Source: Owenia fusiformis
Taxonomy: Eukaryota; Annelida; Polychaeta; Sabellida; Oweniidae
Length of the DNA: 64,000 nt
NCBI GenBank assembly: GCA_903813345.2
Contig: CAIIXF020000003.1
Coordinates: 17,806,931 to 17,870,930 of the forward strand
Direction of reading: 5' to 3'
The translations under genes and the position numbers were made by a program. Numbering within the stretch: the stretch's first letter is position 1; each line of letters starts with the position of its first letter. Positions 1-64,000 of the stretch are shown in pieces. Under the pieces are notes generated by a model. It saw nothing but the letters and a program-made list of their open reading frames with translations, was not told where the DNA came from and did no database searches.

Positions 1-339
1 ACCGTTTATCAGAACTATGAGAGCCGTTGCTGACACCCGAACATGTTTCAGCGATGGTCATGCCAAGTTCATCAACCACATCGCCAATGGACGATATTGT
101 GGCACAGTAAGGATTCGTGCTCAATGGGGGGGTTGCCCGGGGGCAAGACCTACTTTGATCCCCAAATGATTGAGCATCATTCAAATTCTCTAAAGACAAT
201 GTCTCGCTCGAACACGAGTTTGAGTCTTGTACATCCAGATCATCATATGAGTGTAACCCAAAAATAGCATACATATGTTGAGGGTTTTGAAAATCAGCTC
301 CTGCATGGACCTCGGTATCTGCAGGAGTTATTAGTTTAA
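1..339 (-). CDS. Start of pol reading frame of LTR retrotransposon (partial)
   Basis: On the minus strand one frame stays open from the end of gag to the window edge (over 110 codons). It is offset -1 relative to gag and overlaps the last gag codons at the slippery site, so it is most simply the beginning of a gag-pol fusion. No protease or reverse-transcriptase motif is visible yet in this stretch, which is Ser/Asp-rich linker-like sequence. The rest of pol lies beyond the left edge. Calling it pol rests on its position and frame, not on a recognised domain. Confidence 0.55.
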
Positions 340-1428
340 ATGATTCGGTCTGCTGGGCCCTGAGGATTGTGGAGATCGAGGAGCGGGGTATCTATCATTT
401 CGACGATCTTGTGGGAACGATCTCTGATTATTTTGATTTTGAAAGGTATTTTGACCTTGAAAGTGGACCCGTCTATTATCTTGATACCATGGACGATCTG
501 ATTGCATTTGGCGACCTCTGAAGGAGTTATTGCTTTGTGATGGTCTAGGAGAAAATCGTCTACCTCGACCATTGGGATTAGGATCAAATGTTGGCCTTCG
601 ACATACTACGTTAAGATGACCTACCTGATGACAATTTGTGCAGTAGGGTCTACCTGTACTCGTGCGGCCATTGTACAGGTCCCGTGGAGGTCTCCTTTCG
701 TTCCTCCTTATCCTGTCGGACATTTCCTCCAACATTCCACGTTGTTCTTCCATTTTGTCCATTAGGGTTTTCAATTGGTTGTCAGGGACGATGGCATTAA
801 TAGATTTGGGCACTCTGTCCTCTGATGAGATACTTTCATGAAGTTTTGCAAGGCGTTCCACATCGGCGACGGTAACGGGAGAGTGACTCAGTACATGACT
901 TCTCATTTTAGGGGACAGGCCGCGAATTAATATGCGTATGTGTTCTCCGTCACCTATTTCAAGACGCGAACATTGGAGAGACACATCATTAAGATATGCG
1001 TCAATGGGTTCTCCAGCTTGATGCACGCGTTGCAATAGTTTGCTTTCGAGAGACCACTTTGGAGTGGATTCTATAAATTTTTGAACAAAGGCCGCGCGTA
1101 GGGCGTCCCAATCTTGTTTTGTTTCTTCCTCTAAATTGTCAAACCAAATCTCAGCAATGCCACTCAAAAACATTTTCAGGTAGTCGCACGTGCCCTGTGC
1201 GTCCCATCGTTGTGTTTGAGCATAAAGCTGATATTTGTCAATCCACGAGCGTGGGTTACTTACTGAAGAAGAGTGTGAAAAAATCATTGGTCGCGTAACC
1301 GAAGCTGCGCGAGGTCCTTGTTCCTGATTCATTTCCAGCGCCTGAAGGCGCGCTAATAATTGATCATTCATTTCATCCGCCATGTCTGGATGTTGTCTAT
1401 TCAATCTCCCGTTAATTCGTCTGTACAT
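331..1428 (-). CDS. gag: Gag polyprotein of a Ty3/gypsy-type LTR retrotransposon
   Basis: A 365-codon intact ORF. The middle (about residues 60-200) has the retrotransposon-gag capsid pattern, with Trp-rich helices such as WIDKYQLYAQTQRWD, GIAEIWFDNL and WDALRAAFVQKF. Near residue 280 there is one CCHC zinc knuckle, CTNCHQVGHLNVVC (C-x2-C-x4-H-x4-C), followed by an Arg/Gln/Asn-rich basic tail typical of nucleocapsid. The protein would assemble the virus-like particle and bind the element's RNA. The LTR and primer-binding site lie about 130 bp upstream on the same strand and pol follows in the -1 frame. The ORF has no stops or frameshifts, so the copy is probably young. A later in-frame Met (MADEMND) is an alternative start. 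Confidence 0.9.
   Translation of the reverse strand: MYRRINGRLNRQHPDMADEMNDQLLARLQALEMNQEQGPRAASVTRPMIFSHSSSVSNPRSWIDKYQLYAQTQRWDAQGTCDYLKMFLSGIAEIWFDNLEEETKQDWDALRAAFVQKFIESTPKWSLESKLLQRVHQAGEPIDAYLNDVSLQCSRLEIGDGEHIRILIRGLSPKMRSHVLSHSPVTVADVERLAKLHESISSEDRVPKSINAIVPDNQLKTLMDKMEEQRGMLEEMSDRIRRNERRPPRDLYNGRTSTGRPYCTNCHQVGHLNVVCRRPTFDPNPNGRGRRFSPRPSQSNNSFRGRQMQSDRPWYQDNRRVHFQGQNTFQNQNNQRSFPQDRRNDRYPAPRSPQSSGPSRPNHLN
334..340 (-). promoter_or_regulatory. Slippery heptamer TTTAAAC for -1 frameshifting between gag and pol
   Basis: On the minus strand the last gag codons read CAT TTA AAC TAA, so the heptamer T TTA AAC sits in the gag frame directly before the stop codon. A -1 slip here enters the frame that stays open to position 1. 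UUUAAAC is one of the most efficient known -1 slippery sequences. I have not folded the downstream region for a pseudoknot. Confidence 0.65.
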
Positions 1429-1547
1429 GCAAGAGGGATCTAATCTTTATCTGTTTGTTAATTTATTTGAATTTGAAGATTGAAAGTCTTGATTAATTTT
1501 GTATTTTTCAATTTCATTTGTTGTGATATAGAAAATATTAAACCTTA

Positions 1548-1571
1548 GGTTTCGGCTGGCAACGGCACCAA
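1548..1571 (-). promoter_or_regulatory. Primer-binding site of the LTR retrotransposon
   Basis: On the minus strand the sequence TTGGTGCCGTTGCCAGCC begins right after the inferred LTR end ...GATTACAACA. A TGGTGCCGTTGCC start is a familiar tRNA-complementary primer site in gypsy-type elements. It lies about 120 bp upstream of the gag ATG on the same strand. Confidence 0.7.
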
Positions 1572-1900
1572 TGTTGTAATCACTTTTTGGTAATTACAAT
1601 CTTGTTTCCTACTCGAAATACTTATCAACCAACTCAGGATTTAAATCAATAAATAATTTCTATCTCTTTATTTATCTTTTTATTTCGTTGTAAAATTAAT
1701 GTGATATCAATATACAGATTAGATCCCTGTACTGCCTGGCTACCTCGAGAACTCCCCAGAGACCAGTTCCCGTTCCTTATATATTTTATTGTAAATGGCC
1801 AGTGCCTTATGAATGTTTAAGATGTTAGGTCAACGGTAAGTAAAATGAATATTCAATGTCATAGTGCAAGAGGGGTCATAGGTTCAGGCAGTACAGGGTT
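1572..1900 (-). mobile_element. 5' LTR of the retrotransposon (outer boundary approximate)
   Basis: The inner edge is fixed by the primer-binding site at 1571. Reading on the minus strand there is a TATA-like run (AAATATATAAGG, near 1780-1790). About 110 bp further on is AATAAAG/AATAAA-type polyadenylation sequence (near 1665-1680), giving a U3-R-U5 order. The outer boundary near 1900 is uncertain because the second LTR is outside the window and no target duplication can be compared. Confidence 0.6.
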
Positions 1901-3548
1901 AATAATTAATTATGTATGTAAATAACTGTTATGGTTTTTTATGATTGTGTCTGTTCCCTTGAGTCATAACACATACTATAATGATACGATTGGTGGCTAA
2001 AAATACATACTGTGAGTGAAGAATCAATTTAGTATGGGTTTGAGTCTTGAAAATTAGGAACTTCCTCTTTATATAAAAAATTTATGCCTTTTTCAAAATG
2101 GCTGCCAGAGATGTAACAAAGATGATATCTTCACTTGTTATGCATGCTACAATAGTAAGATTGATGTTCAAGTATACATTAATGGGTGGTAGAATTCATT
2201 TGATAAGGTTTATAGTCTTTATTTCCCAACGAAGAAAGTTCAGTAGGGATGTAGTGAAGCCCTCCGTCAGTCAGTCTGTCAGAACATCATCTGTCTTATG
2301 TATGATTTTGCAATTTTTGTCAGATTCCTTCAAAGTATGGCCATATGTACTCAATTAAATTGAAGATGGTGTTAATTTTATGATTAATGCCTCAGAAAAT
2401 TCAAAATGTCCCAGAGAAGGAGTTGATTAGCTATTACTTACTAGATATGTCGTCAAGGTATGGTTACATTATATTAAATTAGATCTCAATTTTTTTATTG
2501 TCTAAATATAATTTTTAGCGTTGACTAAATGGTCACCAAAATGTTTAAATCAGCGGAAATTCTGATATTGTACTGTATGTCTATTAGTTAACAAACATTT
2601 TCAGTTTTTATTGAAAATGTATGCCTTTTTTCAATGGCTATGGAAAATATTACAAAAATTATATCTAATAAGGGCTCTTATACATCTTCAAAAGTAGAAT
2701 AGTTTGCATTTTGAAAGTGTAGTTTTAAATATCAATTTGCGATGATGGAAACTATGCTGAAAACAATGGATAGCATGGGAGATGTGGTATTCAACTTCAG
2801 TGCATATCAAATACCGTCCCCTTTTAAGTAATTGTTGATATAAAGTGAGGCAACTTTTGATATGTTTTAATTGAGAAAAACAAGATCATCTTTTTACAAA
2901 ATAAGCTTAACATTTTAAAAAAGTGTCAAGGGATGGGATCCTAATCCATAATTTTCCAGAAAGTTGGATTCATATTCTACAATCATGGGGACTTCACTTG
3001 GAATAAAACACATTTTTTTAATAATGAACACTGTATTTATGGCCAGAAAGTACTCATGGTGAAAGACATATTGCCGTTTAAAATCTTTAATCTCTTAAAT
3101 GTTCAAATGAGAAAATAAGAATATTTTTCTCAATATGACAATATTCAGTGCTGTATGTGTGTACATACATGTCTTTTTCAAAATGGTTGCCAATCAACAA
3201 CAAGCTTAAAAGTTTGTTGGTTGGATTAGTGGAAGACTCGGTAAACAGAGACATCGTCCATGATTTGGTCAGAGGATATGAAGAGGGTTCTGCAATACTG
3301 TCATAATATGCAGCCCTTGAAATCTATTCCGATCTTCCAAGATTTTCTCTCGCCAGAAGGTTTCTGGCCCTTTCTAACTGTAGGTACATATGTATGTCTG
3401 TCCTGCGTGGTTTCTATCTATCACATTTCTCACATGTCATATCACATATCACATGTATGTTGTTACACTGGTCTTTCTGGTGAATTTGAGTAAAAAGAAC
3501 ATTGAAAGATAAATACACATTTGCTGTGTTAAGGCGAAAACGATTATA

Positions 3549-3870
3549 ATCATCAACTTTAAAATTGAATTTTCTTCGAAAATGTGACATTTAGGTCAGG
3601 GAGATTCCCCATAGTCCCCATGTTGTAAAACACAAAAAGTGAAATATCTTTTCTTGTGTTGTGCAGATAATATTTTCTTTAACTGAAGATATTTTAGTTT
3701 GTACAACTATCAGATACAAAAGAGTGATATGGAATGTGAACCACTAAAAATTAAGAATATTCAAGTTTAAGGGAACTTTGTAATACCCTGCAATGTTATT
3801 TCACCCGAATTAACCACCTGGTGGGGAAAGTGGTAACTACCTACATGTACTTGCATCTGAGTAATTGAAT
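3549..3870 (+). repeat. Dispersed repeat, copy 1 (second copy at 6252-6575)
   Basis: Both copies share a long run from 'GAAAATGTGAC' through 'GGGAGATTCCCCATAG' to 'CCACCTGGTGG' and 'CATCTGAG', with scattered differences. Same orientation, about 2.7 kb apart. The termini show no obvious inverted repeats. Confidence 0.8.
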
Positions 3871-3947
3871 AGATTTTACATTCCCAAAAAATGTAGATTT
3901 TGAAGCCAATTTTATGAAATATTTTGCCCAGAAGTAAAGAAACTTTT

Positions 3948-4035
3948 AGCAAAGATACAATTTTTGTTAGCAAAGATACAATTTTTGTTAGCAAAGGTAC
4001 AATCTTTGTTAGCAAAGATACAATCTTTGTTATAT
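3948..4035. repeat. 21-bp tandem repeat, about four copies
   Basis: The unit is approximately AGCAAAGATACAATTTTTGTT. It keeps a minus-strand frame open because 21 is a multiple of three; that ORF is not considered a gene. Confidence 0.85.
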
Positions 4036-4138
4036 TTTCAGCTGCATATATTTCCAATGCAAAGTGAAAACTATAATCTCACAAGACTTAATAAAATTGA
4101 TTCTCATACCCCATAAATATAAAATCTTGACACCAATC

Positions 4139-4990
4139 GTATAAGTGTGGCAAGCACTGATGTGAAGATATCATCATTGTTATATTTCTGGTGGTCATTT
4201 TTAAAAACGCATACTTTCCTATAAAGTGAAAATTCTTATTTTGAAAGAACTATTTAAATGGATTCAACAACCCAATATTATGTATACTTTGACACCACTC
4301 TTATCATTGTAGCATGCTTAGAAGCGAAGATATCTTCTTTGTTATATTTCTGGCAGCCATTTTGAAAAATGCATATATTTTGAATATAAAGTGCAAGTGC
4401 TGAATTTACAAGATTCGAAACCTAATTAAATAGATTCTACAACTACATTAATATATTTTTGACACCACTCTTATAATTGTAGCATGCACAGAAGCAAAAC
4501 TATTGTCTCTGATATATTTTTGGCGGCCATTTTGAAAAATGTGTATATTTCCAATATAAAGCGCCATCTAGCTTGTGTCTTTGGGTAAATTTGTTTCTAT
4601 TGCCCTAAGGTATGTCAATGCCAAAGGGGACATTTTGTAAGGTAAAAAATCTTAATTTGTAAGTATTCGTAAGGCAAGATATCTTCTTTGTTATATTTCT
4701 GGCAGTCATTTTGAAAAACGCGTATATTTTGAATATAAAGTGGAAGTTTTTAATTTTCAAGACTCAAGATCTAATAAAATAGATTCTACGACTACATCGC
4801 TGTATTTTTTTACACCAATCTTATAATTGTAGCATGCACAGAATCAAAGATATTGTCTCTGATGAATTTTTGGCGGCCATTTTGAAAAATGTGTATATTT
4901 CCAATATGAAGCGCCATCTAGCTTGTGTCTTTGGATAAATTTATTTATATTGCCCTAAGGTACTTTCATGCCAAAGGGGACATTTGCATC
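4139..4990. repeat. Tandem array of about five ~173-bp units with ~350-bp higher order
   Basis: Each unit contains a form of 'TTATAATTGTAGCATGC', 'GAAGATATCTTC' or 'ATTGTCTCTGAT', then 'TTTCTGGCAGCCATTTTGAAAAA'-like sequence. Alternate units resemble each other most, so the array looks like a duplicated dimer. Confidence 0.75.
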
Positions 4991-5091
4991 ATACAATGAA
5001 GTCCAAATGTAGTTAACCCATCTACTAGTCTGTATTTAAATGTAGTTGTAAGAATTACAATTTCATTTTAGTTGACATTGAAATGTTTTTA

Positions 5092-5215
5092 TGTCACTAC
5101 CACAAATGGTGACTACTGTTATAGTCTTTAATTTTTTGTGGAGGATGTTTGGCGGGTGGTGGTTAGTGTCTGTAACAAATGTTAGGTGATCCAGTGACAT
5201 TTTGTATGTTAATGT
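5092..5215 (+). mobile_element. Short copy of the TGTCACCACC / GGTGACATTTTGTCATGTTAATGCC element family
   Basis: Starts with ATGTCACTACC...GGTGAC and ends near 'GTGACATTTTGTATGTTAATG'. Further copies, most short and internally deleted, lie at about 44199-44340, 50840-50980, 52526-52645, 53113-53200, 53219-53290 and 55772-55950. Long copies are at 8722-10465 and, inverted, at 62390-63072. Confidence 0.6.
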
Positions 5216-5394
5216 TTTCAGTTATAGTGAGTTGACAATCCATATTAATTTTGGTGGAGTAGATATGGCATTGACATTGTTATGTTTTATGTTGCGTAGA
5301 CATTGGCATGTTATTTGCAAGATTAGATGAACAGTTCTCAGTTTTGTGAATGAACATGGCATATTATGTTTTCAGTGGAAGTATACAATTGGTG

Positions 5395-6105
5395 GATTTA
5401 CACTAGCGCGCTAAGACGTCTTAGCTAAAACGTTTTAGCGTTAAAACGTTTTACAAATGAAATGTAAATCTAAATTTACTCAAGAGCTCTCGGCTAAGAG
5501 CACTTAGCTAAAACGTTTTAGGACCCGAGTCATAGCCAAGACGTCTTAGCGTTTAAACGTTTTACAAGCGAGTGTAAACCCATCGGTTTTAGCTAAGAGC
5601 TCTTAGCCTGTTTTTTTTGCGTTGTGCCAAACGAAACATTTGAAACTTTCCATTTACATATGGACATGGTCCTTTATTTTGTCTTATCCCTTGTTCCCAA
5701 TATCATCCAAAAATTATAGAGAAGAACTTATTTGCCTGGCGATTTATTATAATCCTAAGTTATGCATAAAATCTTCCTGCTCTCTTTCATGCTTTTAACA
5801 ATGCTGTCCTCTAGGACATATTTTTCTGAAACCGGTGCATACTTTAGTACAAAGTCGGGTACAAAGTATAGAAGCGGGAAAGGAATAGCTTTATTGACTG
5901 AACCGTCCTTCAACCAGTACTAAACTGCTTTTTTCATTTTACATGCACATATGTATATCTACATCTCTAAGACGTTTTAGGAAAATAGGTGTAAACTCGA
6001 TCTTATTTTCTAAGACATCTTGAAAATAGTAATGTAAACTCAACTTAATTTTTCTAAAACGTTTTAGCCAAAACATCTTGAAATGCTGCGCGTAGTGTAA
6101 ATTGG
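5395..6105. mobile_element. Non-autonomous element rich in hexamer palindromes
   Basis: The ends are inversely related: GGATTTACACTAGCGCGC at the left and GCGCGTAGTGTAAATTGG at the right. Inside, near both ends, are repeated short palindromes of the types AAGACGTCTT, AAAACGTTTTA and AAGAGCTCTT. The centre (about 5610-5960) lacks them. No ORF and no certain target duplication. Confidence 0.65.
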
Positions 6106-6251
6106 GCTAATGTCATGTTTTCAATATCCCAGATGCGAGTAGAAATAATCTTGATTTACGTCATTAAAAATTCACAATTCAGTCAAACTGATGTCATATT
6201 TGGAATCTACATGTAAAATTACATTTATAAATGTGGTTTTGAAAAGAGTTT

Positions 6252-6575
6252 ATCAACTTTGAAAATTTAATTTTCTTTGAAAATGTGACTTCTAGGTCGG
6301 GGAGATTCCCCATAGACCCCATGTTGTAAAACCACAAAAAGTGAAATATCTTTTCTTGTGTTGGGCAGATAATATTTTCTTTTACTGGACATATTTTAAT
6401 TTGTATAACTATCAGATACATAAAGGTAATATGAAAAGTGAACCACTAAAACTGATGCATATTCAAGTTTAAGGGAATTTTGTAATACCCTGCCATGTTA
6501 ATTCCCCCGAATCAGCCACCTGGTGGCGAAACTGGTAACTACCTACTCGCATCTGAGCAATTGAGCAGACATTAC
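6252..6575 (+). repeat. Dispersed repeat, copy 2 (first copy at 3549-3870)
   Basis: Direct diverged copy of the 3549-3870 segment, ending about 310 bp before the first receptor exon. Confidence 0.8.
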
Positions 6576-6886
6576 ATTACATGATGTTTTTGGTTGAAAA
6601 ACAGTGGCATGTGTTTGAAGTTGATTTAGACAATATATGAACAGTTACTGTATAGTTATTTGAATAGACATGTTTGTCATGTTTTTGTTGAGTAAATACA
6701 ACATGCGGTGTTTTCATTTGAGTAGACACGATGCATTGTTTTCATTCGAGTAGACATTGTGCATTACATGTCAGTTGAGTGAATGGATGTCATGTTTTCA
6801 GTTGAGAGGATATTGTATAATACTGTATTGAAGGACACACTGCAAGCAAGCATATCCATGTGAACATGTGAATATTTTGTTCTCAG

Positions 6887-7345
6887 TTACTTTTGGCCGC
6901 CCAGTCCAAATAGCAAGAATGCCACCCGATGACTTGTACTACTTCAGCTACGACACATCTTCTTCAAAAGCAAAACTCAAACATGACTCAAACGTGGAAT
7001 CCTGGATAATCCACTCTCCAGGTCTCAATAACAGAGATGGGACGATATCTATTGAATCATGGGAGAAACGTGGCTTCTTTTTACGTCGCCGCAGTGACAC
7101 CGACGATGCAAAAGTATACTTGGAGAGCATTACAAATGGACCAAATTTTGAAACATTTTATGAAGATGCTACCTTTACACTGGTGCCAAATCCAGGTGGA
7201 TATAAAAGCATTTATATAAGCTTTGAGGACTCAATGGGAAGACTCATGAGACATGGAGTAGGTAGTGGGAGACTTTTGAAGTTTAATCCCAGCAGTAAAG
7301 CTGACTTTGACATGAGAGCCAGTTACCAAATATTGAATGCAACAG
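6887..7345 (+). CDS. Receptor exon: AbfB-like (arabinofuranosidase-B type) beta-trefoil domain
   Basis: The acceptor is TTCTCAG|TT and the donor ACAG|GTAAG, entering and leaving in phase 1. The translation shows the AbfB signature pattern twice: SIESWEKRGFFLRRR, then about 50 residues on DATFTLVP, then YISFEDSMGRLMRHG and DFDMRASYQIL. In fungal enzymes this fold binds arabinose side chains. Here it would be an extracellular carbohydrate-binding module at the visible N-terminus. An upstream exon is needed, since the first codon is split. The sugar ligand is not predictable. Confidence 0.75.
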
Positions 7346-10300
7346 GTAAGAAAATGTTGGTTAAGGTCAGGTTGCATGTTTGGAATTTTGCTGCAACCCC
7401 CAATAGGGTCACATGTCATTTTTCAAATTTGAATCACTCCTTCCCCACAATGTCTACATCTCTCACTTTTGCACAACGAGAGCTCTTGTGTACCTAGAAA
7501 AGAATGTAGAACAGAATGTTTTGATAAAATGTATAAAAAACAAGAAAATTCAGTAAAAATACTGTATTCAGAAAATTTTCAGAACATTTTTTTCTGAACA
7601 TGCACCTTGGCCTTAAAACAGCATAATGGGAAATTCCTGGGGGAAAGAAGGAGGGAAATTAGCGCAACAGATTTTGGACAGTCATATTTTGGATTTTGGC
7701 CATTTTCTGAGGATTTAAACAATTGCATATGTTAGGCCAATGCATTACCTCCAGGAAAATCACTTCTAGAGATGATAAAATAATTTCTACTTTGAGACAG
7801 GGTAGATGCAAACAACCCACCCACATGTTTTTTCTGAAATGTTTTCCTAATTTTCGACCCCTTCCACCCCTGCTTTTTCAATTTTTCTTGCATCAATATG
7901 TTGCATTTTGACACATACAGGATGTCCGGAAAGTAAAGATACAAATGCTCTTATTTCAATAGATTTACCTGTTGTGAGATGAAATTGCTACAGATTGTAG
8001 AATGACATTTTAACAATTTATCCTGCAACTGTGATGACAAATTGTTTCAAAATGAAAAAGTTATGGTTGTTATGGTTACGGCAGTCCCGGGTATGTGGAG
8101 CAGCGTCACAATTATGTTTTATAATTCTTTTCTCCTACTCATCAAAACTGACACTACACCATCTGTTGCTATACATCAAATTATGTACCACAACAGCAAA
8201 AGAAGTAGTACTGTAACATTATTTGGTCATTTGACATTACTACTGTTATCCAGTATTATGTATTTCCCAACAATATCTAAACATTTGTGGTGCATTTTGA
8301 CCAGAGATTCATAGACCTGACAAAACCGCTGCTGTCCATCTTTCAGATTACTGAATCTCTAAAATTGGCTTCAAGCAGAGTCTCAGTTTCATGTTGAACT
8401 TCTAACAAATATTGCTTTAAGATATTCATTAATGTAGAAGTTCAACGGGACATAATCAGGGTAATATGGGCCATTCTACAAAAAAGGTTTAATGTCAAGA
8501 CATTCAATTGTAAGATTTGCTTTCTTTGCTTTGTGAATTGGTGCATTGTGGCGATGCACCATTGACTTTCCTATTAATCCAGGGACCTTTTTTCTAAGCA
8601 CTGATATAATGTTTCTTTGATTAAACTGGTTAGTGACATTACATAGTTCCGGTATGTATCAGTGATATCATTATACTTAAAGGACAACTGAAATAGCTTT
8701 TCTCAACATGCAGCTACAAAAATGCGGTTTTTATGTCACCACCAAAAGTGGTGACATATTGTTATGGTCTCCGTTTTTTTGCGACGGCGGTTGGCGTCCG
8801 GCAGTTGGAGGTTGGCGTCCGGCGTCTGTAACAATTTCTTACAACTTCCTATAACTTAACAAATACTGTTTAGATTGACTTCAATTTTTTTCTAAATCAT
8901 CTACATGTTATCAGAAATTCAAATCTGACTTTAGATTTGACATTTGACCTTCAATGACCTTCTTAAGGTCAAAAAGGTCTTTTTTCAACTTGCTTCACAT
9001 TGACTAAATTTTTTTTCAAAATCATCTACATGTTCTCAGAAATTCAAATCTGACTTTAGATTTGACATTTGACCTTCAAATCTGACTTTAGATTTGACAT
9101 TTGACCTTCAATGACCTTCTCAAGGTCAAAAAAGGTCAAAAAGGTCTGTTTTCAACTTGCTTCAAATTGACTAAATTTTTTTTTCAAAATCATCTACGTG
9201 TTCTCAGAAATTCAAATCTTACTTAAGATTTGACATTTGACCTTCAATGACCTTCTCAAGGTCAAAAAAGGTCAAAAAGGTCTGTTTTCAACTTGCTTCA
9301 AATTGACTAAAAAAAATTTTCAAAATCATCTACGTGTTTTCAGAAATTCAAATCTGACTTTAGATTTGACTTAAGATTTGACATTTGACCTTCAATGACC
9401 TTCTCAAAGTCAAAAAAGGTCAAAAAGGTCTTTTTTCAACTTGCTTCAAATTGACTAAATTTTTTTTTCAAAATCATCTGCATGTTCTCAGAAATTCAAA
9501 TCTGACTTTAGATTTGACATTTGACCTTCAATGACCTTCTCAATGTCAAAAAAGGTCAAAAAGGTATTTTTTCATCTTGCCTCAAATTGACTAAATTTTT
9601 TTTTCAAAATCATCTACATGTTCTCAGAAATTTAAATATGACTTTAGATTTGACTTTAGATTTGACATTTGACCTTCAATGACCTTCTCAAGGTCAAAAA
9701 GGTCTTTTTTCAACTTGCTTCAAATTGACTAATTTTTTTTTTCAAAATCATCTACATGTTCTCAGAAATTCAAATCTGACTTTAGATTTGACATTTGACC
9801 TTTAATGACCTTCTCAAGGTCAAAAAAGGTCAAAAAGGTCTGTTTTCAACTTGCTTCAAATTGACTAATTTTTTTTTTCAAAATCATCTACATGTTCTCA
9901 GAAATTCAAATCTGACTTTAGATTTGACATTTGACCTTTAATGACCTTTTCAAGGTCAAAAAAGGTCAAAAAGGTCTGTTTTCAACTTGCTTCAAATTGA
10001 CCAAATTTTTTTTTCAAAATCATCTACATCTTTTCAGAAGTTCAAATTTGACTTTACAAGTTCTCAGAAGTTCAAATCTGACTTTAGATTTGACCTTTGA
10101 CCTTCAATGACCTTTTCAAGGTCAAAAAGGTCTTTTTTCAACTTGCGTCAAATTTACTTAATTTTTTTTCAAAATCATCTACATGTTCTCAGAAGTTCAA
10201 ATCTGACTTTAGATTTGACATTTGACCTTCAATGACCTTTTCAAGGTCAAAAAGGTCTTTTTTCAACTTGCTTCAAATTTACTTAATTTTTTTTTCAAAA

Positions 10301-13300
10301 TCATCTACATGTTCTCAGAAGTTCAAATCTGACTTTACATTTGACATTTGACCTTCAATGACCTTCTCAATGTCAAAAAAAGTCAAAGAGGTATTTTTTC
10401 AACTTGCTTTAAATTGACCAAATTGTTTTAGGTGGTGACATTTTGTCATGTTAATGCCTTGTCTCCATTGTAAGCCCATCGTAGAGTTCTTGCGATAGCC
10501 ATCATAAAATAAATGTTAGATAACTGCTAACGGTCATAGATAACGAAATAAAACTAACTGATAAATCAAATTGGCCCCCACGTGATTAGTAACGTCATAT
10601 ACAAAATATAGCTTTTTGTTTACTGGTTCCATAGTAATCACAACGTCACGGCAACCACAGGATTGTTGTGTAAACAAATAACAAAACATTTTGGCATTAT
10701 GACGTCATGATCTAATGGACCAAAACGAGCCACGTGGGGACCAGTGAGAGATCACGTGGGGGTTAAATAGTTTTCACACTACTGATGAGAAAACATGTCC
10801 AAATACATCTATCAAAAAATTATATTGATTCCTTTAGGTTAAAAATACCATTTCATATCTGCTTTAAGATAATACTATGGCAGCAAGAATACAATATTGA
10901 ACAAAACAAAATATTGATAGGAAATACTATAATAAACACTGTTTCAAATGATTAAAATCTAGCAGTTTATGACAATTTAGCGATATCATGGAACTGCTCC
11001 ACATACCCCTGACCACCGTAACCATGGCAATCGTAACTTTAACACGTTTAAACTACATGTTATAAAAGTTGGTAGATGTACTGTAATATAGTTCCTCTAC
11101 AATCTGTAGCAATTTCATTACAAAAAACCTAAATCTCTTAAAATTAGAGTGTTTGTATCTTTACTTTCCGGACACCCTGTAGTTAACCACTTTAAAGGAA
11201 TAAGTGATTCCTCCAGGGGTTTTAAAGATACCCATTATGGGTGACCAAACTTAGCTGAAAGCAATGATTTTTCCTATGGGAAAATAACATGGGAAATATT
11301 GTTTTCCACTTTATCTAAAAGGAATCATTTATTCCTTTTAAGGGATTATCTGTGTGTCAAAATGCAACATATTGATGCAAGAAAAATTAAAAAAGCAGGG
11401 ATGGAAGGGGTTGAAAATCAGGAAAACGTTTCAGAAAAAACATGTGGGTGGCTTGTTTGGATCTACCCTGTCTCAAAGTCGAAATTATTTTATCATCTCT
11501 AGAAGTGATTTTCTTGGAGCTAATGCATTCGCCTAACATATGCACCTGTTTAAATCCCCAGGAAATGACCAAAATCAAACATATGACTGTCCAAAATCTG
11601 TTGCACTAACTTCCCTCCTCCTTTTACTCTCCACTCAACAGCGTTTTCACGGTTGGTCATCGAAAGATTTGTCCAGTTGGGGGAGCATGCTATTTTTCAT
11701 AAAAACATTAAACCAGGGTGCTCACTATAGGATTTCAATTGAGCCCAGAGTCCTCTGGCTAATGTTAGAGAGAGGGTCTAGGCACAGTACTTTGCCCCTT
11801 CTGTAAAAATGGAGGAAAATTTCACCCTCTTGGATTCATCCCCAGAGAATTTTTAGATTCTTTTGCAATTACTTGTATTTTTTCAAATTTTTGTTATTTA
11901 CAATTATTCAGGAGAAACACTCTCTCATGCTCCCTATTGAGCCTGACTAATAGAGGACACTCACACTGTCTCACAGTCATATATAGTTTAAATGAGAATA
12001 TTGGGATTGTCCTTCCCTAATCAGACTCCAGTTCATGTTAACAATTAGGCAAAATATAAAGAGAAGATTTTCTCATACTTTTCCAAAGTGATTTCATTTT
12101 CAAGAAACTTTTAATAAAATTATTTTTATTTGTCTGATCTGTAGTTTAAAACTACAACATGATTTGAAATCACAGGGGTCAGGGTAAATTTTGATGCTAT
12201 GAAATTTCGCGATTTTTCAAAATTGCAATTTCGCGGATTTGAGTTGATGACATTTCGCGAATTGCACAAGTTGAATTTTTTTTTCCGATTACCGTGAATC
12301 GATGCGTATCTGGCTATTTTAGCCCGTTCAGAATCCGAATAATGTTTGTATTTCCCACGTTTAGGGCATTTATTTGAATATTCTTGAATGGCTTTTTCAA
12401 CTTCAATTTGTAGGATATCATTGTCATCAACAGTTCTTGCCTTTGTTGGCCTAATAAGCCCATACAAAATGTTAGACATTTTAGGCCTTTTTTGAATTAT
12501 CGCCCAACAACACTAGACGAAACGTTTTACACCGAACGTAACATATCAGAAGTCCCGTTTCAAATCCCGGGGATTTAAAAGACAAATTTTGCGACGATAA
12601 ATGTTCGCGATTTTACTACATTCACGAATAAAGCGAAATTAAATCGCACGCGAACAATACCCGGAGTACAGTATGTAGTTTTTAAGATAACAGATCAAAT
12701 TCTATTATTCTGTGTGGCCAAATTTGGTGACATGTTTTGATTTTGGGTCGCCTAATTTTTTTCAGACTCGGATTTTTGCTAATGGCGACATGATATTTAG
12801 CGCACTGCAGAGTATCACACTCTGAAATGTACCATTTCTTTTTTTTACTTTTCAATGGCACAATATAGTGAAATGATAATATTAACAAATGTTTTCAGTA
12901 TAACTTTGAAGGTTATAATAACATCTATATGTATTGGGTCTTTTTAATTTTTTCTATGAAAATAATGTTTAATTTTTTTGTCAAGCTTGCTGGGGGATCA
13001 GTTTCAATGAAATACAAAACTGCTCCCCCAAGCTGGACAAAGAAATTAAACACTATTTTTCATAGAAAAAATTAAAAAGACCAAATACATCTAGATCTTA
13101 TTAATACCTTCAGAGTTATGCTGAAAACATATGAAAAAATTATCATGTCACTTTATCGTGCCATGAAAAAAGAAATGGTACATTTTAGTGTGGGAGAAGT
13201 GAAAGTTTTCCACAAATGATATACTCATTGCATAGAGTAGTTAATTTTCTTTGGTATAACGAAACATAGGAGTTAAAAAATAACTTGTGAAGTTTTCTTA

Positions 13301-16300
13301 TTAGTGTTTTATGAAAAACAGCATGCTCCCCCAAGCTGGACAAATCTTTATATGACACCCTGTAAGATCAAGTCAAACTGAGGGTGATATACATATGCTT
13401 CATTAGTGCCTGTTCAATCAAATCAATTATATTTTTTTATATCTATTTGTAATAGCTAAAACGTATCCCCAACCACATCTCCAAGAATTGAAGTGCTATT
13501 TACAAATCTGGTGAATGCGTTGTGGATTTCAAAAATGCCGAGCTAAAAACATTCATGTGAAACCTCTCTAAAATGAGTAATCATATCTTCACACCAGTTT
13601 GAATGAATTCATTAAATATGTTACTTCTAGATCTAGGTCAAGCAATTTATTTTTACATTTTTCACTTTTCCAGTGTCTCACTCATGTCAGAATGGATGGA
13701 TATCATATTCTTCACATTGCTACAAAGTTATAGGTGGGGCTACATATAGCCAATCAGAAGCAGAGAATGAATGTCAGAACTTCAATGGACACCTAGTTTC
13801 TATAGCAACAGAGGAGGATGAAGCAGTCATTGTTGGAATAAGGTAAGTGGCATCGACCATCTGAATTATATTATGTCACTCTTGTGAACCTGGGAGTCAG
13901 TATCTGGATCTTCAGATGATGAAGACATTATTCATTTCAGATTTTGGTGAGAACTAACATTCCCCATCCAGACAATGCATTTCAGATTCAAGTGAGAATT
14001 GACATTCTCCATGCAGATAATACATGTCAGATTCTGGTGAGAATTAATATTCTCCATGCAGACAATGCATGTCAGAACCTGATGAGAATAACATTCTCCA
14101 TGCAGACAATACATGTCACATTATTGTGAGAATCAACATTCTCCATGCAGACAATACCTGTCACATTATTGTGAAAATTAACATTCTCCATGCAGACTGT
14201 ACATGTCATATTGTGGAAATAAACATTCTCCATACAGACTGTACATGTCACATTATTGTGAGAATTAACATTCTCCATGCAGACAAAACATGTCACATTA
14301 TTGTTAGAATTAACACTCTCCATGCAGACTTACTAGTCACAGTACATGTCACATTATTGTGAGAATCAACATTCTCCATGCTGACAATACCTGTCACATT
14401 ATTGTGAAAATTATCATTCTCCATGCAGACTGTACATGTCACATCATTGTTAAAATAAACACTCCATGCAGACTGTCCATGTCACATTATTGTGAGAATT
14501 AATAATCTCCATGCAGACTTACTAGTCACAGTACATGTCACATTATTGTGAGAATCAACATTCTCCATGCAGACAATACCTGTCACATTATAGGGAAAAT
14601 TAACATTCTCCATGCAGACTGTACATGTCACATTATTGTGAGAATTAACATTCTCCATGCAGACTTACTAGTCACAGTACATGTCACATTATTGTGAGAA
14701 TTAACACTCTCCATACAGACAAAACATGTCACATTATTGTGAAAAACATTCTCCATGCAGACAATACTAGTCACAGTACATGTCACATTATTATGAGAAT
14801 CAACATTCTCCATACAGGCCGACAAAATGCAAATGAATAATCAAATGTCAACTGAAAATATAATTTTGAGTGATTTATTTATTTATTATTTTCTTTTGAA
14901 CAAATCAATGTTAGTTTAAGCAATCTATTGGAATACCAAACTTTCAGTTCAGATTTACATTTGATGTAACTACATTATATACGGTTTAGTTTTGGTACAA
15001 GATGTGTCTTTAAGTCTATTGAAGGTACCTGTACTACAGTCTGAGTAGCATCAGTGTCTTGTATTGGCCTTACATTCAATGTTTGTGTTGTCTCTAGGTG
15101 TGACAGTCTCTGTTGGTGTGGCATTCCATGTTGCCATTACATTGTTCTTAGCTATAACATTTTCTACACTCTTTTCGGGTGTTACAGTCTCTGGTAGTGT
15201 TACATTGAATGCTGGTGTTACATTGTCTTTGGGTGTCTCTGTTGATGTTTTATTCAATGTTTGGTTGGCATTGTTGTTCGAGTTACAGTCATTGGATTCA
15301 GCATGATATATGGAACTGTTTGCACAGAATTGAATATTGTCCACTTGTTTTTTATGAGCCTCACTTTGAAAATGTCTGGCACCATCGTCACTTTCTGATA
15401 TGTCACTGTCATTGAAAGAATCATCTGAAAAAATAATAGATCTGTTATTAGTTTGTTATTTTTTGACACCAAGTACTGTTTAATTAGCAGCAAAACTAGA
15501 TTAGTCTATGATTAGATTTATCAAATTCAACATATCAAGTTATGTTGATTTTTTTGAATGTCATAAATTTTATTTTCTTATTTTCTTTGTTGATTGAATT
15601 CTGATACATATATCTTTCAATTAGTGATAAAACAACCTTAATTATATTAGAATGTCTCCCCCGTTTACAGAGTTAATTGTAATCATTAAGTATATTATCA
15701 AGAAATCTTATGTTTAAATCAATTGTCATAATCTTGGTACACTTAAATTCAGCAATCAATTTGAGATTCAATATACTGTGGTAGAATACCAAAATCCTAT
15801 CTTATGCAAGTTAATCATGAAAATGCCAATGAATATACAAATGCTGTAATACCCAGAAAGAAACATAAAAACTAAAAATGTATTGAATTTTTCAGATGGA
15901 TCAAGGAATTTACTTTATTCAGTTTACTGTTTATTTCTTGATTTTTTTTGTTCAGTAAGTTCCCGAGAGTAAGTTGAAGAGAATTGGAGAAAAAGCACAG
16001 ACCTTAAAGAGTGTTGTGCTGTTTCACTGAGATTTATATATTGATGCATCTTTTTCATGAAAAATACTGTTTTGGATACTTCTATATTATTTCATTCTTT
16101 TTCTTCTTTGCTTTTCGCTTTCTTTTCTTTTTTCTTTCTGTTTTTCATTCTTTAATGTTGGCCTGTACAGTATAGAAGGAAATTGAAGAACGTTTTTGAA
16201 AAACACCAGTCTTTTATTAATGGTGAATTGCGAAAAGTATTACCTTCCATATGATTGTCATCTTCAATATATGTGTCCCAGTCAATTCCAGTTTCATTTT

Positions 16301-19300
16301 CATCTGGACTGAACCATTGTGGGGATATAGCAGGTAACGAGTAGAGCTCATCATCCTCACCCATTGTCCAGTCTTCATTTAGCATAGGAGTCAAATCTAG
16401 CTTCAGTTCTAGCTTTCGGAATTGCTCTGGTTTTGGAATTGAAATATGTTGATTTTGGTCAACATTGTTGAGATCTTCTTTGGATTCTTCTGTGGGGTCA
16501 TCAAGGTGGTGTAATTCTGAAATTGGTATTGCTAGCACGGATGCTTCATATTGTAGTCCATTGATAAGAGCTGATGCGAGAATAGCAGCAGGACTGTATT
16601 GCCCACTTGTGTCTATGGTCAATGGGGATGAATGTTGATAACCCCGAACATTGTTTCCGTCTTGAAGGTTTGTGTCACTTAAGTGCCTCAGCAAAGACAT
16701 CCTCGATTTATATTTTTCCTGTTTGAGACCTTTAATTCCAAATTGTTTATTATTCCAAAAAGGAATTAATAATGAAAATATAATATTGTTTTGTAATAAT
16801 ATTTTCCTATCCTGTATATCATCTATTTGTTATTAACATAAATATAATTCTGTACTATTTTTTCTATCTTGTAGATCATCTATTTGTTATTAACAAGGTA
16901 TTTCGCTCTTTAAGCTGTTTGCCAAGAACTGATTCAGAAAATCTCAGAGCATTAGTTTTATTCAGTAGATAATTAGCATGAGTTCCCACATGCAATTCAT
17001 GGTCTGACGTGTGTTTATAAAACAATCAACCTGACACAGGAATCACAGGAACTGATCTCATTGTTTTACCTGTAATCTCCATGTCTCTGTTGTTATTATT
17101 TTAGACATGATGTCTCCCTTGTCTTCCTGCTTCCAGGAAATGTGTCCAGTTAATGTTTGTACCTGGAACTTTGTCACAGGATGTTTTAGAATGTTCCAAA
17201 CTTTTGTCAAAAATGTTTGTCATTTTTTTTTAAAATTTTATAAGTTTGCTTCATTTGCGCCTTTTTTTAAGATTTAGTATCAAAAGGGGGTACTTTGTTT
17301 TACAATGTAAATTAAAATTAGATAGAAATATTTCAAATATATTGTTTTAAACTTTAGGATATGATTTAGTGTCAAAAGAAGGTATTTTTTGTTTTTTATT
17401 TTTGTTATAAACTTTGGGATGTGGTTTAGTGTCAAAATGAAATGAAATGATGTTTGTAATATTTGCACCTGAATCAAACTATTTTAAACATTGGATATCA
17501 TTTAGTGTCAAAGGATGACTTTTCTTGTTTGCAACAATTTGTTTCAAACTGGGTGTAACCATGGTAATGGTGTAAATTTCCTCTCAATTTTTTCATTGTG
17601 CCAACACCTTCGAATTAAGCAGTGAAATTACAGATCATATAGTATAATTAAACATCAACAATGACAGTCATAAATCAAAATGATCATAACCATGGAGGAG
17701 TCATACATGATGGATGTCATGCATGGTTTTAAAACACTTTAAAGATTTGGACTTCTCTAATCTCCAGCTTTTTTGTAATTAAGAAATGATTGTGTTCTAG
17801 TAGATTGAAAACATATTCACACTGAATTTGGTGCATTTCAAACTATTGTTCCCAGATTTCCAGAAACAATTTGTTCCCAGATTTTTTAATGTTTACAAAA
17901 TTGTTTTATTCTTTTTTTTGTTTTTGTTGGGATGAATGATGCAATTGCACCCATTGCACTCATTGCAGGCCCATGACCTAGATGTGAAGGTATCATATTA
18001 CCCTGCCAAGTACCCGTGTCAGTGAAATGACAGGTGTTTTTATTTTCCAAACATTGTATCTTTAAAGGTGACTATAATTAACTAAATATCAAGAGATCCT
18101 CAGATACATGTATCTGTTAAAACTTCTACATATTGTTGAACAATATTATTTATTCCAGATGGATAAGTATAGGATTTCCTATGATTTTAAGTGATAAAAA
18201 TTTTATCCACTAGTTGATATCAAATATCTGGACGAGTGAGGGTAGTATTTTGGATATCAAATTCTCCCTATTCCACCGATACCACTTTTTCCACTCATTT
18301 ACAAAATATCATAAATATATTTATATGTACTTGTTATCATACAGATTTGACCTTAACTATAGGATATACTATGATTTGGAGTGATATCATTTTTATCCAC
18401 GGGTTGATATCTATTCTTGAACCTGTGAACATAGCAAACAAACAGTTTTTGTGTAACCAGTGAAAAATACAAAATTATTTAATTTTCACTAAATCATCAA
18501 ATGGGGCATTTTGAACTATGAGAGATCTGACACTGATTCCAATGGTTAATGTATTATTGCTACTTTGCCAATGCCGACAATATTATTTGGAATGTTTTGT
18601 GTAAATGATTTAAAACACCCCTTATCTATCTTGTAAAAATAAATGGATGGATAAAAATCATAACGGCAACGGCAACGCTGATAAATCATAAGATACTGTA
18701 CTCCAGATAATTTTTGCGCGTGACTATATTTCGTGCTTTCACAAGGTTTTTCAAGGTTCACGAAATATAATAGCTACAATGATTCGAAAAGTTCTAATTC
18801 ATGAAATATAATAGCGTCAAATATTAATTATCCCACCGAACGAAGTTTGAGGGGGATATAGAAAAGCCGTTCGTCCGTCCGTTCGTGTGTCCGGGCAATA
18901 ACTCAAATACCAGTTGACGGATTTCATTCAAATTTTATAGGCTTATGCCTTATATGTGTAGGACCTCTGCTTGAGAAGGAATTTTCAATATGGCCACTAA
19001 ATTTAAAATGGCGGCCATTTTTCGGAAAAAATATAATCTTTCATAACTCAAATACTACTGGATGGATTTGGTTCAAATTTTATATGCTGTTTCCCAGGTA
19101 CAAAGGAGCCTTGCTGAAGAAGACATTTTCAAGATGGCCACCATATTTCAAAATGGTGGCCATTTTTTCGTAAAAAAACGTTATCTTTGATAACTGAAAT
19201 ACCATTGAATGGATTTGTTTCAAATTTTACATGCTGATGCATAGGGACATAGGAGCTCTATTTGAGAAGGGATTTTCAAGATGGCAGCTAAATTTCAAAA

Positions 19301-22300
19301 TGGCTGACATTTTTCATAAAAGACACAACCTTGATAACTCAAATACCAGGTGATCGATTTGGTTCAAATTCTATATGCTGATGCCTAGAGACAAAGAGGT
19401 TCTGCTCAAGAAGACATTTTCAAGATGAAAAGAAGAAATCTAAAGATGACAGTTGAATTTCAAAATGGCAACCATGTTTCATAAAAACACAATCTTTGAT
19501 AATTCAAATACCAGTGGATGGATTTGGGTCAAATTTTATATGGGCGGCATTTATCAAAACATGTTTTGTTTGGTGGGATTTGCTACTCCGTGGAGTTGCT
19601 GTTTTTCTAGTTGGAGTACAGTATCTCTTTTTCTTTCATATATCCAAACAAAATATATTTCTTCTATTTTCAGTGTATTGAATGGCCTGAACAAATTCTG
19701 GTTGGGTCTAACATTTGACGTTCAGGGCACAAGCACATGGACAGATGCATCAGCTGTTAATTATACCAATTTTGACCCAAGTGACCAGTCTTGTCCAGGC
19801 TGCAACTGTGTTATATTAGATGGTTCACATGCTACTGGTTGGATCTGGTCAAAAACCGAATGTACTGAGACATTTAAGGCCATTTGTATGAAAATTGAGG
19901 GGAACAGCACTCTTGGAATCCAGAATCAAACCATTTGGATCAGTGAAACAGGTTTCTATTTATTATAGTTAACTGATTATTATTGAGGAATAAAGACCGA
20001 GATTCTATGATTTATGACGCAATATATGACCAAACATTTTATTCGTTCATCGTTATTAATTGTCTTTGGCAATGGCTAGAATAAAATTTGAGATCATATA
20101 TTTGCCATAGCTCATAGAATCGAGGTCTTTGTTACGATCCTAATATGATAAAGAAACCAGAAAAATTAAGTGGTCATATACTCCAATATACACCAGTGAA
20201 TCTATTCTTCTAGTTATTTTGATTTTACATATCATATTAGAATCATCCAGATATAAAGTGCACTCTGCAAAGTATGTATTTATCCCATCGAACGAAGTTC
20301 AGAGGGATATAGGGAACGCCTCTGTCCATACATCATCTGATAATCTACCTTCATCGTGAAGATATCCAAATGTTAGCCTGAATTTATCTATGTGTAAAGA
20401 CTACATGCTTCTGTTGCTCTGCAACAACAGATGTGTAATTGAGTGATTTTGTTCATATTTGATTTATGAATACTTATAGCAACCATTTTGAAAATGGTGG
20501 CCAATTTTATGTGTGTTAATTCACGATTTTTGCTATACGCTTCGTTTGTAAAAATGCCAGCCATGGCTGTTTGATGGGATTTGCTACGCATGCTTTGGTG
20601 TTGCTGTTGTCTCTTCCAATGAACAAAATTTAGGATTATGTTGTGGAGTTTCAAGAATTTGTCTGTTGCTTATTGAACCTGTTACTGAACCCCTAGTACT
20701 ATAGATGTATGAAATTGTTAAAGCATTTAAGCTCAGGTCTCAATGAATTGTAGATGATTTGAACAGGGGCGTAGCCAGCTTTGAGTCAGGGGGTGTGATC
20801 GCCAAAAAAGTTTTGGTTTTCAGTCAAGGGGGCGGTGCAATTGTGGCATAAACAAGCCAAAAAATTAAGATTTACCTTGAGTTTTAAAAAAATTGATGCA
20901 ACTTCCTTTAAAATTGAGCTAGAAGCTTCAAATAAAAAGCATTTTAAAGCTCTTCTATCTCATGGTTATATTTTATCGGTTATGGGGGGTGAGGGGTGCA
21001 CCCATCACACCCCCTGGCTACGCCTATGAACAATATAGTCTTTTATCGAGACTTTGAATAAGGGTGGCAGTTGTTATTGTAGTATATTGTGAGGTAACAT
21101 TTAACCATGTTTAAATGCATAAGAAACAATAGAATAAACTAACATATACATTTATCAGTTGGTGTGTACCTACTTAAGCGTGACAGTTGAACGCACAGGG
21201 TAAGGTACAACATGAGGATGATGTGATTTGAGCAAACTGATATTTCATCACCCTTGTGTTGTACCTTACCCTGTGCGTTCAACTGTCACGCTTAATTTGG
21301 TACACACTCTGTGTTTACATGTATATGTGAACTTCTGTGTGTTGTTAACTTGTTCTAACCATCCGTCTGTCCGGAGGATAACTCAAATACTATTGAACGG
21401 ATTTCTTCATATCTTTTGGAAAGGTATATCGGTAAATAGTTTTAAGCAAAATAAGATTTTGATCTCTTCAAAGTATGGCTATATAATTATACTCAAATTG
21501 AAGGAATTTAAAGGCAGATTTCAAATATGGCATTGGTTTTTTTGATTTGTGCCTCAAATATTGTATTGTCTTTATGACGTCTTTTAATATTTACCCATAA
21601 TTTAATTAAGTGTACAGCAGATGGTGAATATTACATTGTGACATACATGTATACAGATTCGTGAATATAGTGTTCGTTTGGATATGCTACTCCGTGGAGT
21701 TGCCGATTTCTAGTTTCAAATAATATTATAGCAGTCTTTTAACAGAGTTATCTTTGTACACCAATCCCAAGGTTCTAATACATGATTAAAAAAGTGGAAG
21801 TAATAGATTTATGGATCTGGTTGCCTCATAGAGTGCTAGTTTTGAACTATAGTACTTATGAGACCACTAACTGCTTTCTTTATTAAGTTCAACCATGGGC
21901 ATTCAAGAAAGCCCATGGTTCAATTAACACGGTGTATAACCCAAACGCTCCTACATGCACGACGGAGCGTTTCATTACTGAAATTAAACAAAGAAACGCT
22001 CCGGAGTAGGAAAACTGGCTGGCGGGAATGATGAGCCGTCTGACGATTTCCCCAATAATGGGAATAAGAGGTATGAGTTACATATTTCGAGTATACCATT
22101 CGATGGGTGTGATATTCATGTTGTACGTGGCTGGCTGTTGACGTTTGAAGCAATTAGGAAGAGCTATACGAAGCAGTATAGTTATCAAAATTCAAAAACG
22201 TATTTATCATTCTACCGGTCAAAACCCCTTTTGTCGATACATGTGATTAGTTGAGCCAAGATTAGAGCACCAACGTATATTTTAGTCAATTTCGAATGCT

Positions 22301-25300
22301 TCAACGCACCATACATTATCGTAATAGTGATTTGATGACCGAAAATCCAGTCTTAAAAATGATGACATTCTCATATTCAAGAAACGCTCCGATCTGATTA
22401 ACACAGTGAACTGGAAACGCTCCGGTAGTCTAGATCAGTTTAGGAAATATATAGCTTGCCTTTCCTTTTCAGGAAGAGAAAGAAAATATCTATTATACCC
22501 CTTGGCATCAATAGAAGAAAGATTAATTCACAAATAAATTTTCGTTTTTTCCTATAGTTTTATGATTTAGCACATATGTAGGCATGACATCATCTAATGT
22601 ACAGGCTTAAATCAGCTAGTTGCACGTTTAGCACCACCAGGTTCAGATGTTTCAATTTGCCTAACAAGTACAACACGTTTTTAAGAGATAGATTCGATTC
22701 GGGACTCTTCTCTAATAATCTGAAAATGATATCAAAACAAAATGGTAAGAGCGTTTCTAAAATTGTGTTCTAAATCGACGGAGCGTTTCGAGGAAAACAA
22801 GCGATTTCTCGAGAACAAGTAATGGATTTGGACTGGGATTTTAGGAAATGAGAATATACGAGTTTGTGATCTACTACTTTAACAGAAAGATTAACGTTTT
22901 CATAGAAATACTAGTTTAATTCGTAATTTGTGGTCAAAACGTCATCTTCAGATTCGTTCGATCTACACTACGGAGCTTTGATCAAGCAAATAACAGTTTA
23001 CCACCAGAAGTTGAATAAATAAGATCTTTGCTCACGGTGTTGTTCATCGAATGGTACATAATATATCACCATTACATATGATATGTAAGAGAAACGAGAG
23101 AAACAATACTTACGGTCATAGTGGAATCTTCATTAGCCGCCATTTTATTTCGCTCAGGAGCGTTTCCGCGTAAATGTAACGCTCCGTCATGCATGTAGGA
23201 GCGCTTGGGTTATACACCGTGATTAAAGTTGAAATCTTTATATTGTGTTCACAATTAACTACAGGGTGGGCCAAATGACATCCACATTTCATTTTTGCCA
23301 CAGCTTTTTTTAATAATACATCTTTTGCCACATTTTGATGAGAACAATGAGAGAAAAAACATATCAAGGCTGTGTGCAAATTTTCAGAAAAACACATCAA
23401 GGTTGTGTGCATATTTTCAGAAAAAAACATCAAGGTTGTGTGCATATTTTTAGAAAAAAACATCAAGGTTGTGTGCAAATTTTCAGAAAAACACATCAAG
23501 GTTGTGTGCATATTTTCAGAAAAAAACATCAAGGTTGTGTGCATATTTTTAGAAAAAACACATCAAGGTTGTGTGCATATTTTTAGAAAAACACATCAAG
23601 GTTGTGTGCATATTTTCAGAAAAACACATCAAGGTTGTGTGCATATTTTTAGAAAAACACATCAAGGTTGTGTGCATATTTTTAGAAAAAACACATCAAG
23701 GTTGTGTGCATATTTTTAGAAAAAACACATCAAGGTTGTGTGCAAACTTTCAGTGACAGAATTATGCTTAATAGACCTCAAATATGAATATATCAAATTA
23801 ATGTAATATATTAAAAGGTCTGTCAAAGTAATGCATAAGGTTACGGGTGGTCACAATATTCTAAAACTATCTATATACCAAAAGTGTACCATTGGAGATG
23901 GTAAGATAGAGAAAAATGATTCAAATAAGGTGATCAGTGGAAATCTGCTCATGCAATTTATTCAGTCAGGCATCTCATTTGTGATTCAAAGAGAACAAGG
24001 TGCCTGATTGAGCCCAACACTTATTACACTTGAACCAATGAATTTTGGACAAAATAGTACTCTATTGAACTTGTTTACTCTTGCTGATCATAAATATACC
24101 CTTTTCATCGGAAGACATATAATAAGTACCTTATCATTGATTGTGGTTTTCCAGCAAAAATGTTCATGAAAATCTGAAAAGCAAAATATAAAATGTGGAT
24201 TCAATTTAGTTAATCCCCTCCAATATGATATTTACAGGTGCAATCTGGAAGGATATCCAAGGTGCATGCATCAAGGGATACAACAAGCGTACCGTGGTTC
24301 GTGTCGATACGATGGAGAAATGCAAGGAGCTATGTAAAGGAGAGGGTGAATTCAGTTGCAAGTCCATTGATTACAATGCTCTTGAAGAGACATGCCAAAT
24401 TTCAGTAAAATACTCAGGAAATCATTTCATAGAAAACCCCTGTCCTAGTGAGTCTCACTGGAGTTATGCTGAAATGAGCAACATGGGTAATCATGTTTTT
24501 TTATTTAGTATTTTAACTGATACTATTTAATGTTAACACTCAAGTATACATAGATGTAGCATTAGTTAAAAACTCTTCCACAAAATTGGCCACAGGCTTT
24601 TTTACACCTGAAAAAACATTTGCACCATCTTGAAAGGGACGAAAATCATAAAACATTGGCAAGTCTGAATTGTGTACCATGTTGTTACCTTGGCATTTTC
24701 AGCCAAACCATTTCATGAATTCATTTCAAACTAAAACCTTGTCCATGAAGTCCTGCCACCATGTTTTCAGCAAAACCATTTAATGGATTCACATCAATTC
24801 TGTATTCAATTAAAGGGCACTTATTCATCTTGTGTCTTGTGTATTTATTTTTCAATAACTTATACAACCCCATATTTCTCAGAGACTATGATGTTTTATT
24901 TCAACTTCAATGTTATCTGAGTGGTATCTCACTTTTACTGAGGAAGCTAGGTCAAAACCATATTTACATTTTCGAAAATTTGAAATTCCAACACTCCCTT
25001 TAATAATATGTTTTCCAGAGAATACAGGTCTAATCAAGAATATGTTTTGCTATAATAGTTGTATTCCATCTTTTCATTTGATATAGAGACAGCTGAAAAA
25101 AGCTGATTTATCTTTCTTATTTTATAAATGTACATTGTAAAATTCAATGGCATTTGACAGGATGATAGTCATTTTTTTTACTATCTTGTGTAGATTATGA
25201 TTTAAATCCTTTAAAAAAATAAGAGTTTTTTTTTACTTTCATTTATGTAACATTGTATCAATTAGGAACCATTATTATATTAATTATATTAAGGAAATGA

Positions 25301-28300
25301 ATAATATATAAATAAATTAAACCCAGTCTTTTTTCAGAAAACTTAAAAATCCTGGGAATTCCAATACAATTGAATACCTGTAGCAGGGGTTTCATTAGCA
25401 GCAGGCAACAGGCGATTTTCACCTGTTGTTTTCACAAAATTGCCTGTTCTTTTTAGGGACTTTTCAACTTTTCCATGTTAAATCTATGATTTCTATTAAT
25501 TTTGCCTGTTGTTTTCATTTATTGAGCCTGTTGTGACAAATTCCAGTGAAACCCCAGCTTTAGGCTACATATCAAAGTTCTTCTATGAGAAAATGATACA
25601 TAGATTTAAAATATTTCATCAAATAGGAGAAAATTTGAATTATTATTGGTTGAATGTGCAAATCTGCAAGATCAAACAAGATTTCAAAGCTATACATACT
25701 GTATAGCAGACTGTTGTTTTGAAAGCCACACTATTTTTCTCACTATTGTAACAACTTTAACAATTGTTGCAACCAGGTGGGCATGAATTTTATAATGTTA
25801 ATACATTGTCTTTTATTTTTAAAGCTAACTGCAGTGAACAACTGGTATCTGGAAGAACTTACTCTGTTTCTGATGGTGCCATTACTGTTTCTAGTACTTT
25901 GGCCGGATCCCTTGATCATAGCGAAGCCAGATCTAGATTAGATACTCCTGCAAATGGGCAGTATGTCAAATACACTTTATTCATATCATGACAATGTGAA
26001 TTATGGTGTATTAATGGTATTTTTTCACAGGTTCTGTGATATTTGTAGGATATCCTGTCAGAATAAAAACAGTGTTTTTGTAGTCATTTTTGGTGAATGG
26101 GCAAATGTGGTGAAATGAGGCACATTCAGATTTTCATCAATGTAGGGAAGATGTCACATCTCTATTTTTAGAAATTTTTCTTTGTAAAACAACATTGGAA
26201 AAGCGTTCATAATGAGAAAAAAATCACTCTGTTGAAAGATTTACCAGCAAACCAACAATTTGCTTTGCAATAATGTTGCTATTTTCTATATTTCAGAGGG
26301 ATAGGGGCCTGGGCTGCTGAAGTCAAAGATGCGAACCAATGGATACAGGTTGATCTTGGTGAAGTTATGTTAGTGACAGGGGTGGTCACACAAGGAAGAG
26401 CTGACGAGCCGCAATGGGTTAAAACATACAAGTTGGACTATGGTACGAATGGTCCTGGTGAAGAATATGGACGGGTAAAAGATAATTTTATTCAAGTACA
26501 CTGTATTGTATTACAGTATTAAATGATTTGAGTACTGCAGCACTTTGATATAGCCTACATCCATGATAAAACAGAGATTAAGAAATGATAATCAGATGCC
26601 AAATGTAAAATGCTAGTGATAAGGGACAGTGGGGAAAGAAGGGCCGTGGGGCAAGATGGGCCACCAAGATTAATTTAGCATTTTAAAATATACATTGGCT
26701 GATATTTATCAAAATCAAGATCATCTTGATAGTTTTCCTTCTTGAACAGTCAATTGTAGACATTATTATGATGTTATGATCACAGTGCACACCCACATTA
26801 TAACACTAGCACTTGCCCTGTAGTGTTTACATTTCCTTCTTGGAGCCGAAGCAAGGTTTTAGTAACTAGGGCTATTGAACTCAAATTCTAGTAGATTGAT
26901 TTGGTTCAAATTTTATATGTTAACCATGCCCATAGCCAGCTTTTTGTAAGGGGGGGGGGGCTCCCCTTCCCCCAAGTACCCCAACTCTGCCAACAAATAA
27001 AAAATAAATAATAAATTTTTCTATGTAAAACCAACCCCCTTCGTAATGAAGGGCAGTGGCGATCTGGAAGCTAAGAATAGGGGGGACCCACACTTCAATT
27101 ATATCTTCGTATATATGAAAAAGTATCAGCACTTGCGCAGAATTTTTTTTGAAATTTTGGAATTTCTTTTAGATAATTTGGTCAAAATTTGATAATAAGG
27201 CCTTAAAAGGCCAAGTAATGCTCAACAAGGCCCACCAATGAGGCCCTATGAGGAGGGGCTCGAACCCCCTCCCCCAAGTACCCCAACCTCTGCCAACAAA
27301 TAAATTTTTATCACACCATTGGTTTCGGGAGAAACCGCTAGTCAGATTTTCTCAGAATTCACACACATGATAGAAGATATCAAATTCTGGAGCTGATTAA
27401 CTTTTCGGTGGCCATCTTGTTTTCTGGTGGCCATTTTGAAAGTTTTTTAGAAAACCTTATCATCGCCATTTCAGGAAAACCGCTCATCAGATTTTCTTCG
27501 AATTCGCACACATGATAGAGGATATCTAGTTCTAGAGCTGATTAACTTTTGGGCGGCCATCTTGTCTTCTGGAGGCCATTTTGAAGATTTTTCGGAAAAT
27601 TTTGCCATTGCCATTTCAGGAAAACCGTTCATAGGATTTTTTCCAAATTTGCACACATGATAGAGGATTTCAAATTCTAGGAGCTGATTACCTTTTGGGT
27701 TGCCATCTTGTTTTCTGGCGGCCATTTTGTAGATTTTTTCTGAAAATCTTGTAATCGCGATTTCAGGAAAACCGCTTGTCGGATTGTTTCCAAATTCACA
27801 CACATGATAGAGGATATCAAGTTCTAGAGCTGATTAACTTCTGGGCAGCCATTTTCTTGCGGCCATTTTGAAAGTTTTTTGATGTTGTGATCTCATTCAC
27901 GTCATGTGCCTTGTTCTATGTTAAACCAACCCCCTTTGGAATGAAAAGGGCAGTGACGATCTGGAAGCTAAGAATGCGGGGACCGACACTTCAATTTATA
28001 TCTAAATATGAAAAAATATCGCCGCTTGTGCAGAAATTTTTTTGAAATTTTGGAATTTCTTTTAGATGATTTGGCAAAAACTTAATAAGGCCCTAAAAGG
28101 CCAAGTAATGCCCAAAAGACCCACCAATGAGGCCATATGAAATTTTTGGCCCTACCTGGCATGGCTTCCTGGATGAACTTAAATTTTGGCCAAACACTAA
28201 GTTTTGAAATGCCTGTAACTTTTTCCCATTTGTGAGTTGAGCCATGATACTTGGCAAATCAATGTAACTTTGGATAAGCTTTAAAATGATATAAGACACA

Positions 28301-31300
28301 AACTATGGAGACATTGGTATATGTCTAGTAGGTCTACCTAGAGGGGTCCAATACTTTTGGGACACCCTGTATACTAGCGATCTACCTGTTAGAGTTGGTC
28401 CCCAAGGGTTACAACAGCCCCCACATGACAGCAGCCCATATGGAATGCTAAATACCTGCATATTGATCTTTTGACCATGACTAATTCTTGAATTGATGTG
28501 AACTTGTGTGGAGGCCCTGAAAAACCAAATACCTAAGCTAGTTATTCACATTTGACCTTGAGATGACCTTGTCCCATAAACATTGACTTTGACCTCAGTA
28601 CACCTAATCATGAGTCACCAAGGGTTACAGTATCCTACAAGGTCCTTAAAAGGCCAAATACTATGACATTGATCTTTGACCTTGACCCATAAAACTGACT
28701 TTGACTTCACCTAATCATAAGTCGCCAAGGGTCACAAAGCCCCCAGGACCTTAAATCACCAAATATCTAGATATTGACCTTTGACCTTGTAATGACCTTG
28801 ACCCATTAAGTGACCTTGACCTCAGGTCACCTAATCATGGGTTGTCAAGGGTCACTGCACAAACCAAGGCTCTTAAAAAGCTAAATACCTAGATATTGAC
28901 CTTTTACCTTGGAATGACCTTGACATCTGACCTTTGTATTATGTCCACTGGCCCACTTAGTATGTGGACCAAGTATGAAGACCCAGTGTCAAATGGTCTT
29001 GGAGGAGATGTCTGGCCTGGCAGGCAGGCAGGCGGGTGGATGGGCGGGCGGATGGCAGGGCGGATGGACAGACAGATGGACGGGCGGACAAACAGACAGA
29101 CAGACCACCATGCTATATTGTAAAAAGAAGAAGATAAGGGTATCAAAGAACCCAATAGAGGCCCCAAAAGGACTTGATTGAACTTCCTGTATTATTTTTA
29201 GACTCTAACAGGAAATAGTAACAGTGACACCCATGTTACTAATGGTATGGATCCACCTTTGAATGCAAGATATGTCCGCATTAAACCTCAGAGTTGGGAA
29301 GAGCATATATCATTGAGGTTTGATATCATTGGATGCCCATTGCCAGGTAAGAGTATATAAATATAATATAGTAAGTGTATTATATGTAAAATGTGTCTCA
29401 TAAGCCCAGGTAGGGCTGACTATCTTAGATAGGTGAGACTTAAATAAATGAATAAATAAATAAATTGAAGTCCATGGAAACATCTAACTTACTTGCCATC
29501 ATCATCAAAACCCTTACATTCATAGTGGGATCTTCAATCTCTCTCCTGGAGTACTCCCTCTCAAGCATTAGATCAAGTGGGCCTCTAATTAATCCGAATT
29601 TCTTAAATCTCGGGGTACTATATATCTTTGATATCAGGGCCATAAAAATAGATATAATGATAATTGCAATTCCAGAGTCATATAACCCACTAGCTCAGTG
29701 CAACTGGCCAGTTGATCCTCCACCAGCAGTCTATAGTGAATACTCAGCCTTGCTTTCATTGGAAAATGGCACCCAAATACAGAACAACACAGGAGTAGCA
29801 GTCAATGAGCCACTTATTGCACGCTTCAGTCTTAGAGGCATAGGCCCTTTGCATTTGAAAATAAATGTAAGAGTTCATTTCATGTTGCATCATAAGTGCC
29901 AGGCTGGAGAGACCCGACCCAGTTACAGTAATTTCAATCTTATTTTAACTGATTTTTCCCTGTATGAACTTTTCTTTTTTCTATATCTATATATATCTAT
30001 TTCTATAAAAAAGGAGCAATGATTTGAGTGATAAAAGGGAAGTTTTGATACTTTTAAAGCTCAATCATATTTCATCACTTGATTTAAAGGCCTCACAATG
30101 TTTAACTACCTTGCAATTTGGAAATTACATTATCATTACAAGTCTAGAATTACAAGATTCTCATGAAAATTTAACATATTTTTTAGGTGACTGCTATTGA
30201 TCAATACCCAAGTGTGCAGGGTGAGAATAATTCAACACCTGTGCCCAGTCTAAATCTTGCCAGCCTGTTTCCAAGTAACGTAGGCATTACCCAACAGTAA
30301 GCAATTCTCTCATGTAGTTTACATATTTTATCCAACAGTAAGCTATTGCTTTATGTATTTTACATGTTTTACCCAACAGTAAGCAATTCTTAGTATTAGC
30401 ATTCTCTCATGTATTCTACATATTTCAGCCAACAATAAGCAATTCTCTCATGTATTCTACATATTTCATCCAACAGTAAGCAATTCTCTCATGTATTCTA
30501 CATATTTCACCCAACAGTAAGCAATTCTCTCATGTATTCTACATATTTCACCCAACAGTAAGCAATTCTCTCATGTATTCTACATATTTCACCCAACAGT
30601 AAGCAATTCTCTCATGTATTCTACATATTTCACCCAACAGTAAGCAATTCTCTCTCATGTATTCTACATATTTCACCAAACAGTAAGCAATTCTCTCATG
30701 TATTCTATATATTTCACCCAACAGTAAGCAATTCTCTCATGTATTCAACATATTTCACCCAACAGTAAGCAATTCTCTCATGTATTCTACATATTTTCCT
30801 TAACAGTAAGCAATTCTCTCATGTATTCTACATTACACCCACATTAACTGCTCAAAATTGCACGTGAGATTTTCTCAAAAAACACAAGAAGTTAAACTAA
30901 GTAAACAAGGTATTATAATGGAATAACTTCTTTCTATATACAAAATATCTTTTTGAAGGATTCAGCTGAAGGATATGGTTTATTACTTGAACCAGACAAC
31001 TGATTACAGCAGTGGGAACGGTGAATACTCACCTGAAAATAGCAATCGTTGTACCAGTGACTGTATTGATAGCAAAGAGTTTTGCCTCATGAATCATAAT
31101 GATGAGTTCACTCATAATTTTGAGATAACAACACCAGGTAACATTGTTTTTTTATAGTATTACCCATTCTATTTGAACATGTTCAAACATAAATTAGAGA
31201 TACTTAGAGATTGTATAGCTCAGGATTTCTTCATCTTTTTTTCTTGCTAACTTGTTGCCTGCTTTGCCAACCGCCTGACCACCTGCCCGCCAGCCTACCC

Positions 31301-34300
31301 GCCAGCCCGCCTGCCCGCCTGCCTTTGAACTAGACTTTGAACATATTAAATGCATTTCTGTTCTGATTATAGGCTACTATTCCATATGGGCACACGTCTC
31401 AACAAAGACTAGCAGTATTCAAAGAAACATAGGTAAATATGAGTATAGTGCAGTACAATTATGTTCCATTTGTGGGTTTCCTAGTTTGTAAATGCTGACA
31501 TAAAATTGATCAGCTTCAAAGAGATTGAATGAAAAACACAAATATGAACTTATTTTTGTGCATGCTATTGTTTTTAACCAAGATGATTTTGATTTGTAGC
31601 ACCTTGGGCACTGTTTTTGGCACAATACTGTTATTGAAAAATTACAGGGTGAAACACTTAGATGGACATCATGATTTGATTGGCAGCCACCAAAAAATGC
31701 AGAGTGGTACATAAAACCACTAATATGGAAAAAAACTTGCATCGATTCTTAGTCATCTCAGAAAGTTTGAGATCAATCATGCTAATAATGAATGAGTTAT
31801 TACACTTTAAAATCGGTAACATTTTTTGGCCCACCTTGTATAATGTCTACTTGTAGAGGAACAATGACAAGTCATGATGTCTTCATTTTATTGCAACTAT
31901 TGTTGTTTTCAGGGAAGTTGTACATTGAACACCCTATTTCCACATTCAACGTTGTCACAGACAGCCCAATAATCAAGCCCACACTGGAGATGACATATGA
32001 ATTCTCACCCCCTCTACCCTCAAATATAAATTACACAATCAAGGATGGAACTTTTTCAGGTAAGATTCAAAATTAATCTGGATATCAATAAAGGAAAGCA
32101 AAGATGTCAAAGAATTTCCGAAGTATGCTGCAATGGAGTATCCCTGCATTTTGCAAGCAAGTCAGGCCCGTAGCCAGAGGGGGGGGGGGTTTAATGGGTT
32201 CCAGCGTTAATGGGTTCCACCCCCCCCCCCCCAGCCAAAGAATCTTATAAAATCATGCAGTTTTTCACCATTCTGAGCACTTTTTAAGTGATTTTGGCCA
32301 TTTTTGGACCAAAATTGTCAAAAGTAAAAAATCATAAAAAGAATTATCGTAAGGTGATTAGGCTTAGCTACCTGGAATTTTTCAAAAAGTGAACCCCCTT
32401 GGCAAATCCAGGCTATGGGCCTGCAAGTTATATATTGTACATTTTGAGTGATGGAATCAATTTTCTTCACAAAAATTCATATGTAGTCAAAAGCAGATTA
32501 TGTTTGAAGGTTTAATGTATTTTCAGAGACATCCTCATTAACCCAAATGAAGGGTATCCTGACACATGCCTTCAGCTTGCCTGGAGAATTTGATATCAAA
32601 CTGACCATATGTAACCATGTGAATCAGCAATCCAAGTCAATTTCTGTAGAAGTCCATGAGCGATTGGAATCATTTGATCTTCAGGTTCTTAGGGAAAGTT
32701 CAAGCCATAACTGTGGTTTGTCAATTCAACCTTCAGTGAAACAGTCCTTGTTTGGTTCTATATTGGAGACATATCCAACTGGATGTGTGCTAACATTCAA
32801 AGCATATGACTCTACACAAGGAGCATCGAAATATAAGTACACCATACTGAAACTTGTGAATTTTGCTGATACAGTTAGTGGGGATAAAAGTGCTGAGCTT
32901 GTGACACAGATTGAGACACAGAGTAGCATACGACATGCGTTCACATCCCCTGGATTATTCTTCATACACTGTATTGTTTACACGGGGGATTATACATTTA
33001 AATCTGGGTATGTCGTTGTGGACATATACCCTACTTTAGATATTTCCCTGACCCAGGTTTACTATGGAGAAACCTACGAAATTGATGAAATAGATTATCT
33101 TAAACTTGGTGAATCTATCGATATGGAATGTAAATTGGATTATGATGCAAGCAAATTCACAAATGATGTTGTATATACATTCTATATTCTTGAAACAAGT
33201 TCCCCATTATCATATATTGATATTGTTAAAAGGAAAGAGGATGGAGAATCAGATAATGATATTGGGATTGTCCAGTATAATTTGAATTTAAATAGTGCAA
33301 CTCAAATGCAAACATTAACTTTGGATAAGACAGGGAACTATACCTCAGCATGCAAAACTGTGGACCCAAATACAGAAGCAACACTTATAAACAGCAAGAG
33401 TTTCCAGGCAAAGAAACCAACAGAAGGGCTGTACCTCATCAGCAGTAGCCCAGTGGAATATGGATCTGATGTTGAGTTTATTTTATTCGCTCAAGAAGTC
33501 GGAATGAAATCTTCATTTACCGTTCAATACTCTGACCCCTCAAGCAATGGCAACTCCCCAGAGGCTATACCCACTCTATCGCAGAACCAAAACATCAGTT
33601 CCCAAATTTCCGCCATGGTGGATCTCCCATTTGATCCTTCAACTAGTTACAGTTCAGTGTTCAGACACAACTACACTCTACCAGGCTCTTATATTGTAAA
33701 TGTGACTATACAGGAAGATATAGGAGTACAGTTTATAGGCACTCAAGCTGTGGTGATGACAGTGATTTGTCACCTGCCAGATATTTCTATACAAGGTGGA
33801 GGTAAGTTTATGTAAACTCTACCAGGCTCTTATGTTGTTAATGTGACCATAGAGGAAGATATAGGAGAACAGTACATAGACACTCAAGCTGTGGTGATGA
33901 CAGTGATCTGTCACCTGCCAGATGTTCCTATACAAGGTGGAGGTAAGTTTATGTAAACTCTACCATGCTCTTATATATAGTAAATGTGACCATACAGGAA
34001 GATAAAGGAGTACAGTTTATAGGCACTCAAGCTGTGGTGATGACAGTGATCTGTCACCTGCCAGATGTTTCTATACAAGGTGGAGGTAAGTTTATGTAAA
34101 CTCTACCATGCTCTTATATATAGTAAATGTGACCATACAGGAAGATATAGGAGTACAGTTTATAGGCACTCAAGCTGTGGTGATGACAGTGATCTGTCAC
34201 CTGCCAGATGTTTCTATACAAGGTGGAGGTAAGTTAATGTAAACTCTACCATGCTCTTATATATTGTAAATGTGACCATACAGGAAGATATAGGAGTACA

Positions 34301-37300
34301 GTTTATAGACACTCAAGCTGTGGTGATGACAGTGATCTGTCACCTGCCAGATGTTTCTATACAAGGTGGAGGTAAGTTAATGTAAACTCTACCATGCTCT
34401 TATATATTGTAAATGTGACCATACAGGAAGATAAAGGAGTACAGTTTATAGGCACTCAAGCTGTGGTGATGACAGTGATCTGTCACCTGCCAGATGTTTC
34501 TATACAAGGTGGAGGTAAGTTAATGTAAACTCTACCATGCTCTTATATTGTAAATGTGACCATACAGGAAGATATAGGAGTACAGTATATAGGCACTCAA
34601 GCTGTGGTGATGACAGTGATCTGTCACCTGCCAGATGTTTCTATACAAGGTGGAGGTAAGTTAATGTAAACTCTACCATGCTCTTATATATAGTAAATGT
34701 GACCATACAGGAAGATAAAGGAGTACAGTTTATAGGCACTCAAGCTGTGGTGATGACAGTGATCTGTCACCTGCCAGATGTTTCTATACAAGGTGGAGGT
34801 AAGTTAATGTAAACTCTACCATGCTCTTATATATAGTAAATGTGACTATACAGGAAGATATAGGAGTACAGTATATAGGCATTCAAGCTGTGGTGATGAC
34901 AGTGATCTGTCACCTGCCAGATGTTTCTATACAAGGTGGAGGTAAGTTTATGTAAACTCTACCAGGCTCTTATATTGTAAATGTGACCATACAGGAAGAT
35001 ATAGGAGTACAGTTTATAGACACTCAAGCTGTGGTGATGACAGTGATCTGTCACCTGCCAGATGTTTCTATACAAGGTGAAGGTAAGTTAATGTAAACAC
35101 TACCATGCTCTTATATTGTAAATGTGACCATACAGGAAGATATAGGAGTACAGTATATAGGCACTCAAGCTGTGGTGATGACAGTGATCTGTCACCTGCC
35201 AGATGTTTCTATACAAGGTGGAGGTAAGTTTATGTAAACTCTACCATGCTCTTATATTGTAAATGTGACCATACAGGAAGATATAGGAATACAGTATATA
35301 GGCACTCAAGCTGTGGTGATGACAGTGATCTGTCACCTGCCAGATGTTTCTATACAAGGTGGAGGTAAGTTAATGTAAACTCTACCATGCTCTTATATAT
35401 AGTAAATGTGACCATACAGGAAGATAAAGGAGTACAGTTTATAGGCACTCAAGCTGTGGTGATGACAGTGATCTGTCACCTGCCAGATGTTTCTATACAA
35501 GGTGGAGGTAAGTTAATGTAAACTCTACCATGCTCTTATATATTGTAAATGTGACCATACAGGAAGATATAGGAGTACAGTATATAGACACTCAAGCTGT
35601 GGTGATGACAGTGATCTGTCACCTGCCAGATGTTTCTATACAAGGTGGAGGTAAGTTAATGTAAACTCTACCATGCTCTTATATTGTAAATGTGACCATA
35701 CAGGAAGATATAGGAGTACAGTATATAGGCACTCAAGCTGTGGTGATGACAGTGATCTGTCACCTGCCAGATGTTTCTATACAAGGTGGAGGTAAGTTAA
35801 AAACATGTAACAAAAGCCATGGGCTTTACCAAGTTCAACTTTTTCTATTGTACAGGATACCATTGATGGATGGATTTATTCCCAGGTGTACAATTTTACC
35901 CATTATGCTTATTATAGACAAGTGGCAGAAACCCAAAAAATGTAAAAACATATATTTTCAAGTTTGACATTTAGAATTACATTTAGCTAAATGCTTATGT
36001 TTGGCTCTATCTAGTCTGTCCTATTTTATGTCAAATACATTTATTTCATTTCTTGATTAAAGGGGAAACAAGACAAGATGCCGTTCAGTATGTGACATCA
36101 CAGAGCATACAACTGATATCTAACTTAAAGACAGACTGTTCCATTGCCTCAAGGGCAACATTCCATTGGAAAGCCTTTCGCATTAGGTACATTTATTTAG
36201 TACATACTTAACAATACAAAATATGGACTCACCTATGGTCTATACTACATGTACAGGGTGTCAAATAAGTCCTGTCCCCCCCTCTACAGCCAAAACCAAG
36301 ATATATGGTACCAAGTGTGATATATCATTGGAAAGATCTTCGAAAGTTACGTTGATTAGCATATATCCGACACATGTCAATCATTGTATGTCATTTTACA
36401 TTGTATCAATTGAGGTGACCATAGGCCCAGAAACATGGCAATTTGATGTATTTTGCAGGATTTTAAGAATCGTGTGTAAGAAAAGTTATAGGACCTGAAG
36501 ATGACTACATATGTAAATGGCAATAAATTTAACCAATCTCTGGGTCGGGTTGGATGTGTAGAAAATAGAGGTGCAAGTAAAGTGGTGAAAACCTTTTTGT
36601 AACAAGTAGAATGTGAATAAGGTTAACTTTTTGACATATTTCTGAGGTCATATCCTTTTTTTGACGCAAAAAAGCTACTTAAATGAGGGTACGCTAAATA
36701 TAAAGGACATCATGAAAATATAGGTGAATTTCATCCAAAATACTTGAGAGTTGACGAGTTTAAAGCTTTGGATGATCTTTCCAATGGTATATCAGACTAG
36801 GTACCATCTATTAAGGTTTTAGCTGTAGCAGGGGGGACGGGACTTATTTGACACCCTGTATATATACTGTACAATGAGGGATTTCAAGTAGGAGTGTAAT
36901 CATTGAATAAAAGACTAAGTAAATCTTGAGTTTAATTTTTTTTTAAAACTACAAAACACAAAATTGCCAAATCTGACAAATGGCAAATTATAAAAAATAT
37001 TTGCCAGTTTCTTAACTTTTGAATTTTCATCGTTCTGGAGCTGTATTTTTTATTATATAATAATTAACTGTACTTCATCAAAATCAAATCGCTGGTGTAA
37101 TGATTTTTGGATGGCCTTCTAGAATCAAGGAGGATTGGCTCCCAGGATTGAAACTCAATATTATCCAACAATGAAAATGTCAAAATGTTGTTATTTTCTG
37201 AAATTATAACCCACTATAAATTCAAAGTAAACAGTTCAAATGATTCGAATTTCGAACTAATATATCGATCATTTCTTGTGAGTTTTGGAATTTTCTTTTG

Positions 37301-40300
37301 GTAATAAATTCATGATTCAAATGTTGAAGTAAACAAAATGTTGGCTGTTTAAATTCGAATTTTGTATCACGACATGCTCATATATGGGACAGAATATCGA
37401 TGTTGCACTCTGGGAGTCAATCCTCCTTTATCTAGAATTCTAGTAATCAGTATGGATTTCTAATTTTTCATGTCATTTCTGCTTTCTTGATGGCGTGATC
37501 TTGTTCACACAAAGCTTTGTTTTCTAACATTATAGAGCATTACATCATAAAGAAGTAACGCTACCAGAAACAGTGGACACCTCATTAACTACAATTGTGC
37601 TGCCCCAGTTTGCTCTTCCCTATGGGGTAGGGTGGCTCAAAATAATTTTTTTTTGGAAATGTTATGCTCCCTACGTGAATCGAGTTGCATTTTGGGGTAA
37701 ATATCACCTGTGATTTTTTTCAAATTTTTTAGTCAACTTTTAGGGGTCCCCCACAGCCTTTGAAGTTTGCCCATAGGCTTAACATTAGTGGGCGTCGCCC
37801 AAAATCGTACTTTATAGAAGCTTTTTTTCTAGTGATTTACTTATGTTGTTTGAAGAAAACCAACATTGTATATGATATGATTAGATGTTTAAATCATCAT
37901 ATTACTCTGTTTCATCATGTGAACTTATATAAAAGACTATACTGACAATATCCTATTAACAAAATATCAGGTACATTCGACCAGTATAATTATTTGAACA
38001 AGTACAGTTTTAGAGAATCCTGTCTCATATATGATTTGGTACTGTCATTATAATGGTTTAAACTATAAAAGGTATATTCGTATGTGACATTTGATGTTTT
38101 AAACATGGTTCAGATGTGACACTCTTCCTCTATGATATGAGCGTACAACACATACATTGTCACGATGCGCCACATCATGGGTCATTTGAGAGCATTCCTG
38201 TACCAGCTTCACTGCTCATTCAGCTGGATCATTAACAGAATGCAGGTCTTGACAGAAATTTTATCGCCAGTAGACCTTGACATAGAAAACGCAGCTCTTC
38301 GCAGTGTAAGACGCCATCTATGATTAACCTCTGCCCTGAATTAGTTGTTTTGTCCCTATTCGACAAATACACTGCAAGAGAGGAGAAGCAGGAGCTTGCT
38401 ACAGCACTGCTCAACATCCCACGGCCTGTACAATTTGCAACTGGCAAACCAGGACAGCCTGACTTTAACCCAGTTGCTGCTCACTTAGGCAATGTTAAAC
38501 CATCACTAGCAATGTTTGTAACTGAGAGATCTAATGGCTCTTATTTCACCTCCTGGAATCAGATCCAATTATATGGCTTCAAGAGAATCCAGTTGCATGG
38601 CATACTTATCCAACTTCAAACCCAGAATTTCTGTCAAGACCTGCATTCTGTTAATAATGATCCAGCTGCATGAACAAGCAGTGAAGCTGGTACAGGAATG
38701 CTCTCCAATGACCTGTGACGCGGTGCATCGTGACAATGTATGTGTTGTACGCTCAGATCATAGAGGAAGAGTGTCACATATAATAAAAACTGATCTGGAC
38801 CATGTTTCAAACATTAAATGTCAAGAATGAAAATATACCTTTTACAGTTTAAACCATTATAATGACAATACCAAATCATATATGAGACATGATTCTCCAA
38901 AACGGTACTTGTTCAAATAATTATACTGGTTGAATGTACCTGATATTTTGTTAATAGGATATTGTAAGTATAGCCTTTTATATAAGTTCACATGATGAAA
39001 CAGAGTACTATGATGATTTAAACATCTAATCATATCATATACAATGTTGTTTTTCTTCAAACAACATAAATAAATCACTAGAAAAAAAGCTTCTATAAAG
39101 TACGATTTTGGGCGACGCCCACTAATGTTAAGCCTATGGGCAAACTTCAAAGGCTGTGGGGGACCCCTAAAAGTTGACTAAAAAATTTGAAAAAAATCAC
39201 AGGTGATATTTACCCCAAAATGCAACTCGATTCATGTAGGGAGCATAACATTTCCAAAAAAAAATTATTTTGAGCCACCCTACTATGGGGTTTACCTTTT
39301 GGAGTTCAAGGTACATTTATACTAATTGTTTGAAAATCACTTTATAAAATGAAATACAATTATTAAAGTAATGAAGGATGCTTTGATCCATATATACTTT
39401 TGCTGCTTTAAAAATGTAAATTTCTTTTTCTACTGATGAAGGCATAGATAAAAAATAGATAAACTTAAATAAATAATATCTATAATTTTTAAGTTACATC
39501 TGAACATAGGGCATTACACCTTTTAATGCCTATTTTGTTGGATTTTGTTAAATTCTTTAGGCAGTTAAGTGTTCTATTAACATGTAGGCCTGTATTTCAA
39601 ATTGTTAAAAAAGTCATCCAAGTCTACCAATGTAGGAGTCTGGGGTCTTGGGAGATATACATATTTCCCTTGGGATAAACCCTGTATCCAAAATCTCGCA
39701 GTACATAACCCTTATGTATATGCATTTCTTGAATAGGTTCAGCTGGTAACAAACCCAGGGCTAGATCTCAGTGTTTATAGTGTGGGGCAAACGTGGCTTG
39801 AAATTGTCCCAGCTCCTTTACAGGCAAAGATTGTAGGAGGTAGTGCCAGAGTTGTGGGTAAGTACCATTTGCAAGAATTTGATTTCATCTGCACTCTTTA
39901 ATAACAAAGTGATTTAGTTTTGCAATATTTTGATTTATCATGTAAATCTTTTTCAAGCAAATCAAAAAAGATTGAAAAAGATTTACATATTACAATGATC
40001 AGTAAAACCTGTGTTGGTGAACATTTTTTTGGCAAAACCTTTTTATCCCATTGACTCCCATGTTAAAGTACAATCCTATAGTGAACACATATGTTTAATC
40101 TTTTTTTGTGGACTTTTTTAATTGAAGATAATTTTTCCATGTAAACCAAATCTTGAAGAGATGTATTAAAAAATCATATTTCTGCATTTTCTTCAGTAGA
40201 ACCTATGTAATCTGAATACTTCTTGGACCTGGAGTGTTTGGATTATCAGGGGTTTACTTATCAACTAAAAGATGAGAATGAAAACTGTTTATCCCTATAT

Positions 40301-43300
40301 TTTATGCTGCATATTTCTTTCAATTTTGGGAAGCTACAGCTGCCATACGGTTGCCATAAATCAAATGTGACTGGAAGATAATGGAAGATGTGGAAGATAA
40401 TGATAATTGATATCCAATGTTTTTATCCCACCGAACGAAGTTCGAGGGGGATATAGAAAAGCCGTCCAATCGTCTGTCCGTTTGTCCATCCGTTCATCCA
40501 TCCGTTCATCCCTCCGTTCGTGTGTCCGGGCAATAACTCAAATACCGGTGGACGGATTTCATTCAAATTTTATAGGCTTATGCCTTATGGGTGTAGGACC
40601 TCAGTTCGAGAAGGAATTTTCAATATGGCCACTAAATCTAAAATGGCTTTTCGGAAAAAGATATAATCTTTGATAACTCAAATACTAGTTGATGAATTTG
40701 GTTCAAATTTTATATGCTGTTGTCTGGGTACAAAAGCCTTGCTCAAGAAGACATTTTCAAGATGGCCACCAAATTTCAAAATGGTGGCCATTTTTCGTAA
40801 AAAAAACGTTATCTTTGATAACTCAAATACCATTCAATGCATTTGGTTCAAATTTTACATGCTGATGCCTAGAGACAAAGAAGTTCTGCTCAAGAAGACA
40901 TTTTCAAGATGGCCACTGAATTTCAAAATGGCCGCCATTTTTTCGTAAAAAAATGTAGTCATTGATAACTCAAATACCAGTGGATGGATTTGGCTCCAAT
41001 TTTATATGCTGATGTTTAGGGAAAAAGGAGATCTGCTTTAGAAGAAATTTCAAAGGCGTCAGCTGAATTTAAAAATGGCTGCCATTTTTCATAAAAAAGG
41101 TAATCTTTGATAACTCAAATACCATTGGACGATTTTACTTCAAATTTTATATACTGATGCCTAGAGATAAAGGAGCTCTGCTTGAGAAGAAATTTTCAAG
41201 GTGGCTGCTATTTATCAAAATCTCTGCCATTTTTCATTAAACATGTAATCCTAGATAAATCAAGTACCAGTTGACGGATTTTGATTAAATTCTATATGCT
41301 GATGCCTTGGGACATAGGAGCTCTGCTAAAGAAGAAATCTAAAGATGACAGCTGAATTTCAAAATGGCAACCAACCATGTTTCATAAAAACATAACTTTT
41401 GATAATTCAAATACCAGTGGATGGATTTGGCTCAAATTTTATATGGCCGCTATTTATCAAAACATGTTTTGTTCGGTGGGATTTGCTACTCCGTGGAGTT
41501 GCTGTTTTTCTAGTATTTTCTGATTCATGATTTCAGGTTACAACAAAGATATAACTCTCGATGCAAGTAGATCATTTGATCCAGACCTTGCTCCTACAAC
41601 TTACAAAAGGCTGCTGGATTACACTTGGTTCTGTCGTCGTGAACTTGAAACATTTCCGACAAATTGGACTATGTACAATATGACCTCTGGAGGTAGAGAG
41701 GGCTATATTTTAAAGAGAAACTGTAAACTATTATTTGTAACAGGCTAGTTGAACAGTAGACATTATTCCTAAATATTCATTTTAGAAAGGGAATCTTTAA
41801 AAAGCGTATCATTTAATTTAAAAAACAAATCCAATTCCCTATAAATCATTACAAACTGCTTCAAAAATTTTTAATATCAAGTATATATTGTAATATGTAC
41901 AAATGTATAACAATATGTACATAGACTATCTGAGTAATAAGTTGAAATTGATAGGAAGTAGTAGTAAAATTTTGGTAATAGGTTTGTGCTACTGTATCCT
42001 ACCCAGTCCCACTCCTGTCAACTCTATTCTCCCATGAGTCAATTGATCACATGATACATATAAACCAATGAAAATGCAGTAAATAATCTAAATATATTTC
42101 AGGGTGTTTTAATAATGGATTTGTGCTACCCTACACTAGTTCAATCCTCCACCTCGATTCATCAAACTTCACCCCAGATCAGCCCTATATATTTGAGGTG
42201 GAAGTTTCACAGAATGATCGATCCCCTTCACGCGCTACTCAGAGCATCACTGTGATATCAGGTGACCCACCACAGCTTGAGATAACGTGTCATATAAACT
42301 GTGTAGCATTTATCAATCCCAAAGAGAGACTTGCTCTGCGGGTCGCATGTACAACTTGTGAGGAGGCTGACATTCTTAAATACTCCTGGGAAATTATGCA
42401 AAATGGCGAGAAAATTGAAGATTTTGATTGGACAGTGGATACATTGACAGGACGGGACAAAAGCAGTTTGGTGTTTGTAGCTGGACTATTTGGAATTACT
42501 GGAGAAGAGACATACACTCTGAAAGTAACAGGTTAGAACTAAAAAATTGCACAAATTTTTTCTGAATTAAAATTTTCATTTGAAGTCAGCATAAGGGAAA
42601 GTGGGAGAGTTGTCTCCTTCTGTAAGATATTTTAAGAAATGGCAACTGACACATTTCCTTTCTTTTGAAATGTAAAATGAATGCTAAACCTCTTGACTAC
42701 CCAGAGTGATGAGATTTCTCGTCACCTCAGAAATGACTGAAACCCAGAGTGACGAGATAATCCGTCACAAAATTTTTCACTAAAATTGCTCTTATTTGAA
42801 CAATTTTAATCCAATTTACACAAAAATTGTTTTAAAATGTCTAGAAATGATCTCTGCCGTCTAATTTTACTAAATTGAACATCGTCTGTTATATGTATGT
42901 AGTAAAATGTCAAAAGCTGGCAAAAATGAAAAATTATCTGGTTTCAACCTATTTTAGAACCTGGGATTCAAGAGGTTAATAAAGTAACCGCATCATAGAG
43001 AGAATTTTAGGAAAAATAAAAAAATTATTTTGAGTAAACTCAAAATATTTGACAAAATTGGACTTAGAGATAATTCATACATTTGTAGCTTTAGGATCCA
43101 GTGGTTCTCCAGGTTATTCTCAGTATACATTCACCACCAACCAACCCCCAGTTGCTGGCAGTTGTTCAGTACAACCTTCAAGTGGCTATGTCTTACAGAC
43201 CAAGTTCAACCTCACTTGTTCAGGTTTTTCTGATGCTAACACACCTCTCACATATGGATTGTTCGCCCTCAGAGATAAAGGCTACAAAAATCAAACAGGT

Positions 43301-46300
43301 AAGTCAAGTAGCAGCTGCATATCTATATACAGTAAAACCTGTGTTAATGGAACACACTCATCACTAGCCAAAATGGTGTTTTCAATGCCTGAGTCAATTT
43401 GCTCCGATTCATCAGCCGGTGCCTGGCTGATCGAGTATTTTGTTCAAAACTGAATACAATCTTAAACAAAATACTCAATCATCCAGCCGCCAGCCAATAT
43501 ATATCGGAGCAAATGTGACTCAGACATTACAGAGAGGGTTGGCTAATATGTTAGCCAGTGGGTCTGATTCTTTTGAAAACTGTTACATAGAGAGAAGTGT
43601 CCCTTATTCAGAGGTGTTCCATCAGACAAGTTTTACTACATCCATGTATTGATAACAGCTGAAATAAATATTTGAATATGGATTTGATATCTGGATTTAA
43701 TATTTTCTAGAGGAGCTACTAATGCATGGTACAAATCCAACAGTGAGTGGTATCTATCTTCCTATGGGGCACCCTAGCAGAGGTTATATTCTGGACATGT
43801 CTGTCAGAGTGGAAGATGCTTATGGGGCAGCCACAGAGGTGTTTCTCGATGCTACTGTAAGTAAGAGTGAGATATACCATATCATAACATTATCTAACAA
43901 AGTTTTTTGGAGTTTTTATCACCTTTTCCAAAGTGCAATATTGTCATTCTCTAAAGCTGGTGGGCATGCATTGCATCTGTCTTTCTTTACAGGCAGCCAT
44001 TCACCACTTAAATCATATCATCGTAAATTTCAAGAAAACTGCTGTTGTTTTCAGCTAGAAATTTTAACAAACGCAATAGCAGACTTGTGCCAAGATCTGA
44101 TTAGTTTTTGGGCATGCTAGGTTAAAATACTTGAGGGCCATTTTTGAATTTTTCAATAAAAAGTCGATATGTAACTATATGTGTCTTGTTATGAAACCAC
44201 CACCAAGTGGAGATATATTATAGTCTTCAACTTTTTTGTGGCAGCAGTTGGTGTTCGTTGGTTGGTGTTCGTTGGTTGGTGTTTGGCATTTGTTACAACT
44301 GGCAGTCTAAAAAATGGTGACACTGCATGTTAATGCTTTGTATAATATTATTACATATCTGAACAGTAATTTGTGAAATTACCTCCCATCCTTATTCCTT
44401 AATCATTGTAAACATCTGAACTCCAGGTTCAAAAGGCTTCTGTGTCCCTGGCCAATTTAACAACTGGTGAAAACTCTGTGCTTGATCTGTTGATGAAGAC
44501 TGGAGACGACCAGGGTGTGACAAGGTTGATCAGCAGTGTAGGGACATTATTGAATGAAGAGAGTAAGTCTGGGATGGAAGATGACCTGAATCCTGAGGAA
44601 AGAAAGGAGTTGAAACAGCAAAGATCAAAGGTATGTTTTGTGCTTATGTAGCAACTTGGAAAATGATTCTTTGTGCATTTTTATTTAAATAATGTAGATA
44701 GAAGGCCTAGTAGATGGAAATCAAACTGTTATATGTTGATTTAATTTTTCAAAGTCATGTATTCATACTTCATAGAAGAGCAGAGTTCACAACTAAAAGG
44801 TTGATTTTGATTGCCAAAAGTCAACATATATTGGTACATTCAGTTCTTTGCCCAATATGCAACTGCTTTCCAAATCAATTACCAAGAGTGACAACTGGTT
44901 GCCATTGGCAGTCAGGCAACTGTCAACTGGTTGCCATTGGCAGTCAGGCAGCTGTGTCAACTGGTTACCATTGGCAGTCAGGCAGCTGTGTCAACTGGTT
45001 ACCATTGGCAGTCAGGCAGCTGTGTCAACTGGTTACCATTGGCAGTCAGGCAGCTGTGTCAACTGGTTGCCATTGGCAGTCAGGCAGCTGTGTCAACTGG
45101 TTTCCATTAGCAGTCAGGCAGCTGTGTCAACTGGCTACCATTGGCAATCAGGCAGCTGTGTCAACTGGTTACCATTGGCAGTCAGGCAGCTGTGTCAACT
45201 GGTTTCCATTAGCAGTCAGGCAGCTGTGTCAACTGGCTACCATTGGCAATCAGGCAGCTGTGTCAACTGGCTACCATTGGCAATCAGGCAGCTGTGTCAA
45301 CTGGCTACCATTGGCAATCAGGCAGCTGTGTCAACTGGTTTCCATTAGCAGTCAGGCAGCTGTGTCAACTGGTTGCCATTGGCAATCAGGCAGCTGAGAT
45401 AATGAAACCCTGTAGAAAAATAAGCCCATGATAAAATCTTTTGGTTAAATATATTTTGAGTCTGGGGCGGAACATGCTCTGAATCTTGAGTAAGGATTTA
45501 GATAACTGAAAAGTTAGCCCATAATAAATTTTTTGGGTAAAATATACATTATGTTTTAAGTTAAGATCAGCAATGGTGGAGAACCTCAGCCAAGTGAAGG
45601 TACAATCTTTAGCGTCCCTTCAGCAGTCATCTACGGCTATTTCCGCTATTACCAAAGAGTCATCGGAACTCACTAAAGATACTCAGAAGAAGGCAGCTCT
45701 TGCAGTGAAAGATATGGCGGCATTTTTACGAACTTCAGCTACCTCTGGAATCTCCAGTAAAGAGGGAATCGATGGGGCTGCTAGGTTAGTTACGTGTAGT
45801 TACCTAAGTAAACAATTTTGTAAATGAAATAAAACAAAAAATGTTGTTTGAACTCTCTTGCTCATTTCATATCATTTTTCAGTCAAATAAATTATCATAC
45901 CCAATTTAATATATCGTAATACTAATGATATTTTCCATTCCATGAGATCTCTCGACAATTCTAATCTGTTGAAGGGATCTGATTTAACATGTACAGTGAA
46001 ACCTCTAAAGTGGAACGCCTCTCAAGTGGAACATTTTTATTAGAGTTATCAAAGGTATTCCACTTAGATGGATTCTAGCGTATGTACACATAGTTGAATT
46101 TGAATTGAATGATGTATCTTTCCTACACCCCTCATAGGAATTTAGTGTCAGGGCTGGATAATCTACTAGATGCTGTGATCTCTAAAACGTCAGAAAATGA
46201 CACTGACATATTGGGTGAACATAACACTACACAACCAGAGCAGCATGAGGAGGTGTTATAGCTTATAGCTTATAAGTGATCATATCATATAATCATATTT

Positions 46301-49300
46301 AAGTCAGGGGTGTAGCCAGGGTCTGAATAAGTGAGGCAAATTTGAAAAGGCGAAGCAAAACTGAAACCAAAAAGGATATTGTACATATAGATCGATGAGA
46401 CATACCGCATTCTCTTTAATTAACGCTCATGAGGCTTAGAAAATTCAAAATGTGTTGTTCAGACCATTCTAATAATTTCAATCTTTATATTTATTAATGT
46501 TTGGCCTCAATGTTCCTTGAAATTTGCAAAACAGGATGAGTGCTTATTGGGGGTGGGCCCTTATTACCATTTGAGGGATTCATCTGAAATTTTCAGGGAT
46601 GTTTCTACATATCAACGTCAAGAACTGATTAGTTTTTGGGCATTCTGGGTAAATTTTAAGGTGGCCATTTTGGATTTTCCATCCTAAAATCTTCACTTTC
46701 AAGACTTGTCTACAGGTTTCCAGCCAAACCATTTGAGGGATTCATCTGAAATTTTCAGGGATGTTTCTACGTATCAATGTCAAGAACTGATTAGTTTTTG
46801 GCCATTGTGACTAAATTTTAAGGTGGCCATTTTGGATTTTCCGTCCTAAAATCTTCACTTTCAAGACTTGTCTACAGGTTTCCAGCCAAACCGTTCAAAT
46901 TTTTACATATGTTACACAGTGATAAGTTCTAGAGCTGATTAACTTTTCTGCGGTCATCTTGCTTTCTTGGTCAACAAGACCACAATGCTGTGTTTTAGGT
47001 ACGATATTGTTCACGTCTGTGCCTTGTTTATTAAAGGTATCAAAGGTGTTCCACTTAGATGGATTCTAGCATATGTACAAATAGTTGAATTTGAATTGAA
47101 TGATGTATCTTTCATACACCCCTTATAGGAATTTAGTGTCAGGGCTGGATAATCTACTAGATGCTGTGATCTCTAAAACATCAGAAAATGACACTGACAT
47201 ATTGGGTGAACATAACACTACACAACCAGAGCAACACGAGGAGGTGTTATAGCTTAATAGCTTATAAGTGATATCATATAATCATATTTAAGTCAGGGGT
47301 GTAGCCAGGGTCCGAATTAGGGAGGCAAATTTGAAAAGAGGAAGCAAAACTGAAACCAAAAAGGATATTGTACATATACATCGATGAGACATACCGCATT
47401 CTCTTTAATTAACGCTCATGAGGCTTAGAAAATTCAAAATGTTTTGTATAGACCGTTCTAATAATTTCAATCTGTATATTTATCAATATTTGGCCTCGAT
47501 ATTCCTTGAAATTTGCAAAGCAGGGTGAGTGCTTATTGGGGGTGGGCCCTTATTACAGAGAATATGGTAGTTTTAAAAGTTTGAGCTAAAAAGGGCTAAA
47601 ATATAATTTTCTGAGTTGAGAAAAGGCTAAATGTATTTCTCTGTAAAATTTTTGCAAGGCCTGTTTCATACCTAGCTACGCCTACTCTATGTTATTGTTC
47701 CATGTTAAAACCTTAGAAACAATAAGAGGATAAACCTCAAGCAGTCAATTGGTTGACTCAGGCTGCTTTTTTGAACTGCCCACAGTGCAAGTATATTGCA
47801 TAATATTTAATAAGTTTTCCCAACAAGTCCCTGCATTGCAATTTGCAAATTACATGCTCACATGTTTTCAACAAAAACAGCTCATCCAAGCGCACTTAAA
47901 CCTCTAATTATGCTGTGGCAACCTTGTCGGCTGCTCGCGAGTGTAAACTGCGCCGGATCGATCCTAGTGCACCACAGGAGTTCCACTGCAATAAACCATG
48001 AGGTCTTTCAAAGGATTATGTGAGTTTAGATGCGCTTGGATAAGATTTTTTTGTTGAAAACGTGTGGCCATGTAATTTTCAATGCAAGGACTCATTGTTC
48101 TTTTTCATGATACCTAGGGGGAAAACTTATTTAACATTATCACTCTACTATACCTTGCATTTGGTGTTCATGAGCAACCCATTTGGCTTATTAGTAATGA
48201 TTATGTATTTGTTTTTATTTGTCTGTTCCTTATGAATGGTTTATCGGTTGAAAATTAGATGCTAGTAGGGCACTTTCAAAAATATACTAAACAATACAAT
48301 TGGACAAACAAAGTATCTTATGCATTTCTAGGTGTTAGGTATAGTAGTGTGATTATGCAATGCAATAAACTTGCGGCGTGGGCAGTTCAAAAAAGCAGCC
48401 TCAGTCTATGTTAGTGGCTCCCACAGTGAGTCTATGGGATCGACTAGTTCTAATTAAGTAAGGTAGATATACAAAATGTTTAGCACACATGTACCTTTAT
48501 TATGTCACCAGCAGAAGTGCATAATACTTTTGCATGTTAATGCCTTGTATAGTATTGTTTTTTCATGTGTTGAATAAAGTAGAGAAATTATTCTGACTCA
48601 TTCCCAGTCTGTTATTTTTTTCATAACTGAGGTCTCTCAAAAGTGTGCAAAATGCATTCTAATACATTGGCCAGTAAATCCTCCAATACAATCCTCCAGT
48701 TTCTCATACTGAAATGACATTATATATTTTACATATTTGATTCTCCATACAATTTGCTCTGGAGAACTACATGTGCTGATATGTATATAACTGTTAAATT
48801 AATGTTTTCAGAACCGTAATATCACCACGGCAACATTATCTGCCCTGGATGACATCAAATCTGCAGTTTTAGGAGCCAAACTTCCGGGAGAATCACCCAC
48901 CATTTTAAACACAGACTCTTTCTCAGTTGCTGTCAACAGGCAGTTTATGTCACAGATAGATGGAGCCAATGCGCAGGCAAACCAAGATGGCGGAGGGTTT
49001 GTGTTGCCAACAGGAGGTGCGATTATGTCGCTTATTGGAAGTGGCGTAGAATCTTTTGATACTGAGGTATTATACTCCAAATTCAATTTTTCCCCATGTA
49101 AAGCTAAAATTCTATCGAATAACTTTACTAGCCATGCAGCTGGAAAATTCTATTAAGTTTTGTCATCCAACTTGCATTATTTGAAAAACGATTACTGGTA
49201 TAGTTATTTCAAAGGTTTTATTTAAAATGCCTATTTATAATGCAATGGCTTCTGCACCATTCAAAGGCTTGTGTAAGATCTCCCACATCAGATGGGGTTT

Positions 49301-52300
49301 GGCTTTCAACAAGAAAATTGAGCTGTCTAATTCCCTACCCTGTAGGCAACCTAGTTTACTTTTCCACCTTTGGATCAATTATATTATAGCTACTGTATAC
49401 TAGTCAAAGTTCCGTTTACTCGGAATATGCTCCCAGGACAAAATCAAAATTCCACCCTCTTGGACAATACAGAATGTTAATTCCTGACCCTCCCTGTTTT
49501 GGGAGAGGGTTACTCAAATCTTTCAATGGTGTTAAATCTTTTAGTCATATGAAATGAATTAATTAATTTTCAATTCCGATGCATGTTTTTTTATTCATAA
49601 TTTAAATGTAGTAAATGGATTTTCAGGTTGTAGATTTCAAGGCGAACCCTTTTGTTTGGGCCAACAATAGTAACAGTGTCACATCAGGTGTATCAAAACT
49701 TGATTTGAAGATAGATGGGGCTACTTTAGCAGTCACAAATCTCAGTGAACCATTCAGCATTACATCTACCTTAAAAATCTTTTAGTCATATGATATGGAT
49801 TTTCAATTCAGATGCATGATTTTTTCTTCATAATTTATATGTAGTTTTATGGATTTTCAGGTTGTAGATTTCAAGGCGAACCCTTTTGTTTGGGCCAACA
49901 ACAGTAACAGTGTCACATCAGGTGTATCAAAGCTTGATTTGAAGATAGATGGGGCCACTTTAGCTGTCACAAATCTCAGTGAACCAATCAGCATCTACCT
50001 TACAAATCCTACCAAGATTCAACCAATTGCAGGAGGCATTACAAAACTTGCATGGACAAATCTTGAATTCAATGTTTCAAGCATGGATACTTCAATAACC
50101 ATTGTATTTGAATGTTCCAATGCTGCTGACATTTCTTCAGTCGATGTAGACGCAACTTTAGATGTTTATGTGGGGTCTGATTTTAACTCAACGCCAGAAA
50201 ATTTCACATACAAAACAGATGTCATACTTGGTGATATTCTGTCGAGTGATCAGGGTTTCTATAGTTTAGTGATACCTGTTATGTCACTAAATGGAACTGG
50301 ATCGTATAGTGCTGCCATCTTTTTTAATAGTTCATTATCAAACTCAGTTAATTTCATCCCATTGAATATCACCCCTGTAGAATCCAGCTGTATGTACTGG
50401 GACGCTAGCAATGACACATGGAGTAGTCTTGGCTGCAAAATCGGGACGAAATCAACTTTAACGACCACCCACTGTGAATGTACCCACCTGACCTCATTTG
50501 GAAGTACATTTTTCATCGCTCCTAACAAAATAAACTTCGCAGAGGATCTTGCGAAATTCGCAACATTCTGGGAAAATCCTACTGTGATTATACTGGTGTC
50601 AGGGCTGATGGGATTGTATGGCTTGCTGTGTGTGTGGGCCAGGAGGAAAGACAGAGAGGATGCTGAAAAGTTAGAAGTAATTAACCTTTTTTTATTAGAA
50701 CTCATCAATTTGTAAAATAGTGACACTGAGTCAAAATACTAATTTTTCGTAATAATGATTTCACAAAGCCTCAGAAATTACATTACCATCTTTTTTAACC
50801 CACCTCTCTAACTACCCTAATTTTCCTGACATGACTATTATTATGTCACCACCAGAAGAGTTCTATTTTTATAGTCTTCAACTTTGTTGTGGATGGTGTT
50901 CAGTGGTTGTCAATCAGTGTTTGGTGGTTGATGGTCAGCGTTTGGTGTCTGTAACAAATTTTGCATGTTTATGCCTTGTTAGTTCTATGAAAAATGAATT
51001 GATTCTGCTCCTTACAGGCAGCTTCTCCAATCTCAATTGAACACTATAGATTACATTAAAACCATTCAGACAGCAAAACAGCATACTCTGTGATTACATC
51101 ATATGGAAAGCTCTGGTGTAAAAAGCAAAGTTGGTGTGTGTTTGTAGGTGATAAACTTGGCAGATAATGACCCTTTGGCTACATATGTCTATACTGTGTT
51201 GGTAATGACTGGTGCAAGGCGGGGGGCAGGAACATCAGCCAATGTGACATTGACTCTCATAGGTATAGAAACAATTAAAGTACATTAATATGGATTTGAA
51301 TTTTGTCTCAGTTTTCCTCACAACAGATTTTCCTTTTTCTATGTTTTCATTTTTTAAGAATCTTTTTTCAAAAAATGAAAAATGTCTAAAATAACAGTAA
51401 TCACTTTCTAGGATATTTAGATATCATTTTTATTCACTCCTGGATCCCTTAAAATCATAAGATATTCTCATATCTTTAGGTAGTAAAGAAGAAAGCCTGC
51501 CACACTACCTTCACAGTGATAAGAGGGTTGTATGCCAACAAAGAGATGGCGATGCCTTCCAGGTGCGCTGTACAGAATTTCTTGGAGACATCACAGCTGT
51601 CAGACTCTGGCACGACAATAAGGGAGATAATCCTTCATGGTGTGTATTTTAACTCCCTCCCTCCCCTGATGCCTGCCCATATATAAAAACGTTAAAATAA
51701 GTTTATATATTTTTCTTGCTGCCCGATTTTAATGAACTGTCTGATTTTGGCCCATTTCTAGACAATTTACGATTTGTGAACTAAATATGATGTTCTACAT
51801 ATAATATCCCCACATATGTACATCTTGGTAAGTACATGTATTTCAAATAGCCTAAAAATTGTTGATGGTTGACATCAATGGTGGATCCTGGATATAGCTG
51901 TCACCCTGGGAGAATCCAGGTGTCCATGACAGTACAGTGAAGTAGAAACTTCACATTGGTACCTGTGACAAAGCAGGGTTGTTACAAAATATTTCAACAA
52001 TTTAGCTTCATAACAAAGGATTTTGTATCTGTGTAACACCTCAGAAATCCTTTGTCACATAGCTTCGTAAAATGCTTCGTAATGAAGCAATCGAACACTA
52101 CTTTGTAGCTGGTACCAATTTTAATACAGTTAAATATATAGCTTCAAATATAAAAGTTCAAACATATGTAAAGAAAATGCAGTGAAGGAGGTACCTGTTT
52201 TCAGTGCTTTACAGAAAGATAGTCTAACATTTTAAACACTACTGTAGGTATGTGAGCAAAGTCCAGGTGGAAGATATGCAGACAGGCAAAATATGGCAGA

Positions 52301-55300
52301 TCCTGACAGATTCATGGCTAGCTATTGACATAGGAGAGGGTGTTTTGGACAAGACATTCAAAGTGGCAACAAAAAGAGATATAAAGGAATATGGACGCCT
52401 CATCAGCAGTAGAACTGCAAGGTACACTGACACTGTACATGTATTAAACAGCGGTTGTTTTTGCTAGCATGTCACATTCACTCATGGGTCAATTTGTGAA
52501 TTTGAAATGTCACTAATAATTTTTATGCCACCACCAGAAGAAGTGATATATTGTTATAGTCTCAAACTTTTTTGTGAATGGAGTTTGGCAGTTGGCATTT
52601 GTAACAAATGGCAGGTGGTGACATTTTGCATGTTAATGTCTCGTCTCAATACTATTGAAACCAATGGAAGTTCCATCGGATAAATGAATTCAACAGGATA
52701 TTGAATTTTTAAAAATGTGAAATTTCTCATATAGGAATGAATAATTCAGTCAGGAGTCAGGAGTAAGATGAACTTCAGACAAGCCTGAAACTGAGTGAAA
52801 AGATATATAGTATTCAACAATAAAAGTCAATGTCAGTTAATTATTTCTTCATTGATAACTCCTTATTATGGATTACAGTGGCCTAGCTGATGGTCATATT
52901 TGGTTCTCTGTGTTCAACAGACCAGCCAGGAGTACATTCACTCGTGTACAGCGCCTTTCATGTTGCATATCTCTGCTGATGTGTACCATGCTTACAAGCA
53001 TCATGTTCTATGGTATATCTGAAGCTGATCCATTTGAGCAAAAGCTAGACCTGGGGTCGTTCAAGTTCACATGGACAGAGGTGCTAATAGGTACGTGCGT
53101 AATTAAGCTCACAACCAGAAGTGGTGACATATTGTTATAGTCTCCAACTTTTTTGTAAACTGTGTTTGGCTGTTGGTGTTTGGCCATGAGGCATGTTAAT
53201 ATATTAGTTACGCATGTTTATGTCACTACCAGAAGTGATGACATATAGTTATAGTCTCCAACCTTTTGTTTGTGGATGGTGTTTGGCCATCAGCTTTAGG
53301 GAATTGTGTGTTGATAATAGATATGCTACATAGTACTGAGTGCCTTCCACCTCACCATGAATATCATTATATTATTGGAAATAAACTAAAGAAATGTAAT
53401 GAAATATAATATAAGGGGTCATGTCTTAAGTTGAGTTGGGGAGGTAAAAAGCTACATGTAGGTTTCATTATAGAAATGAGAGATATTGCCAAATGTTACG
53501 TAAACAGGATCGGGACTTAAGCCATCATTAACTTGTAAGGCATGAAACTGACCTTTACAAGGTTCAGCATAATGATATATCTTTCTTATAATATACAGGT
53601 ATCCAGTCAAGCATCTTCATGTTCCCGATCAACATCCTCATAGTGCAGCTGTTCCGTTTATCTAAGCCACCCCCTGTGAAGAAAAAATCTGCCTACGAAA
53701 CCATGTCTCGTGCATCAATTCAAGTCAGTCAGATTCGCAGTTTGCGGGCACTTGAAGTGAAACCCACTCAGTCTCAGATTACAAGGCCTGTATCTTTAAT
53801 GGAGTCCATTGACAAATTCAAATCAAATGTGAAGTCAAGCTCAGTGCAGCTAACATCCAAAGTGTCTCAATTATTTTCCACACGTGGCGAAAGCGAAACT
53901 GACAAATCTGAATTTGATCAACATAAAGATGCAGCTAGGACTATTCACGAGCAAGAGGACGTTGATCCTAAAGTAAAGGATTCATTCAAATCATTTGGGA
54001 GTACAAGCTCAAATTGGTATTCAAATGTAACACTATCTGGTTTTTCTTCTGTAGATGAATTAAATGACAGCACCAAGACTGAGCTTGCGGATATAAAAGA
54101 TGATCCTCGGACCATTTCAGATCCAGTGATGAATGACTACGATATGAAGGACTTCGATGATGTGCGAAATTCATTAATGTCAATAAGGAATCTACTTTCC
54201 TCCTCTCTACCATCTAACACTGATGTTCATGCATTAAAATCGGATGAAGTTGATGCAGGAGCCAAGAGGAAAGCTCCATTAATCAATCCCGAGTGTGAAT
54301 CTGGTTCTGCTAAAAATCATCAAAAATCCAAAGACCCTGTTGATGGAGTATCAAGGAATAAATCTGTCACATTTGGAATAATGAGTCTGATCAAAAGAGT
54401 TCAGGCTGAATCTATACCAGATCCATTTGAGGATCAGTTTAAAGACTGTTATGAGGATATGAGTGTTAAAGATAGTGATGTTCACATAGAGCTAGGGAAT
54501 GGCAGTCAAGGTCGCGTAAAGTCAAGGAAGAAACGATTTAGATTTCCATGGTGGTTCATCTACATAGGTTTGTATAACAGTCAGGCCTCCTAGACTTTGA
54601 TTCATGTGGTTGTCAGTGCCGACGTCGCTGACTTCAATGAGGGAACTCGATGCACCAGAGGAGAAATAAGTTGGGAGAGAGGAACTGGTGGTTCGCAACT
54701 GAAGAACTGATATTCACATAGTGATATTGTGGTTCAGGTGGAAGAAACAAGGTCAGTGACGTTGAAACTGACGATTGTGTGAGTCGAAGTCTAGGAGGCC
54801 TGTACAAGTCTGATGTATTTTTATTTCATTTTTTGTTTACACAAATGTAAATTTAAGCTCAGTATATGAATATCTCTCATCTCTCTCTTTTTGTATTGTG
54901 TTTTTATGTCCATAACATGTTTGTTTAGCTTGTAGTATATTTATACATTCTCAAAATCGCACTATGGTTTTATCTATATTTTCTTACATGTATTTCAGGC
55001 TGGGTGCTTGTTATTCTGACCACCCTCAGCACAGGGTTCTTTATCATGTTATACAGTATGAGTTATGGTAGTAAGCGTACTGTTGAGTGGTTATGCTCTA
55101 TAGCTGTATCGATTACCCAGAGTGTTTTCTTAGAGCAACCCATCAAGGTAGGCCATAGATTCGAATCTCAGGCTGGGTGCTATTTATTCTGATCACCCTA
55201 AGCACAGGGTTCTTTATCATGTTATACAGTATGAGTTATGGTAGTAAGCGTACGGTTGAGTGGTTATGCTCTATAGCTGTGTCAATTACCCAGAGTGTTT

Positions 55301-56510
55301 TCTTAGAGCAACCCATCAAGGTAGGACATAGATCCCAATACCAGAAAAATGCTCTGCCTGAGAATTTGAGAAAGAGTGAGTCAGATGATGTTTGTGGCTA
55401 TGAGTGATATGTGTGTCTATGTTTCCAGGTGATATGTGTGGCTGTAGTGTTAAGTCTGATCTTTAAGAAGCCAGAGGAAGAGGAGGAGATAGATCTTCAG
55501 TACCAGCCACAATGGACAGTGCCCAGTAAGTGCAGACCCTTAGCCAGCTTTTGCCAGGTGTTCAGTTTTTGAAAAATCCTAGGGGGATTCACATTTGACC
55601 ATTTCACCCCAAAATCACTTGAGAAGTGCTCAGAAATCAGAATGGTGAAAAACTGCATGATTTTTAAAGAATGGTCAGCCGAGTGGAGGGTTTTGCCCAC
55701 ACATCCTGAACCCCACCCCTGACTACAGGTCTGAAATGGCTTTATACTAAATTCTAATGAGTATGTGTTCTTATGCAACCATCAAGAAGTGATGACATTG
55801 TCATAGCCACCACTAACACTTTTCTATGACTGTCTGCATTCAGAGCTTAATCGGTTTTTGTTGATGTTCAGTTCATCTGTTCATCTGTAACAAGTTGTTA
55901 CACTTTAGTTATGATCTGCCAAATGGTGACATTTTGTCATGTTCATACCTAAAAGCAGGTATTATAGAAACTGCTAGACCAATCCGTTCTTGTTTAAAAA
56001 ACATGTAAATATTTAGAAAAACTGAGAAGGTGCGCAAGTAATTGTCATAATAGCATTGCACTCTGTAGTAGAATGTGCAAAACAATACAAGAATTCAAAC
56101 AGAAATTCATGACTAGTATATTCATTTCATTTATTGACATCTGCAATTTTGTGATTTCTATCAAAGGTATAATTCAAATATGGAAAGATTTGCATGGTAT
56201 TGCACCTTATGCATAGTCAAGGTATTATTTTACAGAGCAGAAATACTTGACTGAAATCTGGCATGAACGTGTGATGAACTTGCGCAAAACTGACTCCTGC
56301 TACCAGCCCCCACCCCCTAGCTCCATCACAGAAGCGCAGAAGCGTTTACGCCACAAAGAACGAATGAATGCTACTATCCGTGAGATTGTAGGTTACGTGA
56401 TGTTCCTGTGGATATTACTACTGATCGTGTACGGACAGAATGACCGCAAGTCCTACCTCATGAATAAGAATATCAAAGATACACTCTATAAACAGAAGTC
56501 ATTCAAGTTG
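6887..56510 (+). CDS. Polycystin-1/REJ-like receptor gene, 33 exons visible, both ends missing
   Basis: Exons: 6887-7345, 13674-13842, 19674-19951, 24238-24486, 25825-25960, 26297-26474, 29202-29346, 29676-29866, 30187-30296, 30959-31137, 31373-31432, 31913-32059, 32527-33801, 36063-36186, 37536-37627 plus 39291-39310, 39737-39857, 41537-41692, 42103-42531, 43095-43298, 43711-43856, 44427-44630, 45561-45784, 46138-46252, 48812-49066, 49861-50676, 51148-51262, 51480-51639, 52248-52421, 52879-53090, 53599-54567, 54999-55147, 55429-55525, 56236-56510. All phases agree. Family knowledge: such proteins are large surface receptors, autoproteolysed at GPS, that pair with TRPP channels; sea-urchin REJ proteins act on sperm at the egg jelly. 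No signal peptide exon was seen. The TOP/pore exons should lie right of 56510, at least 7.5 kb away. One REJ exon is interrupted by a transposon, so this allele may be damaged. Confidence 0.9.
8722..10465 (+). mobile_element. Long copy of the TGTCACCACC element with internal minisatellite
   Basis: Begins with a hairpin TGTCACCACC-AAAA-GTGGTGACA followed by a G/C-rich 'GGCGTCCGGC' stretch. Ends GGTGGTGACATTTTGTCATG. The terminal TGTCACCACC and GGTGGTGACA are inverted repeats. An inverted relative lies at 62390-63072. Confidence 0.7.
8870..10440. repeat. ~140-bp minisatellite, about 11 units, dense in AGGTCA half-sites
   Basis: Each unit runs from 'CAACTTGCTTCAAATTGAC' through 'TCAAAATCATCTACATG' to 'TGACCTTCAATGACCTTC' and 'TCAAGGTCAAAAAAGGTCA'. 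Unit lengths vary by internal duplications such as 'ATTTGACATTTGACCTTC'. Several units contain TGACCT-n4-TGACCT and AGGTCA-n4-AGGTCA arrangements. Confidence 0.9.
11189..11345. mobile_element. Small MITE with inverted ends
   Basis: The left end CTTTAAAGGAATAAGTGATTCC is matched inversely by GGAATCATTTATTCCTTTTAA at the right. About 157 bp, AT-rich, no coding capacity. It splits the right arm of the large palindrome. Confidence 0.6.
12126..12479 (-). pseudogene. Fragment of a transposase-like N-terminal helix-turn-helix domain
   Basis: A 117-codon minus-strand ORF. The segment KYKHYSDSERAKIARYASIHGN resembles the N-terminal 'Y..Y.dedRakIgrYAaenG' helix-turn-helix segment I know from DDE transposase-like proteins of aquatic invertebrates. 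After residue 70 the sequence becomes low-complexity and carries repeated TTTCGCGA motifs, and no DDE catalytic part follows. Probably a 5' fragment kept in a MITE-like element. The exact family is uncertain. Confidence 0.4.
12823..13187. repeat. Foldback element, arms of about 175 bp
   Basis: The left arm from 'AAATGTACCATTTCTTTTTT' to 'TTTTTAATTTTTTCTATGAAAA' is matched inversely by 'TTTTCATAGAAAAAATTAAAAA' to 'AAAAGAAATGGTACATTT'. The centre near 12985-13035 carries GCTCCCCCAAGCTGGAC, and a further copy of that phrase occurs at about 13325. Confidence 0.8.
13674..13842 (+). CDS. Receptor exon: first half of C-type lectin domain
   Basis: The acceptor is TTTTCCAG and the donor ATAAG|GTAAG. 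The translation opens with the standard lectin start: a Cys, then GWISYSSHCYK, then the 'Y..AE.EC' helix (YSQSEAENECQNFNGHLVSI). It ends in phase 2 and joins the exon at 19674 across a 5.8-kb intron. That intron contains a minisatellite, an antisense gene and a Helitron-like insertion. Confidence 0.9.
13925..14815. repeat. 45-bp minisatellite, about 19 units
   Basis: The unit is approximately ACATTATTGTGAGAATTAAC then ATTCTCCATGCAGACAATAC then ATGTC. Units carrying 'CTTACTAGTCACAGT' recur at larger spacing, so there is higher-order structure. Because 45 is divisible by three, both strands show long open frames; these are artefacts of the repeat. It starts about 80 bp after the lectin exon's donor. 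Confidence 0.95.
15051..16700 (-). CDS. Unrecognised two-exon gene nested antisense in the lectin intron
   Basis: Exon 1 is 16700-16244 (ATG at 16700; donor ATGGAAG|GTAATA) and exon 2 is 15424-15051 (acceptor TTTTTTCAG; TGA stop). Phases match and give a 276-residue product. Residues 1-150 are mixed, with a hydrophobic segment around SPAAILASALINGLQYEASV. The middle is strongly acidic (runs of Asp/Glu around EDDNHMEGDDSFNDSDISES). The last 80 residues are rich in Asn/Thr/Pro with repeated 'ETVTP' and 'NVTP' motifs. No signal peptide, transmembrane helix or known domain was recognised. It lies wholly within the intron 13843-19673 of the receptor gene and runs opposite to it. The consistent splice and the codon-like composition make it likely real. 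Additional upstream exons are possible, because the frame remains open 5' of the ATG. Confidence 0.6.
16701..18830. other. AT-rich intronic DNA without recognised genes
   Basis: Contains a duplicated 'ATCATCTATTTGTTATTAAC' (about 16815 and 16875). About four diverged copies of a ~65-bp segment with 'TTTAGTGTCAAAA' lie at 17275-17510. Nothing else was recognised. Any promoter of the nested antisense gene would have to be in the first part. Confidence 0.6.
18831..19610 (+). mobile_element. Helitron-like non-autonomous element, copy 1
   Basis: Begins TCCCACCGAACGAAG after an A. Ends with a short hairpin ACTCC-GT-GGAGT, then TGCTGTTTTTCTAG followed by T. This is the A|TC...hairpin...CTAG|T structure of Helitrons. 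The interior consists of ~120-bp tandem units containing 'ATAACTCAAATACCAG' and 'TTCAAGATGGCCACC'. It ends 63 bp before the next lectin exon. Confidence 0.75.
19674..19951 (+). CDS. Receptor exon: second half of C-type lectin domain
   Basis: The acceptor is ATTTTCAG|T and the donor ACAG|GTTTC. It continues the fold with FWLGL, WTDAS, NYTNF, then a Cys-rich CPGCNCVIL and the closing WSKTECTETFKAICM. The carbohydrate-binding EPN/QPD and WND triplets are not preserved in canonical form, so calcium-dependent sugar binding is doubtful. The last part (about 20 residues, with N-glycosylation sequons) is linker. Confidence 0.9.
20283..20615 (+). mobile_element. Helitron-like element, diverged copy
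   Basis: Begins TCCCATCGAACGAAG and ends near GGGATTTGCTACGCATGC...TTGCTGTTG, but the CTAG terminus is lost. A 5'-truncated relative ending in an intact GGAGTTGCCGATTTCTAG|T lies at about 21355-21713. Confidence 0.55.
20766..21028. mobile_element. MITE with AGGGGCGTAGCCAG ends
   Basis: The left terminus GGGGCGTAGCCAGC and right terminus CTGGCTACGCCTAT are inverted. Likely relatives with 'GTAGCCAG'-type ends lie at about 26926-27060, 32162-32424, 46304-46330, 47297 and 55534-55730, several with G or C homopolymer runs next to the end. Confidence 0.65.
21163..21307. repeat. Near-perfect hairpin, stem of about 61 bp
   Basis: The left arm includes AAGCGTGACAGTTGAACGCA then CAGGGTAAGGTACAACA. 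The right arm is its exact reverse complement over 37 bp, with matches extending outwards to GTGTGTACC/GGTACACAC and inwards to GATGATG/CATCA. The loop is about 23 nt. It could be a very small MITE or an expressed RNA hairpin. Confidence 0.8.
21928..23221. mobile_element. DNA transposon with CACGGTG termini and ATTAA target duplication (Transib-like)
   Basis: Flanked by ATTAA at 21923-21927 and 23222-23226. The ends are inverted repeats of about 40 bp starting CACGGTGTATAACCCAA and continuing through GCTCCTACATGCA and GACGGAGCG. The motif ACGCTCC/GGAGCGT recurs about ten times inside. A 5-bp duplication and a CACNNTG-type heptamer are features of Transib/RAG-related elements. On the minus strand near 23148 an ATG with ten codons (MAANEDSTMT) runs into a consensus donor GTAAGT, looking like a first coding exon. 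No transposase core is present. Confidence 0.7.
23350..23755. repeat. 33-35-bp minisatellite, about 12 units
   Basis: The unit is approximately CACATCAAGGTTGTGTGCAT then ATTTTCAGAAAAA. Variants with CAAATTTTCAG alternate at the left end, indicating earlier block duplication. Open frames on both strands are repeat artefacts. Confidence 0.95.
24238..24486 (+). CDS. Receptor exon: PAN/apple domain
   Basis: The acceptor is ATTTACAG|GT and the donor ATGG|GTAAT, phase 1 to 1. Cysteine pattern: GACIKGY, MEKCKELCKGE, FSCKSIDY, EETCQIS, then PCPSESHWSYAEM. The 'C..lC......C.s..y......C.lS' spacing is that of PAN/apple modules, which bind proteins or sugars. It follows the lectin domain directly. Confidence 0.85.
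24487..25824. other. Intron with a small GGGGTTTCA-ended MITE
   Basis: Contains AT-rich sequence, two copies of an 'AAACCATTT...GAATTCA'-type phrase (about 24700-24790), and an element at about 25385-25556. The element's ends GGGGTTTCATT and AGTGAAACCCC are inverted. A related piece is at about 56690-56760. No exon was recognised. Confidence 0.5.
25825..29346 (+). CDS. Receptor exons: F5/8-type C (discoidin) domain, three exons
   Basis: Exons are 25825-25960, 26297-26474 and 29202-29346. The first starts with CSEQLVSGRTYSVSDGAITVSS, the usual 'C..pLGm..g.I.d..itaSS' opening. The second carries GAWAAEVKDANQWIQVDLGE and VTGVVTQGRADEPQWVKTYKLDYG, the hallmark of the fold. The third ends with NARYVRIKPQSWEEHISLRFDIIGC, the standard closing strand and Cys. 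Phases agree. Such modules bind phospholipid or glycans outside the cell. The 26475-29201 intron is filled with repeats. Confidence 0.9.
26926..28375. repeat. Intronic repeat cluster: direct repeats around a ~143-bp tandem array
   Basis: A ~250-bp segment with 'GATCTGGAAGCTAAGAAT' and 'GGCCAAGTAATGC' occurs at about 27025-27250 and again at 27910-28135. Between them (27322-27870) lie about four units containing 'AAACCGCT..TCAGATTTTCT', 'CACACATGATAGA', 'AGCTGATTAACTTTT' and 'GGCCATCTTG'. The stretch ends in CTTTTGGGACACCCTGTATA, a mariner-type terminus. Confidence 0.75.
28550..29115. repeat. TGACCTTGACC-rich repeat followed by GGCA/GGAC tetranucleotide microsatellite
   Basis: 28550-28930 has about five diverged ~90-bp units containing 'TTTGACCTTG', 'CACCTAATCATGAGT' and 'CAAGGGTCAC'. 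29020-29100 is an interrupted GGCR/GGAC/CAGA microsatellite. No coding evidence. Confidence 0.7.
29676..32059 (+). CDS. Receptor exons: extracellular linker / PKD-like region, five exons
   Basis: Exons are 29676-29866, 30187-30296, 30959-31137, 31373-31432 and 31913-32059. They connect the discoidin domain to the PKD repeats with matching phases. The translation has N-glycosylation sequons, a CNWPVDPPP start and FSLRGIGPLHLKI, then a Cys-containing segment SNRCTSDCIDSKEFC, and the last exon resembles the beginning of a PKD-type Ig-like strand (ISTFNVVTDSPI). No named domain is certain. The donor of 30187-30296 (CCAACA|GTAAGC) is the first unit of a minisatellite. The acceptor at 30958 (TTTTTGAAG|GA) was preferred to the TTCAG eight bases later because only it preserves the frame. 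Confidence 0.75.
30290..30835 (+). repeat. ~41-bp minisatellite whose unit contains the 5' splice site of the preceding exon
   Basis: About 13 units of approximately CCAACAGTAAGCAATTCTCT then CATGTATTCTACATATTTCA. The first copy is the true exon end (30291-30296) plus donor. Nearly every unit keeps CA|GTAAGC. Confidence 0.9.
32162..32424. mobile_element. MITE of the GTAGCCAG family
   Basis: CAGGCCCGTAGCCAG at the left and AATCCAGGCTATGGGCCTG at the right are imperfect inverted ends. A poly-G run, then a poly-C run, follows the left end. Confidence 0.55.
32527..33801 (+). CDS. Receptor exon: long PKD-repeat exon
   Basis: A single 1,275-bp exon with acceptor TTTTCAG|AG and donor GGTGGAG|GTAAGT. 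The product has about 424 residues. It contains several PKD (Ig-like) closing-strand motifs: THAFSLPGEFDIKLTICN, RHAFTSPGLFFIHCIVY, LDKTGNYTSACKT and RHNYTLPGSYIVNVTI, spaced about 100-130 residues. Long intron-less runs of PKD repeats are usual in polycystin-1 genes. The 3' end of this exon is the seed of the minisatellite that follows. Confidence 0.85.
33802..35800 (+). repeat. ~142-bp minisatellite: 14 further copies of the PKD exon's 3' end with its donor
   Basis: Counting the exon itself there are 15 copies of 'CAAGCTGTGGTGATGACAGT' at roughly 33745, 33886, 34028, 34173, 34317, 34458, 34600, 34742, 34886, 35027, 35167, 35308, 35450, 35596 and 35736. Each is followed by CACCTGCCAGATG and almost all by GGTGGAG|GTAAGT. 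Each intervening segment ends in ACCATACAG, an acceptor-like sequence. Most units have TAA shortly after the donor. Copies differ by only a few bases. Confidence 0.95.
36063..36186 (+). CDS. Receptor exon: start of REJ module
   Basis: The acceptor is GATTAAAG|GG and the donor ATTAG|GTAC. The translation includes SIQLISNLKTDCSIASRATFHWKAF, the REJ opening of a strand, a Cys and a Trp. It joins the PKD exon in phase 1 and the next exon in phase 2. Confidence 0.8.
36254..36858. mobile_element. Mariner-type MITE with TA target duplication
   Basis: Flanked by TA on both sides. The ends CAGGGTGTCAAATAAGTCC and GGACTTATTTGACACCCTG (one base variant) are inverted, and inner stretches around 'TTGGAAAGATCTTCGAAAG' also pair. 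605 bp. The ORFs inside are not transposase. Confidence 0.85.
37126..37430. mobile_element. hAT-type MITE with TCTAGAAT target duplication
   Basis: TCTAGAAT stands at 37118-37125 and 37431-37438. The termini CAAGGAGGATTG and CAATCCTCCTTTA are inverted. It lies about 100 bp before a REJ exon. Confidence 0.8.
37536..39310 (+). pseudogene. REJ exon split by a foldback transposon
   Basis: The exon runs 37536-37627 and resumes at 39291-39310 once the insertion and one 8-bp target copy are removed. Its 112 nt then fit the flanking phases exactly (enter phase 2, leave phase 0). The family motif returns: LPQFALPYG before the break and VYLLEFK after it, the usual REJ 'LP...L.yG.Y.L.f.V' strand. With the insertion present the frame reaches a stop inside the element, removing everything from mid-REJ onward. 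No scarless splice around the insert is visible. The rest of the gene is intact, so this may be one allele. Confidence 0.85.
37628..39282. mobile_element. Foldback hAT-like transposon inserted in a coding exon
   Basis: 1,655 bp, flanked by CTATGGGG (37620-37627 and 39283-39290). The ends TAGGGTGGCTCAAAATAATT are perfect inverted repeats. The inverted arms extend about 640 bp each (to about 38265 and from 38626) and are almost identical over the outer 300 bp. The centre (38266-38625) has an open frame with ELVVLSLFDKYTAREEKQEL that I do not recognise and that may be a captured fragment. There is no transposase. Confidence 0.9.
39737..43298 (+). CDS. Receptor exons: core of REJ module, four exons
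   Basis: Exons are 39737-39857, 41537-41692, 42103-42531 and 43095-43298. Family motifs: WLEIVPAPLQAKIVGGSARVV, then DITLDASRSFDPDL and LLDYTWFCRR, which is the classical REJ 'L.LdaS.S.DPD...L.y.W.C' signature. Next come Cys-rich strands (ITCHINCVAFINPKERLALR, CTTCEEADILKYSWEI) and GSSGSPGYSQYTF. In sea-urchin REJ proteins this region accompanies binding of egg-jelly glycan and triggering of the sperm acrosome reaction. The 43095 exon has two in-frame acceptors six bases apart (after 43088 and after 43094). Confidence 0.9.
40426..41513 (+). mobile_element. Helitron-like non-autonomous element, copy 2
   Basis: A|TCCCACCGAACGAAG at the start; the end is ACTCC-GT-GGAGT hairpin, TGCTGTTTTTCTAG|T. 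1,088 bp with about six internal ~120-bp units. The right end is 23 bp upstream of the acceptor for the exon at 41537, in the same orientation as the gene, so the branch point for this exon is probably inside the element. Confidence 0.8.
43330..43638. mobile_element. Foldback MITE with CAGTAAAACCTGTGT ends
   Basis: CAGTAAAACCTGTGTTAATGG at the left pairs with CCATCAGACAAGTTTTACTA at the right. Inside, AGTCAATTTGCTCCGAT pairs with ATCGGAGCAAATGTGACT, and GAGTATTTTGTT pairs with AACAAAATACTC. It lies in the intron 31 bp after the REJ exon. Confidence 0.75.
43711..45784 (+). CDS. Receptor exons: end of REJ and start of GAIN domain, three exons
   Basis: Exons are 43711-43856, 44427-44630 and 45561-45784. 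The first ends in a beta strand with YILDMSVRVEDAYGAATEVF, typical of the last REJ strand. The second and third are helical and polar (SVLDLLMKTGDDQGVTRLISSVGTLL; DTQKKAALAVKDMAAFLRT), matching the helical GAIN subdomain A. The acceptor of the third exon was taken as TTTTAAG|TTAAG because only that keeps phase 0. Confidence 0.75.
44885..45394. repeat. 34-bp minisatellite, about 15 units
   Basis: The unit is approximately GGCAGTCAGGCAGCTGTGTC then AACTGGTTACCATT. Since 34 is one more than a multiple of three, successive units shift frame, and all three plus-strand frames read the same 34-residue cyclic peptide. The long ORFs here are therefore artefacts. Intronic. Confidence 0.95.
46138..46252 (+). 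CDS. Receptor exon in GAIN region, copy A of a duplicated exon
   Basis: The acceptor is CTCATAG|G and the donor GAGGAG|GTGTTA. It encodes NLVSGLDNLLDAVIS and a glycosylated tail with DTDILGEHNTTQPEQ. 115 nt, entering in phase 2 and leaving in phase 0. The following exon (48812) requires phase 0. An almost identical copy lies 991 bp downstream. Confidence 0.75.
46560..46990. repeat. Tandem intronic repeat between the duplicated exons
   Basis: Two ~170-bp units with 'CATTTGAGGGATTCATCTGAA', 'GAACTGATTAGTTTTTGG' and 'AAGGTGGCCATTTTGGAT', followed by a related partial unit. It interrupts the duplicated block after 'GGGCCCTTATTAC'. Confidence 0.75.
47129..47243 (+). CDS. Receptor exon in GAIN region, copy B
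   Basis: Same length, same acceptor and donor bases as 46138-46252, and the same protein. I count three nucleotide differences, all silent (ACG/ACA, CAG/CAA, CAT/CAC). The duplicated block is about 520 bp (46037-46567 and 47036-47557) and includes intron on both sides. Because 115 is not a multiple of three, including both would shift the frame. Confidence 0.7.
47761..48400. mobile_element. Foldback MITE with TCA target duplication (Harbinger-like)
   Basis: TCA flanks both ends (47758-47760, 48401-48403). The termini GGCTGCTTTTTTGAACTGCC and GGCAGTTCAAAAAAGCAGCC are perfect inverses. Inner stretches (ACATGTTTTCAACAAAAA and TTTTTGTTGAAAACGTGT) continue the foldback. The 3-bp duplication and GG-start fit PIF/Harbinger, although the usual target is TWA. 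Confidence 0.75.
48812..49066 (+). CDS. Receptor exon: GAIN domain
   Basis: 255 nt, phase 0 at both ends (acceptor TTTTCAG, donor ACTGAG|GTATTA). The product has 85 residues with FSVAVNRQFMSQIDG and FVLPTGGAIMSLIGSG, the region where PKD1-type GAIN subdomain B begins. Confidence 0.8.
49627..49784 (+). pseudogene. Truncated upstream duplicate of the GPS exon
   Basis: The first ~120 bp of the GPS exon, with its acceptor (GGATTTTCAG|GTTGTAG), is repeated 234 bp upstream. The copy matches through NLSEP, then diverges and stops at TAG (49782-49784) with no donor. A tandem duplication unit that includes 'AATCTTTTAGTCATATGA' explains the join. If its acceptor were used, the protein would end before the GPS. 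Confidence 0.8.
49861..50676 (+). CDS. Receptor exon: GAIN subdomain B, GPS cleavage site and first membrane helix
   Basis: 816 nt, 272 residues, phase 0 at both ends. GPS Cys/Trp pattern: CMYWDASNDTWSSLGCK followed by CECTHLTSFGS. By family knowledge autoproteolysis occurs at HL|T, here encoded at 50485-50493. The stretch before it is glycosylated beta-rich GAIN sequence with several N-x-S/T sites. After about 25 residues comes a hydrophobic helix (VIILVSGLMGLYGLLCVWA) and a basic cytoplasmic start RRKDRED. All canonical GPS residues are present, so cleavage is expected. Confidence 0.95.
51148..52421 (+). CDS. Receptor exons: PLAT domain, three exons
   Basis: Exons are 51148-51262, 51480-51639 and 52248-52421. 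Motifs: YVYTVLVMTGARRGAGTSAN, the PLAT opening strand; DKRVVCQQRDGDAFQV and VRLWHDNKGDNPSW, the central 'iwHDn.G..psW' signature; then VQVEDMQTGKIWQIL and SWLAID. PLAT lies on the cytoplasmic loop after the first helix in all polycystin-1 proteins, where it binds phosphoinositides and adaptors. Confidence 0.95.
52879..53090 (+). CDS. Receptor exon: second membrane helix
   Basis: The acceptor is GATTACAG|T and the donor ATAG|GTACG. It contains DGHIWFSVFNRPARSTFTRVQR, a conserved polycystin-1 stretch before helix 2, then SCCISLLMCTMLTSIMFYG, the helix itself. Confidence 0.9.
53599..54567 (+). CDS. Receptor exon: third helix, long cytoplasmic loop, start of fourth helix
   Basis: 969 nt. It opens with helix 3 (FMFPINILIVQLFRL). 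About 260 polar, Ser/Asp/Lys-rich residues follow, without recognised domains, and the exon ends in RKKRFRFPWWFIYIG, entering helix 4. The loop has many Ser/Thr with acidic context and is probably phosphorylated and disordered. Confidence 0.9.
54582..54802. mobile_element. MITE with CAGGCCTCCTAGACTT ends
   Basis: CAGGCCTCCTAGACTTTGA (left) and TCGAAGTCTAGGAGGCCTG (right) are inverted. 221 bp. It begins only 14 bp after the donor at 54568. No clear target duplication. Confidence 0.75.
54999..55147 (+). CDS. Receptor exon: fourth/fifth helix region, variant A
   Basis: 149 nt; acceptor TATTTCAG|GC, donor ATCAAG|GTAGG. It encodes GWVLVILTTLSTGFFIMLY (helix 4) and TVEWLCSIAVSITQSVFLE (helix 5 start). 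It enters in phase 1 and leaves in phase 0. The polypyrimidine tract before it is good. Confidence 0.9.
55172..55320 (+). CDS. Receptor exon: fourth/fifth helix region, variant B (tandem duplicate)
   Basis: 149 nt, the same boundaries as variant A. It differs at about eight bases, two of them amino-acid changes in the helix (Val to Phe, Thr to Ile). It lies 24 bp after variant A; that 24-bp spacer is itself repeated after variant B, so the duplicated unit is 173 bp. Joining both copies would break the frame, so each transcript can use only one. The acceptor GAATCTCAG has almost no pyrimidine tract. Confidence 0.75.
55429..55525 (+). CDS. Receptor exon: fifth helix end and acidic loop
   Basis: The acceptor is GTTTCCAG|GTG and the donor CCCA|GTAAG. 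It encodes VICVAVVLSLIFKKPEEEEE followed by IDLQYQPQW. Phase 0 in, phase 1 out. Confidence 0.9.
56236..56510 (+). CDS. Receptor exon: sixth helix and start of TOP/polycystin domain (last visible exon)
   Basis: The acceptor is TTTTACAG|AG and the donor AAGTTG|GTATG. It contains basic AQKRLRHKERMNATIREI, then the helix VGYVMFLWILLLIVYGQN, then SYLMNKNIKDTLY, which starts the extracellular TOP domain. It ends in phase 0. The remaining TOP domain and helices 7-11 are expected to the right of the window. Confidence 0.9.
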
Positions 56511-59009
56511 GTATGTATATTGTGTACATCATAAAATGATGGAGGCTCTGTATTTTACCAACAGTACAGAACAGTCATCTTTTTATTTTCACCACCAAAA
56601 AATGTTGATAATATAGTGTTTTAACTTCTGTTATAACTACATATTATGTTCAGCATTTGTAACAATTTGTTAGGCTTAATCAGGGATTTCACTAGAATTT
56701 CTCAAAGCAGGCTAAATAAATTAAGATAACAGGCAAAATTAATGGGAATCATAGATTTAAGGATGTTCCCTGGTCAGATAGGAAAATATTCAATAGTATT
56801 TAACTTTTTTTTATATTTCTTATACAACTTCCTTATGGCCATAGATTTAAATTTAGATTAAAAAAACATAGGGGTAGTGTGCATTTTTCTGAGTTACAGG
56901 CCTTCAAAGATATGGTACCCTTGAATCTGTTCGTCCCATTGAAAATACATTGAAATTGTCAAAAAATCACATTGTCCTTGAACATTTTCTTAAAATAATG
57001 ACATAAGGAATATTTAACTTTTTATAAAATTGGGATATGTTGGCCACAATTTATTACTCTTTCTAATGAGGTAATAAAAATGCTAGGTTAGTGTGCAATT
57101 TTTTCCGCTATTCCATCAAATGTTACCCCCCCCCTAAGTTTTTTTTAAAAAATCGCAGTAAAAACAGGTATTTTGCTTCACAATTCCACAATTAATTGAT
57201 TTTTGACTCTAAATTCAGAACTATTCATATGTTTAGGGCTAAAGTAAAAAACAAAAGTCGCTATAACATAATTATAAAGATGCTGTTCCATCAAAATTCA
57301 TTACTCCCCGTATCATTTTCAAGTCATTTATCAAATTATTAGGCATGTTGAGCATAACCTTGAATTATGAAGATCTTTTCAGAATAAATTTCTGAAATAT
57401 ATCACTCATTAAGTTGAGCCTGAGTGTGTAAATAACTAGAAAAGTGAATTGAACAGGTTCTTCCATCAATTACCCCCCCCACCCACCCACACATATTAGT
57501 TGGAGGAAAAACAAATTTCTGACTCACTTCGAGGATGGCTTTTTCTTGTCTAATTCTTATAATAATTATACGATAAAAATATCCTTTTTACTGTAACCCC
57601 GACGTGCTGCCTCATAATAAAAACACGAATAAAAATAAAAGGTTCATCGACTAAGTGGTGTCCAACATGAGTTTTATTCTCACTTTAAAATGAATTGCTT
57701 TGAAAATTGACATGGAGACAGTAAACAGTAACTTTTTTACTTTGTGAAATTATCCCTGATAGTGATATAGAGCTTAAAAGTGAAGACTTATTCATAAAGT
57801 AATTTCACATAACAATATCATAGTGTAGTGTCATCTCGGTAAATTCTTTTATCACTCATTCAATACTGTAAATTGCTTTAATTTGGCAGCTGTTTTAATT
57901 TGGCGGATTGATTTTTTAGCTAGCTTCGAACTGTCCAATATTTGCTTTTTACTAATGTGTCAATCTGTCAAATTAAATAGCAGCCAAAATTTCAAAATTC
58001 ACCCAATCCGCCAAATTAAATAATGCCAAATTTAAGCAATTTACAGTAATTTAGGAGAACCACCATTGTGCAATACACAATAATTTCTATTATGAATACT
58101 GGATTCTTGAATTGTTTTTTCCCTGAGAAAACATATTCAAAGGATCTAGAGGTCCTATAAATACAGCAGAGACTGCTGAATGGAACACCCCTCGTTTCCT
58201 AGAAAAAGTTTTCCACTTAGGTGTTTCACAAGTTCCACTTTAGGTTCCACTTACACAGGTGTCCTCAACATGCACTTCAATGGGAATGGGACTGATCTCC
58301 CCAGGATTTTTTGAACAGGGTGCTCATTCCAAATTTTTCCTGTTTTGGTCAAAATATCTCAATTTTTCATCATTTTAAGAGGTAAAGGATGGAAACAGAT
58401 TTTGAAGAGGGTGGAATGCAATTTTCAAATTTTGGACAGGGCACAACCGCTCTGTTGCTCTAATGCTGGGGAGAACACTGCTGTATCAGAATTTACAATT
58501 TATTAACAATTGTCATTTTTCTTTTCTTTTTTGATTCCAGACTCTACTATCAGTATTATACATTTGTCTACAAGTAAAGACTAAGACTGAAGTTACTATA
58601 ACATTAATCATTAGCAGGCTGTTCCCTTATTTCCAATAATTTATAAGATAATTTCCAGAGGCTAATTCTGAAAGATCATAATTAAGATTAGGTTGTGTAG
58701 ATTATAATGTGTTAATAGGATACAATATTGGTAATACATTGAAAGAAATGCAGAAATGACCAAATTGGCCAAACACAAATGACCAAAATTTATGAACTTG
58801 TTGTTTGAACCATTAATTGATCAAATTCATGAAAGAGGGAGATTGGAGAGAAATTGTGATTACTCTCAAATCTGAAAGTTGCTGGTGTAAATATGTACAG
58901 TACAACACTCATTCCTACATTGACCATTAGTCTATATCTTTGAAATATAATTCATGATGATTCCTTGAAAAATTACCACAATGTTATTTTCTGCTTTTAA
59001 TGTTGAACT
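56511..59009. other. Intron or downstream DNA without recognised exons
   Basis: Contains TGTCACCACC-family and GGGGTTTCACT-family fragments, a T- and C-rich stretch at 57120-57490, a mariner-type MITE (57866-58046) and AT-rich unique sequence. I searched by eye for the next polycystin exon and saw none. Confidence 0.6.
57866..58046. mobile_element. Small mariner-type MITE with TA duplication
   Basis: TA|CTGTAAATTGCTTTAATTTGG at the left pairs with CCAAATTTAAGCAATTTACAG|TA at the right. 'TTTGGCGGATTG' pairs with 'CAATCCGCCAAA' inside. 181 bp. Confidence 0.8.
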
Positions 59010-62000
59010 TCAACCTGTAAAAAATATTTTCAATTTTTCTAGAACCTTCTTGTTTTTCGTTACAAGAACCCTATTATTTAATTTTTCTGCAAACAGTTCA
59101 ACTATTCCTGCCCATCCATTTCTGTTATATACAATATTTAAGTGTTCCATTGTCAAACCGCTCCCGGCTATTCTATCTGCTATGCCATCAGATATGTATC
59201 CTCCAGTTACAAGGCGAGCAAATGAAGGTTTATTCATTGCCTTGACTTTCAAATACTCGTGGTTTTGTAATGTAAAGTGCATGGTAAAACTGGATTTTCT
59301 CTTCTCCTCTGTGGTGAAACCAATTCTATTTGAAAGTTCCTGTAGAGCGAGAACGTCACCTAATGCGCTATGAGCATCATATTCAAAGTTTGGAATGTAA
59401 GATTCCACGAGATCTACTTGCTTGTAACTTTTGAGTTTTGGATACTTCCTACGAATAAGGATCTTGGAATCTATGAATCCTTTAATTCCATTGAAATTAA
59501 GTTTCATTGTGTTGTGGAGAGCATTTATCAAAACGTGCACGTCAAATGTCTTTATGTTGTGTCCAATCAAAATGTTGTTTTCACTTTTTTCTAAAAATTC
59601 CTGGAAATTGTCCAGAGCTCTGCTTATGGGAACACAAGGAACTTTATTCCCATGGTGGAACATTTCACCCCCTTTCATACGGATCCCTGTAATAACACTA
59701 GCTTCTTCAGAAATATCCTCTTTTGGCTTCACATAAATATTGAATCTTTCATTTCCACGAACTGCGCCAATTTGTGTGATATGTGAAGTGCGATCTGAAA
59801 AATATAAAAAAATATTTATAATTGTTGAAAAAGTATTTTTTTTGCATAAAACTATTTGCTTAAAACTATTGATCCACAAGTATTTGAGTTATTCTCCAGG
59901 AACAGATTGATGGATGGATGGACAGACGGATGGAGGGGTCCTGACCCGGTCCTGTTGCAAGAAATTATTTTTTCACAATTAGGCTATTTAGCCTATGAAG
60001 GTTACTTCAGTATTTAAAATTCCGACCAATGTCATCAGTTCATTCAACAATTTTATTGTAATAACTTTCTGTGTTTCTATTATATTGTGAATGAGAACAT
60101 TTAAAATACATACATAGGCTTGTCGTTTCCAAATCAAAGTATATCTCTGTACTCTCCCTCAACGGATGATCAACTGGTGAGTCAATTGGCCTAACTATGG
60201 GAGGGGGTATCACAGTGCTATTGATAGCTTCAACATCTGTGTCCTGGAGTTGAAGTTCCTTCTGATAAGTTGGCCCTTCCCGAACCTCAGCAGATTTTCT
60301 ATTTTCATTCCTTGAAAAGAACAGAGACATTAATGGACAAAACATATTAAACATAGGGAAACAAAGAAAGAAGAGTGATCTGATACAATATCAACTAGAC
60401 ACACAGCAACTCCACAGAGTAGCAAATCCCACCGAAACTCCACTTTAAACTAAAATTGCGGCCATTTTGAAAAATTGCATTCAAGCAGAGATGCTATTGC
60501 CATAAAGTACCCCACAAAATTTGATGTAAATCCGTCAAATGGTTTTCGAGTAATGGCATTGACAAAAAATCGACAAAAATGACAGCCATTTTGAAAATAG
60601 CGGCCATTTCGAGCAGAGGTGCTATCACCATAAGGTATAATCCCACTAAAGTTGAAGTAAATCCGTCAAACAGTTCTTGAGTTATGGCCCGGACAAAAAA
60701 TCGACAAAAATGGCGGCCATCTTGAAAATAGCAGCCATTTTGAAAAATCGCTTTCGAGCAGAGGTGCTATTGCCATAAGGTGTAATCCCAACATTTGAAG
60801 TAAATCCATCAAACAGTTCTCGATTTATGGCCCGGACAGACGAACAGACGGACGGACGGATGGACGGACGGACGGTCGGCTTTCCTATATCCCCCTCAAA
60901 CTCCGTTCAGTCGGATAACTACATGTACACTATCAGCCTTCTAGTGAAGTACAATTTAGAAACCACATAGCTTCAGAATAATAAAACTGCCAAGCTTACA
61001 ATGCATATTTCTATACAGTATATGAATACTGTACTGTTTCATATTAAATAGTAAAGTAATTTCTGGCATGATCTCACATTCACACATTCAAGAAATTACA
61101 CCCATACTACAATAAAAAGTGCATATGTATTTCTTCAAATAAGATTTTAATTTATGAATATGAATGTAATTGTGGAAACCCATGGTTTAACCAGATACAA
61201 TGTAGTGTTACTCAAAGACCTAACATGTCTATTGCTCTTAGAATATATGATTTTGTGTTTGTCACATACCTGTTGGCCTTTAGATGGATGCGTCTCAATT
61301 TTGCTCTTTTGGTCAATGATTTCGCTTTTCTTATTTTCTCCCGTCTTTCACGTAGTGTCGTCAATCTCAGAGTGAATTCTCCTGGAGAGATTCCAAGTCT
61401 TTCATTAACCTACAAAAAAGTATATTATAAAGAAATGTTCATGATGTTTTGGTCAAAAAGTAATATACGATTGCTACCTATTGTACATTTTTGATATTCC
61501 ACACCCATGAGTGATCATCCACGCTCATTCCCAGAACCAAAAAAATTTTTAATTTAAAATTTTCAAAATAAAATAACGCTACATTCGGGGCTATAACTAG
61601 ACAACAGCAACGCGAAGCGTAGCAAATCCCATCGAACAGACTCATGGCTGCCATTTTTATAAAATCCTTCCACTACTTTTTCAGTTCTAACAAAAATTCA
61701 CCATTATAAAATGGTAAGTCAAGAGCCAAGAGTTATAATTATGTTTCTAAGTAGGCATATAAAATTTTATCTAACTGCACACACATACATGTAAATGTTG
61801 GCCATTTTTCAAAATGGCTGCCTACTAGCCAAAGTGTCATAAAACAGTATGCCATGCAGAGTATTCACATATCAAATATTAACTAGGACAGTGAGTCATG
61901 TTTATGAGTATTCACATAACAAATGTGAACAAAATCCCCCTTTTACTTTTTGAGTTACAGTAAAAAATGTAAAATAACACACGTAAAAATGGCGGCCATT

Positions 62001-64000
62001 TTCAAAATGTCATAAAACAGTGTGACATGCTTATAAGTATTCACATATCAAATATGAACAAAATCGCTCACTTACTTTTTGAGAAAATCCGGTATTTCTC
62101 AAAAATCATAAGATAATCAAACAAGAAACAGACGTTGTCAATATCACACCACCAAAAGGGATGACAAGATTTTTTGAAAAACATCCAATTAGGCCACCAG
62201 AATTCAAGATGGCTGCCCAAACTGTAATCAGGTTTAGTTTATATCAGGTAGTAATAACTGTAATAATTTGGAGTAGATCTGGTCAGTGTTTTTCCTTAAA
62301 TGCGATAATGTTTTTCGAAAAACATCCAATATGGCCAGCAGAATTCAAGATGGCAACCCAAAATGTAATCAGGTTTAGTTTATGTCAGGTAGTAACAAGG
62401 CATTAACATGACAAAATGTCACCACCAAGTTGGTCAAATCTGAAATCTAAAGTCAGATTTGAACTTCTGAGAACTTGTAGATGATTTTGAAAAAAAATTG
62501 TTCAATTTAAACCAAGTTGAAAAAAGACCTTTTTGACCTTTTTTGACCTTGAGAAGGTCATTGAAGGTCAAATTTCAAATCTAAAGTCAGATCTGAACTT
62601 CTGAGAACTTGTAGATGATTTTGAAAATAAGAATTTGGTCAATTTGAAGCAAGTTGAAAAAGACCTTTTTGACCTTTGTTTGACCTTGAGAAGGTCATTG
62701 AAGGTCAAATCTCAAATCTAAATTCAGATTTGAACTCCTGAGAACTTGTAGATGATTTTGAAAAAAAAAATTGGTCAATTTGAAGCAAGTTGAAAAAAGA
62801 CCTTTTTGACCTTGAGAAGGTCATTGAAGGTCAAATCTCAAATCTAAAGTCAGATATGAACTTCTGAGACCTTGTAGATGATTCAGAAAAAAATTGAAGT
62901 CAGTCTAAACAGTATTTGTTAAGTTATTGGAAGTTGTAAGAAATTGTTACAGACGCCAACCGCCAACCGCCGGACACCAACCGCCGGACGCCAACCACCA
63001 ACCGCCAACCGCCGTCACAAAAAAACGGAGACCATAACAATATGTCACCACTTTTTGGTGGTGACATAATAACTGTAAAAACTTGAAGCAGATCGGGTAA
63101 GTGGTTTTCGTTAAAATGCGATGACAAGATGTAGGTGTGATAAAAACATAACATAGGCCTAACATGTTAACATGAGAATATTCCGAAATTCTCAACAATC
63201 AATACAGGTTAACAAATAATGAACAAGAATGTCACTTTCTTACATATGGCTTACTTTCAATAGATACTTCTGACCAAGGTTTTTTTGACTAACACTGGCA
63301 CAGACCCTATGCAGAATACTACGACTTCCGCCATAAAACTTTGTTTTAGGGGCTTTTGACACAATTGTTTTGTTCAGACTTTCATTAGCCTGAGTACTTC
63401 CAAGTTTTGAAAGCCTTTGTGAGATTGGTATGTAGGATCGAAAAGTGTTTTTCAATTTTGTGTGAAGGGAGGTATTACTTGGAAAAGCAACTTTCCCTGG
63501 TAGCTCCTTATACTCATGAGAAGGATCATCTTTGTGACGGCACCAGGTGCCACAGTGATCGTGAAATCCGAAAGGATGGTTGTAAAGGGCTACTAGTCCT
63601 TTCTCTACTCCAGATGGGTCGCCGACATTTTGTGCAATCATGTAGCTAAAGCATTTTTGAATATATTTTATAGATTTTTTAGAGAACGATTTTTCAGTTT
63701 TACTGATACCATAAAGTTTATTTCCCAGGGATTTTTTAATGTGATTGCTGTCACTTTCCTTCTGAATAGTATGATCAACTTGGGTCCTCAACCTGGATAT
63801 TGTAGAGGAGTCCTCATCCCCAATGATAGTGCCAATTTTGAAATTACTCTTATTGGCCTCATTTACCAGTCTACAGCCTAATTCAGGCTCCATACCTTTG
63901 GCAGTTCCGGTATAATTTTTTGAGCACATATGTTCTGGCACATCCCTCTTTCTTGAGATGTAGTAATCACATTTCCTACACTTTGATTGGGCCACACCAT
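59010..64000 (-). CDS. Transposon gene: Mutator-like transposase domain fused to DEDDh exonuclease (5' partial)
   Basis: Minus-strand exons: 64000-63255, 61409-61270, 60310-60114 and 59794-59010 (stop). Phases agree. Exon 1 runs past the window edge and has CRKCDYYIS...EHMC (zinc-like), GTIIGDEDSSTISRLR, SDSNHIKKSLGNKLYG, FGFHDHCGTWC and QANESLNKTIVSKAPK, the pattern of Mutator-like transposase domains abundant in aquatic invertebrates. Exon 2 is basic (RERREKIRKAKSLTKRAK). Exon 3 ends with exonuclease motif I, IYFDLETT. Exon 4 has HITQIGAV, VTGI, ILIGHNIKTFDVHVLI (motif II) and YDAHSALGDVLALQEL (motif III, H..alGD). The acidic and His positions are intact, so both activities may survive. Assignment to Mutator rather than Kolobok is from memory. 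Confidence 0.75.
60395..60915 (-). mobile_element. Helitron-like non-autonomous element, copy 3 (minus)
   Basis: Read on the minus strand: A|TCCGACTGAACGGAG..., then ACTCTGTGGAGT hairpin, TGCTGTGTGTCTAG|T. It carries a GGAC/GGAT microsatellite near its 5' end and lies in an intron of the Mutator/exonuclease gene. A further fragment of the family is at about 61605-61640. Confidence 0.7.
62390..63072 (-). mobile_element. TGTCACCACC element, long inverted copy with AGGTCA-rich units
   Basis: Minus-strand relative of 8722-10465. The hairpin TGTCACCACC-AAAAAG-TGGTGACA is at the right end and GACATTTTGTCATG at the left. It has about four ~130-bp units with 'TTTGACCTTGAGAAGGTCATTG'. It lies in the first intron of the transposon gene. 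Confidence 0.7.

Follow-up and report, generated by a model that had tools for sequence, protein, structure and literature searches.

The window analysed here is the whole stretch of 64,000 nucleotides from Owenia fusiformis, and positions are counted from its first letter. It contains, on the plus strand, two adjacent copies of one exon (A and B) in a gene whose domains show it to be a polycystin-1 relative of the membrane receptor/channel type. Upstream of the exon pair and on the same strand, matches to REJ (2.4e-21 and 2.2e-18, with a further piece at 3.2e-8), GPS (1.4e-8) and PLAT (1.2e-4; 23.2 bits at a cut-off of 23) were obtained, and the best match of the genome to PKD_channel (2.0e-41; 3.1e-44 in a Pfam scan of the same place) lies downstream on the same strand at C3:17888139-17888792. 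The combination of REJ, GPS, PLAT and a PKD channel in one gene, which marks the polycystin-1 family, was thus found, and from their order and strand all four domains are presumably carried by one transcript. Two open frames on the minus strand, opposite to the polycystin gene, lie in what appear to be its introns, namely 59010-59888 with an RNase_T exonuclease (3.1e-14) and PML_C (1.2e-15), and 63240-63998 with a Mutator-like transposase domain (PF20700, E 8.5e-38), the latter cut by the end of the window.

The homology of the duplicated exon was examined with a profile made from exons A and B and 13 paralogous segments, and this matched the human PKD1 structures 8z6f (E 1.9e-4) and 6a70 (E 9.5e-4). 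The region matched is the one we take to be that of helices 4 and 5 of human PKD1, and the domains and this alignment together agree with the original prediction of a helix 4/5 exon in a gene of the receptor-channel type. A PDB search with the exon as a single sequence gave no human PKD1 match, and its prolactin-receptor matches were set aside as chance, the profile search having given PKD1 instead. In the genome, 16 matches at E 0.01 or better were obtained, three of them in the gene itself (A, B and the next exon) and 13 at paralogous places; the paralogue search scores the best candidates only, here 17 of 17. A second adjacent copy of the exon was sought at the 13 paralogous places and was found at none, and one of these places has a stop just past the donor, within intron sequence. 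The upstream exon ends in the residues FPWWFIYIG, which can be aligned to the paralogues. The coordinates of the exon pair and of the other duplications are given in Table 1.

Table 1. Exon pair, flanking exons and further exon-edge duplications in the window.
Feature	Position	Strand	Description	Basis
Tandem array	33675..35800	+	About 15 copies of a 141/143-bp unit: exon 3' end, donor GGTAAGTT, little intron	
234-bp duplication	49566..49994	+	Same gene; repeats the end of an intron, an acceptor and some 130 nt from the start of the exon leading to the GPS motif	
Upstream exon	53599..54567	+	969 nt, phase 1 end, donor ATAG/GTTTGT	Open frame, splice phases
CAG	54996..54998	+	Left edge of unit and exon A acceptor; shares microhomology with 55342-55344	
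Exon A	54999..55147	+	149 nt, helix 4/5 region, native acceptor, donor AAG/GTAGGC	
Linker	55148..55171	+	24 nt, copies the start of the downstream intron; CAG end is the candidate acceptor of exon B	
Exon B	55172..55320	+	149 nt, frame as exon A, Val4Phe and Thr7Ile, weak acceptor, donor AAG/GTAGGA	
Start of downstream intron	55321..55344	+	First 24 nt, parent of the linker; CAG end is the right edge of the duplicated unit	
Downstream exon	55429..55525	+	Phase 0, common to A and B forms	Frame kept with A or B only

Both exons and the 24-nt gap between them proved to be placed in the original prediction exactly to the base, and TRF, run independently, detected the same repeat (54995-55333, period 173, 2.0 copies, 95% matches), which is far above chance. 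Exons A and B are identical at all but 7 of 149 bases. As had been predicted, two of these differences are replacing, at codon 4 (GTT/TTT, Val/Phe) and codon 7 (ACC/ATC, Thr/Ile), and the remaining five (codons 3, 9, 27, 36 and 37) are silent; exon B has no indel and no stop. The exon length of 149 nt is of the form 3n+2, and the flanking exon edges at 53599 and 55429 are compatible with the pair. When joins were made in silico through the next exon, the frame was intact with A alone and likewise with B alone, and a stop was reached with neither exon, with A and B joined, and with A, linker and B, so that the claim that inclusion of both exons shifts the frame was borne out. The pair therefore has the form of tandem-duplicated mutually exclusive exons, that is, adjacent homologues of equal length (149 and 149 nt) and compatible phase whose double inclusion is impossible or out of frame (24-nt gap; stop in A+B). 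With only the two single-exon joins in frame and the others running into stops, mutual exclusion at the level of the protein is secure. Joining of A to B by ordinary splicing across 24 nt, held in the original prediction to be too short for an ordinary intron, is indeed unlikely, for introns of 43 and 49 nt are already regarded as ultrashort and enigmatic in PMC8363638.

Beyond what had been noticed before, the repeat continues past exon B, and the linker is itself a copy of 55321-55344, with 19 of 24 bases identical. The unit copied head to tail is thus 173 bp long and takes in the exon with 24 bp from the start of its downstream intron; its two copies show 12 mismatches over 173 sites, of which 5 fall within the 24 nt of the linker. 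CAG is found at both edges of the unit and at the junction (54996-54998, 55169-55171 and 55342-55344); this, together with the continuation of the repeat past exon B, identifies the event as a tandem duplication of the exon with 24 intron bases, which probably formed at the CAG microhomology. Exon A retains the old upstream intron and its acceptor, exon B retains the old downstream intron, and the acceptor of exon B exists solely because the duplicated unit happens to end in CAG. The silent divergence between A and B is about 0.18 (differences at 5/31.2 sites, about 16%) and that of the linker 21%; by its silent divergence the pair is young. In the intron before exon A, inverted 16-base ends caggcctcctagactt and aagtctaggaggcctg (54582-54597 and 54787-54802) were seen by eye, resembling a short transposon remnant.

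Splice sites were scored with generic matrices, and acceptors were ranked among the 6,937 AGs that the two strands of the window contain. By these generic matrices the acceptor ranks of exons A and B were 0.989 and 0.879, and the pyrimidine fraction of the 18 nt before the AG was 0.78 for exon A, 0.56 for exon B and 0.67 each for 55429 and 53599; the acceptor of exon B is weak, as predicted. The ranks of the other acceptors were 0.978 for 55429, 0.958 for 53599 and 0.811 for 56236, which is a less certain edge, and in the 234-bp duplication they were 0.735 for copy 1 and 0.914 for copy 2. The acceptor of exon B is poor, yet not below every other edge in the gene. By the generic matrix the donors of A and B scored 5.2 and 4.6 (ranks 0.994 and 0.991) and both fall in the top 1% of GTs of the window. 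No YTNAY motif was found in the 60 nt before exon B, where seven competing AGs stand at -15, -22, -26, -38, -40, -51 and -53; acceptor 55429 also has upstream AGs and likewise lacks the motif, so that its absence at exon B is suggestive and not decisive. The steric-interference class of tropomyosin and OGDH is marked by a mapped branch point less than about 50 nt from the upstream 5' splice site; for exon B the branch point could only be located within exon A or the linker of 24 nt, or else further upstream.

The interpretation placed first, with slightly less than an even chance of being right, is that the 173-bp duplication has left exon A as the default and exon B as a minor, mutually exclusive alternative. 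A tandem duplication at the CAG microhomology would have copied the helix-4/5 exon together with 24 bp of its downstream intron, and exon A, keeping the native acceptor, would be chosen by default, with exon B as the minor form. Within 24 nt a 5' splice site could not be accommodated together with a branch point, which would bar the join of A to B; the products would be distinguished by two residues of helix 4, Val/Phe and Thr/Ile, spaced by about one helical turn. As the A-B join is sterically barred and frame-shifting, and the skipping of both exons is also frame-shifting, each productive message would contain exactly one copy. From the sequence we infer that exon B is spliced at all, and then at a low level, and its being in use has a roughly even chance. 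The narrower proposal, that exon B is spliced by way of a branch point in the coding sequence of exon A or in the 24-nt linker, which would make this an extremely tight natural pair, is somewhat unlikely.

The divergence of the two exons bears directly on the use of exon B. Between A and B, 2 replacement differences were counted over 115.8 sites, 5 silent differences over 31.2 and 5 in the 24 nt of the linker (silent and linker together, 10/55), and the rates of exon and linker differ (Fisher P 0.014). If both copies had been free, the P value would be 0.006 with exon sites only and 0.0004 with the linker included; for a single copy set free at the duplication, the values would be 0.056 and about 0.016, respectively. 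Such silent-biased divergence suggests that exon B has been read as coding. The chief competitor, to which we would give a chance a little lower again, is that exon B is a passenger of a chance duplication that happened to cover the whole exon, so that only A is spliced, with B enclosed in an intron of 55148-55428. The silent-biased differences would then come from unequal recombination of two diverged alleles or from gene conversion. Differences of about 16% at silent sites and 21% in the linker are high for alleles of one species, and without an allelic origin the last of the P values above disfavours a free exon B. Haplotigs were sought with 2-kb pieces from three lesser contigs, and only repeats spread over many contigs or matches to other small contigs were obtained, with no clear haplotig among them.

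Exon edges have been duplicated in tandem at two further places in what is probably the same gene, as would be expected if exon B were a passenger. The abundance of tandem repeats in the window (59 TRF rows, of which some overlap) agrees with this as well. One of these repeats, a 34-bp unit in fifteen copies (TRF) at 44888-45396, appears to lie within an intron of that gene. In the 234-bp duplication the exon part of copy 1 starts at 49627 and is an incomplete exon, and that of copy 2 starts at 49861 and continues. Copy 1 has a stop after 52 codons and no GT near the end of the copied part, the last ones before the stop being at 49732 and 49745; an internal CAG/GT is present in both copies (49685 and 49919), and copy 1 may be used through a cryptic donor. 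With gaps uncounted and the copy edges beyond 126 nt excluded, the copies showed 4 silent and 0 replacing differences over 126 nt (42 identical residues) and 8/79 in the intron part, that is, replacement 0/97 sites as compared with 12/108 for silent and intron sites together, and the same test disfavoured a free copy (P 0.019 and 0.011). Because this duplication has an equal silent bias with no complete extra exon, the bias cannot prove the use of exon B: either copy 1 is used unseen, or the silent-biased differences of this gene have another origin, which for exons A and B may be, for example, unequal exchange between diverged alleles. The bias noted in the original prediction is real, but as an argument for use it is weaker than it first appears.

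The array at 33675-35800 probably belongs to the same polycystin gene. The exon before it matches a PKD domain weakly (E 2.7e-4; 21.4 bits) and falls short of the curated cut-off of 27 bits, and membership is for this reason taken from strand, order and domain type. Fifteen donors were counted, with near-identical exon ends and the strong donor GAG/GTAAGTT. Over 96 nt the most divergent copy has 6 replacing and 3 silent differences from copy 1, and the other 13 copies have 1-3 replacing and 1-2 silent differences each, counts that are small and not independent and that come from copies which are not separate exons. This divergence is compatible with constraint on one side only, and with the same reserve as to numbers the array copies do carry replacements, which speaks in favour of the use of exon B. 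So do the lack of any indel or stop in exon B and the quality of both donors, whereas the weak, junction-made acceptor points the other way. The residue at codon 4 does so too: among the 12 of 13 paralogues with a residue there, V was found in 5, S in 3, C in 3, A in 1 and F in none, and human PKD1 has S. Codon 7 is occupied in all 13, by S in 5, I in 4, T in 2, A in 1 and C in 1, and human PKD1 has L. In this comparison exon A appears typical of the family at codon 4 and exon B with its Phe does not, and at codon 7 the residues of both exons are seen in paralogues.

An alternative 5' splice-site switch, in which the acceptor of exon A is combined with the donor of A (149 nt) or with that of B (322 nt) so as to tune the amount of protein, is improbable. 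It would make no use of the weak acceptor of exon B and would be served well by two donors of nearly equal score; the 149-nt form would be productive, and the 322-nt form, retaining the linker, would run for 14 codons beyond exon A before reaching a stop. It predicts, however, that the codons of exon B are unconstrained, yet silent changes prevail. That the duplication is an artefact of assembly or a rare haplotype, absent from the normal gene of the species, is most improbable: there is a single assembly, and a genome search with the region returned the region alone and hence no second haplotype for comparison, but the copies differ at the sites counted above, their edges lie on a common CAG, and a 173-bp repeat is far below long-read length.

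A real duplicated exon is thus present here, and it is plausible that A and B form a steric mutually exclusive pair of an already known kind. If exon B is used, the locus would be a young case of mutual exclusion that needs no regulator and is set by the endpoint of a duplication; it would imply that a new exon copy requires an AG and not a good polypyrimidine tract, and the branch point could be mapped, perhaps within coding sequence. Should the branch point indeed lie in exon A or the linker, the locus would offer a snapshot of a pair born from one duplication made by microhomology, in a gene whose exon edges have been duplicated repeatedly. If exon B is not used, the locus would be a caution that an exon copy may be intact and silent-biased and still be a passenger.

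A search of the literature on polycystin and mutually exclusive exons gave no report of such a pair, judged by titles and the beginnings of abstracts. Mutual exclusion by steric interference is already an established principle. Of the minimal steric mechanism put forward in the original prediction, the logic of exclusion stands, and the principle is known from OGDH and the human clusters; should exon B be in use, the locus would join the steric class as a new member, both tight and young. According to PMC7969005, exons 4a and 4b of OGDH are mutually exclusive since the branch points, mapped 25-41 nt from the 5' splice site, lie too close to it, and a like principle is given there for the exons of alpha-tropomyosin, through a mention and a cited title. 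In these genes, as is proposed here, alternative exons (duplicated ones in OGDH) cannot both be included because the 5' splice site and the branch point obstruct each other sterically; OGDH differs in having a longer intron with mapped distant branch points, whereas here the whole gap is 24 nt and exon B is a candidate exon. Human clusters of mutually exclusive exons, also neighbouring and homologous, include 57 of 629 (9%) with potential steric interference, and in 377 of the clusters there are also exons of a length not divisible by three; these clusters (PMC5740500) were predicted and then validated with transcript evidence, unlike the young pair described here. Tandem exon duplication was proposed as an origin of alternative splicing by Kondrashov and Koonin (2001), as cited in an excerpt of PMC6071210, and an exon with an adjacent piece of intron copied in tandem is likewise found here, with the difference from the model, as outlined there, that the copied intron is too short to supply a polypyrimidine tract. 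Finally, exons Ab and 3 of U2AF1 are also duplicated exons of which one is disfavoured, being held back by a weak branch-site region, and this regulation was tested experimentally (PMC5224494), whereas that of exons A and B is proposed from sequence.
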